Shown here in pieces: positions 1 to 64,000 of a stretch of DNA of 64,000 bases. Numbering within the stretch: position 1 is the stretch's first letter; each line of letters begins with the position of its first letter. Location of the stretch: assembly GCA_016213325.1 (NCBI GenBank), contig JACRAY010000016.1, positions 62,001 through 126,000 of the forward strand, written 5' to 3'. Source of the DNA: Burkholderiales bacterium (GTDB lineage Bacteria > Pseudomonadota > Gammaproteobacteria > Burkholderiales > Burkholderiaceae_C). A program made the translations under genes and the position numbers. The notes beneath the pieces were generated by a model that did no database searches, was not told the origin of the DNA, and saw nothing but the letters and a program-made list of their open reading frames with translations.

Positions 1-194
1 GTACACGCTGGGGTACACCAAACTGAGCGTCCGCTGGCACCTCCAAACCACTGACAATTCGGCCAGCACGCCAAGTTTATGGTACCCCGGAACGCGCCGC
101 TTTATGCTCCAACTTGGCCAAGTGCGCGCTTCTAACCCTGGTTGCGCGAGCCCGCAACGTGCGTGCGCAACAGCCACGCAGAAAGAATAAGCAG

Positions 195-216
195 CTTAGA
201 GACAAAAATCTCTAAG
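195..216. repeat. perfect 8-bp hairpin beside tRNA fragment
   Basis: CTTAGAGA and TCTCTAAG form a perfect stem around a six-base loop (CAAAAA). It lies just beyond the 3' end of the tRNA fragment that reads leftward, where a tRNA terminator would sit. There is no clear T-run, so termination is only possible. Confidence 0.4.
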
Positions 217-239
217 TCGTTGATTGAAAAGGACATTCT

Positions 240-285
240 TGGTGCGGCGGCAGGATTCGAACCCACGACCCCTTAGTTCGTAGCC
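240..285 (-). tRNA. 3' half of a tRNA-Arg(ACG)-like gene, truncated
   Basis: Read on the minus strand this ends in CCGCACCA and carries a T-arm with loop TTCGAAT and an anticodon loop CTACGAA, as in tRNA-Arg with anticodon ACG. The anticodon stem 3' strand (CTAAG) has no matching 5' strand, and no D-arm or 5' acceptor strand lies upstream (positions above 285). Only the 3' half is therefore present. Such 3' halves are typical att sites left by tyrosine-integrase elements. The identity as Arg is from memory of betaproteobacterial tRNAs. Confidence 0.6.
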
Positions 286-370
286 TGTGAAACAGTGAAC
301 AGGGGTTAGTGAATTCAACGACTTACGGGCGTCCTTCCATCGTTGAATTGCAGTGAAGTGCCTAGAGGCG

Positions 371-400
371 CTGAGAGGAGTCGCGCAAAAGTCACGCAAC
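371..400 (+). mobile_element. possible 3' end of a decayed integrase
   Basis: This stretch (GAGGAGTCGCGCAAAAGTCACGCAA, read in part) resembles the end of the integrase remnant at 10412-10440, which encodes KSRNSHAL; here one frame reads ESRKSHAT. Tyrosine integrases of this type often end in a similar basic tail. Nothing else of an integrase is recognisable here. Positions 286-519 otherwise hold no gene I can support. Confidence 0.3.
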
Positions 401-519
401 TTTCTTCGAGCCACCCCTCTACTCGTCATTTGGATGCGCAGTCAGGGCGGGTGCCAGCGTGTCCGCTCTTTGACGTCACCGCGGCGATACGCTCGACCTG
501 CCCTGCTGGGCGTGCTGAT

Positions 520-1425
520 CTAGCGTCGGCCCCTGCTCGCCTCCATCGCACGGAGCAAGGATCGGGCCTCGTCCGCTTCAGGAATGGGGCGGCCGCCGTC
601 GCGCCACTCGACAGCGGCTTTGAAGCCTTCCTGCTGCGCATATCGACGGAACCACAGCCCCTCGGGGTTGTGGCGCGTGATGCCGTCAAAGAGCGTGGCA
701 AACATCTGTGTCTGCTCAAGGCCCATCGACAGCATCGCCTGGTTCACCACCAGCTTGTGCATCGCGAGGTGGCTGCGAGGCACGCCAGCAATGCGTTCCG
801 CAAGTTGCCTCGTACGGGCTTCCAGTTCGGCTAGCGGGACGGCCACGGTCGCTAGCCCCCAGTCAGCGGCCTCCTTCCCGCTGAGCACGTCTCCCGTGAA
901 CATCAATTGCTTCGCGCGCATCGGCCCCACCCTGTACGTCCACATCGCGGTCGTCGGGCAGCCCCAGACGCGAGTGGGCATGTATCCGATGCGGGCGTCG
1001 TCGGCCACGACCAGCAAGTCACAGCACAGGGCGATGTCGCTGCCCCCGGCCACTGCGGCGCCGTGGACCTTGGCGATCGTGGGCTTGGCGCTTCGCCAAA
1101 GCGCCATGAAGCACTCCGTGTATTTCTTCATTTGAGCGTAGTCGACCATCGGGTCCCAGGGATAGGCTTCCTGCTGGCAAGGATGCTCAATTTCACTCTC
1201 GGCAAAGCTGACGAGGTCGTAGCCGCCGCAGAAGCCCTTGCCAGCGCCCTCCACCACGATCACATGGACCGCCTCGTTGCAGTTGGCCCATTCGACTGCA
1301 GCCTTGATCTCCCCGGGCATCTCCTCATTGATCGCGTTCAATCGCTCCGGTCGATTCAGGATCAATCTGGCGAATCGCGGCGAGCTCGCATCCTGCTCGA
1401 TGGTGAGGGTTGTGAAAGTAGGCAT
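520..1425 (-). CDS. enoyl-CoA hydratase/isomerase (crotonase) family protein
   Basis: A 301-residue crotonase-fold protein, likely acting in the cytoplasm on an acyl-CoA. The two oxyanion-hole segments are visible: GKGFCGGYD near residues 62-70 and HGAAVAGG about 50 residues later. The usual catalytic glutamates are not obvious around [12 protein letters not shown], so hydratase, isomerase or another crotonase activity cannot be chosen. The ATG at 1425 is preferred over longer in-frame starts because CAAGGAGAT lies just upstream and homology begins there. It is divergent from a TetR gene, with palindromes between them that probably control it. Confidence 0.85.
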
Positions 1426-1481
1426 CGGTCGATCTCCTTGCGAATCGTTTTCGGTGGTGTTGATCCGATTGATTCTAAGCA

Positions 1482-1503
1482 GACCAGTCAGCGCTGACTG
1501 GTC
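1482..1503. promoter_or_regulatory. 22-bp perfect palindrome, likely TetR operator
   Basis: Two inverted 11-base arms (GACCAGTCAGC and its complement) meet with no spacer. It lies in the divergent intergenic region between the crotonase gene and the TetR gene, where an autoregulatory operator is expected. Which regulator binds is inferred from position only. Confidence 0.6.
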
Positions 1504-1515
1504 ACGTTCGCGACT

Positions 1516-1535
1516 GACAGTCAGCAGTGACTGTC
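1516..1535. promoter_or_regulatory. second inverted repeat, 8-bp arms
   Basis: GACAGTCA and TGACTGTC flank GCAG, a near match in sequence (CAGTCA...TGACTG) to the 22-bp palindrome centred 33 bp away. The pair suggests two operators for one dimeric regulator, most simply the adjacent TetR protein. Confidence 0.5.
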
Positions 1536-1548
1536 GGACACTTCGCCC

Positions 1549-2187
1549 ATGATTGACTCCAAGAAAAGGCCGGCGAGAAGGCGGCCGTCCCCGCCGGGAC
1601 CTGCAGAGCAGGCGCAGCACGCCACGGCCAAGCATCGAATCGTTGCCGCTGCAGTGGACATCCTGGTGACCGAGGGCGTGGCCCGGACCAGCACGCTCAA
1701 GGTGCAGCAGCGCGCCGGCGTGAGTCGCGGCGCATTGCTCCATCATTTCCCCACGCATGCCGTTCTCCTTTCGGCCACTGTTGCAGAGCTCGTTCGGCAG
1801 AACGAGGCCGCGGTCCGAGAGAGCCTGGAGCGACTCAGCGGGACCGCCGACCCAGTGGAGCGTGCGGTGCGGGTGCTGTCACTTGCGTCGATTCGCCCTT
1901 CGTTCATGGCCGAGCTCGAGCTGTGGGCGGTCGCCCGAACGGACGCCGATCTGCGCGCCGCACTTTCCCGGGCCGAGCGCGACGCCAAGAAGGACAGCGA
2001 CCGCGTGCTCCTTGCGCTGTTCGCGCCATTCGCCGGTCACCCTGCCTTGCCGCAAGTCGTCGCCATGACGAACGAGTTCGTACGCGGCCTGGCGCTGTCG
2101 AGCGTTCTGCGAAGTCCTGTACGCCGCCAGCAGCTGGTCGCGCAATGGATCCACGTGGTCAAGACAATTCTGGAGGCAAGAGAATGA
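1549..2187 (+). CDS. TetR/AcrR family transcriptional regulator
   Basis: A 212-residue regulator. Residues about 28-75 form a TetR helix-turn-helix ([21 protein letters not shown], followed by [23 protein letters not shown]). The N-terminal 25 residues are basic and proline-rich. The C-terminal ligand domain is not diagnostic. It is divergent from the crotonase gene and its stop overlaps the start of a truncated acyl-CoA ligase by ATGA, so the original operon was TetR-ligase. The ligand may have been an acyl-CoA or aromatic acid; this is inference from neighbours. Confidence 0.85.
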
Positions 2188-2555
2188 ATGAGCTTCGCGC
2201 CCAATTGCAGGATTCCTACCATGCGGCCGACACGGGTGTGGATCTGGTGGACCTCACGGCTGGCGATCTCCTGAGTCGTGCTGCGCTCGCCCACCCTGCG
2301 CGGACAGCGCTGGTGGAAGTCGGTTCGCCCGCAGCTCCATCCCTCACTGGCGCCGATTCGACCGACCGACGCTGGACCTACGCGCAGCTGTGGCAGCAGT
2401 CCCAGCAATGTGCGGCCTGGCTGCTGGAGCGCTTCCAGCCGGGCGAGCGCATCTGTGTTTACGCGCCGAACGTCCCGGAGTGGGTCATCCTGCAGTACGC
2501 GGCCGCCTATGCGGGTCTCGTGCTCGTCACCGCCAATCCTGCCTTGCGTCCTTGA
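2184..2555 (+). pseudogene. truncated AMP-dependent acyl-CoA ligase, N-terminal 120 residues only
   Basis: The 123 codons match the N-terminus of long AMP-forming acyl-CoA synthetases: WTYAQLWQQ, then GERICVYAPNVPEWVILQ and GLVLVTANPALR. In the family this is followed by about 400 more residues with the AMP-binding signature, all absent. Homology stops at the ANPALR step, near 2546-2552, and the frame ends a few bases later. The sequence beyond the break belongs to an aldolase fragment on the other strand. The start overlaps the TetR stop (ATGA). It is almost certainly non-functional. Confidence 0.8.
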
Positions 2556-2727
2556 GGTCGGCCGGGGCGTGCTCCATGTCGAACAGCAGCCAGTCGAAGG
2601 CGGCGCCGGCGCAAAGTTCGCCGGTCATCGGGCTTGGAATGCTGCACCAGAGGCCCCACTGAGCCGGCGCCGAGCGGTTGCGCAAGACGAGCAGGAAACG
2701 ATTCGGGCGTGCAGCGGGCAAGGTCAT
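2550..2727 (-). pseudogene. truncated HpcH/HpaI aldolase, N-terminal fragment
   Basis: From ATG at 2727 the minus strand encodes about 58 residues, including QWGLWCSIPSPMTGELCAGA and FDWLLFDMEHAPADL, the N-terminus of the 4-hydroxy-2-oxoheptanedioate aldolase family (normally about 250-270 residues). Homology ends near 2550 at the junction with the truncated acyl-CoA ligase. It lies 13 bases after the reductase gene and would be the last gene of the 2741-7524 operon, where an HpaI aldolase would naturally follow the HpaH-like hydratase. Confidence 0.8.
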
Positions 2728-2740
2728 GGGTCTGGGAATC

Positions 2741-3697
2741 TCAGAGGTCAAGAACGAGAAGCGGGCTCTTGGCCCGTGAGCAGCAAGGCGTGAATTGGTC
2801 ATTCCTGGCCTTCTCTTCATCCGTGAAGTAAAGGTCGCGGTGGTCGCACTCGCCGGACAAGACACGGGTGATGCAGGTCCCGCAGACGCCTTGCTCGCAC
2901 GACACGAGAATCTCGATGCCTTGCGCGGCCAGGGCCTGCACGACAGTCTTGTCCGCCGGGATCTCGTGGACGGCGCCGCTGCTCGCAAGCTGGACGCGGA
3001 AGGGCCGGTCGCCCGTGCTGTCGATCGGGGCTGCCCCGAAGTGCTCGACGTGCAGTTGATCCCCTGGCCAGCCTTGTGCGCGGGCGCAGGAAGTCACGTG
3101 GTCGATGAAGCCCTTGGGTCCGCACACATAGAGATGGACGCCGGGCTCGGGACGGGCAAGCACGGCCGGCGCGTCCAGCCGCTGCTGTGGCGGTCCGTCG
3201 TCGTGGTGGAACTGCACTTTGGCGGCAAACCGCGAGACATGGATTTCGTCTCGAAACGCCGTGTGCTCCCGCGACCGGGTGCAGTAGTGCATCTCGAATT
3301 CTGCACCTGTTGCCGCAAGCCGATGCGCCATGCAGAGCATCGGCGTCACGCCGATGCCGCCGGCAAACAGGATCGAACGCTGTGCGTGAACCAGCGGAAA
3401 GTGATTCCGTGGCTCGCTGATCTCCACCAGATCGCCCTCGCGCACGGTGTCGTGCATCGCCACGGATCCACCGCGCGAAGTCGGATCCCGCAGCACCGCA
3501 ATCCGGTAGCGGTGCAGCTCCGTGTCGTCGTTGCACAGGGAATATTGGCGCGTGACGCCCCCGGGCAGGTGCACGTCCACGTGCGAACCTGCGCTGAAGG
3601 CCGGCAATGGCGTGCCATCCGGGCGCGCCAGTTCGAACGAGACGATGTGCAGGGCTTCCGGACGCTTGCGCCGGACCTGGACGACGAGTGAACCCAT
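2741..3697 (-). CDS. phthalate-dioxygenase-reductase-type oxidoreductase (FMN/NADH, 2Fe-2S)
   Basis: A 318-residue electron-transfer protein that should pass electrons from NAD(P)H to a Rieske oxygenase. The order is flavin domain (RQYSL near residues 50-54), nucleotide domain (AGGIGVTPML, then LYVCGPKGFI) and C-terminal plant-type ferredoxin with C267, C272, C275 and C305 (CEQGVCGTC). This order is typical of VanB/OphA1-type reductases. ATG at 3697 is chosen because AGGAAGT precedes it at the right distance; the longer open frame has no homology. It belongs to the operon of the Rieske oxygenase at 6238-7524, its most likely partner. Confidence 0.9.
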   Translation of the reverse strand: MGSLVVQVRRKRPEALHIVSFELARPDGTPLPAFSAGSHVDVHLPGGVTRQYSLCNDDTELHRYRIAVLRDPTSRGGSVAMHDTVREGDLVEISEPRNHFPLVHAQRSILFAGGIGVTPMLCMAHRLAATGAEFEMHYCTRSREHTAFRDEIHVSRFAAKVQFHHDDGPPQQRLDAPAVLARPEPGVHLYVCGPKGFIDHVTSCARAQGWPGDQLHVEHFGAAPIDSTGDRPFRVQLASSGAVHEIPADKTVVQALAAQGIEILVSCEQGVCGTCITRVLSGECDHRDLYFTDEEKARNDQFTPCCSRAKSPLLVLDL

Positions 3698-3723
3698 CTG
3701 GTACTTCCTGCGCCGTGCCGGCC

Positions 3724-4506
3724 TCAGCTGAACGAGACGCCGATGGAACCCAGAGGACCAAAATCCGCATGAATGACGTCGCCTGCGGCGATGTTCACGG
3801 GCCGGGTGAAGGAGCCGGCCAGCAGGATGTGGCCCGCTTCCAGCATGATGTCGTGGCGCGCGAGGCGGTTGGCCAGCCACACGATGCCCATGGAGGGATG
3901 GCCCATGATGGCAGCGGACACGCCGGACTCCTCTATGACGCCGTTCTTGGACAAGGTGGCGGCGCACCAGCGAAGGTCGACATCCATCGGGCGCACCACG
4001 CGTCCACCCGTCACCACACCGGCGGCCGCGGCATTGTCGGCGATGGTGTCCACGATTGCGCGCGGCACTTCCGTGCGGTAGTCGATGATCTCCAGCGCGG
4101 GCGTCACGTACGCCGTGGCATCCAGCACGTCATACATGGTGACGTTCTTGCCGCCCACGCGCTTGCCGAGCACGAAGGCGAGCTCCACCTCCAGGCGCGG
4201 CGCGGCGAACTTCGATGCGGGGATGCGGGCGCCATCCGCATAGACCATGTCATCGAGCAGGATGCCGTAGTCGGGCTCCGTCATCTTGGACGCCTGTTGC
4301 ATGGCCCGGGATGTCAGGCCGATCTTGTGCCCGATCACGCGGGCGCCGGCCTTCACGCGCTTGTCGGCCCAGAGCTGCTGCACGACATAGGAATCCTCGA
4401 TCTCCATCTGCGGCCATGTCTTGCTGACCTGGGCGACGGGTTTGCAGGTCCGCCCCGCTTCGAAAAGGGCGTCGGCAGCTTGCTGCCGCTCCTGTTGGCT
4501 GATCAT
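3724..4506 (-). CDS. 2-oxo-hept-4-ene-1,7-dioate hydratase-like protein (HpaH family)
   Basis: A 260-residue member of the MhpD/HpaH hydratase and decarboxylase superfamily, which hydrates 2-hydroxy-dienoates left by meta ring cleavage. Visible family segments are GHKIGLTSRAMQQ, EPDYGILLDDM, LEVELAFVLG and the IADNAAAAG region. MISQQERQQAA is a normal HpaH N-terminus. Its ATG overlaps the dioxygenase stop (ATGA), so translation is coupled. The following HpaI-type aldolase, its natural partner, is truncated. The substrate in this operon is uncertain because the ring-cleaving enzyme next to it is intradiol. Confidence 0.85.
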   Translation of the reverse strand: MISQQERQQAADALFEAGRTCKPVAQVSKTWPQMEIEDSYVVQQLWADKRVKAGARVIGHKIGLTSRAMQQASKMTEPDYGILLDDMVYADGARIPASKFAAPRLEVELAFVLGKRVGGKNVTMYDVLDATAYVTPALEIIDYRTEVPRAIVDTIADNAAAAGVVTGGRVVRPMDVDLRWCAATLSKNGVIEESGVSAAIMGHPSMGIVWLANRLARHDIMLEAGHILLAGSFTRPVNIAAGDVIHADFGPLGSIGVSFS

Positions 4507-5462
4507 GGCTTGTATCCTTCAGGGGTTCTTTCGAGCACGACGAGCGGCGGCCGCGGGCCGTCGGTCTTGGCCGTGATGGGGGGAACCGGGAGCGAGTCGT
4601 CGCCGGGCGCGATCACGAAGGTGTGCTCCAGGCTGTACCAGCGGCCGTGGATGTCCGGCGCGGGCGCGGCTTCGCCCTCGTGAGCAACGTATTGCCCGAC
4701 CAGCGCCCGCGTGACGCCGAACTGCACGTCCGTCTCGAGATGCGGGTCGTCGCTGGAATAGAGCTGCGAGAACTGCGTCTTGTAGCCGGCCTTGTGGATC
4801 ATGAAGTGGATGTGGGCCGGCCGCATGTTGTGGCGGCCCTGCGCCCGGATCAGGGCTCCCACGGGGCCGGCCACGGGAATCGGGTAACCCGATGGCTTGA
4901 CGGTGCGGAAGCGCACGCAGCCGTCCGGCCCCGTCCGGAACTTGCCGCGCAAATTCATGTTCGCCTGCTGGGGATCCTGGTTCTCGTAGTAGCCCTCGCC
5001 CGATGCCTGCCAGACGTCAACCTCGGCATCGGCGACCGGGGCGCCGTCGGCATCCCGGATCCAGGCAGTGACGAACACCGCATCGCCCGGCGTCGGGGAT
5101 CGCACGATGGATTCGCCTTGCGGGGTGACGGGCGCGTCCTTTCGCCAGAACGGTCCCATCAGGTTGGCCGTTGTCTCGTAGTGGCCGCCGTCTCGGTTGT
5201 TCAGGAGGCAGACGAGGGCCGAGACGCCCAGCGATCCGGCAGCCAGCACGACCTCGTTGTGCGAAGCGTTGGTCAGCTGGCCGGCCTTGGCCACCAGCCC
5301 ACAGATCTGTCGGAACTCCGCTTCGGTCAATTGCGTCTCGCGCACGAACGCATGAAGATGCTGCACCGCGGCCGTGAGGAGCGAACGCAGCCGCGGGTCC
5401 GGCGTGCGCTCCACTTCGGCCAGCACCGCCCGGGTAAGGTCCGCCTGGTTTTCGACGATCAT
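4503..5462 (-). CDS. intradiol ring-cleavage dioxygenase, hydroxyquinol/catechol 1,2-dioxygenase type
   Basis: A 319-residue non-haem Fe(III) dioxygenase that should cleave a catechol or hydroxyquinol between the two hydroxyls. Likely iron ligands are a tyrosine of GEGYYE (158/159), Y193 in SGYPIPV, and H217 and H219 in RPAHIHF. The N-terminal helical dimerisation domain (residues about 1-95) is of the catechol/hydroxyquinol 1,2-dioxygenase kind, not the protocatechuate kind. It is slightly longer than usual, with a proline-rich tail. It is coupled to the hydratase downstream. Confidence 0.88.
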   Translation of the reverse strand: MIVENQADLTRAVLAEVERTPDPRLRSLLTAAVQHLHAFVRETQLTEAEFRQICGLVAKAGQLTNASHNEVVLAAGSLGVSALVCLLNNRDGGHYETTANLMGPFWRKDAPVTPQGESIVRSPTPGDAVFVTAWIRDADGAPVADAEVDVWQASGEGYYENQDPQQANMNLRGKFRTGPDGCVRFRTVKPSGYPIPVAGPVGALIRAQGRHNMRPAHIHFMIHKAGYKTQFSQLYSSDDPHLETDVQFGVTRALVGQYVAHEGEAAPAPDIHGRWYSLEHTFVIAPGDDSLPVPPITAKTDGPRPPLVVLERTPEGYKP

Positions 5463-5464
5463 GG

Positions 5465-6241
5465 TTACTTGATGTGCAGTCCACCGTCCACGACGAGGGT
5501 CGTGCCGGTGATGAAGGAAGCTTCGTCCGAGGCCATCCAGAGGATGGGATGCGCGATCTCGAGCGGCTCGGCCCAGCGCCCGAGCAACGAGGTATCCTGG
5601 CGCTGCGTCTTCAGCTCCTCGACGTCTCTGCCCGCAGCTTTGGTCCGGTTCACGTGGAAGTCAGTCAGGGTCGAACCGGGGCAGACGACGTTGGCGCGGA
5701 CATTCCACGCCGCTTCCTCGAAGGCGAGCGTGCGGGTCATCGCGATGATCGCGGCCTTGGTCGCGTCGTAGATCGCCATGCCCTTGCGGCCCTTGACGGC
5801 GTAGCAGGAAGAGACGTTCACGATCGCACCTTTGCCGGACTTGCGCAGGAAGGGGAGCGCGGCCCGGCAGAAGTTCGCGTTGCCGATCATGTTCACGCCG
5901 ACCACGGCCTGCCACTCTTCGGGCTGAGCCTCCGAGAGCGCCGCATAGTTGCGCATCGCCGCGTTGTTCACCAGCACGTCGATGCCCCCGAAGTATTGCT
6001 CGCACTGCGCGGACGCCTGCCCCGCGATGGCGGTGTCGGCGACGTCGCCGGCAAGCGTCCGCAAGGAAGCCTCCGGGCTCTGCAGCCGGATGGCTGCTTC
6101 GGTGCGCGCGAGGGCCTCCGGATCGCGGTCGACCAGCAGCACGGCCGCACCCTCCGCGCAGAACAGCGCGCCGGTGGCGGCTCCAATCCCCCCGCCACCT
6201 CCAGTGATGAGGGCCACTTTGCCCTGCAGGCGGCCGGTCAC
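5465..6241 (-). CDS. short-chain dehydrogenase/reductase
   Basis: A 258-residue classical SDR with the cofactor motif TGGGGGIG near residues 14-21, NNAA near 92, a catalytic serine in NVSS and YDATK as the active-site YxxxK. The start is GTG at 6241, overlapping the oxygenase stop (GTGA). Placed after a ring-hydroxylating oxygenase, it may oxidise a cis-dihydrodiol to a catechol; this is inferred from operon position, since many other SDRs look alike. Confidence 0.88.
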   Translation of the reverse strand: MTGRLQGKVALITGGGGGIGAATGALFCAEGAAVLLVDRDPEALARTEAAIRLQSPEASLRTLAGDVADTAIAGQASAQCEQYFGGIDVLVNNAAMRNYAALSEAQPEEWQAVVGVNMIGNANFCRAALPFLRKSGKGAIVNVSSCYAVKGRKGMAIYDATKAAIIAMTRTLAFEEAAWNVRANVVCPGSTLTDFHVNRTKAAGRDVEELKTQRQDTSLLGRWAEPLEIAHPILWMASDEASFITGTTLVVDGGLHIK

Positions 6242-7524
6242 AGCGAGTACACCGGCATGTCTTCACCGTAGACGAGGTGGCTCTTCGCCCACTCCTGCGG
6301 TTTCTGGTTCTTCGGCAGCAGCACGCCCGCCGCCCGTACGCTCTGCGAACGTGAAGCGATGGCTGGCGGTGCCTGCCCCTGCTCCAGTGCGACCGTGGCT
6401 TCGTAGAGCATGCGGCGCGCCATCACGATGGCGCGATCGGACGGCAGCAGTTTCTCGATGTCGTGGTTCTGGATCGGCCCCATGCTTTCCTGCAGCGAGG
6501 CGTCCTGCGGCGCGAACCCCATGACCCCGCTGAAGCTGCGGCCATCCTTTTGCGCCTGGCGGTCGATGAGGTAGTCGTTGTCCCGGTTCGCCTTGGGACG
6601 CCAGGTTCCTCCCGGCACGTTCGTGCCCGGTTCGTATTCGCAGTGGACACCCTTGCCCATTTCGAGGTCCGCGCGCTCTTCGGCCGACAGCGGCGCTTCG
6701 GGACGGAAGTTGACGCTCCAGGCCCAGCAGCTGTGGTCGTCGATCGGCACCCAGACGTGCCCGCCGAGCGCATGGTCGCCGAACGGGGGGATGAGGTTGT
6801 ACCAGGGGAAGATCCACTGGGTGACTCGCCAGTAGTAGGAGTCCGGCTCGCCGTTGCGGCGCCCGAAGAGCGTGAGACCGCCATCATGTCGCTCGATCTC
6901 GAACGTGACATTGCCATCCCTCTTGATGTATTCGTTGGCCTTGGTTCCCTGGTGGAACGGGTCGTTGTCGACCTCGAACTTGTGCACGAACGAGACGTGA
7001 CTGGTGTCGATACCGCCTTCCATCGCCTGGAGGTAGTTGCATTCCTGAAGCCGTTTCGACACAAACACGTGGCTGTCGGGCAGGTTGACCCATTCGATGC
7101 CGGGCGGCTCGGGTTGCGTGTCCGCAGGACCCATATAGGACCAGACGATGCCGGCCCGCTCGATGCACGGATAACCCGTGATGGACATCTTGTCGCACAT
7201 GTGCGGAGCCTGCGGAACGTCCACACATTTGCCCCGGATGTCGAATTTGAGGCCGTGGTAGCTGCAGCGGATGCCGTTCGCCTCGTTGCGTCCGAAAAAA
7301 AGCGAAACGCCACGATGGGAGCAGAACTCGCTGATCAGACCGGGGCGCCCGTCGCTGTCGCGGAACGCGAGCAGTTTCTCGCCCAGGATTTGCACGCGAA
7401 CCTGCGGCCCGTCCGGCTCGGCGATTTCACTGGAAAGCAGTATCGGGACCCAGAACCGCCGCAACAGGTTTCCGGTCGGCGTACCGGGTCCGGTACGCAC
7501 CAATGTCTTCGCAATGTCCCTCAT
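6238..7524 (-). CDS. Rieske ring-hydroxylating oxygenase alpha subunit, phthalate-4,5-dioxygenase-like
   Basis: A 428-residue oxygenase component. The Rieske cluster ligands are C68, H70, C87 and H90 (CSHRG and CSYH). The mononuclear iron site is seen as GGIDTSHVSFVH with D173, H176 and H181. The N-terminus (LVRTGPGTPTGNLLRRFWVP) and length match the OphA2/Pht3 phthalate 4,5-dioxygenase group, which works without a beta subunit and with a reductase like the one at 2741-3697. The true substrate cannot be read from sequence. It leads the operon and has a candidate IclR site 25 bp upstream. Confidence 0.9.
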   Translation of the reverse strand: MRDIAKTLVRTGPGTPTGNLLRRFWVPILLSSEIAEPDGPQVRVQILGEKLLAFRDSDGRPGLISEFCSHRGVSLFFGRNEANGIRCSYHGLKFDIRGKCVDVPQAPHMCDKMSITGYPCIERAGIVWSYMGPADTQPEPPGIEWVNLPDSHVFVSKRLQECNYLQAMEGGIDTSHVSFVHKFEVDNDPFHQGTKANEYIKRDGNVTFEIERHDGGLTLFGRRNGEPDSYYWRVTQWIFPWYNLIPPFGDHALGGHVWVPIDDHSCWAWSVNFRPEAPLSAEERADLEMGKGVHCEYEPGTNVPGGTWRPKANRDNDYLIDRQAQKDGRSFSGVMGFAPQDASLQESMGPIQNHDIEKLLPSDRAIVMARRMLYEATVALEQGQAPPAIASRSQSVRAAGVLLPKNQKPQEWAKSHLVYGEDMPVYSL

Positions 7525-7548
7525 GAATTGTCCGTAGCATGAAATACA

Positions 7549-7565
7549 TGTCCATTATGCGAACA
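7549..7565. promoter_or_regulatory. 17-bp inverted repeat, candidate IclR operator upstream of oxygenase operon
   Basis: TGTCC and GAACA flank ATTATGC. The same motif with full symmetry (TGTCC-ATAAGGC-GGACA) occurs at 8439-8455 on the other side of the IclR gene. Between the two sites 14 of 17 bases are identical. IclR proteins commonly bind such short inverted repeats. Confidence 0.6.
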
Positions 7566-7578
7566 GAAAACTCACCCG

Positions 7579-8367
7579 TCAAGTCGATGGTGCAGCCCCC
7601 AGACTGGCGGTCAACCGCGCTGCCAGGGTCTTCAGGACCACACCAAATTCATGGACCCTCGTTTCGGTCAGGCGCGCATCCGGGCCGAAGACACCCAATG
7701 AACCGGCAACCGCTCCCGCCCCGTCGAAGAACGGGGCAGCGACGGCATAAGCGCCCTGGATCAATTCGTTGTGGCCCATGGCGTATCCCCGTTCGCGCGT
7801 GACCTCGAGTTGCTGGCGCAGCCACTCCAGATCCGAATTGGTTCCTGCGGCGTAGGCCTCCAGCTCACCCGATCGCAATGGGGTGAATGCCAAGATCGCG
7901 CGGCCGCTGGCGCCTCGAACGAGCTTCTCGCTGTAACCCACACCTCGGCGAAAACTGATCGGCTGCGGGCTCTGCATCTCCGCGATGCACAAGCGCATGT
8001 CGCCTCTGGGGACGAACAACGCCACGGTTTCCGCGGTGATGGTCAACGCCTCCGCCATCACCGGACGCGCAAGGGCGACAAGGTCGAGGCTGGCGCTCCA
8101 CACGTGCGCAAGCCTTGCCACCGACGGGCCCAGCCGGAAACGCTGCGGTTCGCCTGACGACGAAACAAAGCCTTTCTTCTCCAGTGTTGCCAGGAGTCGG
8201 TACAAAGTGGGCCGACTGAGTCCGACCAGCTTGACAAGGTCCGCAACCAGCAGCTCCGGCTGCCCGGGGCTGAACGCCGAGAGCACATCCATGGCGCGCT
8301 CCACGGCCCGCACTCCTTCGCTACCTTTGTCCGGCACCTGGCCCATTTCAGAATTTTCGTAATTCAT
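7579..8367 (-). CDS. IclR family transcriptional regulator
   Basis: A 262-residue regulator with an N-terminal winged helix (RAVERAMDVLSAF, then GLSRPTLYRLLATLEKKGFV, residues about 20-70) and a C-terminal IclR ligand domain (GASGRAILAF, GYAMGHNELIQGAYAVAAPFFD). It lies between the oxygenase operon and the Bug-protein gene, each of which carries the same 17-bp inverted repeat upstream, so it probably controls both. An in-frame ATG seven codons in is an alternative start. AGGTGA/TCACCT arms at 8375-8398 just upstream may be an autoregulatory site. Confidence 0.88.
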   Translation of the reverse strand: MNYENSEMGQVPDKGSEGVRAVERAMDVLSAFSPGQPELLVADLVKLVGLSRPTLYRLLATLEKKGFVSSSGEPQRFRLGPSVARLAHVWSASLDLVALARPVMAEALTITAETVALFVPRGDMRLCIAEMQSPQPISFRRGVGYSEKLVRGASGRAILAFTPLRSGELEAYAAGTNSDLEWLRQQLEVTRERGYAMGHNELIQGAYAVAAPFFDGAGAVAGSLGVFGPDARLTETRVHEFGVVLKTLAARLTASLGAAPST

Positions 8368-8438
8368 AAGTTCTAGGTGATTTTGGTGAGAGTCACCTGA
8401 TTGACAGAAAGCCGATCATGTCAAAAAATAGATACGAC

Positions 8439-8455
8439 TGTCCATAAGGCGGACA
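8439..8455. promoter_or_regulatory. 17-bp perfect inverted repeat, candidate IclR operator upstream of Bug gene
   Basis: TGTCC and GGACA flank ATAAGGC, 37 bp before the Bug-protein ATG. It repeats the motif upstream of the oxygenase operon at 7549-7565, which links transport and catabolism to one regulator. Confidence 0.62.
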
Positions 8456-8492
8456 TACTTTCTCCGTGCTGGGGCGCACACACAGGAGCATC

Positions 8493-9470
8493 ATGCACAA
8501 GAGGGCTTTCCTTGGCCGCGCTGCTGCGGGCGCGGCCACTTCCCTAATCGCCCTTGCGGCGCCGCATGCCATTGCGCAGGACTGGCCAGCCAAGCCGATC
8601 CGCATTCTCGTCAGCTTCGCACCAGGCGGCCTGACCGACACAATTGCACGTGCACTCCAGCCGAAGCTTCAAGAGGGCTTTGGACAGGCGGTCGTCATCG
8701 AGAACCGTCCCGGCGCCGGCGGCATGCTAGCGGAGGGTGCGCTCGCCAAGGCGGCACCCGATGGGTACACCGTGCTGCTGAGCGCCGACAGTGTGCCTGC
8801 CAATCCCCACCTCATCCCCAAGCTGCCGTACGACACATTCAAGGATCTGATTCCGGTGAGTATGCTCGCGCGTATCCCGTTGGTGCTACTGGTGAACAAC
8901 GATGTTCCCGCAACTACGGTGAAGGACTTCGTGGCGGTTGCAAAGACGCGCGGCGGCAGCTACGGCAGCCCGGGCATCGGCACGAGCAATCACCTGTATT
9001 TCGAAGTCTTCAAGGACCTCAGCGGCATCGACATGCCCCACTTGGCCTACAAAGGCGGAGGACCAGCCTTGACAGACCTGATCGGCGGGCATATCCAAGC
9101 ACTGCTGATTTCCGGCACTCTGGCGGTCCCGCAGGCGAGCGCCGGCAAAGTGAGGGCCTTGGCCGTAACGAGCGAGAAGCGCCTCTCGCAATTGCCCAAT
9201 GTGCCAACCTTCGCGGAAGCGGGCTATCCGGATTTCAAGCCGCAGCAATGGACAGGTTTGTTCGTTCCGCGCGGAACGCCAGCCGCCATTGTTGCGCGCG
9301 TGCACGCCGAATTTGCCCGGGCACTCAGATCGCCGGAAGTAGTCGCGCGACTGGCAGATCTCAACGCAGAACCGGTCGTAAGTTCACAAACGGAGTTCGC
9401 CGCATTTCTGCGGCAGGAAACTCAGGTATTGGGCCGTCTCATCAAGGCTCGTGGGATTACCGCGCAGTGA
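8493..9470 (+). CDS. tripartite tricarboxylate transporter (Bug/TctC) substrate-binding protein
   Basis: A 325-residue secreted periplasmic binding protein. The N-terminus has basic residues (MHKRAFLGR), a hydrophobic stretch and a likely cleavage after AIAQ. Family hallmarks are WPAKPIRILVSFAPGG, IENRPGAGG and the VPTFAEAGYPDF segment. ATG at 8493 is preferred to the upstream in-frame start because AGGAG lies five bases before it. No TctA or TctB membrane gene is nearby, which is usual for Bug proteins in Burkholderiales. It probably binds the aromatic acid used by the divergent operon. Confidence 0.9.
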   Translation: MHKRAFLGRAAAGAATSLIALAAPHAIAQDWPAKPIRILVSFAPGGLTDTIARALQPKLQEGFGQAVVIENRPGAGGMLAEGALAKAAPDGYTVLLSADSVPANPHLIPKLPYDTFKDLIPVSMLARIPLVLLVNNDVPATTVKDFVAVAKTRGGSYGSPGIGTSNHLYFEVFKDLSGIDMPHLAYKGGGPALTDLIGGHIQALLISGTLAVPQASAGKVRALAVTSEKRLSQLPNVPTFAEAGYPDFKPQQWTGLFVPRGTPAAIVARVHAEFARALRSPEVVARLADLNAEPVVSSQTEFAAFLRQETQVLGRLIKARGITAQ

Positions 9471-9822
9471 ATACGGTGCGAAGGTTGCGCGTTTGCTCGT
9501 GCTGAATGCACGGAGCACTTGGCCCGAGGCCGAATTGAGCACGTCGAGTTCCGCGTCGGACGGCTTGCTGCAGAAGCGAAGCAACGGGTCTCCCTAGCGG
9601 CAGGCGGGGTTGCCAGAATCAGGGCGAAATGCACACACGCGTTCATGCGCAGGCGGGCGGACGCAGCTTGCGACTCTCCTTAATCCGGACAGTGGCCATC
9701 GGCTCCTGCATCGCACCAGATCTGCTGACCCACCACGGTGGGAGCCGTGCTGGGCGCTCGCGGGCTCGTGCAGTCACCTGCCGCCCCCCGCCATGCTGGC
9801 CGCCAACTCCGCATGAATAGTT
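9471..9822. other. intergenic region without recognisable gene
   Basis: These 352 bases contain only short frames with no family resemblance on either strand. They lie between the Bug gene and a block of gene remnants, and may themselves be decayed. Confidence 0.5.
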
Positions 9823-9828
9823 ACCGAA

Positions 9829-10092
9829 TCACTCGCGCCGAAGGTCGGCAACCTCGCGGTTCCTGCAGCTGTCCGGAAACTGGCCGCGCAGCAGTTGCAG
9901 TGCTTTCTCCACGACCGCACCGTGCACATCCATTGTGTGACCCACCGCGTGCGGTCTGACGATCACGTTCGGAAGTTCGCGCAGGGCATTCGTCGCCGGC
10001 AGTGGCTCCACCTCGAATACGTCCAGTGCTGCCGCGGCAATGTGCCCGGACTTGAGTGCTTCCACCAGGCTGCTTTGCTCGATCAGCCCACA
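9829..10092 (-). pseudogene. 3' fragment of a D-2-hydroxyacid dehydrogenase, duplicate of the gene at 14950-15912
   Basis: The minus strand encodes the last part of the dehydrogenase (SSLVEALKSGHIAAAALDVF to SCRNREVADL). Long nucleotide blocks match 14947-15225, and the match continues a few bases past the stop (GTTACCGAATCACTCGCGCC). The copies differ by substitutions and by a short indel around the VGHTM segment. The fragment begins abruptly at 10092, where sequence changes to an integrase remnant on the other strand. It lacks the NAD-binding domain and start and cannot be functional. Confidence 0.88.
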
Positions 10093-10093
10093 A

Positions 10094-10446
10094 GGTGAAC
10101 CGGAAACACGTGCTGATCCTGAACGACGTGGCCTGGTCCATCGTCGAGGCGAAACGCGGTGACCATGAGAAACACGTGTTCACCTACGCCGCTCCTGGTC
10201 ACGAGCCGGGACGGGTCGACACCATGAATCGGCTGCGTTCCAGAAGGCGCGCGCGGACGTGGGCTTACCCATGGTCCGGGTGCACAACCTGCGGCACACC
10301 TTTGGCCAGCGGCTGCACGCCATCGAAGGCATGCCCAGGCACTACGCCACGGCAACGGTCGCTAGGCTGGTGGGAGCAGCCAACGGGGTCTCGCGCAGTG
10401 TCTATGAGCGCCAGAGGAAGTCACGCAATAGTCACGCACTGCTCTC
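10094..10446 (+). pseudogene. decayed tyrosine-recombinase (phage-type integrase), C-terminal part
   Basis: The plus strand reads NRKHVLILNDVAWSIVEAKR in one frame and then, after a frameshift near 10230, KARADVGLPMVRVHNLRHTF and MPRHYATATVARLVGAANGV. The HxLRHTF box holds catalytic His and Arg, and HYAT holds the nucleophilic tyrosine. The segment that normally separates them (about 20 residues with the LGH box) is missing, so an internal deletion occurred as well. The N-terminal half is absent. It is fused directly to the dehydrogenase fragment at 10092. Confidence 0.8.
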
Positions 10447-10504
10447 CCTGCGTTTCTCGCACCCCGGCTTCACGCACGGCGGGGCCGGGGTTCCTGGGCC
10501 ACAG

Positions 10505-10731
10505 TGTCGCCTGCGCCGGCGTAGGGGCCCTGGTGCGCCACCTCGCTGGCGAGCTTGGCGAGTCCGGGATCCGCGTCGGCTGCATCCGTTCGCACGCGGT
10601 CCCGCAGGCCGTCGAGCTGGGCTCGCACAGTGCACAGGTGTTCGGACAGGTGTCCACCCAGGCCGGGGGGGTCCCTACAGGAGATGCTGGCGGGCGCGGC
10701 CGCCGGCACGCTGCTCAAGCGCTTGCCGTGA
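10505..10731 (+). pseudogene. SDR family remnant, frameshifted
   Basis: One frame reads LVRHLAGELGESGIRVGCIR followed by SHAVPQAVELGSHSAQVF, typical of the region after the active site of an SDR. The frame changes at a run of seven G near 10668 and continues as EMLAGAAAGTLLKRLP, then stops at 10731. The Rossmann N-terminus, the YxxxK region and the C-terminal strand are absent. It is part of the same block of gene debris. Confidence 0.65.
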
Positions 10732-11184
10732 TCCTGGACTGAACCTGCCGTCCGCAGGCCTCACCGGCTGGGGCATGGTATGCCACCAGATACGTGCCTC
10801 GACACACAATCCGCCGCTGAAGGACGCGCGGAGAACTCCGTCGAGCACCATGCGCGGCAATGGCTCTCCGGACTTTCTGTCCACCAGGTTGGTGCCCGCG
10901 GACTTGGCCCAAACCTGGAAAAGCTCTTCCGAGGCGACCTGATAGGTAACGTGCCAGTGGGCGACGCCGCCGGTTGGCGTGTCGACCAGGACCTCGAACA
11001 TGACATCGACGTCCTCTTGGAGTTGCACTCGCTTCCAGTACTCGACGAGCTGCCCGGTGCCGCTTTGCACCTGGAACGGGGTATTGTGATAGCGGCCATC
11101 GGGATGGAAGAGTGCAGCAAACATCGGTGGGTTGCGTTGCTCCCACGCGGCTTTGTAGCCCAGCATGAATTCTTTGATGTTCAC
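10675..11184 (-). CDS. SnoaL-like (NTF2-fold) protein
   Basis: From GTG at 11184 this encodes 169 residues. The first 135 or so look like a SnoaL/NTF2 small-domain protein (YKAAWEQRNPPMFAALFHPDG, then VAHWHVTYQV). The last 30 residues are read from the region that carries the SDR remnant on the other strand and are probably not original, so the C-terminus may be replaced or extended. The start overlaps the stop of the molybdenum hydroxylase gene (GTGA), which suggests co-translation. Function unknown; such proteins can be isomerases or accessory factors. Confidence 0.6.
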   Translation of the reverse strand: MNIKEFMLGYKAAWEQRNPPMFAALFHPDGRYHNTPFQVQSGTGQLVEYWKRVQLQEDVDVMFEVLVDTPTGGVAHWHVTYQVASEELFQVWAKSAGTNLVDRKSGEPLPRMVLDGVLRASFSGGLCVEARIWWHTMPQPVRPADGRFSPGSRQALEQRAGGRARQHLL

Positions 11185-13517
11185 TGCGTTCTCATTGGGT
11201 AGACGGTTCCATCCACTGATGCGGGCGCCAGCTGATCGCCGATCGGCAGCTTGCGAATGCGACGACCTGTCGCCGCGAAGATCGCGTTGCACAAGGCCGG
11301 CGCCAGCGGCGGCACGGGCGGCTCGCCCACACCGCCCGGCGGCACGCTGAAGTCGGCAGGTTCGACCATCCAGACTTCGATGCGCTGGGGCGCCTCGGCA
11401 TTGCGCGGCACGCGGTAGCCGTTGAAGTTGGTCTGCTCGGTACGCCCGTTCTTGAACGTGATCTCGTTCATCATGGCGATGCCCAGCCCCATCACTGCGC
11501 CGCCTTCGCACTGCGCTCGCACCCGTTCGGGGTTGACGACCGGCCCGCAGTCGATCGCGATGTCCACCCGCGGGATCGCGATCTCGCCCTTGGGCGACAC
11601 CTCGACTTCGACCACCGCGGCGACGTAAGTCATGAAGCTGTGCGCCACAGCCAGGCCGAGTCCCCGTCCCTTGGGCAGCTTGCGCCCCCACCCGGCGCGG
11701 CGCGTGGCCTCCTCGACGACCCGCCGCCAGCGGCCGGTGTCGATGGGGTAGCGCGCCGGGTCCTCGTTGTAGTTCCAGGTGTCCGAAACCGCCATGGGGT
11801 TGATGCGCCTTGGCGGCCCGATCAGATCGAGCAGGAAGGTTTTGTGGTCACGCCCGGCCTGGTGCGCCAGTTCGGCGACGAAGCTCTGCACCGCGAACGC
11901 ATTGGGCACGTTGGACACGGCGCGGAACCAGCCGATGCGCGTATGGGCCGGTGCCTCGCCCGTCTCCAGGCGCAGGTGGGGTACATCCCACGGCACGGTG
12001 ATTGCCGTCATGCCGACTTCACTCGGGGCTAGCGACCGGGCGTTGGGAGCGAAAGTCGAGCCGATCGGCGGCTGGGCGATGCGGTGCACCCAGGCCGCCA
12101 CCTTGCCGTCCCCCGTGAGAGCGCCCTGCAGCCGCTGCACTGAGACGGTGTGGAAGTAGTCGTGCCGCAAATCGTCTTCACGCGTCCACTGCAGCTTGAT
12201 GGGGGCGCCGTCCATGGCCTTGGAGACGATGGCCGCCTCGGCGGCGAAGTCGGGCTTGGACTTGCGGCCGAAGGCGCCGCCCAGCAGCGTTGGGTGGACG
12301 GTCACCTGCTCCGGCTTTAGCCCCAGCGCGCCGGCCACCATCGTGACAGCGGCGGCCGGGTTCTGCACGGGCGCCCAGCACTCGGCGAGGCCATCGCGGA
12401 TCTGCACCACAGCCACAGGCGGCTCCATTGGCGCGTGGGCGAGGTGCGGCATATGGTAGTCGGCTTGCAAGGTGCTGCCCTGGGCAGCGGCAGCGATGGC
12501 GCCTGGGGCATCGCCGGTGGTGCGCGCAACCTTGCCCTCGCTGGCGACGGCTGTCTGCAGTGTCTTGAAGAACTCGTCCGTGTCGTAGCTGGCATTCGGA
12601 CCGTCTTCCCACTCGATCTTCAGCGCCTGGCGCCCGCGGATCGCCGCGCCCGTAGTGCGCGCGACCACGGCGATGCCGCCGAGCGCGTTGAAGCGGGGCG
12701 GGCCCTCGGTGCGGGGCACCTCGACGACTTTAAGCACGCCGCGCACGGCCAGCGCCGCGCCGGCGTCGAAGCTTTTCACGCGCCCGCCAAACACAGGCGG
12801 CCGCGCGACGACGGCATACAGCATGCCCGGCAGGCGCACGTCAGCTCCATACTGAGCGCGGCCCGTGACGATGTCACGGCTGTCGACCGGCAGGATCTTG
12901 CCTTTGCCGATGTAGCGGAATGCCTCGGGTGATTTCAGCCGCAGCGCAACCGCGGCTGGCACCGGCTGCTTCATCGCGGCCTCTGCCAGTGCGCCGTAGC
13001 CCAGCCTGCGGCCGCTCGAAGCGTGTACCACCTCGTGGTTCGCCGCCTTCACTTGGGCGAGCGGCACGTTCCACTGCGCAGCGGCCGCGGCCTCCAGCAT
13101 CTGCCGGGCCGCAGCGCCCACGCGCCGCATGGGAGCCAGGAAGTGGCGCATGCTGCGTGAGCCGTCCACGTTCTGGTTGCCGTACTTCACCTCGCCGGCA
13201 TCGGCCTGCACGATCTTCACGCGCGACCAGTCCGCCTCCATCTCGTCAGCCACGACCATGGGCAGGCTGGTGCGGATGCCGGTGCCCATTTCGACGCGGT
13301 GGGCGACGATGGTCACGGTGCCGTCGCGGCCGATCGAGACGAACACCAGCGGGTTGTCCACTATGCCGCCGGGCATGGCGTGGCCGCCGTATTTTCTTGG
13401 CGCGTCGGTGGCCTGCGCCCGCGCGACCTGGCCGCTGGCGCTCACCGCCAGCACCAGACCCGAGCCCGCCAGCTTCAGCAGTCTTCTGCGATCCAGTGAA
13501 CCGTGCGAGGGGGTCAT
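11181..13517 (-). CDS. molybdopterin-binding large subunit of a two-subunit aldehyde/N-heterocycle oxidoreductase
   Basis: A 778-residue xanthine-dehydrogenase-family subunit of the isoquinoline 1-oxidoreductase beta (IorB) type. An N-terminal twin-arginine signal (SLDRRRLLKLAGSG) indicates export by Tat to the periplasm. Family segments include VEMGTGIRTSLPMVVADEM, LLGGAFGRKS and GGVGEPPVPPLAPAL, with the conserved glutamate in the GxGEP motif. The start overlaps the stop of the 2Fe-2S subunit (ATGA). Electrons probably go to a cytochrome, which is not encoded here. Substrate unknown: aldehyde, N-heterocycle or similar hydroxylation. Confidence 0.88.
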   Translation of the reverse strand: MTPSHGSLDRRRLLKLAGSGLVLAVSASGQVARAQATDAPRKYGGHAMPGGIVDNPLVFVSIGRDGTVTIVAHRVEMGTGIRTSLPMVVADEMEADWSRVKIVQADAGEVKYGNQNVDGSRSMRHFLAPMRRVGAAARQMLEAAAAAQWNVPLAQVKAANHEVVHASSGRRLGYGALAEAAMKQPVPAAVALRLKSPEAFRYIGKGKILPVDSRDIVTGRAQYGADVRLPGMLYAVVARPPVFGGRVKSFDAGAALAVRGVLKVVEVPRTEGPPRFNALGGIAVVARTTGAAIRGRQALKIEWEDGPNASYDTDEFFKTLQTAVASEGKVARTTGDAPGAIAAAAQGSTLQADYHMPHLAHAPMEPPVAVVQIRDGLAECWAPVQNPAAAVTMVAGALGLKPEQVTVHPTLLGGAFGRKSKPDFAAEAAIVSKAMDGAPIKLQWTREDDLRHDYFHTVSVQRLQGALTGDGKVAAWVHRIAQPPIGSTFAPNARSLAPSEVGMTAITVPWDVPHLRLETGEAPAHTRIGWFRAVSNVPNAFAVQSFVAELAHQAGRDHKTFLLDLIGPPRRINPMAVSDTWNYNEDPARYPIDTGRWRRVVEEATRRAGWGRKLPKGRGLGLAVAHSFMTYVAAVVEVEVSPKGEIAIPRVDIAIDCGPVVNPERVRAQCEGGAVMGLGIAMMNEITFKNGRTEQTNFNGYRVPRNAEAPQRIEVWMVEPADFSVPPGGVGEPPVPPLAPALCNAIFAATGRRIRKLPIGDQLAPASVDGTVYPMRTQ

Positions 13518-13984
13518 GCCTTGCCTCCCGTCAGCTTGGCCGAAGCGTGCTTGATGGCCGCGTTGATGCGGGTGTAGGTGCCGCAGCGGCAGATGTTGCC
13601 GGACATCGCCTCGCGCACCTGCTGCTCGGTCGGCTTCGGGTTCTTCTTCAGGAGTGCGGTGGCCGTATTGATCTGGCCGGCCTGGCAAAAGCCGCATTGC
13701 GCGACCCCCATGGCGACCCAGGTGTCCTGCACGACGCGGCCGACGCGGTCGCGCTCCTGCCCCTCGATCGTGGTGATCCTGCGGCGCTCGACGGCCGAAA
13801 CGGGCGTGACGCACGAGCGGATCGGCTCGCCGTCCAGCAGCACCGTGCAGGCGCCGCAAAGCGCCATGCCGCAGCCAAACTTGGTGCCCGTGTGGCCAAG
13901 TTCATCGCGCAATACCCAGAGCAGCGGCTCGTCGTCGGTGGTGTCCACCGTCTCGGTTCGCCCATTGATGTTCAGCGTCTTCAT
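13514..13984 (-). CDS. 2Fe-2S small subunit of molybdenum hydroxylase
   Basis: A 156-residue protein with a plant-type ferredoxin domain (CGMALCGACTVLLDG, Cx4Cx2C) and a second helical cluster domain (CGFCQAGQ and CRCG). This is the IorA/CoxS type. It has no signal peptide and would be carried to the periplasm with the Tat-targeted large subunit. ATG at 13984 follows AAGGAA. It is divergent from a TetR gene, with two copies of a 12-bp palindrome in between. Confidence 0.9.
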   Translation of the reverse strand: MKTLNINGRTETVDTTDDEPLLWVLRDELGHTGTKFGCGMALCGACTVLLDGEPIRSCVTPVSAVERRRITTIEGQERDRVGRVVQDTWVAMGVAQCGFCQAGQINTATALLKKNPKPTEQQVREAMSGNICRCGTYTRINAAIKHASAKLTGGKA

Positions 13985-14024
13985 CCGGTTTCCTTCTTGT
14001 CGCCCTGCGCGGCGCTGCGACAGC

Positions 14025-14064
14025 CAGACTGGTCTGTCTTCATCAAAGTATACAGACTTGTCTG
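14025..14064. promoter_or_regulatory. two CAGAC-NN-GTCTG palindromes, likely TetR operators
   Basis: CAGACTGGTCTG at 14025-14036 and CAGACTTGTCTG at 14053-14064 are centred 28 bp apart in the divergent intergenic region. The TetR gene begins 14 bases after the second copy, so binding there would block its own promoter and probably that of the hydroxylase operon. Confidence 0.65.
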
Positions 14065-14078
14065 GTAGGATATCAAGC

Positions 14079-14675
14079 ATGACAGCAACAGCACCCGTAC
14101 GCGCTCCGGCGCGCGAGCGCCTGCTCGCGGCGGCCAACGAACTGTTCTATGCGGAGGGCATCAACAACGTCGGCATCGACCGTGTGATCGAGCACGCCGG
14201 CGTGGCCAAGGCGTCGCTCTACGCCAACTTCCGCAGCAAGGACGAGCTGGTGCGCGCCTACCTGGAGTCGCGCCACGAGGCGCGTAAGGCCCGGATGCTC
14301 GAGCGCATCGAGCGCCACCGCTCGCCGCGCGAGCGGGCGCTCGCAGTGTTCGACTCCGTGGCTGAGACGGTGGCGCAGCTCGGCTACCGCGGTTGCCCGT
14401 TCGCGCGCGCAGCATCCGAACTGCCGGGCGATGGGCCAGCCAGTGAAGTCAATGCCCAGGCGCGCGGCTGGCTGCGCGAACTCTTCACTGCGCTGCTGCG
14501 GGATGCCGGTGCGCGCAATGCGCCGGGCCTCGCGCAGCAGTTCGTGCTGCTTTTCGATGGCGCCGTGATGGCGGCGCAGATGGACGGCAACGTGGACGCC
14601 GTGCGGATCGCGCGCGCCATGGCTGCCAACCTGCTCGATGCAGCGGTGCAGCGGCCCGCCCGTGTCCGCACCTGA
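14079..14675 (+). CDS. TetR/AcrR family transcriptional regulator
   Basis: A 198-residue regulator with an N-terminal TetR helix-turn-helix (RERLLAAANELFYAEGINNV, then AGVAKASLYANFRSKDELV, residues about 13-60). This sub-type (YAEGINNVGIDRVIEHAG) is common next to oxidoreductase genes. It is divergent from the molybdenum hydroxylase operon, and paired palindromes lie between. Ligand not predictable. Confidence 0.88.
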   Translation: MTATAPVRAPARERLLAAANELFYAEGINNVGIDRVIEHAGVAKASLYANFRSKDELVRAYLESRHEARKARMLERIERHRSPRERALAVFDSVAETVAQLGYRGCPFARAASELPGDGPASEVNAQARGWLRELFTALLRDAGARNAPGLAQQFVLLFDGAVMAAQMDGNVDAVRIARAMAANLLDAAVQRPARVRT

Positions 14676-14949
14676 CCATTCATGGGCAGCCCCCTGAGGT
14701 AGAGCGTTTCGCCGTTCACGGGGGGACAAGCGGCGACCCCGCCGTGCAGCTGGATCGCCAGATGTTCTTGGTGCGCTTGTAGATCAGCGTGGCTTTCGTG
14801 CACCGAAGCGAATGCGTCCCGATCTGGTCTGGTCCAGCCCTTCACGATCCGACTTTACTGGCGAACCGATAGATGTCGGTCGTTCCCTCGACATGCAAAC
14901 AGGTAGCTACTGGAGCGCAGATCACGGCGCGCCACCCAGGGTTACCGAA
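14676..14949. other. intergenic region, possible gene debris
   Basis: No gene is supported here. One minus-strand frame contains a short stretch (EHLAIQLHGGVAA) faintly like the C-terminus of acyl-CoA dehydrogenases, but too little remains to call it. Confidence 0.3.
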
Positions 14950-15912
14950 TCACTCGCGCCAAAGGTCGGCAACCTCGCGGTTCCTGCAGCTGTCCGGCAG
15001 CTGGCCGCGCATCAGTTGCAGTACGTTCTCCACGCATGCACGCGGGAGAGCGGCGTGCATCTCCATTGTGTGGCCCACCGCGTGGGGTGTGAGGATCACG
15101 TTCGGAAGTTCGCGCAGGGCATCAGTCGCCGGCAGCGGCTCCACCTCGAACACGTCCAGTGCTGCGGCGGCTATGTGCCCGGACTTGAGTGCTTCCACCA
15201 GGCTGCTTTGCTCGATCAGCCCACCGCGGGCTGTGTTGATCAGCAGCGCGCCTCGCTTCAGGCGCCGCAGCCGCTTCGCATCGAGAAGGTGACGTGAGCC
15301 CTCATCCAGGCTCGTCATCACGATGACAACGTCGCTAGTGGAGAGCAAGTCGTCGAGGTCGACCAGGCGCACGCCCGGCAGGTCCGGCGACGGGACGCGC
15401 GTATGAACCTGCAGGACAGCCCCCCATGGCTGCAACCGGCGGATGATCTGGCGCGCGATTCCACCTGAGCCGATGATGCCGACCGTCCGCCCTTTCAACA
15501 TGCGGCGTTGGGGTTCCGGACCCGGAAGCGACGAGCGCATCTGCGCTTCCGTGTCGTGCAGCCTATACAGCAGGACGAGCAGCAACATGATCGTCGCTTC
15601 GGCCATGCTCTCCCTGTTCTCCGGCACCTCTCCATTCACGACTGGGATGCCCCGGCGAGTCGCCTCGGCCACGTCAATCCAGTCGTAGCCCAGGATGGGA
15701 GAGACGATGCCCCGCAGCCGCGGCATCGCGTCCATCTCCCGCGCGCCGCAAGGGACCACAAGGCACATCAGGATCTCTGTATCCGAAATCGTCGGGAGCG
15801 ACAGTAGATCATCGCAGACACGCCACCGCGCCGCGTACCCGACCTTCGCGAGCGCGGCGGCCACCTCCTGGATGAATGCCCCTGCGCGCTCCGGACCCAC
15901 GATCGTGATCAC
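14950..15912 (-). CDS. D-isomer-specific 2-hydroxyacid dehydrogenase
   Basis: A 320-residue NAD(P)-dependent dehydrogenase. The Rossmann motif is IIGSGGIARQIIRRL near residues 145-160, with the family segments LLINTARGGLIEQSSLVEAL and the catalytic-histidine region PHAVGHT. The N-terminus begins at GTG 15912, six bases after the upstream aldolase gene, so they are probably coupled. It likely reduces or oxidises a 2-oxo/2-hydroxy acid in the same pathway as the aldolase. A 5'-truncated duplicate lies at 9829-10092. Confidence 0.88.
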   Translation of the reverse strand: MITIVGPERAGAFIQEVAAALAKVGYAARWRVCDDLLSLPTISDTEILMCLVVPCGAREMDAMPRLRGIVSPILGYDWIDVAEATRRGIPVVNGEVPENRESMAEATIMLLLVLLYRLHDTEAQMRSSLPGPEPQRRMLKGRTVGIIGSGGIARQIIRRLQPWGAVLQVHTRVPSPDLPGVRLVDLDDLLSTSDVVIVMTSLDEGSRHLLDAKRLRRLKRGALLINTARGGLIEQSSLVEALKSGHIAAAALDVFEVEPLPATDALRELPNVILTPHAVGHTMEMHAALPRACVENVLQLMRGQLPDSCRNREVADLWRE

Positions 15913-15918
15913 GTCCGG

Positions 15919-16725
15919 TCAATCCTTGTAGTCCGGAGCGATCCGGTCCAGCAGCCGCAGCATGGCCTTCCAGTCTCTGCTGAATTCGACCGTGTCGAGC
16001 ACCGCTTGAGTGGCCGCGATGGATTCGGGTGTGATGCGCCGCACCGGTGCGCCGTTCGAGACGGCCGCAACCTGGATTTCGCACGCCCGCTCGAGCGTGT
16101 GCATCAGGACGAACGCTTCGGCGGCGCTGCGACCGGCGGTGACGAGACCGTGGTTGCGAAGGATCATGACATGGTGCTTTCCGAGATTGCGCACCAGACG
16201 CGCCTGCTCGTCCTCGCGGACTGCAACCCCCTCGAAGTCGTGATACCCGATCCGGCCCACGAACAGCGCGGCGTGTTGGCTGAGCGGCAGCAGGCCTTCC
16301 TCTTGTGCAGATACTCCTGCACCTGCCCGCGTGTGCGTGTGAATCACACATTGCACGTCGTGCCGCGCGTTGTGGATCGCGCCGTGGATGACGTAGCCCG
16401 CCTTGTTGATGCCCAGGCCGGTCGGGTCATCGAGGACCTTTCCTTCGCCGTCAACTTTGACCAGCGAAGAGGCCGTCACCTCCTCATACAGGTAGCCGAA
16501 TGGGTTGATGAGGAAAGTTTCCTCACCGGGGACGCGCATGGAAATGTGCGTGTAGATGGTGTCGGTCCAACGATAGTGTGCAGCGAGCCGGTACAGCGCC
16601 GCGAGTTCGACTCGCGCTTGCCGCTCCTCGGCCGTAACGCGGCCAAGCACGGCAGCAACACCGCCAGGTGCTGCTCCGGCGCCGACCGTCGACACTGAAA
16701 GTTGGGCAGGAGATGCTTGATCCAT
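15919..16725 (-). CDS. class II aldolase/adducin family protein
   Basis: A 268-residue zinc-dependent class II aldolase/adducin-fold protein. Metal ligands are suggested by HTHTRAGAGV and the later histidine of LRNHGLV. The subgroup with YTHISMRVPGEE followed by FLINPFGYLYEEVTAS is common beside 2-hydroxyacid dehydrogenases and MFS transporters. Aldol cleavage or decarboxylation of a sugar-acid-like substrate is possible. The exact substrate cannot be read. Confidence 0.85.
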   Translation of the reverse strand: MDQASPAQLSVSTVGAGAAPGGVAAVLGRVTAEERQARVELAALYRLAAHYRWTDTIYTHISMRVPGEETFLINPFGYLYEEVTASSLVKVDGEGKVLDDPTGLGINKAGYVIHGAIHNARHDVQCVIHTHTRAGAGVSAQEEGLLPLSQHAALFVGRIGYHDFEGVAVREDEQARLVRNLGKHHVMILRNHGLVTAGRSAAEAFVLMHTLERACEIQVAAVSNGAPVRRITPESIAATQAVLDTVEFSRDWKAMLRLLDRIAPDYKD

Positions 16726-16734
16726 GGGGATTCC

Positions 16735-16920
16735 TTAAGGCGCAAAAATCTTTCCGGAAATCATGATGTTCTTGGGTGTAGGCGCCACCCCCCGCGTCTC
16801 GATGCGAAGGTCGCCCCGTACAGGCGCCTGTTCCAGCGCATGCGAACTAGCCGGCGGTTCAGCCTCTGCGACCTCAGGTCCGCCAGAGCCGCTCTTCAAT
16901 GCGAAATCGGCGTTCGACAT
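16735..16920 (-). CDS. hypothetical 61-residue protein
   Basis: This open frame fills the gap between the MFS gene (stop at 16933) and the aldolase gene (start at 16725) on the same strand. It starts with ATG and ends PKNIMISGKIFAP. I recognise no family, no membrane segment and no signal peptide. It could be a true small protein of the operon or chance. Confidence 0.3.
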   Translation of the reverse strand: MSNADFALKSGSGGPEVAEAEPPASSHALEQAPVRGDLRIETRGVAPTPKNIMISGKIFAP

Positions 16921-16932
16921 GCACGGCTCTCT

Positions 16933-18180
16933 CTACGTCGCGACCGGTTCCGGCGTTCCGCCCGATAGTTCGCGATGCACTGGATTGAGGTAAGGGCCGA
17001 GCCGACAGACGATGAGTGCGCCAAGCACAAGCACGGTCGCGAACAGCCAATAGGCGGGCAAGTACGACCCGAGGCGCGCGAACGATGCGGCAGCCAGCGG
17101 CGCGCCGAGCGCGCCACCCAGTGCCCACGCAACCCAGTTGATCGCGATCACGCGGCTGATTTCGACCAACGGGAAATAGCGGCTCACCAGGAATGTCAGG
17201 AGATCGGCCTCGGCCCCCATGGCCAAGCCGACGAAGACTGCGCCGAGGCAGACCATACCGACGGAGCTGCCCACAGTCAGTAGAAGAAGCCCGAAAGCCG
17301 CCAGGAGGAGAATCGTGGCGGTGACATACGGCGCGGGCAGGCGATCCAGCAGGTAGCCGACGATCAGTCGTCCGAACAAGGAAAGCAGGCCGACCGTGGA
17401 CAGGATCCATGCAATAGTCTCGCCCGTGTAGCCCTTGTCCTTGCTGAAAAGCACGAGGCTTCCCATTGCGCCGAACGTCGCGATTGAGACCGCAAGGATC
17501 GGCAGCAGGATCAGCCAGAAGTACCGGTTTCCGGTGTAGATCTGCCGTACCGTGCGACCTTGCACGGCGCCGGCTCGCATCAGGTCCCTGCGCTCAACGA
17601 TTCCTGGTGGGGTTCGCACGAACACAACGAACGACGTGACAAGGACCGTCACCATCAGCAAGCCGATGATCATGAACCCTGCGCGCCACCCGAAGTGGCT
17701 CGACGTGTACTGGGCCAGTTGTGGCAGGAGAATGGCGCCCAGGCCACTGCCCGAAACCACGAGCCCGAGTGCAAGCCCCCGGCGGGCGTCGAAGAATCCG
17801 CTGATGGCAACAGCGAAGGGAAGCGGCGTCGTAGCCGCACCGCCGACACCCACCAGCACGAAGATGAGCATGAAAAGTTCAGGTGCTGGCGGCATGACCC
17901 CCACTGAGATCAGTGAAAGCCCGCAGGTGGCCGCGAGAACGGCTGCAGGCGCACGGACCCCGTAGCGGCTGATCAGCCAGCCCAGCCCCGCAAGCCCGAT
18001 GGCCGACCCGACAAGAAACGCTGTGAACGCTGCTGCGATCACCTCTCTGCTCCAGCCGAACTCCTTCATCAGCCCCAGCGTGAGAATGCCGAAGGCGTAG
18101 ACCATGACGGTGCCTATGTTCAGCGTTCCGCTGACCGTTCCGGACGCGACTGTCCACCAGGGACTGATTGCTCGATTCAT
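16933..18180 (-). CDS. MFS transporter, oxalate/formate-antiporter-like
   Basis: A 415-residue membrane protein with about 12 hydrophobic segments. The N-terminal run (GTVMVYAFGILTLGLMKEFG, then WSREVIAAAFTAFLVGSAIG) matches MFS carboxylate transporters of the OFA/monocarboxylate kind. ATG at 18180 follows AGGAAG. As the first gene of the operon it probably imports the acid processed by the aldolase and dehydrogenase. Confidence 0.87.
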   Translation of the reverse strand: MNRAISPWWTVASGTVSGTLNIGTVMVYAFGILTLGLMKEFGWSREVIAAAFTAFLVGSAIGLAGLGWLISRYGVRAPAAVLAATCGLSLISVGVMPPAPELFMLIFVLVGVGGAATTPLPFAVAISGFFDARRGLALGLVVSGSGLGAILLPQLAQYTSSHFGWRAGFMIIGLLMVTVLVTSFVVFVRTPPGIVERRDLMRAGAVQGRTVRQIYTGNRYFWLILLPILAVSIATFGAMGSLVLFSKDKGYTGETIAWILSTVGLLSLFGRLIVGYLLDRLPAPYVTATILLLAAFGLLLLTVGSSVGMVCLGAVFVGLAMGAEADLLTFLVSRYFPLVEISRVIAINWVAWALGGALGAPLAAASFARLGSYLPAYWLFATVLVLGALIVCRLGPYLNPVHRELSGGTPEPVAT

Positions 18181-18596
18181 CGGTTGGCTTCCTAAGAGTA
18201 GCGTGAGATTGGCTTCTGCAGCTTCAGCGGGGTAATGGCGGGAGCTACGCGCAGTGCGCCACATACCGGGGCATGATTTCAATTTGAAATATGAACCTGC
18301 GTCAAGTTTTGGCTGACAAGCATAAAATGGATACTGGTAAAAACCCGAGCATGACGTTGACCTGCCCCAGCGGCATGCCTGGACCGTGCCTTCGGTGTGT
18401 GAATTTCTCGACTGCATAGCGGGTTGGCGCCTGCAACCTGCCTGATCGGCAGCCGCCACCCGCCTCAGCAAATGCCGCAGCCCGCCTGCGACAGACAGGG
18501 GAGTCCGCCGCTAATCGACAAAGGCACTGAAGCAGGGCGAGGTGCCGCGCTCAGGCGCCATCAGGCAAGCGCCAGTCAATCGGAGACCCAGGCGGG
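18181..18596. promoter_or_regulatory. promoter region of the MFS operon with two candidate operators
   Basis: No gene is supported. A 15-bp perfect inverted repeat, ATTTCAA-T-TTGAAAT, lies at 18276-18290. The decamer GTAAAAACCC lies at 18337-18346, and the same decamer occurs twice in inverted order at 52781-52851 in another divergent promoter. Both sites could serve a regulator encoded elsewhere. Confidence 0.45.
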
Positions 18597-19595
18597 TCAG
18601 AGGCGCTGGCGCACGGTGTCGCTCGGGGTCTCCCGGAATTCTTGCCGGTAGTGACGCGAGAATTCGCCAAGGTGGCTGAACCCGTAGGCGAGCGCGGTGT
18701 CCGCGATGCGCGGCGCGGGGTGAACCTGCAGCGCCTCGCGCACGGCAAGCAGCCTTTGCCGGCGCAGCCACTGCATGGGCCCCATTCCATGCGCCGACTG
18801 GAAGGCCCACTGCAGGGTGCGCGTGGGCAACCCGACGGCACTGGCGATCCCGGTCAGCGTCAGCGTGTCGCCCAGCCGCTCCAGCATGTAGGCCTCGGCG
18901 CGCCGGACGCGCGCAGCGGGCGTGCCGACGGCCGGCAGGCGCTGACGCGCGAGGCTGTGCGGCTGGTTCAGCAGCATCGTCGTCGCCAGCATGTCCTGCA
19001 GCCGCGCATGCAGGTGTCGCGGGCGCGATTCGCCAGCATCGGGGTCCGCTTCATCGGCGAGTATCTTCAGCACGGGTTCGATGGCGCGCCACGCGTTGCC
19101 GTCGGTGGGCATCACCGGGCCGAAGCGGATCGGCCGCCGCGGTTCATCGCCGCTCAGCGCCTGCCATGCATCGTCGACGGCTTTGCGCGCAAGGCGCACG
19201 ATGATCGGTTCGTAGTCCGCACTCGCCTGCAGCTGGAAACGTTCGCCGCCACCGGCCAGCACCGCCGATCCACGTGCCGCAGTGAAGCGCACAGCACCGT
19301 TGCGACACTCGGCGTTGCCGCGCACCGGCAAGCACAGCAGGTAGTCATCGTCGAGCGTGCCGACGTCGATCTCGACCGCCGCGTTCCAGGCCATCCTGCA
19401 CACCGTGAGCGGGCCCATCGCCAGCACGTCCATGCGGGCGCGAAAGGTCCGCGCCCCGGCGGCATCCACCCGAAGGTCGTGCGGCAGCAGGGCGCGTGCG
19501 GCGCGTTGACGTGCCTCGTCGACATCGTGTGTCTCGAACAGACGCGAGCGGGCGAAATCGATACGGCCGAACACCGGCCAGGCGGCAAGCTTCAT
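18597..19595 (-). CDS. AraC family transcriptional regulator
   Basis: A 332-residue regulator with an N-terminal AraC-binding-like domain (about residues 1-210) and a C-terminal double helix-turn-helix (GDTLTLTGIASAVGLPTRTL, then IADTALAYGFSHLGEFSRHYRQ). Its ATG overlaps the stop of the GTPase gene by ATGA, so it is cotranscribed as the last gene of the carboxylase operon. It may give positive feedback or respond to a pathway acid; the divergent two-component system is the more obvious primary control. Confidence 0.88.
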   Translation of the reverse strand: MKLAAWPVFGRIDFARSRLFETHDVDEARQRAARALLPHDLRVDAAGARTFRARMDVLAMGPLTVCRMAWNAAVEIDVGTLDDDYLLCLPVRGNAECRNGAVRFTAARGSAVLAGGGERFQLQASADYEPIIVRLARKAVDDAWQALSGDEPRRPIRFGPVMPTDGNAWRAIEPVLKILADEADPDAGESRPRHLHARLQDMLATTMLLNQPHSLARQRLPAVGTPAARVRRAEAYMLERLGDTLTLTGIASAVGLPTRTLQWAFQSAHGMGPMQWLRRQRLLAVREALQVHPAPRIADTALAYGFSHLGEFSRHYRQEFRETPSDTVRQRL

Positions 19596-20629
19596 GATAC
19601 TGCGCAGGTTCCCAGGGTGGCTTCGACGACGCTCGACTCGATCCCCTCGCCAATGAACACGAGGACCGAGCGACGCCGCTCAAACGGACGCCACATCGTA
19701 CCGCCGCCGATCTGAATGGTGCCCTGAACGCCCTGCAGGATCAGGCGCGCGCGCCGCCCGGCCGCATGTACGACGCCTTTGCAGCGCCAGAGGCGCTGGC
19801 CGTAGCGGGCAATCAGACCGTCGAGCGCCGCATTGAGCGCGTCGAGGTCAAGCGGATCGTCAGTGGTGAAGACGCAGGAACGCACGTGCCGCGTGTGGCG
19901 CCCGGGTCCCGGCGCACGCAGCCTGCCGTCGCCCGGTGAGCCCAACGCGATGCCGCTCAGTGCCCTCTGCAGCTCCTGCGTAGGCACGTGGTCGATGGCA
20001 TACGCACGGGTTTCGAAGACATGGGCGAGGAGCTTCTCGGTCGGATCCTGGTGAAGATCGCAGACCAGGATCGGCGCTTGGGGATTCAGCAGCGCCAACT
20101 CCGCCTCCACGGTCGGCCTGATGTCCTGCTCAACAACGTCGGCCTTGCTCAGGACGAGCCGGTCCGCATAGGCCACCTGAGCCTGGAACTCGATCCGCTC
20201 CGCCTGCGCCGCGGCGTGCACAGCGTCGACGACCGCCACGACGCCGTCGAGGTGGAACTGGGCCTCGATCGCGGTTTCGGCACGGAAGGTCTGGATCACG
20301 GGACCCGGATCGGCAAGACCGGTGGTCTCGATCAGCACGCGATCGTATGCCAGCTGCCGGCTGGCGGCTGCCAGCGCGAGCTCGTGCAGTGCCCTGGCCA
20401 GGTCGCCTCGCACAGTGCAGCAAAGGCAGCCGTTGACCAGCTGCACGATGGTTTCGGCGCCGCCGCTCGCAAGGAACTCAGCATCTACCCCCACCTCGCC
20501 GTACTCGTTCTCGACCACCGCCATGCGGGCTCCGCCGGGTTGGCCCAGAAGACGATTGACGAGGGTTGTCTTGCCGCTGCCCAGGAAGCCTGTGACGATG
20601 GTGACGGGCGTGGTCAGGCGTACGGCCAT
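19592..20629 (-). CDS. G3E GTPase, CobW/P47K family metallochaperone
   Basis: A 345-residue GTPase. Walker A is GFLGSGKTT near residues 13-21. The metal-binding motif is GCLCC in VNGCLCCTVRGDL, followed by ETTGLADPG and the guanine-specificity motif SKAD. The C-terminal CobW domain ends the protein. The family loads metals into enzymes such as nitrile hydratase and B12 synthases. Here it is in the operon of an acetophenone-carboxylase-like enzyme, a family with metal-containing relatives (acetone carboxylase needs Mn), so metal delivery to the carboxylase is a reasonable inference. ATG at 20629 is chosen because the GTPase domain starts there. Confidence 0.85.
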   Translation of the reverse strand: MAVRLTTPVTIVTGFLGSGKTTLVNRLLGQPGGARMAVVENEYGEVGVDAEFLASGGAETIVQLVNGCLCCTVRGDLARALHELALAAASRQLAYDRVLIETTGLADPGPVIQTFRAETAIEAQFHLDGVVAVVDAVHAAAQAERIEFQAQVAYADRLVLSKADVVEQDIRPTVEAELALLNPQAPILVCDLHQDPTEKLLAHVFETRAYAIDHVPTQELQRALSGIALGSPGDGRLRAPGPGRHTRHVRSCVFTTDDPLDLDALNAALDGLIARYGQRLWRCKGVVHAAGRRARLILQGVQGTIQIGGGTMWRPFERRRSVLVFIGEGIESSVVEATLGTCAVS

Positions 20630-20639
20630 GGGCGTCTCT

Positions 20640-21995
20640 TCAGTTTTCGCGAACGACCACGAGCGCGTTCTTGTAGACCCCGCGCGGCAAGGAGCCGGGT
20701 GGCTGCACGCTGACCTGCACTCGCACCTGACATTGGCTGCGGACCTCGTTCTCGATGGCATGCGCGAACTCGGCGTACCGGTGCGCGGGCAGCCCCGCGG
20801 CGGCCTCGACGTCCACCGGCAGGGGGTCGTCGAAGCGAACCTGCTCGCGCCTTGCCTTCCAGATGCGTAGCATCGGCTCGATGTGGCCCGCGAACCTGGA
20901 GGCGACAAGGTCGCGGATCGCCGTGGGGAAGACGTTCATGCCCTTGTAGATCAGCATGTCGTCGGTGCGGCCGATGCAGCGGATGCGGGGCGACGTGCGG
21001 CCGCACGAGCAACCCATGCCGACCACGAGCGCGTGGTCGCGCGATCGGTAGCGCACCATCGGTGTCGCCTCGCGGTCGAATGCCGTGTAGACGATTTCTC
21101 CGGTGGCACCCTGCCGCCACGGCAGCACTTCGCCGCTCGCCGGATCGATCAGCTCTATGGCGACATGCTTCTGCGCGTTGAAGTGCATGCCTTCGTGGGC
21201 CTCGCACTCGGACCACATGCCGGAAATCACGTCGCCCAGCCCCATGCATTCGCGCAAGTGCGTGATGCTCAGGCCTTCGGTGATGCGGTGGCGGATCTCC
21301 GGCTGGTTCAGACCGGGTTCTCCGCCGCAGACCACCTTCGCCAGGCGCGAGGGCACGCCGGTCTCCTGGCCCACCGCCTCCCACTGTTCAGACAGGTACA
21401 AGCCGAACGAGGTGGTGGCAAGCAAGGCCGTGCAACGCAGCCGCCGCATCTCCCGCAGGATGCGGTCGGTTGGAAACCCGCCCAGCCAGCACAGGGTGGC
21501 GCCGATGCGCCGGAAGCCGTCGGCATACGGCAGGCCACCGGCCACCATCGGCAAGCCGACCAGATGGGCGACGACGTCTTCGGCGCGGAGCCCCGCCGTG
21601 TACCAGGTGTTGGCAATCGCATCGGCAAACACCTCGCAATCGTGCCGGGTGAGCCCGTAGTACAGCGGCTTGCCCGTGGTGCCGCTCGAGCTGAGAGCCT
21701 GCACGATCTCGCGCAGCGGCACACCCTGGTTGCGCCCCAAGGGTGCATCGTCGCTCGCCGCATCCTGCGCCGCCCTGACGTGCTCCTTGAGGGTGAAGGG
21801 CAGGCGGTCGAGGTCGGCCAACGAGGCGAGGCGAAGATCCTCGGGCAGCGCCTCGTGCAACTCCCTGTACATCGCCGATCGGCGACGGATCGCCGGGAGC
21901 GCACGCTCGATCTGCTGCGCCTGCCAGCGTTCCACCTCGGGCCACGGCAGGGTTTCCAGCTCCGGGTTCCAGTACAAGCCTGCGGACGCCGTCAT
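20640..21995 (-). CDS. phenylacetate-CoA ligase family enzyme, candidate benzoylacetate-CoA ligase
   Basis: A 451-residue AMP-forming ligase of the PaaK group: SSSGTTGKPLYYG near residues 102-114, a FDREATPMVRYRSRDH segment and IGRTDDMLIYKGMNVFP near the C-terminal hinge. PaaK-type ligases activate arylacetic or related acids. It is two bases from the previous gene in the carboxylase operon, so it probably activates the carboxylation product, a benzoylacetate, to its CoA ester. In Aromatoleum the corresponding ligase belongs to another branch of the superfamily as I recall it, so this would be an alternative solution. Confidence 0.8.
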   Translation of the reverse strand: MTASAGLYWNPELETLPWPEVERWQAQQIERALPAIRRRSAMYRELHEALPEDLRLASLADLDRLPFTLKEHVRAAQDAASDDAPLGRNQGVPLREIVQALSSSGTTGKPLYYGLTRHDCEVFADAIANTWYTAGLRAEDVVAHLVGLPMVAGGLPYADGFRRIGATLCWLGGFPTDRILREMRRLRCTALLATTSFGLYLSEQWEAVGQETGVPSRLAKVVCGGEPGLNQPEIRHRITEGLSITHLRECMGLGDVISGMWSECEAHEGMHFNAQKHVAIELIDPASGEVLPWRQGATGEIVYTAFDREATPMVRYRSRDHALVVGMGCSCGRTSPRIRCIGRTDDMLIYKGMNVFPTAIRDLVASRFAGHIEPMLRIWKARREQVRFDDPLPVDVEAAAGLPAHRYAEFAHAIENEVRSQCQVRVQVSVQPPGSLPRGVYKNALVVVREN

Positions 21996-21996
21996 C

Positions 21997-22833
21997 TCAC
22001 CGGCCCCTTACGTGGCGCGCCTGCGCCATCAGCGTCTGAAGATCTGCGTCCGCCGGCACCTCGCCAACCGTCGTAACGAGGCGCTCGGCCGCGGTGTCGT
22101 CGGGCAGCAGCGGCCACGCTGCGGGGTCGCTGTCCCATGCGCGACCATGCGGACGGGGCAGTGGGGCGGGTTGCTGATCGTGCGTCGGGCAGGCGACTGC
22201 CTGCAACGGCCATGACGGGGGCGCGGCTCCCTGCACGACCAGCACGGGGGGCACGCGATGGAAGCGCGCCACGTTGCCCACGGTGCTCAGCGCGGCGCGC
22301 CAGTGCTCGGACTGCGCTTCGCCGGGTAGCGCCGCTTCGTGCCACTGCAGCACGTGCACGCCTGCTTCGCAGAACAGCCGCGCCAGGCCGGCGAGGCCGC
22401 GCCCGACGTGTTCGAACAGCGTCTCGTCGTCGGCCGCGACGCCCCGCGCACGCAGCCTCGCGGCCAGCGTCGCGGGGCCGGTCAGCGCGGCCACGACGAC
22501 CGGTTCACCGCTGTCGGCCTGCCACCGTTTGGCGGCCTCCAGCGAAGCCGCGATGCGCGGGTGCGCCGCCAGCATGCCTGGGGAGATCTCCTGACCGTGC
22601 TGCGACAGCACCATCGCCTCGGCTTCGCCGGGCGCGCTGCAGAAGACAGCGTCGGTGCTCAGCATGCGCTGCAATTCGCCAACGTTCTTGCGCATCCGCG
22701 TTGCATCTTCAGCCATCGCCTCGGGCGCGATGGCCTCGATCTGTGCCGCAACGCCGAACAGCAGCGGTGCGAACAGCGGCGCGTGGTCGCGGCCCGCGCC
22801 GCGCGCCAGATCCTGCATGCGCCTGCGCCACAT
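21997..22833 (-). CDS. fifth subunit-like protein of the carboxylase operon (apc5 position), URO-D-like
   Basis: A 278-residue protein in the place and of roughly the size of acetophenone carboxylase Apc5 (known at about 34 kDa). The segments VAALTGPATLAARL and LARLFCEAGVHVLQWHEAAL recall the uroporphyrinogen decarboxylase/MtaA fold, but I cannot assign active-site residues. In the Aromatoleum enzyme this subunit is loosely bound yet needed for activity, as I recall. Function here is inferred from position only. Confidence 0.55.
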   Translation of the reverse strand: MWRRRMQDLARGAGRDHAPLFAPLLFGVAAQIEAIAPEAMAEDATRMRKNVGELQRMLSTDAVFCSAPGEAEAMVLSQHGQEISPGMLAAHPRIAASLEAAKRWQADSGEPVVVAALTGPATLAARLRARGVAADDETLFEHVGRGLAGLARLFCEAGVHVLQWHEAALPGEAQSEHWRAALSTVGNVARFHRVPPVLVVQGAAPPSWPLQAVACPTHDQQPAPLPRPHGRAWDSDPAAWPLLPDDTAAERLVTTVGEVPADADLQTLMAQARHVRGR

Positions 22834-22843
22834 CGCCGCCCCT

Positions 22844-24898
22844 TCAGGCCCGCAGCAACGGGGCGACTTCCCGGGCGTCGGGCCAAGTGCCGTAGTAGGC
22901 CAGGATCTCGTCGCGCGGCTTCTGCTTCAGCCACTCGGCCTCGAAAGCGTCGTACGCGCGGCCGCGGGCCTTGCGTGCTGCCAGCTCTGCGCCGCGCAAG
23001 CGCGCGGTCTCGTCCAGGTCCACGCGCCTTTGCACCTCGTCCCATGCCACCTTGTAGATGTCGCGAGCAGCCTGCGCCGACAGTACCCCTTTCACCAGAT
23101 CCTGCTCGACCGCCTTTGCATCGCGGTCCAGCGGGTCGCCATAGCCGGTGCCGCCGCAGCTGAAGGCGAAGGTGGCGACATCGCCGTTGTTGTAAGGGCG
23201 CACTGAGCGGCCCTGAAATTCCACCTCGTACTGGCCGTCGATCGGCTTCGTCGTGAGCAGATCCTGCACGTCCAGGTCCAGCACCTTGCTGCCCTCGGCC
23301 ATCAGCTGCTTGACGTTCGCATTGCGGATGCCGATGCCTGGCACCGTGCACGGCGCATAGCCGCCGAACAGCGGCTGGGGCGTCTGCAGCTTGCTGTTGT
23401 CGGCGATCGCCATCATGTAGACCGCCGGAACATGGTGCGCCACCCACAGCTGCACGGTGCCGACGCCGCCACGGTACTTGCCGTGACCGCAGCTGTCCTT
23501 CCAGTGGTTGGACAGAGGCACGAGCAGAGGAAACTCGTTTTCCACCTGCTCCGTGTTGGGCGCGCGGCCAAACACGCACCACGGAAAGCCGAATGCGTCC
23601 ATGCCGTCGGCAGTCGGCCTCGCGCCTTGCCCTTCGGTGTTGATCGAGTAGGCCAACATGTCGGCGAAGGGCGCACCCCACTGGTTCAGGCCGGCGAGCA
23701 CGAGCGCGTTGCCACCGTTGCCCATCGAGGCGCCGCTCTGCTTCCATAGTCCGGTGGAGAACATGGCTTTTGCGCAGCTGTTGTGCACCGCGCTCATCAC
23801 GCCGGTGGAGATCATCACGGAGCACGACGTGGCAGCGCGCGGGTCGGGCGACAGGCAGGTGCGCACGCCGAACTTGAAGTCGATGCTCGCGAACGTGCCA
23901 TTGCTGATCGGCAGCGCGTGGAACAGGTACTCGTAGATGTAGTTTGAGAAGTGCGCGATCGCAGCCTGCGGGTGCGCGTTGTACGGCGATGGCGTCTCGG
24001 GCCCGGTACCCGACAGGTCGACCAGCATGCGGTCGCCCTGCTTTTCGATGGTCATCGCACAGCTCTTGACCAGACCTTGCTTCAGGCCAACTGCGTCGCT
24101 AAACGTGACGCAGCGGTACTTGCCGTCGGGCCACTGCTCGATGAGCGCACGCGCCCCGGTCTCGGCCTCCTGCAGCATGCGCCTGAACAGGCCGCGCAGG
24201 TAATCCGGCCCTTCGCGATCGCATAACTCGATGAGCCGCGTGCGCACCCGGTCCGCTGTCGTACAGCGCGCCTTGAGGTCGACCGAGATCATTGATGGCG
24301 CGCGGATGCCGAACGCGACGAACATCGACACGATGTCCTCGTCGAGCTTGAAGTCGCGTCCGATGCGCATCGGCGGCAGGTTCATGCCTTCCTCAAAGCG
24401 CGTGGTGGCCGACACCGGCATGCCGCCGGGCTCGATCGCCCCGGTCTCCGTCGTGTGAACCAGGGCCGCCGTCCATGCGACCAGCCTGCCCTCGTAGAAG
24501 ACCGGCATGCACACCATCTGGTCAGGGTTGTGCACTCCCCCATAGACAGCATCGTTGGCGAACCAGAGATCGCCGTCGCGCAGCTCGTCGCCGTAGTTCG
24601 CGAGGATGTACTTGATGACCAGCGGCGGGATCACCGCGTGCAGGTAGGTCCCGCAGCTGCCGTTCACGAGATCGCCGTCGGCTGTCATGATGCCAATCAG
24701 GGAATCGCCCGCGACGCCCATCGCGCACCGGCACGACCGGACGAACACGTCCATGCCCTCGTCGAGGATGTCGTTGGTGCGCTGGAAGCCGATCTCGAAG
24801 GTGGCGGCGTCGATCTGCGCTGCCAGGTCCAGCTCCTCCTGGGATGGCGGGGACGGCTTCAGCCAGGTGAGTTTCTGCTCGAGGGTAGGGATGCCCAT
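22844..24898 (-). CDS. HyuB-like subunit of an acetophenone carboxylase (apc4 position)
   Basis: A 684-residue hydantoinase B/acetone carboxylase alpha-type protein (about 75 kDa). Family segments include NPDQMVCMPVFYEG, GTGPETPSPYNAHPQ, SGASMGNGGNAL and GGVGTVQLWVAH. In the acetophenone carboxylase complex this subunit carries the carboxylation site. ATG at 24898 lies after GGAGACA. It stands 19 bases after the HyuA-like gene. Alternatives are a hydantoinase or acetone carboxylase, but the five-gene order argues for the acetophenone type. Confidence 0.82.
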   Translation of the reverse strand: MGIPTLEQKLTWLKPSPPSQEELDLAAQIDAATFEIGFQRTNDILDEGMDVFVRSCRCAMGVAGDSLIGIMTADGDLVNGSCGTYLHAVIPPLVIKYILANYGDELRDGDLWFANDAVYGGVHNPDQMVCMPVFYEGRLVAWTAALVHTTETGAIEPGGMPVSATTRFEEGMNLPPMRIGRDFKLDEDIVSMFVAFGIRAPSMISVDLKARCTTADRVRTRLIELCDREGPDYLRGLFRRMLQEAETGARALIEQWPDGKYRCVTFSDAVGLKQGLVKSCAMTIEKQGDRMLVDLSGTGPETPSPYNAHPQAAIAHFSNYIYEYLFHALPISNGTFASIDFKFGVRTCLSPDPRAATSCSVMISTGVMSAVHNSCAKAMFSTGLWKQSGASMGNGGNALVLAGLNQWGAPFADMLAYSINTEGQGARPTADGMDAFGFPWCVFGRAPNTEQVENEFPLLVPLSNHWKDSCGHGKYRGGVGTVQLWVAHHVPAVYMMAIADNSKLQTPQPLFGGYAPCTVPGIGIRNANVKQLMAEGSKVLDLDVQDLLTTKPIDGQYEVEFQGRSVRPYNNGDVATFAFSCGGTGYGDPLDRDAKAVEQDLVKGVLSAQAARDIYKVAWDEVQRRVDLDETARLRGAELAARKARGRAYDAFEAEWLKQKPRDEILAYYGTWPDAREVAPLLRA

Positions 24899-24917
24899 GA
24901 TGTCTCCTGATCCAGGT

Positions 24918-27110
24918 TCAAGCGGCCACGGCCACGCGCGAGGTGACGCGCCGGCGCGGCGGTGGCGGTGTTACGGCTTCGAGGATACCCAGGCCGTGCT
25001 TCTCGATGGTGAACTTCTGCCCCGGCGGCACGACGATCGTCGTGAGCTCGGCTTCCACCACGGCAGGCCCCCTGACTACGTTGCCGGCCTGCAGTTGTTC
25101 AAACTGGAAGACCGGCGTCGTCGCCCAGCTTCGGCTCTCCGGCCAGTAGGCCTGGCGTTCCCCGACCAGTGCGCCGACCGGGTCTTCGCCTTGCAGCGGA
25201 AACTCGGGCACCTCGGGCTTCCAAGTCGGCACCGTGACGCGAAGGACAAAGTTGTCGAGGAACACGCCACCAGGCTTGTTCACGACCAGCGGCGAGAACG
25301 CCTCGCTGAATTCGCGCTCGAATGCGTCGTAGATCGCCTGGGTGTCGGCCGCACTGTCGATACGCAGCCGCGGCGAGGAGGCGCGCTTCAGGTTGACCTG
25401 GCCGCCGTAGAGCATGTCCAGCTCCAGTTCGTAACGGGCGGCGCTGGCGTCCAGCCCTTCGCTGGCAAGGTCGGCGCGGGCCCGCTCGACCAAGGCATCC
25501 ACCGTGGCATTGAACGCCGCCGCGTCCACCACGAGGCGCTCGCTCATCGGCTCCATGAACACCATGCGGCGGCTCTGCTCGTACATGTGGACGATGTCCA
25601 TGATCGAGCTGCCCATCGCGCAGAACACCGGTGCGGCCGGGAACACCACGGCTTTCGGCACGTCGCCGCGCAAGCCGCTCATATGCGTCGGGCCCGCGCC
25701 CCCGAACGCGAAGAGGACGAAGTCCTCCGGGTGGTAGCCGCGCATGTGCACCTCGCGCTTGATCGCGCCGGCCATGTTTTCGTCGACGACGCGCCGGATC
25801 AGCGCTGCAGCCTCGACCACCTCGATGCCCAGCGGTTGCGCGACGCGCTCGCGGATGGCCTTCACGGCCTTGGCCTTGTTCAGCGGCATGCGGCCGCCGT
25901 AGTAGGTGTCGGGGTTGATGTAGCCGAGCACGACGTCGGCATCGGTCACCGTCGGCTCCGTGCCGCCAAGGTCGTAGCACGCCGGCCCCGGCATCGAGCC
26001 GGCGCTGCGGGGACCCACCGTGAGCCGACCCTGTTCGACGCTAGCGATCGAGCCGCCCCCCGCGCCGACGGATAGGGTCTGCATCATCGTCACGTTGACC
26101 ATCCACTTGTCGATCACAGGGCGGAAGGTGTAGTTGCGCACCCCGCTCTCGACCACGAGTGCGACGTCGAAGCTGGTGCCGCCCACGTCGCCGGCGATCA
26201 CGTTCTTGAAACCGAGCTTGCTCGCGAAGTAGGCCGATCCCATCAGCCCGGCCACGGGCCCGCCGTTGAAGGTGCGGCTGGCGGGCGTCTTGAAGATGTC
26301 CGCCGACCCCCCGGAGTTGTGGATCATGAGGAAGGCGCCACGATAGCCGCGCTCGCGCAGCTTGTCCCAGGTGGCGCCGATATCGTTCTGCATCGACCGC
26401 TGCAAGTAGGCATCGAGCACCGCCGTCATCGTGCGCTCGTACTCGCCGATCTTGCTGACGACGCTGGAGGACAGCACCACCGGGACGAAGCCGATGTGGT
26501 ACTCCTTGTACTCCTCGCGGATGATCTCGCGCACGCGCTTCTCATGCGCCGGGTTCATGAAGCTCCACAGCAGCGAGACGACGATTGCCCGCGCCCCGCG
26601 GTCCATCAGAAGGCGCAGCTTGTGGCGCACGTCATCTTCGTCAAGCGGTCGCACGACGTGGCCGCTGGAGTCGATGCGCTCCTTGACGCCAAGAATCAGG
26701 CTGCGCTCGATCAGCGGGTGGGGCTTGTGCTGGGCGGCAATGTTGCGCCGCTCGGAAACGCGTTGGCCGTCGGTCCATTGAGCGCCACGGCCGATGAGGA
26801 TGGCGTCCTCGTGGCCCTCGGTGGTGAGCAGGCCGATGCGCGGACCCTGCCGCTGCAAGAGGCGGTTCAGTGCGACGGTGGTGCTGTACCGGATGACGTC
26901 CACGCGCGGCAGCAACTCCTCGACGCTCAGGCCCACCTTGTCACCTCCCGCCTCAACGGCGTTGATGAAGCCCACCGACAGATCGTGCGGCGTCGTCGGG
27001 CACTTGGCGATGAAGCGCTCGCCGTCCAGCGTCAGCACGAGGTCGGTGAACGTGCCGCCGACGTCGATGTCGATGGAGTTGATGGTCTCACTGTTCGTCG
27101 TGTTGGTCAT
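24918..27110 (-). CDS. HyuA-like ATPase subunit of an acetophenone carboxylase (apc3 position)
   Basis: A 730-residue hydantoinase A/oxoprolinase-type protein. It has an N-terminal DIDVGGTFTDLVL phosphate-binding motif, a second motif AGDVGGTSFDVAL near residue 300, and FAFGGAGPTHM. This fold binds ATP and phosphorylates the carbonyl substrate or bicarbonate. Apc3 of Aromatoleum is reported at about 87 kDa, compared with about 80 kDa here. Its ATG overlaps the stop of the small subunit (ATGA). Confidence 0.85.
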   Translation of the reverse strand: MTNTTNSETINSIDIDVGGTFTDLVLTLDGERFIAKCPTTPHDLSVGFINAVEAGGDKVGLSVEELLPRVDVIRYSTTVALNRLLQRQGPRIGLLTTEGHEDAILIGRGAQWTDGQRVSERRNIAAQHKPHPLIERSLILGVKERIDSSGHVVRPLDEDDVRHKLRLLMDRGARAIVVSLLWSFMNPAHEKRVREIIREEYKEYHIGFVPVVLSSSVVSKIGEYERTMTAVLDAYLQRSMQNDIGATWDKLRERGYRGAFLMIHNSGGSADIFKTPASRTFNGGPVAGLMGSAYFASKLGFKNVIAGDVGGTSFDVALVVESGVRNYTFRPVIDKWMVNVTMMQTLSVGAGGGSIASVEQGRLTVGPRSAGSMPGPACYDLGGTEPTVTDADVVLGYINPDTYYGGRMPLNKAKAVKAIRERVAQPLGIEVVEAAALIRRVVDENMAGAIKREVHMRGYHPEDFVLFAFGGAGPTHMSGLRGDVPKAVVFPAAPVFCAMGSSIMDIVHMYEQSRRMVFMEPMSERLVVDAAAFNATVDALVERARADLASEGLDASAARYELELDMLYGGQVNLKRASSPRLRIDSAADTQAIYDAFEREFSEAFSPLVVNKPGGVFLDNFVLRVTVPTWKPEVPEFPLQGEDPVGALVGERQAYWPESRSWATTPVFQFEQLQAGNVVRGPAVVEAELTTIVVPPGQKFTIEKHGLGILEAVTPPPPRRRVTSRVAVAA

Positions 27111-27502
27111 TGCGCCACCTCCGTTTGCCGCGCCGGCTTCACGAGCTTGCCTTCGCGGATGATCAACTCCCCGCGGGCGAGACGTGCCTTCAGGCTGTCG
27201 ATGTCGACCTCGATGTCGTGCGTGATGGGGTGCCCGGGCGGCAGGTATTCGGTTTCGATCTGGCGCGCGCAGCCCGGGCAGTAGAACTCGAGGATTCGCA
27301 CCCAGTCCTTGTCTGGCGCGAAGGTGTACGGGCCATCGATTACCGGCTCGTGGATCTCCTCGGGCATGCGCTCGGCGACGAGGCAGCCACGCTTGTAGTT
27401 CTCGCGGGCGCTGATCAGCCGGGTGCCGCAATCGTGGCAGTACCAGTGCTCGTCGTTCAAGTCGAGGTCCAGGTACTCGGTGAAGCGGATGCGTTCGTGC
27501 AT
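27107..27502 (-). CDS. small cysteine-rich subunit of an acetophenone carboxylase (apc2 position)
   Basis: A 131-residue (about 15 kDa) protein with CHDCG near residue 23 and CPGC near residue 75, two CxxC pairs able to bind zinc. It resembles the acetone carboxylase gamma subunit. The 15 kDa Apc2 is the most distinctive size marker of the five-subunit enzyme. AGGAG stands before ATG 27502. It is coupled to the HyuA-like gene by ATGA. Confidence 0.82.
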   Translation of the reverse strand: MHERIRFTEYLDLDLNDEHWYCHDCGTRLISARENYKRGCLVAERMPEEIHEPVIDGPYTFAPDKDWVRILEFYCPGCARQIETEYLPPGHPITHDIEVDIDSLKARLARGELIIREGKLVKPARQTEVAQ

Positions 27503-27528
27503 AAGAGTCTCCTTCGTCGTCGTTGCGC

Positions 27529-29502
27529 TCAGATCCGTTGCAGCTGAGCGTTGCCGTACTCGTCGACGCCCAGACGCCATCCGGCAGGCACCGGGCACGT
27601 CAGCGTTGCCCCATTGACGATCGCAGGCCCGTCAATGACGCTGCCAACATTGAGCTCCTCCCAACGATGAACGGCCACGCGCTCGCGTGCGCTCGCCGTG
27701 AAGCGAACCTCGCGCTGCCCTGGATGCTGGGTTGCCACGCGGTCGGTGCGTCTGCCGATGTCGAAGCTGCCGACAGCGTGGCGCGTAGCCAGGCGCAGCG
27801 CGATCAGCGGCTGGCTCGACTGGCGGGCGTGGTCGACTGCACGTGCGAGTGCGCTGATCACTGCTTCCGTCTGCGGGTCCGCACTCTCGGCTCGAACCGT
27901 CGTGATCTCCGACTCGGTAGGCCCGAAGTCGAGCTCCCATGTGTAGCGCGCCTGTACCGGATCGAACCCCTCGCCCCGCAGGTCGCGCGCGGCCTGCGTT
28001 CGCATTGCCTGTACGGTGGGCGTGAGGAACTTCCCGGCATGGTCGTCCCAGATCAAGTCCAGGCCGCGCTCGTAGCTGTGCACGACATCAGAGATCGCCG
28101 AGCCGAAGGCGCTGAACACCGGCCCCAGGTTGAACGCATAGGCCGCGGGCATCCCAAGTTTCTCGGCGACGAAGGCTGCGAACATCGGGCCGTTGCCACC
28201 GAAGGCGAACAGCGGCGTCTCGGCAGCGTCGATCCTGCCTTCGTAGAGGATGTTGCCGACCAGTTCGGCCATCATCGCGACCGCCTCGTCGCGCACGGAC
28301 AGCGCCGCCACGTCGATCGAGACGCCGAGCGGACGTGCCACGTGCTTCTCGATCGCCGCCGCGGCCAGATCGGCCCTCAGCGTGCGGCGACCACCCAGGA
28401 AATTGGCCGGATCGAGGTAACCCAGCACGAGCAGCGCATCGGTAAGGGTCGCCTGATCGCCCGCAAGCCCGTAGCAGGCAGGCCCTGGGGCCGCGCCCAT
28501 GCTTTCCGGTCCCAGCCCCACTGATCCGCGGCGGACGCGCGCGACCGAGCCACCGCCCACGACAGCCGAGCGCAGCATCGCAAACGAGGTGCGGACCGGC
28601 ACACCCATCAGCTCGCCGCCCCGCTGGTAGACCGGGGCGCCGTCGCGCACTACCGACGCCTTCGTCGTCGTTCCGCCGACGTCGAAGCACACGGCATTGC
28701 GCAGGCCATAGACGTGAGCCATGTGTGCTCCGCCGAACGTGCCGAAGACGGGGCCTGACTCGATGGTGTCCACTGCTTTGGTCTTGCCGATGCGGGCGAC
28801 GCCACCGTTGGTATGTCCGATGAGAAGCGTTCCGTTCCAGCCGTGGTCGTCGCGCAGCAGGTCCTCAGCCTTGAACAGCGAGTTCGCAAGCTGCGCGTGT
28901 GTGTAGGCGTTCATGACGGAGTAGTGCGCGCGCGTCTGGTCGTGGCGCAGCGCTGCCATCTCGCTGCCCAAGAGCACCGGCACGGCACCGATGATGTGGT
29001 CGGGGTACTGGTCCTCGACGACCGCCTTGATCGCGGACTCGGCGGCGTTGTCCGGGAAGGCATCGGACAGGCATACGCAGATGCGCCGCACGCCGGCCTC
29101 GAGCAACTCCTTGACGCCGCTCAGCACGTCCGTCGCGGAAGGCCGGGCGGGCAGGCCGATGATCGCGCCGTCAGGGACCAGTTCGCCGACGATGGGCGAG
29201 CGGCTCTTGCCGTATAGGTCCTCCTCATGCCCCTCGCTCACCAGGAGCCCGACCTTCGAACCGCGACGCTCGCCGAGCACGTTGGTCGTGATGGTGGACG
29301 ACCAGCGGATCAGACTCACGTCGCGCAAGAAACGTTCGACGCTGCCGTCGCCCAGCGCGCTGGCAGCCTCCTGCAGACATGCCAGGAAGGACACCGTGTA
29401 GTCATGCGGCGTCGTGTCGACCTTGAAGGCGTGGCGCCGGGCGCCGTCTGACACCAGGGCGTCGGTCATGGTGCCGCCGGTGTCGATGTCCACAGTGAAC
29501 AT
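27529..29502 (-). CDS. HyuA-like ATPase subunit of an acetophenone carboxylase (apc1 position)
   Basis: A 657-residue hydantoinase A-type protein (about 70 kDa, the size of Apc1). Motifs are [14 protein letters not shown] at the N-terminus, [13 protein letters not shown] near residue 270 and [10 protein letters not shown]. It is only distantly similar to the other HyuA-like subunit, in line with two ATPase sites used for two ATP per substrate in the known enzyme. ATG at 29502 is preferred because GGAGACAGC precedes it and the motif starts at residue 4. First gene of the operon. Confidence 0.85.
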
Positions 29503-29613
29503 GCTGTCTCCTGTCGTCGGGCCGCGATGGCGACCTTGTGGTGCCGGCATGATCCGGCGGCGGCCGGGTAGCGTCATCAGGAGCGAACACGCGCCGCGTA
29601 AAGAGATTCCGTA

Positions 29614-29646
29614 GTGCAATGCAATATAGGGAAAGCCCCATTGCAC
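29614..29646. promoter_or_regulatory. long inverted repeat between carboxylase operon and sensor kinase gene
   Basis: GTGCAATG (29614-29621) and CATTGCAC (29639-29646) are perfect 8-bp arms with 17 bases between. The site lies in the divergent promoter region and is a good candidate for binding of the LuxR-type response regulator. It also argues against the longest in-frame kinase start at 29614. Confidence 0.55.
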
Positions 29647-29655
29647 GCCAGCGCG

Positions 29656-31344
29656 ATGCTGCGAGGTTCGACGCTGTCACTCCGCATGCCGATGAATTCC
29701 GAGACGCCGATATCTCTTGATGGACAGACGCAACTGCCGTCGAGCGAGCTCGACCGCGCGACGTTTCCTTGGCAGCTCGTGCTGGAGAACACGATCGTCG
29801 GGATCAGCTACATGCAGGACCGTCGCTTCCTCTGGGCCAATGCCCGGATGGCCGAGATCTTCGGCTTCGCTCCCGGCGAGTTGGACGGCGAGGTCGTCCG
29901 GCGCCTCTATGCGACGCAGGAGGACTACGACGATGTTGGGCGCCTGATGGCGCAAGCGAGTAGCGACCGTTTCGTCACGCACGAGCGCGCGATGGCCTGC
30001 AAGGACGGTCGACTCATCTGGTGCCGCATCTCCGGTCGCATGCTGCGCGAAGGCGACGCGCGCATGCCCTCGGTGTGGGTCGTCCAGGATTTGAGCGACA
30101 AGAAGCGCGCCGAGGACGAGCTCAGGCGCATCAACCAGCGACTTGAAGACATCGTCGAGCGCCGCACAGTGAACCTGCAACGCTCGAACGCGGCCTTGAA
30201 GGCCGAGATTGAACGCGGCCGCGAACTGCGGCAGGCCGCCGTTGCCAGCCGCGAGAAGTACCGCACGCTGTTCACGAACATGCCCCTTGGCGTGCTGGTT
30301 GTCGGCGCGGACGGCATGCCGGCGGAAGCGAACCGCACACTGCGCACCTACCTCGGCGCGACGACGCGAGATCAGCTGCACGGGCTGATCCACGAGGACG
30401 CGCGCGTGCTGCGCAGCGACGGTACCACTTGCTCGCTCGCCACCATCGTCGGTGAGCACTGCGGGGGCGATCAGCCGCGTGTTCAGCGCTTCGAGTTCTC
30501 ATGGCTGGGGCGCGCCAGCCGCCCGCGCGAAATTTCCGCGGTCGCGGCGCCGTTGGGCGCGTCGGGCGGCGCGGTGTTCACCTTCGCAGATGTCAGTGAG
30601 CAGCATCGCCGCAGGCAGCAGGAGCACCGCGAGCAGGAGACGCTGGCACACGCGTCACGGCTCTCGCTGATGGGTCAGATGGCGTCCGCGCTCGCGCACG
30701 AACTGGGCCAACCGCTGAACACCTGCCAAAGCTACTTGAGCGGGTTGCGGCACCGCCTTGACCCGCTGCTCGTCGATCAACCCGAGCTGCTGCAGGCGCT
30801 GGACCGGGCGTGCGACCAACTGGTGCAGGCGGGGCAGATCATCCGTAACGTGCGCGACTTCGTGTCGAAGCCGGCCCCGATGTTCGAGACTATCAAGCTG
30901 GAGCCGCTTCTTCGGCAGACCCTTGCTCTCCTGGAGCTGCCACTGCGCACGGCGCAGGTGCAGACAGTACTCAGTCCGACGCCGGATAACGTGCTCGTTC
31001 GCGGCCATTCGGTCGAGATCCAGCAGGTGGTGGTGAACCTGATCGTCAACTCGATCGAAGCAATGGCGGAGACGCCGCCCATCAGCCGGAAGATCGAGAT
31101 CCGGACTTCGACGGACAGTCGCCTTGCGACGGTCGAGCTCACCGATGCGGGCTGCGGCGTGTCTCCTGATATCGCCGCCCGGATGTTCGATCCCTATGTC
31201 ACGTCGAAGCGGTCCGGGCTAGGCATGGGGCTCATGATCAGCCGCATGATCGTCGAGTCGCATGGTGGCTCGCTGCGGCACGTCCGCCAGCGCGGCACGG
31301 GCGCCTCCTTCCGCTTTACGCTGCGGCTAGCCGCCCCCGTATGA
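29656..31344 (+). CDS. PAS-domain sensor histidine kinase
   Basis: A soluble kinase of about 562 residues with no membrane segments. Two PAS regions (about residues 35-150 and 200-325) flank a coiled-coil linker ([20 protein letters not shown]). The phospho-acceptor region is [13 protein letters not shown]. The ATPase domain shows [19 protein letters not shown] and [10 protein letters not shown]. This layout is like TodS- or StyS-type cytoplasmic aromatic sensors in part. The start is uncertain: 29614, 29656, 29686 and 29692 are all in frame and none has a good ribosome site. It is coupled to the response regulator (ATGA) and divergent from the carboxylase operon, its likely target. Confidence 0.85.
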
Positions 31345-31964
31345 ACGACTCGTCGCCCCAGCCTATCCAGGTCTTCCTCGTCGACGACGAGCCGAGCGTG
31401 ACCGCCAGCCTGAAGTGGCTGCTCGAGTCCGTGCGCATTCCGGCCACGTCCTTCGATTCGCCGGTCGACTTTCTTCGAGCGATCGATTGTTTCGACGGCC
31501 CGGCCTGCGCAATCCTCGATCTGCGCATGCCGGACATGAGCGGGCTGGAGCTGCAACAGGCGCTGGCGGAGCGAAGTTGCGACATGCCGCTCGTATTCCT
31601 GACCGCTCATGGTGACGTGCCCGCTGCAGTCAACGCTCTGCAGGCCGGTGCGATCGACTTCGTCCAAAAGCCGTTCAACCCCGATGCCTTCCTGGCGAGC
31701 GTGCGCAAGGCGATGCGCCTTGCGCGCGACAGGTACGAAGCGAGGGTCGCCCGTCGGGAGATCGAGGCTCGATTGCAGCAACTCTCCGCTCGCGAAGGGG
31801 ACGTGCTGCACGGCTTGTTGGAAGGCCGCACAAGCAAGGAGATCGCACGTCGGCTCAACATCAGCCCCAAGACGGTCGATGTACATCGCGCCAATGTGAT
31901 GCGCAAGATGCAAGTCGATAGCAGCGGGCAACTACTCCGGCTGCTTGGCCGTCGAATGCTCTGA
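31341..31964 (+). CDS. FixJ/NarL-type response regulator
   Basis: A 207-residue regulator. The receiver domain has the acidic pair D15-D16, phospho-acceptor D60 in AILDLRMPDMSG, and K110 in FVQKPF. The C-terminal LuxR helix-turn-helix is EGRTSKEIARRLNISPKTVD, then HRANVMRKM. The pair resembles StyR/TodT/FixJ regulators of aromatic genes. Likely target is the divergent carboxylase operon. Confidence 0.9.
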   Translation: MNDSSPQPIQVFLVDDEPSVTASLKWLLESVRIPATSFDSPVDFLRAIDCFDGPACAILDLRMPDMSGLELQQALAERSCDMPLVFLTAHGDVPAAVNALQAGAIDFVQKPFNPDAFLASVRKAMRLARDRYEARVARREIEARLQQLSAREGDVLHGLLEGRTSKEIARRLNISPKTVDVHRANVMRKMQVDSSGQLLRLLGRRML

Positions 31965-32282
31965 AACTGGTTGTCGATGTGCCCTGAGCGAGCGGGCTTG
32001 ACAATGTTCGGCCAAGCGGCGCCGTTCACGAGCGGCTCGTGTGGACACAGCAGTGAGACGCGCGACCGGCTCTTTCTCGATGCCCGCGAACGAAAGCATG
32101 GGGCGCAGCCGGGCTGCACGGAGAGGTCATCGAACAGAGCCACCGTCAGTAGCTGCCTGTGGCGCGCGTCGCAGACATAGGTGCGTCCGTTGCGCCTGCC
32201 CACCTTGCCCCTTGGGCGAGACGTCGCGCACCTGGCGCCGCCCACACTTGGGCTGCGGCGCCAACAGCAATCACGGGCGCGC
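31965..32282. other. intergenic region without recognisable gene
   Basis: Between the convergent response regulator and cupin genes I find no supported gene. A minus-strand frame (TYVCDARHRQLLTVALFDD) is open but matches nothing I know. Confidence 0.4.
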
Positions 32283-32813
32283 TCAGAAGATCAATCGTTC
32301 ATTAATCGCTAAACCGCGCGCTTCGCAATGACACAGATACATGTCAAGAAAGGAGAACACATCCATAGTGTTCTGGAGCGCATCCCTTTCGTCATAAAAC
32401 TCCAATGAGCCATTGACGAAAAACAGCGTCTTCATACCTTGCTCCGCGATCAGGGTATGAATCACCCCTGGATTCTCTTGAACAAAATCACCCGGCCGAG
32501 CGATCCAGTCGTACTCGGCGTAGCGCCACGCGCCCTCAAGCGTGTAAGCCGTAACGGGACTCCGGTGTCGATGGCGGCCCAGCACGCCGGGATGCTTTGC
32601 CCAGAGAATGCACACGTAAAGTGAATTTCGTAGATCAAAGCGCAGCGGCTTCAACAGCAAATCGTCTCCGACGAACGGGTGATACAAGCTCTCATCCGCA
32701 GACACGTATTGATCACGAATGCCGTAGACATCGTGGCGCGAGATGATGCGCCTTTCTTCGGTGCTCAACAAACTTTCAAGCTTGGGCGTTTCGCTTTCGA
32801 CAACTCTATCCAT
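32283..32813 (-). CDS. cupin, 2,4'-dihydroxyacetophenone-dioxygenase-like
   Basis: A 176-residue cupin. The motif LGRHRHRSPVTAYTLEGAWR followed by PGDFVQENPGVIHTL carries the histidines and glutamate of the metal site (GRHRHR, IHT). This is the family of 2,4'-dihydroxyacetophenone dioxygenase, which splits the side chain of a hydroxyacetophenone to 4-hydroxybenzoate and formate. AAGGAGA precedes ATG 32813, so the longer frame is not used. Many family members have unproven substrates, but placement beside the carboxylase cluster supports an aryl-ketone role. Confidence 0.75.
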   Translation of the reverse strand: MDRVVESETPKLESLLSTEERRIISRHDVYGIRDQYVSADESLYHPFVGDDLLLKPLRFDLRNSLYVCILWAKHPGVLGRHRHRSPVTAYTLEGAWRYAEYDWIARPGDFVQENPGVIHTLIAEQGMKTLFFVNGSLEFYDERDALQNTMDVFSFLDMYLCHCEARGLAINERLIF

Positions 32814-32886
32814 CGTAGTCTCCTTAACAAGTGGACGTTCCTCAACGGGAACGGCTCCCCATCGTAGGGAGGCTGTCGAGAAGCAC

Positions 32887-33726
32887 CTATAGCGAAAAAT
32901 CGCCGCGCGCAAGCCGCGCTATCAGCGCCGGATTGTTGGAAACACCGAACTTTTGCCGAATGCTGCGCAACTGGTGATCCACGGTGGAAAAGGATCGATT
33001 GAGCTCCGCTGCGATCTGCTTGTATCGAAGCCCTCTTGCGGCTAGTTTCGCGACCTCACGCTCCGCACGAGTGAGTGTGCGAACTTGGGAAGGCTCGCTG
33101 GCGGGCATGGCTTCTGCGCCGGTGAACCTGTGTGCTGCCGCCAAAATGGGGGCGATCACGTCCCGACATGTCGATTCGAAACAGTCGAATGCCCTTGCGT
33201 ATTGCGCGCGCGCAGGATTCGCGCCGCTGTCCGTCCAGTCGACACAGATTAGACCGACTGGCAAGCGGCCATCCCACAATGAACAGGCGATCTTCGAGAC
33301 CGTGTGTGCGGCCAACAGGTCCCGCCGAAGTCCTGGGCCAAATCGCGCCTCCTGAGCCACGTCGGCAAAAACAACTGGCCGCGAGCTGAGCCAAAGCAAC
33401 CTAACGCCGTTGTCCCAGTTGTTCACTCGAACGTCGCGTAACGACGGCACAATGAAGTCACTGGAAAGCGCCTCTGCAAACCCCGGACGATAGATTGTCT
33501 GAGAGGGCGTGGCATACCCGCCATCTGCTCGATCACTGCTCGTTGCATTGCGAATCCAATCGACTGCGAGGCCCCAGCACGAAGAAGCATCGTCAAGTTC
33601 GAGCAACATGTGTGCGGCAAGGTCCCGTGCCGGTCGCCAGCTTACTGCGGCTCCACTCTTGAGAAGACGGTGACGCAGAGAGCGTTGAGTCTCGAGTATC
33701 TCGTCGGCTTCGGCGGCGGTTGCCAC
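32887..33726 (-). CDS. LuxR family transcriptional regulator
   Basis: A 279-residue protein. Its C-terminal 65 residues are a LuxR helix-turn-helix (LTRAEREVAKLAARGLRYKQ, then AAELNRSFSTVDHQL). The N-terminal 200 residues look like a GAF-type sensor domain (SRPVVFADV, AHTVSKIACSLWDGRLPVGL). It stands 73 bases upstream of the cupin gene in the same direction and probably regulates it. Confidence 0.82.
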   Translation of the reverse strand: MATAAEADEILETQRSLRHRLLKSGAAVSWRPARDLAAHMLLELDDASSCWGLAVDWIRNATSSDRADGGYATPSQTIYRPGFAEALSSDFIVPSLRDVRVNNWDNGVRLLWLSSRPVVFADVAQEARFGPGLRRDLLAAHTVSKIACSLWDGRLPVGLICVDWTDSGANPARAQYARAFDCFESTCRDVIAPILAAAHRFTGAEAMPASEPSQVRTLTRAEREVAKLAARGLRYKQIAAELNRSFSTVDHQLRSIRQKFGVSNNPALIARLARGDFSL

Positions 33727-33912
33727 TCTTGTCTCCTTCTGCTTCGCAGCGCGCGCACCGAGGTCATGAATGGTGCTTTACCCTGATTCTCATCGATGCA
33801 ACTATGCCCAACATCGCGAGATTTCGCGATGCGACGCGCTCGTGGCAGTGGACGCTCATGCGCCCGCGTAAGGAGCGGCGACAGGTCGGATCGGCCCTTG
33901 ATCTGGTTCGTG

Positions 33913-35148
33913 TCAGGGTCGGTCGAACTTTTCTGAAGACACGGTCAGGCGTCCATCCTTGCCGAGCTGGACCTTCAGTTCGTTGAAGGTGATGTAGTCC
34001 GAGACCACCCGCCAGCGACCGTCGTACAGCTGCGACAGCCGCGGATAAGGGTTCCCCAGCCGGCGAGTGGGCGTGAAGCTTTCTTCCATGAAACCGAACA
34101 TGTCGCGCGGGATCTGCACGGTTTCCAGGGCCCTCACGAACGAGTCGACGTCCAGCTTCGGGCCCGCCTTCTGAAGCACGCGAATGAACGAGTCCGCGAT
34201 GTGATAGCCGTAGGCTGCATATTCGCTGGGCTCCTCGTTGAAGCGCGTACGGTAGCGGGCCATCCAATGCCGCACCTGCTCGGTCGATGCGTCGGCCGAA
34301 GGGATCTCGGCCATCATGGTCGCGTACAGGCCATCCATCGCCTTGCCGCCCAGGCGCGCGGTGACTCCCGAGTACGCACCCATGGACGTGAGGAAGACGG
34401 GGTTGAAGGCGATTTTGCGCGCATCGCTCACGGATGCCACCGTCTCGCGCAAGATCGTGCCCAGCACTACCAAGTCGCAGCCCGCCGCCTTCAGCCGAGC
34501 CATCTGCGAGGAGAAGTCGGTGGCGCCGCGCTTGTAGTTCGCCTTCTCCACCAGCGCGACCTTCAGGGTGGCGGCGCCGGCTTCGGCGCCGCGCAGCACC
34601 TCGAGGCCGAAGTCGTCGTCCTGGTAGAGAACACAGGGCTTGCTCGCCTTGCGCTCCTGCATGAGGCGTGGCACGGCAATGCGCGTTTGGTCGAAGTAGG
34701 TCGGCATGAACGCCGTCTTCAGGCGGTGCGCGGGTTCAAACATCTCGCGCGCGGCGGCCATTGGATAGAAGTTGATGACGTTCTTCTCGAAGAGCACCGG
34801 CATGGTGGCCACGTTCTGCGCAGTTCCGAGCGTACCCAGAATGGCAAAGACCTTGTCCTGGTTCACCAGCTTCTGCGCCGCCGGAACCGCGCGGCGTGGG
34901 TCGTAAGCGGAGTCTTCGACGACCAGCCGCAACTTGCGCCCGTGCACCCCGCCGAGTTCGTTGAGTTCCTCCATGCGCAGAAGCATGCCCTGTCGCGTCG
35001 GCTTGCCGACAGCTGACACCGGCCCCGACAGGTCGGTGATGCTGCCCACGACGATCTGATTCCTTTCGACGCCCTGCGTCTGGGCCACCGCTCCCAGGCA
35101 CGCGGTGGCGATGACCCAGCCCAGGGCGGTTTTGCTGCACCTCGTCAT
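33913..35148 (-). CDS. branched-chain amino-acid-type ABC transporter substrate-binding protein
   Basis: A 411-residue secreted protein with a signal peptide (CSKTALGWVIATACLGAVAQ) and LivK-type features: IVVGSITDLSGPVSAVGKPT near the N-terminus and the ATDFSSQMARLKAAGCDLVV core. In Burkholderiales this group often imports aromatic acids or ketone-derived acids. No permease or ATPase genes are beside it. The intergenic region upstream carries two short palindromes. Confidence 0.87.
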   Translation of the reverse strand: MTRCSKTALGWVIATACLGAVAQTQGVERNQIVVGSITDLSGPVSAVGKPTRQGMLLRMEELNELGGVHGRKLRLVVEDSAYDPRRAVPAAQKLVNQDKVFAILGTLGTAQNVATMPVLFEKNVINFYPMAAAREMFEPAHRLKTAFMPTYFDQTRIAVPRLMQERKASKPCVLYQDDDFGLEVLRGAEAGAATLKVALVEKANYKRGATDFSSQMARLKAAGCDLVVLGTILRETVASVSDARKIAFNPVFLTSMGAYSGVTARLGGKAMDGLYATMMAEIPSADASTEQVRHWMARYRTRFNEEPSEYAAYGYHIADSFIRVLQKAGPKLDVDSFVRALETVQIPRDMFGFMEESFTPTRRLGNPYPRLSQLYDGRWRVVSDYITFNELKVQLGKDGRLTVSSEKFDRP

Positions 35149-35305
35149 GAATGTCTCCTCAGCGCCAAATGTTGAGTTCCAGTAGGTTGTTCATGGCAGG
35201 ACCCGACTCGGGCGGTCGTGGCCGGCACCGAGCGGTGCACCGTCAGCATCAGCGGGCCCGTGCATCCCATTGAAAACGGTCGTTATGATCGTTAGTCGTC
35301 ATGTG

Positions 35306-35344
35306 ACTGATAATCAGTATTTGTCGATGATTGTCAAAATGACA
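35306..35344. promoter_or_regulatory. two short perfect palindromes upstream of the ABC binding protein
   Basis: ACTGAT-A-ATCAGT lies at 35306-35318 and TGTCA-AAA-TGACA at 35332-35344, centred 26 bp apart in an AT-rich patch about 170 bp upstream of the binding-protein start. They may be operators of that gene. Confidence 0.45.
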
Positions 35345-35401
35345 TTGGCGAAAACCCGATGACAGGCATTGGCTTGGCTCGTGGTGACCTCTATATGGAA
35401 A

Positions 35402-35426
35402 GAGCCCGGCGCGCCACGCCGGGCTC
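35402..35426 (-). terminator. strong GC hairpin, probable terminator reading leftward
   Basis: GAGCCCGGCG and CGCCGGGCTC are a perfect 10-bp stem around five bases. On the minus strand it is followed by TTTCC. It stands 10 bases after the stop of a minus-strand small open frame, which raises the chance that a transcript runs leftward here. No other gene ends nearby. Confidence 0.55.
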
Positions 35427-35436
35427 AGACCTGAAC

Positions 35437-35640
35437 TTACTGAGGGGAACTGCTGCCTCGCGTGCCCACGGAGCAGTTGCAAGTGGCTTCGTAGCACACA
35501 CTGAAGGGCGTGGCTTGGGGCGAGAGGCTGAGAGCCAATGCGCAATTGCGCGTTTCCGATCTCCTTGCGCCTTTCCGATTGCCTCGCCGCACGGCAAAAG
35601 CGGACGATAGCTTGGTCGTCTGATTCGGCATACCTGTCAT
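35437..35640 (-). CDS. possible small cysteine-containing protein
   Basis: A 67-residue frame ending FSVCYEATCNCSVGTRGSS plus a few residues, with three cysteines close together and a hydrophobic ALALSLS just before. It is immediately followed by the hairpin at 35402-35426. There is no convincing ribosome site for the ATG at 35640, so a later non-ATG start is possible. Family unknown. Confidence 0.2.
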   Translation of the reverse strand: MTGMPNQTTKLSSAFAVRRGNRKGARRSETRNCALALSLSPQATPFSVCYEATCNCSVGTRGSSSPQ

Positions 35641-35653
35641 AGAGGAAATCTTC

Positions 35654-36814
35654 GTGATCACAAGCGCCACCGCCCTCGGCTTCGATGCCGATCGGCTTTC
35701 ACTGCTTCCTGCGGCCATCACGGCCGACATCCGCGCCGCCAAGTTTGACGGCGCGGTCGTTCTCGTTGCCCGGCGTGGCGAAGTCGTGCTGCACGAAGCG
35801 ATCGGTCATGCTGACCGCGCCGCGGAAAAACCGATGCAGCGCGATGCCGTCTTCTTCACTTTCTCCATCCTCAAGCAGTTGAGCAACGCCGCCGTGCTGC
35901 AGCGCATCGACCGCGGTGAGATCGCCTTCACGACGCAGGTCCGCGACGTGATTCCCGAGTACGGCGTCAAAGGCAAGGAAACGACGACCATCGCCGACCT
36001 GCTGCTGCATACCGCCGGCCTGCCGCTGGGCGTGCCGCCACTGCCGCCCGAACAGCTGGGCGACATCCAGGCCGTCACCGCCTACGCCTGCAATCTGGTG
36101 CCCGAGGTCGTGCCGGGAACTGCGGTCCGGTACTCGGCCATGATCGGCCACAGTGTGCTCGCCGAGATCGTGCGTCGCCTCGACGGTGGCCGACGCGCCT
36201 TCCGTCAGATTGTTGCCGACGGGCTGCTGAAGCCGCTGCGCATGGCCGACACGAGCATCGGCGGACGCGCAGATCTTGCCGCGCGCCGCGTTCCCGTCGT
36301 CGCCCGCGACCGTAGGCCGGGATTGTTCGATGCGGAGGCCCTGGAAGGGGTGGGTGCGTTCATGCAGGAAGGCTTCGAGATGCCGGCAGGCGGGGGCTTG
36401 ACCACTGCGGCTGACTGGTTCCGCTTCGCCGAAGCGTGCCGACGTGGAGGCGAACTCGACGGCGCGCGCATCCTCAGCCCCGCTGTGCTGCGCCGCGCCA
36501 CCACCAATGCCACCGGCGACATGACGAACAGTCTTTGGGACTACGCGCACGGCATGCGCGGCTGGCCGCCGATCCCGGCTTACCACGGGCTGGGTTTCTA
36601 CCTGCGCGGGGAAGGTGTCTTCCCGCACGCCTTCGGTCAGCTCGCCTCGCCCGGCACCTACGGCGGCATCGGCGCGGGCTCGACCTGCTTCTGGGTCGAC
36701 CCCCAGCACGAGCTGACCTACGTCTTCCTGTCCTCGGGTCTGATGGAGGACAGCTACAGCTGGGAGCGCCATCAGCGCTATGCCGACCTCGTGCAATCGG
36801 CGCTTGTCGAGTGA
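35654..36814 (+). CDS. serine hydrolase of the beta-lactamase/esterase (class C-like) family
   Basis: A 386-residue enzyme with the SxxK motif SILK within FTFSILKQLS (residues about 70-80), the Tyr motif as RYSAMIGH and a C-terminal GGIGAGSTCF region. Such proteins are usually esterases or peptidases; here ester or lactone hydrolysis is possible. The start is GTG at 35654 after AGAGGA. There is no signal peptide, so it should be cytoplasmic. Confidence 0.82.
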   Translation: MITSATALGFDADRLSLLPAAITADIRAAKFDGAVVLVARRGEVVLHEAIGHADRAAEKPMQRDAVFFTFSILKQLSNAAVLQRIDRGEIAFTTQVRDVIPEYGVKGKETTTIADLLLHTAGLPLGVPPLPPEQLGDIQAVTAYACNLVPEVVPGTAVRYSAMIGHSVLAEIVRRLDGGRRAFRQIVADGLLKPLRMADTSIGGRADLAARRVPVVARDRRPGLFDAEALEGVGAFMQEGFEMPAGGGLTTAADWFRFAEACRRGGELDGARILSPAVLRRATTNATGDMTNSLWDYAHGMRGWPPIPAYHGLGFYLRGEGVFPHAFGQLASPGTYGGIGAGSTCFWVDPQHELTYVFLSSGLMEDSYSWERHQRYADLVQSALVE

Positions 36815-36837
36815 ATGGCAGGGTCGGCATGTTGCAG

Positions 36838-37017
36838 CGCCATCGCAGTGAAGCGGGCATGGAACGTCGATGGGCTGATGCCGGCGTCACGCGCGAGGGC
36901 CGACAGGTCGCGGCCTGCGGCGAAGTCGGTTTGCAGGCGCTGGATGCGATTCCAGATTTGGAGCGGCCTCACCCCGGGCGCCCCTCTGACTACCGGGCTG
37001 GCGCTGGTCCATGCCAA
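36838..37017 (-). pseudogene. AraC-type regulator fragment
   Basis: The minus strand reads LQTDFAAGRDLSALARDAGI followed by SPSTFHARFTAM, the first helix-turn-helix of an AraC protein. The rest of the DNA-binding domain and the sensor domain are missing. It sits downstream of the serine hydrolase. The remaining bases between 36815 and 37172 hold nothing else I can support. Confidence 0.5.
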
Positions 37018-37172
37018 GCAGCCGCCCGTGCGCTACTTGGGCTGCGGACTGCTGGAGATCGCGCGCACCGAGTACGGGCAGCGCCTGCAGACTGGGCCGA
37101 ACAGTCCGACGCGGCCGACGCGGCGCAGCGCGTCGCAGACGCCCACTGAACGCCAATCTTAAGGAGAACAGC

Positions 37173-37643
37173 ATGATGGACACCACCCCCGCCGATTTCC
37201 GCCGCCTGGTCGCGCAGGTCACCGCGCGGCTCGAGGGCCGGCCGCTCGATGCCGGCCTGCAGGCCTGGTTGAACGACCAGATCGGCCCCGAAAGCGAGCT
37301 GTACCAACAGCTGAAGGCCGCCTGCGAGACCGGCGCCCGCGCCGGGTGGCTCTGCACCCAGACGAACGGCCGGGTGCGCTTCAGTCGGATCTTCGAGCCC
37401 GCAGTGGACCTGCACGGCTTCTCGGTCGACGTGGTCGAAATGAACGACGTAGCTGGGCGGCGCCATGAGCACCCTACCGGAGAGATCGACTTGGTGATGC
37501 CGCAGGAAGGCGACGCGCGCTTCGATGGCCATCCCGCCGGCTGGGTCGTCTACGGCCCGGGCACCGCGCACTCGCCGACGACGACAGGCGGCCGCTTGCT
37601 GGTGATGTACCTGCTGCCGCAGGGCGAGATCCGGTTCACCTGA
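37173..37643 (+). CDS. DUF4863 family protein (4-hydroxylaminobenzoate lyase-like)
   Basis: A 156-residue cupin-like protein of the DUF4863 group, which includes PnbB, 4-hydroxylaminobenzoate lyase. Landmarks are GWLCTQTNGRVRFSRIF, HEHPTGEIDLVMP and AGWVVYGPGTAHSPT. Family members also occur in box (benzoyl-CoA) clusters with unknown role; a frameshifted paralogue stands in the box cluster here (59849-60330). AAGGAG precedes ATG 37173. Confidence 0.82.
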   Translation: MMDTTPADFRRLVAQVTARLEGRPLDAGLQAWLNDQIGPESELYQQLKAACETGARAGWLCTQTNGRVRFSRIFEPAVDLHGFSVDVVEMNDVAGRRHEHPTGEIDLVMPQEGDARFDGHPAGWVVYGPGTAHSPTTTGGRLLVMYLLPQGEIRFT

Positions 37644-37980
37644 ACGGGAAGATCTGACGTGCAGCCCGGGCAGATGTGCTTCATCACGTGAAAGCCAGCA
37701 GGGCACCTGGCTCGCTGTCGGCGCGGAAGACCTCAATCATGTGCGCTCCAGCCGAGAGCTGACTCGTGCGCTCGATCGTTCGGTCCCGACGGCCGACCCT
37801 CAGAAGAGGCCACATCCATGGTGTTCCGAGACAGTTGCTCACTTTCGGTCGGCGTCAGCGCCCCTCCGAAAGGAGCATTTCATCTCGAGACCGCAGCATA
37901 CGCACGCCGGCATCTCGCCCCGTGCGCCTGAACTGACCCACGCGCACCGTGATCTGGATGTCCCCGTTGCGTGCGACACA
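37644..37980. other. intergenic region without recognisable gene
   Basis: These 337 bases separate the DUF4863 gene from the convergent end of the meta-cleavage operon. I see no supported gene and no clear terminator. Confidence 0.4.
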
Positions 37981-39027
37981 CTACGAGCTCGCGAAGCCTG
38001 CGCTGTTCGCAGGCACCGCGCCGCGCACCTTGAGAAGATCCAGCGCCACGTCCACGATCATGTCCTCCTGTCCGCCAACCATGCGCCGTCGCCCGAGCTC
38101 CACGAGAATGTCTATCGTCTTCAGACCGTACTTGCGCGCCGCAGCTTCCGCATGGCGCAGGAAACTCGAATAGACGCCCGCGTAGCCAAGTGCAAGCGTC
38201 TCACGGTCGACGCGAACCGGGCGATCCTGCAAGGGGCGCACGATGTCGTCTGCTGCGTCCATCAGTTTAAACACGTCCGTGCCGTGATCCCAGCCAATGC
38301 GATCGGCTGCCGCGACGAACACTTCGAGTGGCGCGTTCCCCGCGCCGGCACCCATGCCTGCGAGGCTGGCGTCGACGCGGTCGCACCCTTCTTCAACGGC
38401 GACGATCGAATTCGCGACACCAAGGCTCAAGTTGTGGTGAGCATGGATGCCGGTGAGCGTTTCGGCTTTGAGCACGTACTTGAGCGCGCGAAAGCGCTCG
38501 CGAACGTCGCTCATGTTCAGTGCACCGCCGGAATCGACCACGTAGATGCAAGTAGCGCCGTAGCTTTCCATGAGTTTGGCTTGTCGTGCCAGCTCAATCG
38601 GGGTCGTCATATGGCTCATCATCAGGAATCCGACGGTGTCCATCCCGAGCGTGCGTGCATACTCGATGTGCTGCTTGCTCACGTCCGCTTCCGTGCAATG
38701 CGTGGCGACGCGCACGACGCGTGCACCGGCGTCGTAGGCTGCTCTCAGGTCGTGGACCGTGCCGATCCCAGGCAGCAGCAGAGTCGCCACCTGCGCACGC
38801 TTGACGACGCTTGCTACCGCCTCGATCCACTCGAGATCGGTATGCGCGCCGAACCCGTAGTTGAAGCTTCCACCCTGCAGTCCATCGCCGTGCGCGACTT
38901 CGATCGAATCGACGCCCGCGTCATCCAGCGCGTGCGCGATCTTGCGGACCTGGGCGACGCTGTACTGATGGCGCACCGCGTGGCTGCCGTCACGCAACGT
39001 GACATCCGAAATGTAGATCTTCTTCAT
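37981..39027 (-). CDS. 4-hydroxy-2-oxovalerate aldolase
   Basis: A 348-residue DmpG/BphI/MhpE-type class II aldolase that cleaves 4-hydroxy-2-oxovalerate to pyruvate and acetaldehyde. [15 protein letters not shown] at the N-terminus holds the catalytic arginine and metal aspartate, and [15 protein letters not shown] holds the metal histidines. It is coupled to the acetaldehyde dehydrogenase gene (ATGA), with which the enzyme normally forms a channelling complex. Confidence 0.93.
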
Positions 39028-40166
39028 GCGGTTGCTCCCGTCGCCAGGATGCGTGCCGCAATGCGCTCCGCCGTCGCCAGCGCCGCACTCGTCATGATGT
39101 CCAGGTTGCCCGCATAGGCAGGCAGATAGTGCGCGGCGCCTTCGACCTCCAGGAAGATGGAGGTCTTCAGTCCGGACACGCGCCCGACACCCGGCACATT
39201 CAGCGCCTCGACCCGATCGAACTGCACCTGCTGCTTGAGGCGATATCCCGGCACGTAGCGGCGCACGGCGGCGACGGTCTCTTCGATGCTGGCTGCGACC
39301 GCCGCTTCGTCAGCGATTTCGCTGAGCGTATACACCGTGTCGCGCATGATGAGCGGTGGCTCCGCGGGATTCAGGATGATGATGGCTTTGCCCTTGGCCG
39401 CGCCCCCGACGACCTCGATCGCCTTCGATGTGGTCTCGGTGAACTCGTCGATGTTGGCACGCGTACCTGGACCCGCACTCTTGCTCGAGATCGAGGCAAC
39501 AATTTCAGCGTAGTGCACTTTGGCGACCCGGCTCACGGCAGCCACCATCGGAATGGTGGCCTGTCCGCCGCACGTCACCATATTGACGTTTCGCGCGTCA
39601 AGATGATCGGCCCCGTTCACGACGGGAATGCAGTATGGGCCGATTGCGGCCGGCGTGAGATCCACGCAGCGGATGCCGGCCTTGAGTGTGCGCAGAATCG
39701 CATCATTCTTGACGTGCGCAGCTGCGGATGTCGCGTCGAAGACGATGTCGATGTCGTCGAACACCGGCAGCCGCGTCAGGCCATCCACGCCTTCGTGCGT
39801 CGAGACCACCCCCAGCCGCGCGGCGCGAGCCAGGCCGTCAGACGCAGCATCGATGCCGACCATCGCGCCCATCTCGACATGCTCGCCGTGGCGCAGGATC
39901 TTGATCATCAAGTCCGTTCCGATGTTGCCGCTGCCGACGATCGCAGCTTTCAGTTTTCGTTCAGTCAATCTTTGCCCCCCGCTGGGTGCTGACTTGGGAA
40001 CGCCGCCTACGCCCCAGTGCGCCCCGGGCACCTCCTGCAGGATGACGCGGATGGACTCGCGCGGCGCGCCGGTGGCTTCAACGGCGGCTTCGGTCAGCCT
40101 ATGGATCAGCGCGGTCTTCATGTCCGTGCTGCGACCTTCGATCATCGTGACCTGGATCAATGGCAT
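39024..40166 (-). CDS. in-frame fusion of 4-oxalocrotonate tautomerase and acylating acetaldehyde dehydrogenase
   Basis: A 380-residue frame. Residues 1-60 are a 4-oxalocrotonate tautomerase ([12 protein letters not shown] with Pro directly after Met, [16 protein letters not shown]). After a linker ([10 protein letters not shown]), residues about 67-380 are a DmpF/MhpF acetaldehyde dehydrogenase with [14 protein letters not shown], the catalytic cysteine in [11 protein letters not shown] and [15 protein letters not shown]. No stop separates them. ATG 40166 gives the catalytic N-terminal proline; ATG 40178 overlaps the previous stop but would bury it. TTG at 39968, after a GGGGGG stretch, could start a separate 314-residue dehydrogenase, the usual size. 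Confidence 0.85.
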
Positions 40167-40174
40167 TGCGTTTC

Positions 40175-40948
40175 TCATTCAGTGGTATGGAACTCGACTC
40201 GGCCGAGCCCCTGCATTTCCAGCAAAACGTGTTGACCAGGCTTCAATGGCTCGGCCGCCGTGGCGCCGCCGGCCATCACGATCCAGCCGGCCTGCAGCGG
40301 TTCATAGGCAGCGGCGCTGAGCCGAGCGGCGGCCACGAGCGAGCGCAGCGGATGGCCGAGGATGCCGGCGGTGCTACCGACCTGGCGGGCGCTGCCGTTG
40401 ACGGACATCACCAGACCCAGATTGGAGAAGTCGCGGTCCGGCGCGCACCACGGGCCAATCACATACCCCGATGACGAGGCGTTGTCCGCGACCACGTCGC
40501 CCAGCGTGAACTTGAAGTCTTCGAAACGTGAGTCGATGATCTCCAGCGCCGGCGCGATCGCGGCCACTGCATCGAGCGCCTCCGGAAAGCTCACAAGCGC
40601 ATGCAGCGGTTTCTTCAGCAGGAAGGCCAGCTCCGGCTCGACACGCGGATGCACGAATCGTCCTAGGGACATCGGAGCGCCATCGGCTTGCGCCATCGCG
40701 TCCGTCAGTCGACCCCAGATCATGTCGTGAACGCCCATCTGGGCCATCTTGGCGCGGCTGGTGAAGCCCATCTTCACGCCGGTGCGGCATTCGCCCCGCT
40801 GGATGCGGCGTGCGATCGATGCGGCCTGTACCGCGTAGGCGTCCTCTTCGCGCAGTTCTTCCGCTTCGGCGAACTGCGAAATTGCCTGTGCGCGGTGTGC
40901 CGCCGTGTCGACGCGCTCGGCCAGGGCGGCGATGCGTTCCTCATTCAT
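40175..40948 (-). CDS. 4-oxalocrotonate decarboxylase
   Basis: A 257-residue DmpH/XylI-like enzyme that decarboxylates 2-oxo-3-hexenedioate. It has [29 protein letters not shown] and [20 protein letters not shown], which fit the decarboxylase branch better than the hydratase branch. It is coupled to the hydratase gene by ATGA; the two enzymes form a complex in known pathways. Confidence 0.88.
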
Positions 40949-41739
40949 TGCTGCTTCTCCTCGAACACCGCACGCACTGATCCCATGCCGCCGATACGTG
41001 CCTCGAACGCGTCGCCGGGGCGAACGGGCACCATCGGGCCCAACGCGCCCGTCAACACGACATCGCCAGCCTTGAGGCCGCGGCCGAGCGCGGCCATCTT
41101 GTTGGCGAGCCAGAGCGCCGCGTTCAGCGGGTGACCGAGGCATGCGGCACCCGCGCCGAGGGAGACCTGCTCGCCCGCACGCTCCATGACCATCCCGGCC
41201 AACCGCAGGTCCAGGCCGTTCAGGCTGACGGGCGTGTTGCCGAGAACGAAGGCGCTGCTGGAGGCGTTGTCAGCCACCGTGTCAACGAATCGGATATTCC
41301 AGTTCTCGATGCGGCTGCCCACAATTTCGATGGCAGGCAATGCGAAGGCTACTGCACGCAGTAGCTGCGCCGACGTGATACCCGGCTCCGCAAGGTCACG
41401 CTCCATGACCAGCGCCACTTCTGCTTCGACCTTCGGCTGCATCAGGCGCGACCAGCTCACCGGCTCACCGTCAGCGACGGACATGTCGGCGAACAGCATC
41501 CCGTAATCGGGCTGATCGACCCCGAGCTGCTGCTGAACCGAACGAGCGGTGAGGCCGATTTTTCGGCCCACGAGGCGCGCACCCGCCTCGAGCCGCCGCT
41601 CGGTGTTGTGCTCCTGTATCGCGTAGGCGTCTTCTCCCGTCATCCCGGGGAAGCTCTCGCGCAGTGGTGCGATGCCCTCGCCCGCTTCGGCGGCGTTCCA
41701 CAACAGGTTCGCCGCCAGTTCAATCTCTCGCGCATTCAT
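40945..41739 (-). CDS. 2-oxopent-4-enoate hydratase
   Basis: A 264-residue MhpD/DmpE/XylJ-type hydratase. [30 protein letters not shown] and [17 protein letters not shown] are nearly those of E. coli MhpD as I remember it. It adds water to 2-hydroxypentadienoate to give 4-hydroxy-2-oxovalerate. Its ATG overlaps the stop of the semialdehyde dehydrogenase (ATGA). Confidence 0.92.
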
Positions 41740-43202
41740 TCAGTTGCTCCATTGAACTTGATGCACACGTTCGACAGCTCGGTGTAGAACTCGAGCGAGT
41801 GCACACCGCCTTCCCGTCCGATTCCCGAGGAACCCGATCCGCCGAAGGCCGTGCGCAAGTCCCGCAGGAACCATGTGTTAACCCACACCACGCCGACTTT
41901 CAGCGCGCTGGCAAAGCGGTGGGCGCGGTCGATGTCTCGCGTGTACACGGACGCCGCCAAGCCGTAACGCGTGTCGTTCGCCATGCGCAGGGCCTCGGCC
42001 TCCGTGTCGAACGGGATCACCGCGCAGCAGGGCCCGAAGATTTCCTCGCGCGCCGTCCGCGACTGGTGCGACAGGCCCGTCCACACGGTCGGCTCTATCC
42101 ACGCACCTTGCTTCAGGTCGCGGGGCATCTGCGGAACGCCGCCGCCGCACACGACGGTGGCGCCTTCTTCCCTCGCCAGCGCGTAGTAGCCCAGCACCTT
42201 TTGCTGGTGCTCCGCCGAGATCAGCGGCCCGAAGTTCGCATTGGCGTCGTCCGGGCGTCCGGGCTTGAGGCGGCTCGCTGCGTCGGCCAGTTTCGCGACG
42301 ACGGTTTCGAAGATTGGGCGCTGGACATACACGCGCTCCGTCCCCAGGCACACCTGTCCGGTGTTTTCGAACACCGAGCGGGTGAGGCCCGCGATCGTGG
42401 CGTCGAGGTCGGAGTCCGCAAAGACGACGGCGGGGTTTTTGCCGCCGAGTTCCATGGACACCGGCTTGATGCCGGCTGCGGACGCTCGCATGATCGCAGC
42501 GCCGGTGCGAGTTTCGCCCGTGAACGTAATTGCATCGATGTCCGGGTGCGTGGTGAGGAACTCCCCCGCCGAGCCTGGGCCGAAGCCGTGCACCACGTTG
42601 TAGACTCCCTTGGGCACGCCGACGGCATTCATGACTTCGCCCATGAGTGCGGCCGTAGCGGGCGTTTCTTCGGACGGCTTGACCACGACCGTGTTGCCGC
42701 AAGCGAGAGCCGGCCCGACTTTCCAGGTCATGAGCAGTAGCGGCAGGTTCCACGGGCAGATCACCGCGACGACCCCCTTGGGGCGGCGCAGCGCGTAGTT
42801 CAGCGCCGGCTTGCCGTCCGGGGCGTGGCTGGTAAACGCCTCGGTGGGCACGTTGCGCACGGCGTCGGCGAACACGCGAAAGTTCGCGGCGCCGCGCGGA
42901 ATGTCCAGATGCGAAGCAAGCGAACGAGGCTTGCCGGTATCGGCGACCTCGGCGGCAAGGAAGTCCTCTGCGCGACGATCGATCTCGGCCGCCACGGCGT
43001 ACAGCAGGTCGCAGCGTTGGGCGAGCTTGAGCGACCCCCACGGGCCGGCCAACGCTGCGCGGGCAGCGCGAACTGCGTCGTCCACGCCCTCGCGCGACGC
43101 TTCGCTGACGTGGGTGATCAGCGATCCGTCGACAGGGTTGATGTCATTGAAAATGCGGCCGCCGCCCTCGCGGTACTGGCCGTCGATGAAATTGAGTATC
43201 AC
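41736..43202 (-). CDS. 2-hydroxymuconic semialdehyde dehydrogenase
   Basis: A 488-residue aldehyde dehydrogenase of the DmpC/XylG type. It has [20 protein letters not shown], the catalytic glutamate in [14 protein letters not shown] and the catalytic cysteine in [14 protein letters not shown]. The start is GTG at 43202, overlapping the previous stop (GTGA); the longer frame adds unrelated residues. It oxidises the meta-cleavage product of catechols to 2-hydroxymuconate. Confidence 0.92.
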
Positions 43203-43894
43203 GGGTGTGGGTCCTGCACTTGAAGTTCGGGGTCGCCCGCGGTGAGGTATTCCCACATGCGTTCGAAGATGCCGCCGCTGCTCGTTGCCCGAAGATCACG
43301 CTCGGAAGGCTCGAGAACGGTGGAGATTTGTTCCAGCCCAGCGCCGCGCACCGTCAGTTCCAGCCGCGCCGCATCCTCCAGGTACCACGTGAGTGAGACG
43401 GCTTGCTCCAGCGAGTCGGCCGCGACAATCGCACCATTGCCGCGCATGACAATCGCATTCGCCTCGCCCATCGCCTTGATGACGGCGATGGCACGGTCGT
43501 CGTCGCGTACCAGTTGCGGGTCATCCCACAGTGCGGCGCCAGCGCCGAAGTAGCACCCCATTCCGTGCCGGGCCGAGGGTGTCAGGCGCGCGGTGCCCAG
43601 TGCCATCAGAGCGGGCGGCATAGAGCGCGCGACCGCCTGCACTTCCGGGCGGCGGCGATAGATTTGCTGATGGAGGCGAACCTCGCCCAGCACTCCGGGC
43701 GGAAGTGGACCTTCGACAGGCACCACCTGGCCTGGTTCACCCACTCCGATCAGCCCCATCGGCCGTGGTGCGCACACGAGGAACCGCTCGCCGTCCAACC
43801 GCAGGCTGCAGTGCCCGTACGCGTGAGCGAGCCCATGCCGCCCGAGCGCACGCGCCGCAACGCGTAGACGCCGTTGGTCGGCCTGCGACGGCAT
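43199..43894 (-). CDS. class II aldolase/adducin-like protein in meta-cleavage operon
   Basis: A 231-residue class II aldolase-fold protein (LGRHGLAHAYGHCSLRL, then VMRGNGAIVAADSLEQAV). Compared with the family, the usual HTH zinc motif reads VARSMPPALMALG, and the final histidine is replaced in MRGNGAI, so metal binding looks impaired or altered. It is overlapped with both neighbours. Homologues occur in catechol and vanillate pathways as putative decarboxylases; its role here is not clear. Confidence 0.75.
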   Translation of the reverse strand: MPSQADQRRLRVAARALGRHGLAHAYGHCSLRLDGERFLVCAPRPMGLIGVGEPGQVVPVEGPLPPGVLGEVRLHQQIYRRRPEVQAVARSMPPALMALGTARLTPSARHGMGCYFGAGAALWDDPQLVRDDDRAIAVIKAMGEANAIVMRGNGAIVAADSLEQAVSLTWYLEDAARLELTVRGAGLEQISTVLEPSERDLRATSSGGIFERMWEYLTAGDPELQVQDPHP

Positions 43895-44781
43895 CACGCC
43901 TCCCCCTCCTGGTTCTGGGGTCCGCGGAACTCCGCGATGTCGGGCACCGAGCCCCACATGCAGAAGGACTCGTTGGTGCGAGGAAACTGGCGTGGCTGGT
44001 ATGTAGCCTCGTCCTCCGCGCAGATCAGCCGGACTCCGGTGGAGTACTCGAAGATCATGTCGTCAGGCCCGCGGAAGTACAGGAACATCGCCCCCGACGT
44101 AGGATGCCGGCCAGGCCCGAAAGCGATCGGCACGTTCAGCTTGCGCATGAGATACCAGGCCCGCATGACGTCGTCGATGCTTTCCACCTGGTGATTGACG
44201 TGCTGCACGCCGGCGCGTGTAGTGGGAAACAGCGCGACCTTGTGGTGCACTTCGTCGATGCGCAGAAGCGCCGCTTCGCCGATCCGATCGCTGACGCGCG
44301 CGCCCAGCACCTGCGTCCAGAAACGCTCGTCGCGCGCGGCATCCGTCGTGCACAGTCCCACATGACTGAAGCCGGTGATACCCGCGTCGCGAGAGGGAAA
44401 GTAGCGCCGGCCGCTGTGGTGCGGCTGCAGCACCAGATCGATCTTGTTGCCCGTCGGATCCTTGAAGTGTACGAACGCCTTAACGCGGCGTTGCTCGCAT
44501 TCCTGCGCCGTACCCGCCCGCACGTCGATGCCGCTGTTGCTCAGCTCCTTCGCTGCGGATTCGAGATCTTCAGCCGTGCGCAACTCGAAGCCGACGGTAT
44601 GGTCGATTGGGTCACCCTCGAAGTAGACCAACGTGTGATCTCGGTTGTCGCTGCGAAAGTAGGTGGCGCCGCCTTCCTCGCGCACCAACTCCAGACCGAG
44701 CACCTCGCGCGCGAATCTGTCCGCGTGAGCTCGATCGCGGGTACCCAGCCGCACGTAACGGATGTCGAGCAGGTCGATCAT
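43894..44781 (-). CDS. extradiol ring-cleavage dioxygenase (VOC family)
   Basis: A 295-residue two-domain type I extradiol dioxygenase. Likely Fe(II) ligands are His in GFSHVGLC, His in QHVNHQV and Glu in MIFEYSTG. The length and spacing resemble the 2,3-dihydroxybiphenyl/catechol 2,3-dioxygenase family. As first gene of a meta-cleavage operon it supplies the semialdehyde for the next dehydrogenase. The exact catechol is not known. Confidence 0.9.
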   Translation of the reverse strand: MIDLLDIRYVRLGTRDRAHADRFAREVLGLELVREEGGATYFRSDNRDHTLVYFEGDPIDHTVGFELRTAEDLESAAKELSNSGIDVRAGTAQECEQRRVKAFVHFKDPTGNKIDLVLQPHHSGRRYFPSRDAGITGFSHVGLCTTDAARDERFWTQVLGARVSDRIGEAALLRIDEVHHKVALFPTTRAGVQHVNHQVESIDDVMRAWYLMRKLNVPIAFGPGRHPTSGAMFLYFRGPDDMIFEYSTGVRLICAEDEATYQPRQFPRTNESFCMWGSVPDIAEFRGPQNQEGEA

Positions 44782-44917
44782 GCTGCGTGTATTCCCTTCA
44801 CTGCTTCATCGCTGGCGAGCATCGCCGTCGTCTCCTTGCGTTGATATGCGCCGACTGACTCCGGGGAATGTAGGATGTGAAGCCGCATCTGAGAAATGAA
44901 TTGAGTGGATTCCTAAT

Positions 44918-45874
44918 ATGCGTAAAGTGAATCAAGCGCCCATGCGCAAGCCTTTGCCTCGCAACCTCGACGTGACGCTGCTGCAGTTGTTCGATTGCAT
45001 TCGTCGCACCGGCAATCTGTCGGCTTCGGGCGCGGAGTTGGGAATGTCACAACCGGCGGTCAGCCGCGCGCTTGCCAGGCTGCGCGAGATGTATGACGAC
45101 CCGCTCTTCATTCGGCGCCCGCGCGGCGTGGCTCCGACGCCGTTCGCCGAAGCCCTCGCGGCGCCTATCGCGTCTGCACTAGACACCCTCCGAGGCACGT
45201 TTCAGCGGCCTACCTTCGATGTACGAACGGAAAGCCGCGCCTTCCGGGTCGCCCTGAGCGACATCGGTGAGCGCCTCTTCTTGCCCCGCTTGATGGCTCA
45301 CTTGGCGCAGTACGCCCCGGGCATTGCGGTGGAAGCGATATCCCCGAGCCAGGGAGAACTCCAGGAGTCGCTGCAATCCGGCAGAGTCGATCTGGCCGTG
45401 GGTTTCCTCGGCCAACTCAACAAACAGATGCGCCAGCGGCGTCTGTTTCGAGAGCGATTCGTGTATGTTGCACGTCAAGGGCATCCGGTGGTCGATGGGA
45501 AACTGCGGCGCGAGCAGCTGCGCGTGCTGCCTCACGTTGTTGGCGGCCCGAGAGGCATGGAGCATGCGACGGCGGTGGAAAAGGTGTTGGCCAGCCCGCG
45601 CGTGAAGGCCCGCGTGGCTCTGCGCGTGCACAGCTTTCTATGCGTCGGTCCCGTGGTCGCGGATACCGACCTGATCGGGGTGGTGCCGAGCAATCTGGCC
45701 GCAGTCGTGGCTGCACACGTTCCGCTTCAACTGATCGAACCCCCCGTGCAGTTCCCGGGCTTTGACGTAGCTATGGCCTGGCATCAACGGTATCACCGTG
45801 ACCCCGGCGGCGAGTGGTTGCGCGAGACCCTCGTGTCGCTGTTCTATGGGTTGCGAGTTGAGCCGCCCGCGTAA
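44918..45874 (+). CDS. LysR family transcriptional regulator
   Basis: A 318-residue regulator with a winged helix at residues about 15-75 (GNLSASGAELGMSQPAVSRA) and a substrate-binding co-inducer domain. DDPLFIRRPRGVAPTPFAE is typical of the NodD/LinR-like subgroup. It is divergent from the meta-cleavage operon and probably activates it. ATG 44942 is an alternative start. The 136-base region between them shows no obvious T-N11-A pair I can defend. Confidence 0.88.
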   Translation: MRKVNQAPMRKPLPRNLDVTLLQLFDCIRRTGNLSASGAELGMSQPAVSRALARLREMYDDPLFIRRPRGVAPTPFAEALAAPIASALDTLRGTFQRPTFDVRTESRAFRVALSDIGERLFLPRLMAHLAQYAPGIAVEAISPSQGELQESLQSGRVDLAVGFLGQLNKQMRQRRLFRERFVYVARQGHPVVDGKLRREQLRVLPHVVGGPRGMEHATAVEKVLASPRVKARVALRVHSFLCVGPVVADTDLIGVVPSNLAAVVAAHVPLQLIEPPVQFPGFDVAMAWHQRYHRDPGGEWLRETLVSLFYGLRVEPPA

Positions 45875-45887
45875 ACCAGTGACAGCT

Positions 45888-45907
45888 GCGGCAGAACGAG
45901 CTGCCGC
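45888..45907 (+). terminator. hairpin after the LysR gene
   Basis: GCGGCAG and CTGCCGC form a perfect 7-bp stem around AACGAG, 14 bases after the LysR stop. There is no T-run, so rho-independent termination is only possible. Confidence 0.4.
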
Positions 45908-45933
45908 CCAGCGTGCGAGCGCAGCCCCTTAGC

Positions 45934-46190
45934 TTAGAAGTCCACCGCGAGCCCGATGTTGTAGACCGTGGGATTCAGAGTGACCTTCGCAGACGAAGGA
46001 ACGCCAAGGAGGACGCCGCTGGCAGTCGTCTTCAGGAACAGCTGCTTGATGTCGGCGAAAATCCGATCCCTAGGGTTGTGTTGTTCGTCATTGTAGCGAC
46101 GCCGCCGGGCACTTCGGTCCCGCCAGCGTACAACGTCGCGTGCTCATGAAATACGATGCGGGCGGCTCCGAGTATCTGAACTTTGGGTTT
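45934..46190 (-). pseudogene. C-terminal remnant of an OmpW-like outer membrane protein
   Basis: The minus strand ends with FADIKQLFLKTTASGVLLGV, then KVTLNPTVYNIGLAVDF and a stop at 45934. Alternating polar/apolar strands and a terminal phenylalanine are typical of an OmpW-type beta-barrel, whose members often accompany aromatic gene clusters. The upstream part of the barrel is not open in this frame, so only the last two or three strands remain. Confidence 0.5.
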
Positions 46191-46194
46191 GAGG

Positions 46195-47157
46195 TCAATG
46201 GCCGTCGGACGACGCCGGCACGTGCTTTGCCAGGAAGGCGATCTGATCGGCCACGATCCTCTCCATTGGCTTGCCGACGTAAATCTCGAAGTGACCTTCT
46301 GGGTAGTGCCCGATCTCGGATTTCGCGGCTTGCTTGGCATACGCGATCGTTGTGGCTGCAGGGGCAACGCTGTCGCCGTCGCAGATGCAAAAGAAGGCCG
46401 GGCACTGCACGGCTTTGGCCCATTTGCCGGGCTGATAGCGAAGCAACTGGAACACGATTCGTGCTGGCAGATCGACGACTGAGCGAACGCCGGACGCCTT
46501 CAAGAGCGCGTCGAATCCAGGCGCCGCATCCGGCGTTGTCAGGATGGCAACCTCGCCCGGCTTGCCTACCAGTGGCACTCGGACCGGTTTCCTGCCCAAC
46601 AAGCGGGCGAGAACATCCATTGTCGCCTTCAAGGTGAGGCGAATCTTCGTGGAGAGGTCGATGATGCTGCCCGTCGCGGGCCCATCGGTGAAAGGACACT
46701 GCGAGATCACTGCAGCAATTCGCGCATCTTGGGCGGCAGTCACGATGACGTGTCCGCCAGCAAACGAAGTGCCCCAGAGAATCACTCGTTCGGCATCGAT
46801 TCCGGGCAGGCTTCGGGCGAAGGCGACGGCTGCGCGAAAGTCCTCCAATTGGTCCTTGACGTTCACTAGCCCGCGAGGTTCGCCAGAGCTCTCGCCGAGA
46901 TAGCGATAGTCGAAGACCAGGCAGGCGTAACCGGCGTCTTGGAAGCGTTTGGCGTACTCATGGAGCAGCATTTGCTTGACCCCGCCAAGTCCATGAGCCA
47001 TCACGACAATCGGCAAAGACCGCTCTTTCCCGCTCGCAACGGGTTTGTAGAGCCACGCGTGACAGGTTTCGGAACCTGACTGGAAGCGCAGACTCGTACG
47101 TTCACTCCCGCCGGGTTCAGTTGTGAGTGCGGGCCTCTCGATTGCTACAGTACTCAT
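46195..47157 (-). CDS. alpha/beta hydrolase
   Basis: A 320-residue hydrolase with the oxyanion region VMAHGLGG near residues 52-59, the nucleophile elbow GTSFAGG near 129-135 and the late histidine in YPEGHFEIYVG. It looks like the dienelactone-hydrolase/X-Pro-peptidase-like serine hydrolase group. The substrate cannot be read. It stands alone between the OmpW remnant and a non-coding stretch. Confidence 0.82.
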   Translation of the reverse strand: MSTVAIERPALTTEPGGSERTSLRFQSGSETCHAWLYKPVASGKERSLPIVVMAHGLGGVKQMLLHEYAKRFQDAGYACLVFDYRYLGESSGEPRGLVNVKDQLEDFRAAVAFARSLPGIDAERVILWGTSFAGGHVIVTAAQDARIAAVISQCPFTDGPATGSIIDLSTKIRLTLKATMDVLARLLGRKPVRVPLVGKPGEVAILTTPDAAPGFDALLKASGVRSVVDLPARIVFQLLRYQPGKWAKAVQCPAFFCICDGDSVAPAATTIAYAKQAAKSEIGHYPEGHFEIYVGKPMERIVADQIAFLAKHVPASSDGH

Positions 47158-47475
47158 CGCGATTCCTTAAGATCTATGCCATTGGGCGCCGCGCATTTCG
47201 GGACCGAAGTGGCGTGATGGCTGGACGACAACGATAGTTGCCGCGGCGCAGGGAATCGGCAATCAGATTTGCGCAACTCACTCGGAATCGCGCACGTCGA
47301 AGACGATGCGTGCGAGCGCACATCGCGTCTCACTGTCAGCCGCTCCGCTGCTCTGGTCCGCGCTGGCGGGCTTTCCGGAATGCGATGGGTCCGCGTCCGC
47401 ACGAGAAAGGGGGTGGGCTCTCTTCGGTAGAGGCGCGCAACTGGGGGTACCCCACCGCAGCGTGGATGCTCACGC
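47158..47475. other. intergenic region without recognisable gene
   Basis: These 318 bases between two minus-strand genes contain only frames with no resemblance to known proteins. It may hold the promoter of the hydrolase gene. Confidence 0.4.
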
Positions 47476-48084
47476 TTATGGCACTGCCACTTCCAACTGG
47501 GCTTGCTTTCGGGCCGATGCAAACTGCGCCACCTGGCGACCAACAGTTTCCAGCTGTGCGTGCGAACTGGGCACGAGGCATCGGCCATTAGCATCGAAGA
47601 GGTTGGGCTCCGCGGTGTTCAGCATCACGCCCAGCGGCGTTGGCCAACCACGAAGCGCGTGCGCAATGGATCGCAGCGCAGACAGCGTGGCCGCTGCGCC
47701 TTGCCAGCCAGCGCCGCATGCAATCAGACCGATCGGGCAACCGTCCAGGTAGCAGCGCTCGTGTTGACGCAAATCTTCGGTGTAGTCCAGCGCGTTTTTC
47801 AGCAGCCCTGAGATCGAGCCGTGGTACGACGGGGACGACACGATGAGTCCGTCGCACTCGCCCAGCAACTTCACCAAACGGGTCGCGCGCGCCACGCGCT
47901 CGGGCCGCTCAGGGGCATACATGGGCAGGTCCAGCTCGGGACCCGCCAGCAGCGCAACACGTGCGCCCTCCGCCTCGGCCGCCGCGAGGCTGATTCGCAG
48001 CGCCCGCTCGGAGGAAGATCCTGACCGCGTTGTGCCACCGATGCCCACGATCAGCGGTTGAGTCGGGGAAGATCCATAGAACAT
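47476..48084 (-). CDS. NADPH-dependent FMN reductase
   Basis: A 202-residue flavodoxin-fold reductase. IVGIGGTTRSGSSSERAL near residues 12-29 binds FMN phosphate, and SPSYHGSISGLLKNALDY is the family signature. It could supply reduced FMN to the luciferase-like oxygenase encoded at 50756-51898. It is divergent from a TetR gene, with a small palindrome between. Confidence 0.88.
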   Translation of the reverse strand: MFYGSSPTQPLIVGIGGTTRSGSSSERALRISLAAAEAEGARVALLAGPELDLPMYAPERPERVARATRLVKLLGECDGLIVSSPSYHGSISGLLKNALDYTEDLRQHERCYLDGCPIGLIACGAGWQGAAATLSALRSIAHALRGWPTPLGVMLNTAEPNLFDANGRCLVPSSHAQLETVGRQVAQFASARKQAQLEVAVP

Positions 48085-48115
48085 AGCTACCTCCGGCGGT
48101 CGTTCCGCGAAAATG

Positions 48116-48128
48116 ACTGAAAGTCAGT
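48116..48128. promoter_or_regulatory. 13-bp palindrome between FMN reductase and TetR genes
   Basis: ACTGA and TCAGT flank AAG in the divergent intergenic region, 32 bp from the reductase start. It is a candidate operator of the adjacent TetR protein. Confidence 0.45.
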
Positions 48129-48269
48129 TTATGACTTTGATCCAAATCAATAAGTAGGGGAAACACCTAGAAGCGAGACCGAGTTCACAGAATGAACGTT
48201 GGTCGAATTTTGTAGACTCCAGGGGAGCCTCATCTGTTTCTTGAGGCCGGACCCTAGTTTTCCTTTGCG

Positions 48270-48965
48270 ATGCCTCCCACCAAATCTCAACCCGAGCCCA
48301 TCGAAACCGAAGCCCCGACGCGACGCCAGCGCCGCCGCCAGCGCGTGGAAGACGAAATCCTTGAAGGTGCGACACAAATGTTCCTGGCGAAGGGAATCGG
48401 CGCGACCACCATGCAGGACATCGCGACCGAGGTCGACGTTGCGCAAGGCACGCTGTACAACTATTTCCCGAACAAGGAAGCGTTGACACTGTCCGTCGTT
48501 CGGCGACTGATCAACCGATACGCCCGCGAGCTTCTCAACAAAGGCAGCGAACGGCCGAATCTCGAACCGCTGGAGCTTGTTGCCTATGCGTGCGTGGCGA
48601 TCGTTGACAAAGGGGTCACTGACCCGCTTTGGCGCGCCTTGGTGGAACGTTTCGACGCATTCAACGACGCTTTACACGATGAAATTGGCGAGTTCGCGCT
48701 GGCGAACTTGCACGATGCAGTGCGCAGCGGCGCCATCTCGGGGTCAGAGGCGGAGTTGAGCATGCAATGGCGCATTGGCTCATGGATGATCGCAGGCGTC
48801 ATCAGGGACATCGTGCTAGGCCGACTCGAGGCAGCCGCAAAGTTTGATGTCGCGCTGCATATCCTGCTGCAGAAGGGCGTGTCGCAGACCGAAGCCAAGC
48901 GAATCGTGCGCAGGATCCGGGATCATCTGCGCAGAACTGCGAAGCCTCCGGTCAATCGACCTTGA
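48270..48965 (+). CDS. TetR/AcrR family transcriptional regulator
   Basis: A 231-residue regulator. After a basic N-terminal tail, residues about 27-75 form the helix-turn-helix (GATTMQDIATEVDVAQGTLY, then NYFPNKEALTL). It is divergent from the FMN reductase gene and converges with the Bug-protein operon; the two stops overlap by 14 bases. Likely control targets are the reductase and perhaps the operon at 48952-52680. Confidence 0.87.
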   Translation: MPPTKSQPEPIETEAPTRRQRRRQRVEDEILEGATQMFLAKGIGATTMQDIATEVDVAQGTLYNYFPNKEALTLSVVRRLINRYARELLNKGSERPNLEPLELVAYACVAIVDKGVTDPLWRALVERFDAFNDALHDEIGEFALANLHDAVRSGAISGSEAELSMQWRIGSWMIAGVIRDIVLGRLEAAAKFDVALHILLQKGVSQTEAKRIVRRIRDHLRRTAKPPVNRP

Positions 48966-49932
48966 TCTTGGCCGTGGCGACGACCTGCCGGTAGATGGCC
49001 TGCTCGGCGCGGATGAATTGCGCGAACTGTTCGGGCGTCTTGCCGCCCACGTCGCTGCCGTCCTTGGTCCAGAACTCGACGTAGTCGGGCCGGGTCACTG
49101 CATGGGCGAACGCGCGTTGAAGCAGCAGGACAATTTCCCGGGGCGTACCCGCCGGCACGAACATTCCCGTCCAGGCAGTGGCAGTGATTGCCGTGAGTCC
49201 AGCTTCAGCGAAAGTCGGCAACTCCGGGGCGACCTTGATGCGCTTGTCGCTGGCGACGGCCAGCGCCCGCAGGCGGCCTGACGTCACGAACTGTTCGGCC
49301 GCAGCCCATACGGTGAAACCAACCTGGATGTGACCGGGGACGAGGTCCGCGATATCGGCGCCGGGCGACTTGTAGGGCACTTCCCGCATCGGCAGCCCGG
49401 TTGCAATCTTCACCCGCTCGCCAGTGAGCTGGAGAAAGCTCCCGGGTCCGCCGGATCCGTAATTCAGCGCCCCCGGATTGGACTTGCCATACTCGACCAG
49501 TTCGCGTGCAGTCCTCGCTGGCACCGAGGGGTGGACCAACAACACCAGGGGACCCTGCGAGAGATCCGTCACCGGGAGGAGCTCGTCAAGCAGTCTGGGG
49601 CCCATTCCTGGTCGAAGGACATCATTCACGGCGTAGCTGGTGTTCGCATTCAGCACGGTGTGTCCGTCATGCGGCGCACTCATGACCTCCCGAGCGGCGA
49701 TGACACCGTTTGCGCCAGGCTTGGGGTCCACTATCACGGGCTGTTTAAGCACTTCGGACAACGTCGGAGCGATTCGCCGCACGGCGTTGTCCGCCGGCGA
49801 CCCGACAACCGACGTCCCCACGATTCGGATCGGCTTCGTCGGAAACGGAACAGCCGGAGTCTGGGCTGACGTCCACCGGGGTACAGTGAGCGCGGCGCCC
49901 GATGAAATGAGCAAGTTGCGGCGATTCAGCAT
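48952..49932 (-). CDS. tripartite tricarboxylate transporter (Bug/TctC) substrate-binding protein
   Basis: A 326-residue secreted binding protein. MLNRRNLLISSGAALTVPRW looks like a Tat-type signal with cleavage after TSAQ. Family segments are FPTKPIRIVG, VDPKPGANG and ELPTFAEAGL. ATG 49932 follows GGAGACAACC. It is the last gene of the operon that starts at 52680 and probably captures its substrate. Confidence 0.88.
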   Translation of the reverse strand: MLNRRNLLISSGAALTVPRWTSAQTPAVPFPTKPIRIVGTSVVGSPADNAVRRIAPTLSEVLKQPVIVDPKPGANGVIAAREVMSAPHDGHTVLNANTSYAVNDVLRPGMGPRLLDELLPVTDLSQGPLVLLVHPSVPARTARELVEYGKSNPGALNYGSGGPGSFLQLTGERVKIATGLPMREVPYKSPGADIADLVPGHIQVGFTVWAAAEQFVTSGRLRALAVASDKRIKVAPELPTFAEAGLTAITATAWTGMFVPAGTPREIVLLLQRAFAHAVTRPDYVEFWTKDGSDVGGKTPEQFAQFIRAEQAIYRQVVATAKIKVD

Positions 49933-49973
49933 GGTTGTCTCCATTTGGTTTGATGCTTGCGGGGCCGGGCCGG

Positions 49974-50744
49974 CTACAGCATTGCGCCGCCGCCATCGAC
50001 GACGATGGTCTGCCCAGTGATGAAGTCGCTCGCGGGCGATGCGAGGAAAAGCATCGCGCCGCACAGATCCTCGGGAACGGCCTCGCGCGCGATCGCGCGC
50101 CGGCGTACCCTGGTCTCGTAGGCTTGGCCGCTGAACATCGCGGACTGCTTCAGCGTGTCGGTCATGGTGAGCCCGGGGGCGAGGCAGTTGACTGTGATGC
50201 CATGCTCGCCGAGTTCGCGCGCCGCCACGCGGGTCATGCCGATAACCGCCCCCTTCGACGCGACGTAGTGCAGCATGCGGGGCTCCCCGCTCATGAAGGT
50301 ACCTGAAGCGACGTTGATGATCTTGCCGCGCCCCTGCTTCACCATGACCCGGGCTGCGGCCTGCAGACACAGGAAGCTGCCGCGCGCGTTCACCGACATC
50401 ACGCGGTCCCATTCTGCCGATTCCATCACCAGCAGCGACTGTCGTTTGAGGTCGGCGGCGATCGAAGCGTTGTTCACGAGAATGTCCAATCTCGCGAACT
50501 TCCGCAGCGTGGAGCTCACCATCTCGTCGACAGAGCGAGGGTCCGCCACATCAGCAGCCATCGCGACGGCTGCGACGTCGCCGCCAGCGACATTCCACTG
50601 TGCCGTGTCGATGGGGTTGATGTCGACCGCCACGACATGCGCGCCCTGGTCCAGCAGGGCTTGGACATATGCAGCGCCCAAGCCCCGGGCTGCGCCCGTG
50701 ACAACGGCGACCTGATCTCTCAGGTCGAACCTGTCAGAAGCCAT
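49974..50744 (-). CDS. short-chain dehydrogenase/reductase
   Basis: A 256-residue classical SDR: TGAARGLGAAY near residues 16-26, NNAS near 91, YVASK as active-site YxxxK and a FITGQTIVVDGG C-terminus. It lies in an operon with a luciferase-like oxygenase and an alpha/beta hydrolase, so oxidation of an alcohol to a ketone, or the reverse, is plausible. ATG 50744 is chosen because the Rossmann strand follows at the normal distance. Confidence 0.88.
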   Translation of the reverse strand: MASDRFDLRDQVAVVTGAARGLGAAYVQALLDQGAHVVAVDINPIDTAQWNVAGGDVAAVAMAADVADPRSVDEMVSSTLRKFARLDILVNNASIAADLKRQSLLVMESAEWDRVMSVNARGSFLCLQAAARVMVKQGRGKIINVASGTFMSGEPRMLHYVASKGAVIGMTRVAARELGEHGITVNCLAPGLTMTDTLKQSAMFSGQAYETRVRRRAIAREAVPEDLCGAMLFLASPASDFITGQTIVVDGGGAML

Positions 50745-50755
50745 GGACGCCGCAC

Positions 50756-51898
50756 TCACGATTTCTGGAGGTGCGGCAGCACGTCGCTCGCAAACAGGGC
50801 CATGTTGCGGCGGGTCAGCGTGTCGTTCATGGTGCCGCACTGCAAAAGCGGGATGAAGATGCCGAGGTCGGTCTTCTCGCGCATCCAGTCGAGACGATCG
50901 CGCACCATCTGCGGGGTGCCCACCACCGCGGTGCCCAGCTCCATCAGCTGCTCGAGCGTGACCCGCGACGTGCCGAGACCGGCGCGCGACGACAACATTC
51001 GCTTCATTGAGGCCAGCGAGGTATATCCCGGTGGCATGAGCATGCGCTGCGGCATCATTAGGAAGTTGTTGAACATTGTCTCGATGCCTTCGCGTGCCTC
51101 TTTGATCGCGCGATCCAGAGTGTCGGCCACGTACACAGGCGCGGACCATCCGAACTGGGACGAGGTAGCCTCATATCCGTACTTCCGCGCCTGGTCGCGA
51201 TAAGCGTTGAGGTTCTTGACCACGGCATCACGCGGCGAGAAGGTCACCATGAAGGGATATCGGCGCTCCGGCGTCGCAGCCCATTCGACGGTCTCCTGCG
51301 AGCCTTGCGATGGGATCCAGATCGGCGGGTGCGGCCGCTGGTACATGCGCGGCCACACGTTGACGTAGTTGAAGTTGTAGTGCTCACCTTCCCAAGGGAA
51401 AGGCCCCGGCTCGGTCCACGACTTGATGATGAGGTCGTGCGCTTCGTGAAATCTGCTGTGGGAGAACGCGGGATTCACGCCGGAGGCGTGGTACTCGGCA
51501 CCGATTCCGCGCACGAAGCCGCAGATCAGTCGGCCGCGCGACAGGTTATCCAGCATTGCCAGTTCTTCGGCGATATAGAGCGGGTTTCCGACGAGGGGGA
51601 GTGCACGGCCCAGGATTGCAATCTTGACCTTCTTGGTGCGCTGAATCAGCGCGCTCGCAATCAGGTTAGGGGCCGGCATGAGGCCATACGCAGTCTGGTG
51701 GTGCTCATTCACGCCGATGCCATCGAAGCCTAGCGCCTCGGCCGACGCGAGCATGTCGATGTAGCTCTCGTACTCGTCCGCGCCCTTCTCGGGATCGTAA
51801 AACGAATTGGGCAGCACAACCCACGAGGAACGATGCTTGCTCGCCGCTGCCAGATCCAGCGGGCGGTACGGCATCAGTGAAAAGCAAATGACCTTCAT
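50756..51898 (-). CDS. luciferase-like (LLM class) flavin-dependent monooxygenase
   Basis: A 380-residue TIM-barrel flavin monooxygenase. It has GFDGIGVNEHHQTAYGLMPA, then ILGRALPLVGNPLYIAEELA and GRLICGFVRGIGAEYH, all hallmarks of the bacterial luciferase/alkanal monooxygenase group. It needs reduced FMN from a separate reductase. Its start overlaps the stop of the hydrolase (TAATG). With a hydrolase and an SDR it could perform a type II Baeyer-Villiger sequence, but hydroxylation or dehalogenation are also possible. Confidence 0.87.
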   Translation of the reverse strand: MKVICFSLMPYRPLDLAAASKHRSSWVVLPNSFYDPEKGADEYESYIDMLASAEALGFDGIGVNEHHQTAYGLMPAPNLIASALIQRTKKVKIAILGRALPLVGNPLYIAEELAMLDNLSRGRLICGFVRGIGAEYHASGVNPAFSHSRFHEAHDLIIKSWTEPGPFPWEGEHYNFNYVNVWPRMYQRPHPPIWIPSQGSQETVEWAATPERRYPFMVTFSPRDAVVKNLNAYRDQARKYGYEATSSQFGWSAPVYVADTLDRAIKEAREGIETMFNNFLMMPQRMLMPPGYTSLASMKRMLSSRAGLGTSRVTLEQLMELGTAVVGTPQMVRDRLDWMREKTDLGIFIPLLQCGTMNDTLTRRNMALFASDVLPHLQKS

Positions 51899-52680
51899 TA
51901 GCGAACCTCGTTCAGGTGTGCGTTGACAAGACGTGCCGTTTCGTCGGGCTTTTCCAATGGCGGCAGATGCCCGCAAGCCTCGATGGTCGACACGCGGGCG
52001 TGCGGCAGGAGATCGCCCCAACGCTGCCCGATCGCATGGGGCAGCACCTTGTCATCGCGTCCCCAGATGACGGCGGTCGGTACCTTGATACGGTGCAGCC
52101 ACTTCTCCAGGGAAGGGTTGAAGCCGCGCGGCTGCCACGCGAGCTTCGTGAACGCGAAACGGTTCTTGAGCATGATGTCCAACTGCTCGGGAGTCGGTGT
52201 TTCGGAGAGGATCCGCTCGGCCATTGCCTGGTCGCTGTACAGGTTGCGGACTTCTTCATCCGGCGCCCAGATGAAGATGTCGCCCATGGGGTGGCCCTTC
52301 GCGCGGATGCCGGCGGCCGAGATGAGTGTCAGGCTCTTGATGCGGCTGGCGTTTCGGACCACCAGTTCTGCACCGATCCATCCGCCGAGCGAGTGACCGA
52401 CCAAATGGACGTCACGCAGATCAAGCTGGTCGAGCAGGTCCAGGTAGAACATCGCGAGATCGGGCACATCCGCGATCCACTCGCCGTCGTCTGACAGGCC
52501 AAATCCGGGGTGATCGGGCGCCAGCAGTCGTCTTCCCTGCGCGATCTGCGAAAGGAATGAGGGGAATCCGTGCAGACCGCCCGCACCGTGCAGATAAAGC
52601 ACGGTGGGGCCGTCGGTGCCGGCGCCTTGAATTCTGAGCCTGGTTCGCTGGACGATCAGGTCTGAGCTCGTGACATGCAT
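51898..52680 (-). CDS. alpha/beta hydrolase, MhpC/DmpD-like
   Basis: A 260-residue hydrolase with LYLHGAGGLHGF, the nucleophile elbow VGHSLGGWIG near residues 92-101, GRDDKVLP and the catalytic histidine in ACGHLPPLEKP. It resembles meta-cleavage product hydrolases (MhpC, DmpD) but ester hydrolysis is equally possible. AAGGACC precedes ATG 52680. It is first in the operon 52680-48952 and divergent from a Rieske oxygenase. Confidence 0.87.
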   Translation of the reverse strand: MHVTSSDLIVQRTRLRIQGAGTDGPTVLYLHGAGGLHGFPSFLSQIAQGRRLLAPDHPGFGLSDDGEWIADVPDLAMFYLDLLDQLDLRDVHLVGHSLGGWIGAELVVRNASRIKSLTLISAAGIRAKGHPMGDIFIWAPDEEVRNLYSDQAMAERILSETPTPEQLDIMLKNRFAFTKLAWQPRGFNPSLEKWLHRIKVPTAVIWGRDDKVLPHAIGQRWGDLLPHARVSTIEACGHLPPLEKPDETARLVNAHLNEVR

Positions 52681-52780
52681 GTAGGTCCTTGGCTGGTGGC
52701 AATGGGTCGGATGCCTGATGATCGGCATTCGCAACCTGAGTTCCACTCAATCTTTGATTTAGATCAAAAAATTAGCATCG

Positions 52781-52851
52781 GTAAAAACCCTGACGCATGC
52801 GAGCGGCAGCAAGCGGCTCAAGCGCCTGCAGGACGTCATTCGGGTTTTTAC
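52781..52851. promoter_or_regulatory. inverted pair of GTAAAAACCC elements in a divergent promoter
   Basis: GTAAAAACCC at 52781-52790 and GGGTTTTTAC at 52842-52851 are perfect inverted copies, 61 bp between starts, in the region between the hydrolase operon and the Rieske oxygenase genes. A third copy is at 18337-18346 upstream of the MFS operon. They look like binding sites of a regulator that acts on all three. Confidence 0.55.
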
Positions 52852-53014
52852 GAATGCAAACAGTATGATCTATGTCAAAGAATGATGAATAGTCAGATTA
52901 CGACCAACGGTCGCAATTCGCTTTTTCACCACCAGATCCTCACGATCCGCCTCCAACGCCAATGAACGATTTCCGGATCTCTCAGTCCCTCGCCCACCCA
53001 CGGGTCGAACGCTC

Positions 53015-54388
53015 ATGAACGCATCAGACGTAGCCACCCTGCTGGAGGACAGCCCTGAGTGGGGCATATTCCGAATCGACCGCCGTGCATTCGAGGACCC
53101 AGAGGTTTTCGAGCTGGAAATGCAGCACGTGTTCGAAGCCAACTGGGTGTTCCTCGGGCACGCGTCGCAGGCTCCGAAGCCGAACGACTACTTCACGACG
53201 TGGCTCGGCCGTGCACCGGTCGTGGTCATGCGGGACATGGAAGGGCGGCTGAACGCGTTCATCAACAGCTGCCCGCACAAGCGGGCGACCCTGTTTCATT
53301 CGGCCTCTGGCAATGCCCGTGTCAAGGTCTGCCGTTATCACGGCTGGGCTTTCGACAGTAGTGGCCGCAACAAGCTGGTGAAAGCGCGCGAAGCCGGTGC
53401 TTATGCGGAAGCGTTCAACCAAGCAGACCACAACCTCCAAGCGGTCGCTCGTTTCGGCAACTATCGCGGCATGCTCTTCGGGACGCTGAACCCGAAGGCA
53501 ATCGACCTGGAGGAGTACCTCGGGGATGCGCGGACTATGCTCGACCTGATGATCGACCAGAGCCCCGACGGCATCGAGCTGGTTCCGGGCGTGGTGAAGT
53601 ACACCTTCGAGGGCAACTGGAAGTTTCAGCTCGAAAACTGTAGCGATGGGTACCACTTCACGTCGACGCACTCATCGTTCTTGGGCCTGGTCGAGCAGCG
53701 CGCGCGCAATGCGAAGCAAACGGGCGGCGTCAAGACAGTCTGGCACAACAACCGTCCCTGGGAGTCGAGCGACGCGAAGCTGGGCACGTTCAGCTTCGAG
53801 CATGGCCACAGCCTGCTTTGGTCATCACAAGTCAATCTCGACAATCACCCGCTGATCGGGCGCCTGCAGGAGCTGCAGGAACGGGTCGGCAGCGATCGCG
53901 CAAAGTGGATGTTCGCGAACCGAAGCTCCACGATCTTCCCGAACCTGCAGATTGCCGAGAACGCAGCCAGTCAACTGCGTGTGATGCGGCCCATCTCCGC
54001 CACACGCACCGAGATGACGACCTACTGCTTCGGCCCGGTCGGCGAGAGCCGCGAAGCGCGGGCGCAGCGCATCCGCCAGTACGAAGACTTCTTCAACCCG
54101 AGCGGCTTGGCGACCCCCGACGACACGGTCGCCTATGAGGACTGCCAGCTCGGTTATTCCGCACCAACGCGGCAGCGGCAGCTTGGCTACATGCGAGGCG
54201 GGACCGTCACGTCCGCCGAACCAAACGCGCATGCGCGCGAACTGGGCATACGACCTGTCGCCTCGGTAGAAGGCGCCATCGAGTTGTACGACGAAACTTT
54301 GATGCGCACCAGCTATCGCGTGTGGCATCGCCACCTGGTCGAGGGCGCGCGGCGCAACGCCGCGGCCTGCAAAGGGGAGCAGGCATGA
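53015..54388 (+). CDS. Rieske aromatic dioxygenase alpha subunit, benzoate/anthranilate dioxygenase-like
   Basis: A 457-residue oxygenase large subunit. Rieske ligands are C86, H88, C106 and H109; catalytic-iron residues are D211, H214 and H219 (ENCSDGYHFTSTHSSF). The N-terminus and EGNWKFQLENCSDGYH match the benzoate/toluate/2-halobenzoate/anthranilate group. It would turn an aromatic acid into a cis-diol. No ferredoxin or reductase gene follows; the only such reductase in the window is at 2741-3697. Confidence 0.9.
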   Translation: MNASDVATLLEDSPEWGIFRIDRRAFEDPEVFELEMQHVFEANWVFLGHASQAPKPNDYFTTWLGRAPVVVMRDMEGRLNAFINSCPHKRATLFHSASGNARVKVCRYHGWAFDSSGRNKLVKAREAGAYAEAFNQADHNLQAVARFGNYRGMLFGTLNPKAIDLEEYLGDARTMLDLMIDQSPDGIELVPGVVKYTFEGNWKFQLENCSDGYHFTSTHSSFLGLVEQRARNAKQTGGVKTVWHNNRPWESSDAKLGTFSFEHGHSLLWSSQVNLDNHPLIGRLQELQERVGSDRAKWMFANRSSTIFPNLQIAENAASQLRVMRPISATRTEMTTYCFGPVGESREARAQRIRQYEDFFNPSGLATPDDTVAYEDCQLGYSAPTRQRQLGYMRGGTVTSAEPNAHARELGIRPVASVEGAIELYDETLMRTSYRVWHRHLVEGARRNAAACKGEQA

Positions 54389-54885
54389 TGGCATCCGGGG
54401 CGCAACAAGCAGCGGAAGTACTGGCCCACGAAGCGTTCCTCTTGGACAGCCGGCGGTGGGACGACTGGCTGGCGCTGTTCACGGACGACGTAGAGTTCTG
54501 GGTGCCGGCGTGGCGCACGGAAAACGAGCCCACAAACGACCCGCAAACCCAGCTCTCCCTGATTTACCTGCGGGGGATCGGCGCAGTCAAGGAGCGCGTC
54601 TGGCGGGTCACGTCGGGCCTCTCGCGGGCCTCCGAGACATTGCATCGCACGACGCACGTGCTCGGTAGCATCATGGTGCAGCCCGGCGGGTCGGAGACGG
54701 AATGCAAGCTGCTGTCCGGGGGGGCCGTCCACGTGTACAGCCCCATCACGACGGTGCAGCACTGCTTCTTCGGACGCTACCAGTACACGCTGCGCAAGGT
54801 CGACGACAGCTGGAAGATCGCTCGCAAGCACGTGACACTGATGAATGACTGCGTTCCGACCATGCTCGATTTCTACAGCATCTGA
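54385..54885 (+). CDS. aromatic dioxygenase beta subunit
   Basis: A 166-residue SnoaL-fold small subunit (HEAFLLDSRRWDDWLALFTD, RTTHVLGSIMVQP, LRKVDDSWKIARKHVTL) typical of BenB/XylY/AndAd. Its ATG overlaps the alpha stop (ATGA) and GGGGAG precedes it. Together with the alpha subunit it should form an (alpha-beta)3 hexamer. Confidence 0.9.
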   Translation: MMASGAQQAAEVLAHEAFLLDSRRWDDWLALFTDDVEFWVPAWRTENEPTNDPQTQLSLIYLRGIGAVKERVWRVTSGLSRASETLHRTTHVLGSIMVQPGGSETECKLLSGGAVHVYSPITTVQHCFFGRYQYTLRKVDDSWKIARKHVTLMNDCVPTMLDFYSI

Positions 54886-55010
54886 GAACACCGGGCCGCC
54901 GTGCGAGGCAGCGCATTGCTCAGGCCAAGCAGCCGCCCCGCTCGTGTCCTCGAGGCGTGCACCTGGCGCGACCTAGCGCCGATGGGCGCTTCGCGTCGGA
55001 AAGGCTTCAA

Positions 55011-55463
55011 ATGACACACGCAATCACAGAGCCGATACTTGCCTGGCAGGACGACTTCGCGCTAGGTCACGCACCCATGGACAACACGCACCGGGAGTTC
55101 GTCGCGTGTGTGGACGCGTTGCTTCGCGCAGACGATGTGAGCCTGCACGACGCGCTGGAAGCTTTCGGCGACCACGTGCGCCGGCATTTCGCAGAAGAAG
55201 ACGAGCAGATGCGGCAGACCGCTTACGGCAACGCGGGTTGCCACATCGAGGAGCACGAGGCCGTGCTGCGTTCGCTCGCGGAGGTCCAGGTCGCTCTTGC
55301 CGAAGGTCGCCGGGAAGTGGTGCGCTCCTTTGCGCACGCGCTGGCCGACTGGTTTCCCGAGCACGCCCGCGTGATGGACCAGGGACTCGCCGGCTGGTTG
55401 ATGCAGCACCGCTTCGGCGGCTCCCCCGTTGTGATCCGGCGCCGCGAAACGCAGCGCGCCTGA
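55011..55463 (+). CDS. bacteriohemerythrin
   Basis: A 150-residue four-helix O2-binding protein. The di-iron ligands are seen as HREFV, HVRRHFAEEDEQM and HIEEHEAV, with a later H near DWFPEHARVMD. AAAGG stands upstream of ATG 55011. Its place between an oxygenase and a flavin oxidase suggests oxygen supply or sensing; this is inference. Confidence 0.87.
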   Translation: MTHAITEPILAWQDDFALGHAPMDNTHREFVACVDALLRADDVSLHDALEAFGDHVRRHFAEEDEQMRQTAYGNAGCHIEEHEAVLRSLAEVQVALAEGRREVVRSFAHALADWFPEHARVMDQGLAGWLMQHRFGGSPVVIRRRETQRA

Positions 55464-55466
55464 ACG

Positions 55467-56630
55467 ATGAACCTCACGAACGCGCATTCGATCGAGGACT
55501 TGCGCCGGCTCGCGCGTCGGCGGCTGCCGCGGGCGGTCTTCGACTTCTTCGATGGCGGCGCGGAGGACGAGACCACCCTGCGCGCCAACCGGGAACGCTT
55601 CGAGCGGATCCGGCTGCGGCCGCGCATGCTTGTGGACGTGCAGCAGCCGGACCTGTCGACGAGCATAGTCGGTACGCCAGCGGCCGCACCTATCGTGATC
55701 GCCCCTACCGGCGCAATCGGGACCGGCTGGCCCAATGCGGACTTGGCAATCGCCAAGGTTGCTGCGCGCCTGGGCATTCCGTACACGCTGTCCACGACCG
55801 CCACCAACACCATCGAGGAGATCGCGAAACAGGCGGGGGGGCGCCTGTGGTTCCAGCTGTACGTCGTGCGGGACGCATCCTTCGTGCAGAGGCTGCTGCA
55901 GAGAGCCGCCACTTCCGGCTTCGAGGGACTGGTGGTGACGGTGGATCTCGCGGTGGGGGGCAAGCGCGAGCGCGACCTGCGCAATCGGTTCACGGTACCG
56001 CTGCGGCCAAATTGGCAGACCTTTCGCGACTTGGCGAGCCATCCGGCCTGGTGCTGGCAGATGTTCAAGCACGGGCAGCCGCGCTTCGACAACCTGGCCG
56101 GCTTCCAAGGCGCGGCGGAGCCGCGCGCCGCGGTTGCGGCCAAGTTGGCGCAGAACCTCGACGCTTCCTTCGACTGGGCCGGGCTGCAGCGCCTGCGCGA
56201 TGCGTGGCACCACAAGCTGCTGGTCAAAGGCGTTGCGCGCGGGGAGGATGCGGAGCGGCTGGCTAGCCTCGGCGTCGACGGCGTCTGGGTGTCCAACCAT
56301 GGCGGGCGCCAGCTCGATGGCGCGATCGCCTCCGCCGACGCGCTGCCCGAGGTGGCGCAGGCGGTGGCCGGACGCATTCCGTTGCTGGTCGACTCTGGCG
56401 TGCGGCGCGGCGTGGACATCGTCAAAGCGGTTGCGCTCGGCGCGCAGGCCGTGGCCATCGGTCGTGCGACGCTGTACGGCGCAGCAGCTGGCGGGGAAGC
56501 TGGGGCTGAACGAGCACTGGCCATACTCACCGAGGAACTGCGACGGGCCATGCAGCTGTGTGGCACGCCTCGGGTGGCGGACATCGGGCCGGCCCTCCTG
56601 CAAGTCAACGTTCCGACGGAGGTCGCCTGA
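55467..56630 (+). CDS. FMN-dependent alpha-hydroxy acid dehydrogenase, mandelate dehydrogenase-like
   Basis: A 387-residue TIM-barrel flavoenzyme. Family landmarks are RRRLPRAVFDFFDGGAEDE, the FMN segment PTGAIG, catalytic His in VSNHGGRQLDG and DSGVRRGVDIVKA. It fits (S)-mandelate or L-lactate dehydrogenases (MdlB, LldD). In this setting mandelate to benzoylformate is a plausible reaction, but no benzoylformate decarboxylase is in the window. It starts three bases after the hemerythrin stop. Confidence 0.88.
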   Translation: MNLTNAHSIEDLRRLARRRLPRAVFDFFDGGAEDETTLRANRERFERIRLRPRMLVDVQQPDLSTSIVGTPAAAPIVIAPTGAIGTGWPNADLAIAKVAARLGIPYTLSTTATNTIEEIAKQAGGRLWFQLYVVRDASFVQRLLQRAATSGFEGLVVTVDLAVGGKRERDLRNRFTVPLRPNWQTFRDLASHPAWCWQMFKHGQPRFDNLAGFQGAAEPRAAVAAKLAQNLDASFDWAGLQRLRDAWHHKLLVKGVARGEDAERLASLGVDGVWVSNHGGRQLDGAIASADALPEVAQAVAGRIPLLVDSGVRRGVDIVKAVALGAQAVAIGRATLYGAAAGGEAGAERALAILTEELRRAMQLCGTPRVADIGPALLQVNVPTEVA

Positions 56631-56692
56631 GCAAACTTGCCCTGGGTGTCCGGCGGCCATGATGCGCCTCTGGCGCCTGTTGGCTTCCGACC

Positions 56693-58288
56693 TCAGTTGG
56701 CTTGGGCCGCGCGCTCGCGCTCGCGCAGTCGGAAGCGCTGGATCTTTCCCGTCGCGGTCTTTGGCAGCTCATCGACGAACTCGATCGCGCGCGGATATTT
56801 GTAGGGCGCGAGTCGGTCCTTCACAAAGGCCTTCAATTCCGCATCGGTGGTGGCCGCTCCCTGCTTGATGACTACGAAGGCCTTCGTCTTGGTGAGCCCT
56901 TCCGCGTCCTCGACGCCGATCACAGCGGCTTCCAGGACAGCGGGGTGCTGCACCAGCGTCGCTTCCACCTCGAACGGACTCACATAGATGCCGCTGACCT
57001 TGAGCATGTCGTCGCTGCGACCGGCGTACGTGTAGGTGCCGTCGGAGTTTCGGACGTACTTGTCCCCGCTCTTCGTCCAGCCGCCCTGAAACGTTTCGCG
57101 GGTTTTTTGCCGGTTGCCCCAGTACATCATGGCGGCACTCGGGCCGTGGATATATAAATCGCCCGGCTCGCCCTCAGGCACCGGTTCTCCATCGTCGCGA
57201 CGCAGCTCGATCTCGTAGCCGGGTACAGGCCATCCCGTAGTCCCGTACCGGACTTCGCCGGGCCGATTCGAAAGGAAAATGTGCAGCATCTCGGTCGAGC
57301 CGATACCGTCCACGATGTCAACACCGAAGTGCGCCTTGAATCGCTCACCGAGTTCAGCGGGGAGCGCCTCGCCGGCCGACGAAACGAGCCGCAAAGCGAC
57401 ACTCTCGCGCGGGGGCAGCTGAAGTGACGCGAGCATTCCTGCGAAGCCAGTTGGAGCGCCATAGAAGATCGTGGGGCAAACGTTTCCAACCCCGCCCGTC
57501 AAGCGTTTGAACGTCGCCTCGGGCGTCGGCCGTTCCGCCATGAGGATCGTCGTGGCGCCGACTGAAAGTGGAAAAGTCAGAGCGTTGCCCAGCCCGTAGG
57601 CGAAGAACAACTTGGCCGCAGAAAAGCAGACGTCGTCGCTGCGCATCTGCAATACACCCTTGGCGTAAAGCTCACAGGTCCAATACGGATTCCCGTGGGA
57701 GTGCACTGTGCCCTTTGGGCGCCCGGTGGAACCCGACGAGTACAGCCAGAAGGCGGGATCATCGGGACCTGTTCGTGCCGCACGTGCGCCAAGGGTCGCG
57801 TTCTCGAGGAAGACCTCGAATTCGACTTCGGCTGGATGCAGTGGTGCGACGGGGCGCGACACGATCACCTTCGCCACTTCGTGATCGCTGCGCGTCAATG
57901 CAGAAGTGATGGCCGGCAGCAACGACCCGGACACGAGCACGGCGTGGGCACGCGAGTGTTCGAGCATGTACACGTAGTCGTCAGCCGTGAGCAGCGTGTT
58001 GACGGCAACGGGCACGATGCCGGCATAGATGGCCCCCAGGAACGCGACAGGCCAGTCATTGCAGTCGTGCATCGCCAGCAGCACGCGCTCTTCGCGCCGG
58101 ATTCCTAGCGCGCGCAGCGCCGCGGCCATGCGGCGCACGCGCTCGTCGAGTGCGCCGTACGAGAGCGAGCCGTCGTCGTCGATGAACGCAGCCTTCGCTG
58201 CGCGTTCGGCGTTCACCGTGAGGAGGTGTTCCGCGAAGTTGAAGAGGTCTGGCGGCGGAGTGACCGTGGTAGGTGGCATACGGCTCAT
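56693..58288 (-). CDS. bclA: benzoate-CoA ligase
   Basis: A 531-residue AMP-forming ligase of the BclA/BadA type. It has WLYSSGSTGRPKGTVHSH near residues 170-187, IGSTEMLHIFLSN, KSGDKYVRNSDGTYTYAGRSDDMLK in part and PKTATGKIQRFRLR at the end. It converts benzoate (or a ring-substituted benzoate) to the CoA ester that feeds the box pathway. It stands three bases after the boxD gene. Confidence 0.9.
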   Translation of the reverse strand: MSRMPPTTVTPPPDLFNFAEHLLTVNAERAAKAAFIDDDGSLSYGALDERVRRMAAALRALGIRREERVLLAMHDCNDWPVAFLGAIYAGIVPVAVNTLLTADDYVYMLEHSRAHAVLVSGSLLPAITSALTRSDHEVAKVIVSRPVAPLHPAEVEFEVFLENATLGARAARTGPDDPAFWLYSSGSTGRPKGTVHSHGNPYWTCELYAKGVLQMRSDDVCFSAAKLFFAYGLGNALTFPLSVGATTILMAERPTPEATFKRLTGGVGNVCPTIFYGAPTGFAGMLASLQLPPRESVALRLVSSAGEALPAELGERFKAHFGVDIVDGIGSTEMLHIFLSNRPGEVRYGTTGWPVPGYEIELRRDDGEPVPEGEPGDLYIHGPSAAMMYWGNRQKTRETFQGGWTKSGDKYVRNSDGTYTYAGRSDDMLKVSGIYVSPFEVEATLVQHPAVLEAAVIGVEDAEGLTKTKAFVVIKQGAATTDAELKAFVKDRLAPYKYPRAIEFVDELPKTATGKIQRFRLRERERAAQAN

Positions 58289-58291
58289 CGA

Positions 58292-59839
58292 TCAGTTCAA
58301 AGCACACAGCACAGTGGTCGCTGCCTGGACGGCCGCGCGGCGATGGTAGAAGTTCAGGGCGCGCAGGCCTCCGAGCTCTTCACCGCCACCGGCTCTACCG
58401 GGCCCGCCGTGCAGCGATTGCGGCATGACGTTGCCATGGCCGGTCTGCGATTCGGCCACATCCGGCGAGATCACGTGAACGCGCCCATGGCTGTCCGCGA
58501 GCTCGAGCGCAGTTGCGGCAAGCATGTCTGCGCCACTGCCGTACAAGGAGGCAACTAGCGATCCTTGACCTCGGCGCAGCAGTGCAAGCGCGTGTTCCGT
58601 ATCGCGATACGGCATCAGCGTGGCCACGGGGCCGAAGACTTCCATGTCGTGCAATTGCGAGTTGCGATCGGGATCGCGCGCGCCCAGCAAGGTCGGGCCG
58701 ATGCAGCACGCGATTTGCGGATTTGCATCCACTATTGGATGCGCTGCGCCGTCGTGCAGGACTTGCGTATGTGCCTTGAGTTCGGCCAAGCCTTCCCGCA
58801 CGGAAACGAACTGCTCTTTGCTCACGAGCGACCCCATGCGAACGGCGTCGTTGCGGGGGTTGCCGACGACAGTCTTCGCCAGGCGTGCCGAAATCGCTTC
58901 TGCCGCCTCTTCGAACAGTTCCTCCGGCACGAATACCCGGCGGATCGCAGTGCACTTCTGGCCAGATTTCTGCGTCATCTCGCGGGCCACTTCCTTCGCG
59001 AGCAGGTCGAGCGCTTCCGGCGCGGCTGGATCACTGCGGAGGAGCAATGCGCTGTTGATGCTGTCGGCCTCGATGTTCACGCGCACGGAGCGACGGCTGA
59101 TGGCCGGGTGTGATCGGATGATCGATGCAGTGTCTGCCGAACCGGTGAAGGAGACCACGTCGAAGGGCTGCAGTTGGTCCAGCAGTCCGGCCGAGGAGCC
59201 GCAAATGACGGACAGGGCACCTTGAGGGAGCACACCGGCTTGCACAACGTCATGCACCATGCGCTGCGTCAGCCACGCCGTCGCCGTCGCAGGCTTGACG
59301 ACAACCGGCACCCCGGCCAGCAGCGCGGGCGCGGCCTTTTCCCAAAGCCCCCAACCGGGAAAGTTGAAGGCGTTGATGAACAGGGCAACGCCACGTGTGG
59401 GCACGAGGACGTGCTGCGACTGGAACGCCGGGTCCTTGCCGAGGCGGGCCATCTCACCATCGACCAGGCGGTGGCGCTCGCCCAGCGCCTGACCCAGCTT
59501 CGCGAACGTTGTGAGGGTGTATATGCCGCCGTCCACGTCCACTGCTGTGTCGTTGCGCACCGTGCCACTGTTGGCCGTCGAGATTTCGTAGTAGTCGTCG
59601 CGCCTGGCCTGCAGCACCTTGGCAATTGCGTCGAGCAGGCTCGCGCGCTGCCCGTAGCTCATGGCGCGCAGCGCGGGGCCGGCCTTCTCGCGCGCGAATG
59701 CGAAGCCTTCGGCGAGATTCAGGCCACTCGCATCAACGCGGACGAGTTCATGCCCCAGGACAGGGTCGAACAGCGGCGCGCCGGGTCCGGTTCCGTGCTG
59801 CGCACGACCCGCCAGGTAGTTGGAAAGTAGTTCGGTCAC
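58292..59839 (-). CDS. boxD: 3,4-dehydroadipyl-CoA semialdehyde dehydrogenase
   Basis: A 515-residue aldehyde dehydrogenase of the BoxD/PaaZ-N group. It has [36 protein letters not shown], the glutamate in NIEADSIN and the catalytic cysteine in [14 protein letters not shown]. It oxidises the aldehyde made by BoxC to 3,4-dehydroadipyl-CoA. Operon with the CoA ligase. Confidence 0.9.
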
Positions 59840-59848
59840 GAGACTTAA

Positions 59849-60330
59849 TCAGCGGGTGAATTCGATGGCACCTTGCGGCAAGAGGTAGAGGACGAGCGCA
59901 CGCCCATTTGCCACGGTCGGACGATGGCCGCTGCCGGGCGGGTAGACGACCCAGCCTGCCGGTTGGCTGTCGAACCGCGCTTCGCCGTCCAGCGGCATGA
60001 CGAGATCGATCTCGCCGTTGGGATGAATGTGATGCGGGCCCGCGACGTCCTTCATGTCGACGACGTCGACCGAAAGCCCGTGCAGGCTCGCGTCGGGCTT
60101 GAAGATGCGCCCATAGCGGATGCCGCCACCCTCGCGGTTGCAGAGCCAGCCTTGGGCGACGCCGGCCTCCAGCAGGCTTTGAGGAGCTCGTACACCGGCG
60201 ACATGGCGCCGTGACGGGCATTTAGCCATTGCGCAAGTTCTGCGTTGAGCGGGCGGCCGTCCAGTTCGACTGCAAGTGATTCGAGCTGCGAGCGGAAGAG
60301 TTCGGGGGTGGGCTGCTGGATCGAGTGCAT
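59849..60330 (-). pseudogene. DUF4863 family gene with a frameshift
   Basis: From ATG 60330 one frame reads ELAQWLNARHGAMSPVYELL; the next 110 residues are in another frame, from SLLEAGVAQGWLCNREGG to YLLPQGAIEF. One base is missing near 60178-60184, at the equivalent of LKAACETGARAGWLC in the intact paralogue at 37173-37643. Each half is well conserved, so the lesion is recent or a sequence error. Homologues are common in box clusters. Confidence 0.8.
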
Positions 60331-60386
60331 CGCAAATAGAAAGCAGAGGAAAACTGACTTGGCTCAACCTTGCATCGGCAGTTAAG

Positions 60387-60450
60387 ATGCAATATCGTGC
60401 ATGCGCACTGTAGTTCTGAAATTTGCCCTATGTCAAGCACAATATTGCAT
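60387..60450. promoter_or_regulatory. pair of inverted 15-bp sites, probable BoxR operator
   Basis: ATGCAATATCGTGCA at 60387-60401 and, on the other strand, ATGCAATATTGTGCT at 60436-60450 share 13 of 15 bases in inverted order. The first is in the divergent promoter, the second just inside the boxR reading frame. BoxR is known to repress box promoters through TGCA-containing sites. A looser GCAT-TATG-ATGC element occurs at 61401-61412 upstream of boxC. Confidence 0.6.
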
Positions 60451-61368
60451 GAACAGCCGTTTTCACCAAGTAGGCAGCTGCAGGATGCTTCAGCCAAGCA
60501 CCCTTTCCTAGTTAGCTTGGGCGACCGGGTCCGTGCTTTGCGCAGCCGCCGCGGCATGACGCGCAAGGCGCTGGCCGAGGCTGCTGAGGTGTCCGAGCGC
60601 CACTTGGGGAACCTCGAGCTGGGAGTTGGAAATCCCTCCGTCCTCATCCTCTTGCAGGTGGCGCAGGCGCTGAAGACCAGCCCCGCCGAGCTGCTCGACG
60701 AGCAGGCTGCGCGGTCGGCCGAGTGGCTGCTGATCCGCGAACTGCTGGCGAACCAGGACGAGGCGACGCTGCGCCGTGCGCGCGAGACCATCCTGCCGAT
60801 CGTGGATGCCTCGACGTCCGCGGCCGGCCCGCGGCCCACGCGCGTCGCGCTGATCGGTCTGCGCGGGGCGGGCAAGTCCACGCTCGGGCGTATGTTGGCG
60901 GAGGATCTGGACTACCCGTTCGTCGAGCTAAGCAAGGCCATCGAGACATTCGCGGGTTGCACGGTCAGTGAGATCCAGGCGCTGTACGGCCAGAACGCAT
61001 ACCGCCGATATGAGCGCCGCGCCCTCGAAGAAACCATCCAGACCTACCCCGAGGCTGTCATCGCCACTCCAGGCGGATTGGTCGCCGAGCCCGCCACGCT
61101 GAACCTGCTGCTGTCGCATTGCACGACGGTCTGGTTGCGAGCCCACCCCGAAGACCACATGCAGCGCGTGCAGGCCCAAGGCGACACCCGGCCAATGGCT
61201 GGCAACGCCGAAGCAATGGAAGACTTGAGGGGCATCCTCGCGCACCGTTCTCCTTTCTATGCGAAGGCGGAATTGCACCTGGACACCAGCGCAAAGCCGC
61301 TGGACGAAACGTTCCTGTCGCTTCGCGCGATGGTACGCAAGGCGCTGCAGCTCGATGCAAAAGCTTAG
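60430..61368 (+). CDS. boxR: benzoyl-CoA responsive repressor BoxR
   Basis: A 312-residue two-domain regulator: an XRE helix-turn-helix (LGDRVRALRSRRGMTRKALA, then ERHLGNLELGVGNPSVLILL) at residues about 28-90 and a shikimate-kinase-like C-terminal domain (ALIGLRGAGKSTLGRML near 140, then ATPGGLVAEPATLN). This combination is diagnostic of BoxR, which releases DNA on binding benzoyl-CoA. ATG 60430 is the only internal start before the HTH. Confidence 0.93.
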   Translation: MSSTILHEQPFSPSRQLQDASAKHPFLVSLGDRVRALRSRRGMTRKALAEAAEVSERHLGNLELGVGNPSVLILLQVAQALKTSPAELLDEQAARSAEWLLIRELLANQDEATLRRARETILPIVDASTSAAGPRPTRVALIGLRGAGKSTLGRMLAEDLDYPFVELSKAIETFAGCTVSEIQALYGQNAYRRYERRALEETIQTYPEAVIATPGGLVAEPATLNLLLSHCTTVWLRAHPEDHMQRVQAQGDTRPMAGNAEAMEDLRGILAHRSPFYAKAELHLDTSAKPLDETFLSLRAMVRKALQLDAKA

Positions 61369-61463
61369 GCAAAAAACTGCTTGTCAGCTCTCCATGATGT
61401 GCATTATGATGCCGTTTATCCGCTGCGATGAACGGCACTTTAGTGCTTCTACCGGAGAGACCT

Positions 61464-63140
61464 TTGACCCAGCACCTGCATACCGGCGCGCCCAGCCCGG
61501 TTGACTACCAAACCCATCCGTCCCGCTATCGACACTGGAAACTGTCGTTCGACGGCCCTGTTGCCCGTCTGGCCGCGGACTTCGATGAAAACGGCGGGCT
61601 GCGTCCTGGCTACAAGCTCAAGCTGAACAGCTATGACCTGGGCGTCGACATCGAGCTGAACGACGCCATCAACCGCATCCGGTTCGAGCATCCCGAAGTG
61701 CGCGCGGTGATCGTGACCAGCGCGAAGGAAAAGGTGTTCTGCTCAGGTGCCAACATCTTCATGCTGGGCGTGTCGAGCCACGCGTGGAAGGTGAACTTTT
61801 GCAAGTTCACCAACGAGACGCGCAATGGCCTGGAAGACTCGTCGAAATTCAGTGGCCTGAAGTTCCTCGCCGCGGTGAACGGGGCTTGCGCGGGCGGCGG
61901 CTACGAGCTGGCCCTCGCGTGCGACGAGATCATCCTGGTGGACGACCGCAACAGCGCAGTGAGCCTGCCCGAGGTCCCGCTGCTCGGCGTTCTGCCCGGC
62001 ACCGGCGGTCTGACGCGCGTGACCGACAAACGCCACGTGCGTCACGACCTGGCCGACATCTTCTGCACGACCGCCGAAGGCGTGCGCGGCCAGCGCGCGA
62101 AGGACTGGCGGCTGGTGGATGAAGTGGTGCGTCCCGCGCAGTTCGCCGCGCGCGTGCAGGAGCGCGCGCTCGAACTCGCGGCCGCGAGCAAACGCCCTGC
62201 AAATGCAAAGGGCGTGGAGTTAAAGCCGCTGGCACGCACGATCGAAGCCGACGCGCGGCGCTATTCGCACGTCACTGTCGAGATCGACCGCACGCGCCGC
62301 ATCGCCACCTTCGTGGTCCAGGCGCCGGCTTCGCCGGTGCAGGCCGACATCGCGGCGATCGAAGCGGCGGGCTGCGACTGGTACCCGCTCGTGCTTGCCC
62401 GTGAACTCGACGACGCGATCCTCTCGATGCGGACCAACGAGCTGGACGTCGGCACCTGGATCATCAAGACCGAAGGCAGCGCGGCCAACGTCAGATCCAT
62501 GGACGCGGCGCTGCTGGCCCACCAGGAGCACTGGTTTGTGCGCGAAACGACGGGCCTGCTGCGCCGCGTGTTCAGCCGCCTGGACGTATCCAGCCGCAGC
62601 CTGTTCGCGCTGATCGAGCCGGGCTCCTGCTTCACCGGCACATTCCTCGAACTAGCGCTTGCCTGCGACCGCAGCTATCAGCTGTCGGTGCCTTCCGATT
62701 CTTCGCGTGCGCCGCACATCGAAGTGGGCGCGCTGAACTTCGGGACCTACCCGATGGCCACAGGCCAGAGCCGCCTTGGGCGCCGTTTCTACGACGAAGC
62801 CCCTGCGCTCGAAGCGGTGCGCGCGAAGGCCGGCCAGCCCTTGGATGGCGATGCGGCGATGGCCCTCGGGCTTGTGACCAGCAACCCGGACGACATCGAC
62901 TGGGCCGACGAGACGCGCCTGGCGATCGAAGAGCGGGTCTCTATGAGCCCCGATGCGCTGACCGGCATGGAAGCGAATCTGCGCTTCAACGGCCAAGAGA
63001 CCATGTTCACGCGCATCTTCGGCCGCCTGACCGCCTGGCAAAACTGGATTTTCCAGCGCCCCAATGCCGTGGGCGACAAGGGCGCCCTCAAGGTGTACGG
63101 CAAGGGCGAGCGCGCCGCCTTCGACTTCAACCGCGTCTGA
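61464..63140 (+). CDS. boxC: 2,3-epoxybenzoyl-CoA dihydrolase (BoxC)
   Basis: A 558-residue crotonase-fold enzyme with two enoyl-CoA-hydratase-like parts: KVFCSGANIFMLGVSSHAWK near residue 92, NGACAGGGYELALACDEI near 140, and a second part with LIEPGSCFTGTFLELALACD. BoxC opens 2,3-epoxybenzoyl-CoA and releases formate and the semialdehyde. TTG at 61464 has GGAGAGACC upstream and gives the usual length; the in-frame ATG at 61428 has no ribosome site and is the alternative. Confidence 0.9.
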   Translation: MTQHLHTGAPSPVDYQTHPSRYRHWKLSFDGPVARLAADFDENGGLRPGYKLKLNSYDLGVDIELNDAINRIRFEHPEVRAVIVTSAKEKVFCSGANIFMLGVSSHAWKVNFCKFTNETRNGLEDSSKFSGLKFLAAVNGACAGGGYELALACDEIILVDDRNSAVSLPEVPLLGVLPGTGGLTRVTDKRHVRHDLADIFCTTAEGVRGQRAKDWRLVDEVVRPAQFAARVQERALELAAASKRPANAKGVELKPLARTIEADARRYSHVTVEIDRTRRIATFVVQAPASPVQADIAAIEAAGCDWYPLVLARELDDAILSMRTNELDVGTWIIKTEGSAANVRSMDAALLAHQEHWFVRETTGLLRRVFSRLDVSSRSLFALIEPGSCFTGTFLELALACDRSYQLSVPSDSSRAPHIEVGALNFGTYPMATGQSRLGRRFYDEAPALEAVRAKAGQPLDGDAAMALGLVTSNPDDIDWADETRLAIEERVSMSPDALTGMEANLRFNGQETMFTRIFGRLTAWQNWIFQRPNAVGDKGALKVYGKGERAAFDFNRV

Positions 63141-63162
63141 TGCCCCGCACAGGAAAGACCTC

Positions 63163-64000
<838 letters not shown>

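Follow-up and report, generated by a model that had tools for sequence, protein, structure and literature searches.

A complete operon closely related to the acetophenone carboxylase operon in a member of the Burkholderiales, with a co-inherited G3E GTPase gene

The stretch of 64,000 nucleotides analyzed here (the window) contains an operon that, with a probability of roughly 85%, encodes an inducible, biotin-independent carboxylase for acetophenone or a very similar aryl methyl ketone. Its sequence marks the operon as complete and as closely related to the well-known acetophenone carboxylase (Apc) operon. We count it as a new member of an established family because its core subunits are 71–85% identical to those of Aromatoleum aromaticum, none of the 18 site residues checked differs, and the two enzymes share a well-supported clade that is far removed from acetone carboxylase and the hydantoinases.

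The operon consists of eight minus-strand genes running from 29502 to 18597. The first five are apcA (27529..29502), for the alpha' subunit, a proposed bicarbonate kinase; apcB (27107..27502), for the Cys4 zinc subunit gamma; apcC (24918..27110), for alpha, a proposed ketone kinase; apcD (22844..24898), for beta; and apcE (21997..22833), for epsilon, which has a URO-D-like fold. They are followed by genes for a PaaK-type CoA ligase (20640..21995), a G3E/CobW GTPase (19592..20629), and an AraC-type regulator with AraC_binding_2 and HTH_18 domains (18597..19595). The products are, in order, 657, 131, 730, 684, 278, 451, 345, and 332 amino acids long, and the genes are separated by 26, −4, 19, 10, 1, 10, and −4 bases. 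All start with ATG, none has an internal stop, and most starts are preceded by purine-rich stretches. Divergent from the operon, on the plus strand, lie genes for a FixL-like PAS histidine kinase (29614..31344, with an ATG start possibly at 29686) and a FixJ-like, LuxR-type response regulator (31341..31964). Verification of starts, stops, and gaps left the positions of these ten genes as the preliminary description had them and upheld its view of a single operon; domain searches bore out its naming of the ligase, GTPase, AraC, and two-component genes. The order it had recognized (HyuA-like, cysteine-rich, HyuA-like, HyuB-like, and a protein of about 30 kDa) is, by gene calls and structural matches, that of apcABCDE, and the order alpha', gamma, alpha, beta, epsilon serves as a criterion for Apc (PMC5214803). 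In A. aromaticum EbN1 the five genes have the same order and form one operon that includes a CoA ligase gene (bal), in a cluster that also has two-component genes (PMC4729919, PMC5214803).

The core subunits ApcA, B, C, and D matched the crystal structure of A. aromaticum acetophenone carboxylase (PDB 5L9W) with E values of 0, 7e-73, 0, and 0, so that a chance match is excluded. Identities were 70.9% (ApcA, chain b), 80.2% (ApcB, chain C), 83.6% (ApcC, chain B), and 85.4% (ApcD, chain A), and the subunits are of nearly the same length as those in 5L9W (684 and 684 amino acids for beta, 131 and 129 for gamma, 730 and 732 for alpha, and 657 and 658 for alpha'). The retained residues include the three of the bicarbonate pocket of ApcA (E248, D274, and K281), all four zinc cysteines of ApcB, a 15-kDa protein with two CxxC pairs, and all seven of the proposed ketone pocket of ApcC (L81, F281, N282, P285, I333, Q344, and T345). 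Both ApcA and ApcC carry the ASKHA motifs DVGGT and GxxPGP; KERIDSSG, a form of the R/KERiDsxG motif, is present at position 143 of ApcC and missing from ApcA. The closest structure to ApcE in a Foldseek search was the solved ApcE 9fou (51–54% identity; the AlphaFold model of ApcE had a pLDDT of 96.8), and we dropped its fold as a question. Against the NCBIfam Apc models, only ApcB exceeded its cut-off (254.8 bits against 250); ApcA (1157.7 of 1250), ApcC (1460.5 of 1500), ApcD (1403.5 of 1500), and ApcE (347.9 of 450) reached 93, 97, 94, and 77% of theirs. In trees, the window and A. aromaticum enzymes fell in one clade of ten rows with bootstrap and SH-aLRT values of 100/100, and the clade kept an SH-aLRT of 100 in a tree of 66 rows.

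We compared the operon with 82 loci, 17 close and 65 distant. A G3E gene lies near apc in 13 of the 17 close loci, as in the window, and in none of the 65 distant ones. The apc-linked copies form a single clade in a tree with 23 paralogues, and the genome has a separate G3E gene. By sequence the GTPase, which has both CobW domains (N and C), belongs to a single lineage that was passed down together with this Apc clade and is specific to it among the compared loci. The three cysteines of GCxCC, the metal motif of G3E metallochaperone GTPases, do not vary among the 13 apc-linked copies that were aligned, the window's included. Meanwhile, residues D65, H123, D126, and H148 of ApcD align with Glu89, His150, Asp153, and His175, the catalytic manganese site of acetone carboxylase. 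Linkage and co-inheritance suggest that the GTPase is probably a metallochaperone that loads metal into the Apc complex, most likely at this ApcD site. A serious competitor, to which we give a lesser but still considerable chance, is that the GTPase is a general metal-stress gene riding in the operon with no part in Apc maturation. G3E proteins often serve zinc homeostasis, and no G3E gene was found near apc in three loci of the close set (L037, L038, and L041), two of which keep the ketone pocket, so the GTPase is not universally needed. Moreover, acetone carboxylases expressed in Escherichia coli acquire their metal without chaperones (PMC10865871). For the zinc of Apc, a structural role has been favored (PMC5214803), which counts against our main reading. 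The confinement of linked G3E genes to the close loci, their descent as one clade, and the separate G3E gene retained by the genome argue against the metal-stress explanation.

The GTPase gene has a possible precedent. PMC3676327 lists a metagenomic fosmid with a CobW-like gene together with acetophenone carboxylase genes; most best matches there are to Azotobacter vinelandii DJ proteins with consecutive accession numbers, and so the CobW-like and apc genes look adjacent in that organism too. Genes for a thiolase, an AMP ligase, and a 3-oxoacid CoA-transferase lie on the fosmid as well and, unlike in the window with its two-component pair, a sigma-54 activator gene is listed. CobW occurs once in the main text of that paper, in a table. 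In the window the operon ends with the G3E GTPase and AraC genes, a possible difference from that of A. aromaticum EbN1, whose neighborhood lies outside the compared loci.

The mechanism established or proposed for the A. aromaticum enzyme can be carried over to the window on the strength of the 71–85% identity. ApcC would phosphorylate the enol of the ketone at the cost of one ATP, ApcA would form carboxyphosphate with a second, and the two intermediates would combine to benzoylacetate, with ApcE required for turnover. A true Apc-type carboxylase might instead act on another aryl or alkyl ketone, such as propiophenone or a ring-substituted acetophenone, and lead to a substituted benzoyl-CoA or to a different acyl-CoA. 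With 131 relatives found, this is a large family; the window holds further aromatic catabolic genes, and PMC5214803 urged caution in 2017, with one Apc characterized, in assigning functions to distant relatives. We nevertheless consider another ketone unlikely, given the seven unchanged pocket residues, the ten-row clade common to the window and A. aromaticum, and the presence of the box route for unsubstituted benzoate. Indeed, the pocket string LFNPIQT was found in 14 of the 16 loci with a readable ApcC and an ApcD at least 70% identical, as opposed to none of the 52 more distant readable loci. 4-Hydroxyacetophenone, which had been suggested as a substrate, finds no support here; according to PMC4729919, A. 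aromaticum degrades it by a completely different pathway.

That the operon encodes an acetone/butanone carboxylase (Acx) or an ATP-dependent amidohydrolase of the hydantoinase/5-oxoprolinase type is very improbable, despite the shared Pfam domains Hydantoinase_A/B and Acetone_carb_G, as five genes with two HyuA-like subunits, the subunit lengths, the Cys4 gamma subunit, and the scores all oppose it. ApcD scored 1396.8 bits against Apc, 142.3 against acetone carboxylase, and 132.2 against hydantoinase, and every core subunit likewise matched the Apc chain of its own kind far better than acetone carboxylase, 5-oxoprolinase, or N-methylhydantoinase, where those matched at all; the closer kinship to hydantoinases or 5-oxoprolinases that the preliminary description had named as refuting its view was not found. 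Acx (5SVB and 5M45) has related HyuA, HyuB, and gamma subunits, uses ATP, and shares the aligned metal site, where it has Glu89 in place of Asp65; however, it has one HyuA subunit, the order acxABC, a gamma subunit of about 168 amino acids, and longer subunits, and the two HyuA-type subunits, the 131-residue gamma, gene order, and scores rule out membership. Membership in the hydantoinases and 5-oxoprolinases, which have only two genes and lack gamma, is ruled out by the gamma subunit, the additional genes, and the scores. The genome has only one further Hydantoinase_B gene, and a plasmid collection yielded nine records with ApcD at 29–43% identity and no close relative.

Beyond carboxylation, the PaaK-type ligase would convert benzoylacetate to benzoylacetyl-CoA. 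Its domain and its place inside the operon lead us to predict a benzoylacetate-CoA ligase (Bal); it reached 187.4 of the 646.3 bits needed for the PaaK model and is therefore not PaaK itself. Of 17 apc genomes, 9 had a homologue (E ≤ 1e-80), as opposed to none of 25 controls. The benzoylacetyl-CoA would then be split into benzoyl-CoA and acetyl-CoA by a thiolase whose gene lies in another part of the genome. One thiolase family recurs in apc loci; it passed no NCBIfam cut-off, and it was not found in the window's own operon, but the genome has a copy (65%; 26022..27206) close to a second boxBA pair on another contig. The family is a candidate for the thiolase that PMC4729919 called so far unknown in 2016. 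In three relatives without the ligase, a beta-keto acid cleavage enzyme is encoded near apc, which suggests a possible ligase-free route in which benzoylacetate and acetyl-CoA would give benzoyl-CoA and acetoacetate without ATP. An apc-linked copy of this enzyme is encoded in Panacagrimonas perspica (15396..16313 of its locus). Replacement of the ligase is only suggestive, with a Fisher p of 0.029 when descent was ignored and a median p of 0.5 over independent tree pairs, and the enzyme's occurrence (4 of 17 apc genomes, 1 of 25 controls) was not significant (p = 0.14). As a route for the window's own genome this was ruled out: there was no match at 1e-30 to the apc-linked enzyme, and its copies are not close (29% in L121). 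A tentative joint reading, which we hold to be possible rather than probable, is that Apc of this clade is a metal-dependent carboxylase whose catalytic metal sits in ApcD, at a site homologous to the Mn/Fe center of acetone carboxylase, and is delivered by a G3E GTPase dedicated to this task and inherited with Apc, and that the next step is modular, using either the ligase and the apc-linked thiolase or, elsewhere, the cleavage enzyme.

Benzoyl-CoA would be opened by the oxygen-dependent box enzymes. Genes scoring above the cut-offs were those for boxA, boxB, boxC (61464..63140, plus strand; TIGR03222, 949.7 bits), the pathway's 3,4-dehydroadipyl-CoA semialdehyde dehydrogenase (58292..59839, minus strand; NF008868, 891 bits), benzoate-CoA ligase (56693..58279, minus strand; TIGR02262, 803.7 bits), and a BoxR-like regulator; boxC and its neighbors are the likely downstream route. 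The box genes with which the preliminary description had apc share a region are real, but the nearest one begins at 56693, about 27 kb from where apcA starts, and the set extends beyond the end of the window, with boxB starting near 63163 and boxA following outside. The shared region distinguishes the window from A. aromaticum EbN1, and the additional boxBA pair with its nearby thiolase departs from the usual box set. Of the 40 genes of the window that were compared with NCBIfam models, none was named ethylbenzene dehydrogenase. That Apc can serve aerobically is itself not new, being already in print for A. aromaticum (PMC4729919).

The ketone may be sensed by the divergent kinase and regulator. 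A candidate operator (29573..29606, minus strand; consensus TTAGnCnnTAGGGAATCGnTCC, degenerate in the window) emerged from Gibbs sampling of 12 upstream regions, with a score of 368.6 at width 34 against 235.1 (standard deviation 5.6) in 12 shuffles; its exact place shifts with the motif width tried. A scan of 29400–29800 for promoter and terminator consensus sequences gave no match, and no homologue of the AraC-type regulator was found at 1e-8 in the compared loci.

Finally, the operon is ordinary in kind, and what it adds comes from the comparison of the 82 loci, which points to candidates for a metal helper, a thiolase, and a cleavage enzyme. By attaching CO2, acetophenone carboxylase makes a refractory aromatic ketone usable as food. 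No other enzyme of this branch had been characterized in 2017 (PMC5214803), which makes a further complete operon whose pocket residues are the same useful as a test case. From the comparison come a checkable candidate thiolase for the benzoylacetyl-CoA step and, in the G3E GTPase, a probable aid to the metal supply of an enzyme that works very slowly. Together with that GTPase, the alignment of the ApcD and acetone carboxylase sites gives reason to re-examine whether the metal of Apc is only structural, as PMC5214803 favored.

Every gene that the preliminary description assigned to this region was found in place when the window was read gene by gene. Eight genes run on the minus strand from 29502 to 18597, in the order apcA (657 amino acids), apcB (131), apcC (730), apcD (684), apcE (278), a PaaK-type CoA ligase (451), a G3E/CobW-family GTPase (345) and an AraC regulator (332), with intergenic gaps of 26, -4, 19, 10, 1, 10 and -4 bases. 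Divergent from the operon is a two-component pair, a histidine kinase with a PAS domain and a FixJ-like response regulator. The proposal that this is an acetophenone-carboxylase-type (Apc) operon was supported, in that the subunits are nearest to Apc by PDB scores and fall in one clade with Aromatoleum aromaticum. In a search of all PDB sequences, the top match of each core subunit was the corresponding chain of 5L9W, the A. aromaticum Apc core, with identities of 70.9% (ApcA), 80.2% (ApcB), 83.6% (ApcC) and 85.4% (ApcD). ApcD scored 1396.8 bits against Apc, as compared with 142.3 for acetone carboxylase, 132.2 for chain B of 6yra (annotated as a hydantoinase) and 98.7 for N-methylhydantoinase, and ApcA, ApcB and ApcC exhibited the same pattern. 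All 18 residues checked (seven of the ketone pocket in ApcC, three in ApcA, the four zinc cysteines of ApcB and four at the metal site of ApcD) were identical to those described in PMC5214803. The top NCBIfam model was the matching Apc subunit for all five proteins, with only ApcB passing the curated cut-off. ApcE, whose predicted structure has a pLDDT of 96.8, has as its closest PDB match 9fou, which is Apc epsilon itself (51-54% identity), followed by a uroporphyrinogen decarboxylase. Thus, a structure has been deposited (December 2025) for the subunit termed elusive in PMC5214803; no publication from 2018 on about ApcE and acetophenone was found in the literature searched. The operon is a further representative of the already known Apc type.

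A scan of a genome collection covering 84,980 species by one genome each revealed 131 Apc relatives, the best 80 of which (loci L027-L106) were compared together with two more, L022 and L025. The gene is rare in the family (two of 299 genomes at E 1e-100, the window's genome counted), in the order (four of 349 at E 1e-60, the three others being merely 30-32% identical) and in the class (six of 369 at E 1e-60). A tree of ApcC and ApcD (66 rows, with a second version of 20 rows with bootstraps) united the window and A. aromaticum in a ten-row clade with support of 100/100. The pocket string of the characterised enzyme, LFNPIQT, was present in 14 of the 16 loci with ApcD at least 70% identical and a readable ApcC (the exceptions being L038, MYNPIQT, and L079, LFNPIET), and in none of 52 more distant readable loci, where strings such as MYNPIQT, MFNPIQT, MYSPLQT and LFNPIKT occur; the remaining 14 of the 82 rows have no readable pocket. 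The ApcD metal residues, DHDH, were retained in 80 of 82 rows (one of the other two is incomplete and one has Arg) and are therefore no guide to substrate. Two metagenome-assembled genomes labelled Klebsiella pneumoniae (L042 and L078) carry distant apc genes (60%), and their label or binning is probably wrong. Between apcC and apcD in L022 (7941-9485), a locus of the close relative G176, lie two genes for short-chain dehydrogenases, possibly 1-phenylethanol dehydrogenases.

What might the GTPase serve? The window has a G3E gene near apc, and so do 13 of the 17 close loci but none of the 65 distant ones, many of the contigs being short. In the 66-row tree it accompanies apc in 14 of the 15 readable members of a 16-row clade. 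It lies about 7 kb further along in L031, interrupted by the end of the locus, and was not found near apc in L037, L038 or L041; the contig of L040 is too short to judge. Thirteen apc-linked G3E proteins, the window's included, form one clade (SH-aLRT 99) apart from 23 paralogues drawn from 14 searched genomes, and groupings inside that clade agree in part with the Apc tree. One further G3E gene is present in the window's genome. The likely client is the metal in Apc. D65, H123, D126 and H148 of ApcD, a mercury site in Apc crystals, align by eye with Glu89, His150, Asp153 and His175 of acetone carboxylase, which, according to PMC5543143, bind a manganese proposed as catalytic. PMC5214803 places zinc preferentially at the cysteine site and favours a structural role. 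Counting against a chaperone role, acetone carboxylases acquire metal in E. coli without helpers, as stated in PMC10865871. The linkage itself is already in print: a table in PMC3676327, the one place in its main text where CobW appears, includes a CobW-like gene among those of a metagenomic fosmid that carries apc genes and whose best matches are mostly Azotobacter vinelandii proteins; searches on acetophenone with G3E and on acetophenone carboxylase with CobW returned no other related literature. A co-inherited GTPase together with an acetone-carboxylase-like metal site could surprise a specialist.

A Gibbs motif search identified an element like TTAGnCnnTAGGGAATCGnTCC common to 12 regions upstream of apcA. 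At width 34 it scored 368.6, versus 235.1 (sd 5.6, maximum 244.0) for 12 Markov-shuffled sets, which are blind to the shared descent of the regions. The window's copy (29573-29606) is degenerate, and width 16 selects 29601-29616 instead. The divergent upstream arrangement of sensor and regulator genes recurs in L022, L028, L030, L032, L033, L034 and L039; in L079 the two genes are also upstream but share the strand of apc.

The ligase recurs in nine of 17 apc genomes and in none of 25 controls (genome level, E 1e-80), the latter being 23 family genomes without close ApcD and two with the distant type. Directly after it in L022, L030, L038 and L079 is a thiolase (Pfam Thiolase_N/C, below NCBIfam cut-offs), which was present inside 12 of the 82 apc loci at at least 57% identity, the query's own counted, and in four more at 47-49%. 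Across whole genomes it was found at at least 62% in seven of 17 apc genomes versus none of 25 controls, four of which have 47-51% relatives. The window's genome has a 65% identical copy on contig 7 (26022-27206), with a single small gene between it and a second boxB-boxA pair (L120:12020-16491).

A beta-keto acid cleavage enzyme lies near apc in three loci, all without the ligase: L035 (PF05853, gene directly 3' of G3E), L027 (adjoining box genes) and L034 (separated from a 3-oxoacid CoA-transferase gene by one gene that looks by eye to be of LysR type). The latter two enzymes are 64-70% identical to that of L035 and match NCBIfam keto-acid cleavage models below cut-off. The ligase-free L028 genome has the enzyme away from apc; it was not found in four other ligase-free apc genomes, many of the genomes compared being metagenome-assembled. 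The enzyme is absent from all nine ligase genomes (Fisher p 0.029, with too few independent pairs for significance) and present in one of 25 controls, where the flagged stop falls at the match end. In that control and in the L028 genome a nearby gene resembles, by eye, a 3-hydroxyacyl or carnitine-type dehydrogenase, so that a different substrate for the cleavage enzyme is quite possible. Contig 17 of the window's genome (80051-80663) carries a cleavage-enzyme gene split into two fragments, with an in-frame TAG in one of them. In the literature searched, no publication was found pairing the enzyme's full name with acetophenone.

Other aromatic genes lie nearby. A minus-strand meta-cleavage set (37981-44781) comprises aldolase, hydratase, 2-hydroxymuconic semialdehyde dehydrogenase and extradiol dioxygenase genes, the last below every cut-off. 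Within it, a single 380-residue ORF (39024-40166, minus strand) apparently fuses two meta-cleavage enzymes, with residues 1-60 matching 4-oxalocrotonate tautomerase and residues 69-376 matching acylating acetaldehyde dehydrogenase. A Rieske enzyme like benzoate/anthranilate dioxygenase, with large and small subunits (53015-54885, plus strand), is far under equivalog cut-offs. Just beyond the window's right end, after the box cluster, is a conjugation cluster (TrbI, TrbE, TrbB and TraG by NCBIfam; L123:5692-17330, contig 12, about 131.7-143.3 kb), and the aromatic region may thus border an integrative conjugative element.

Finally, the operon does share its region with the oxygen-dependent box pathway, as had been claimed: the window contains boxC together with genes for a semialdehyde dehydrogenase, a benzoate-CoA ligase and a BoxR-like regulator; boxB spans its end, and boxA follows outside. 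Box-type genes also adjoin apc in L027, L035 and L041, and aerobic use of Apc is already known from PMC4729919. With these genes and the contig 7 thiolase, a route from acetophenone to ring opening can be written, in which acetophenone would yield benzoylacetate, then benzoyl-CoA, with the thiolase supplied from the other contig, and each step has a candidate. PMC4729919 terms the thiolase of the benzoylacetyl-CoA step so far unknown; that candidates can now be named for the step after the ligase could surprise a specialist.
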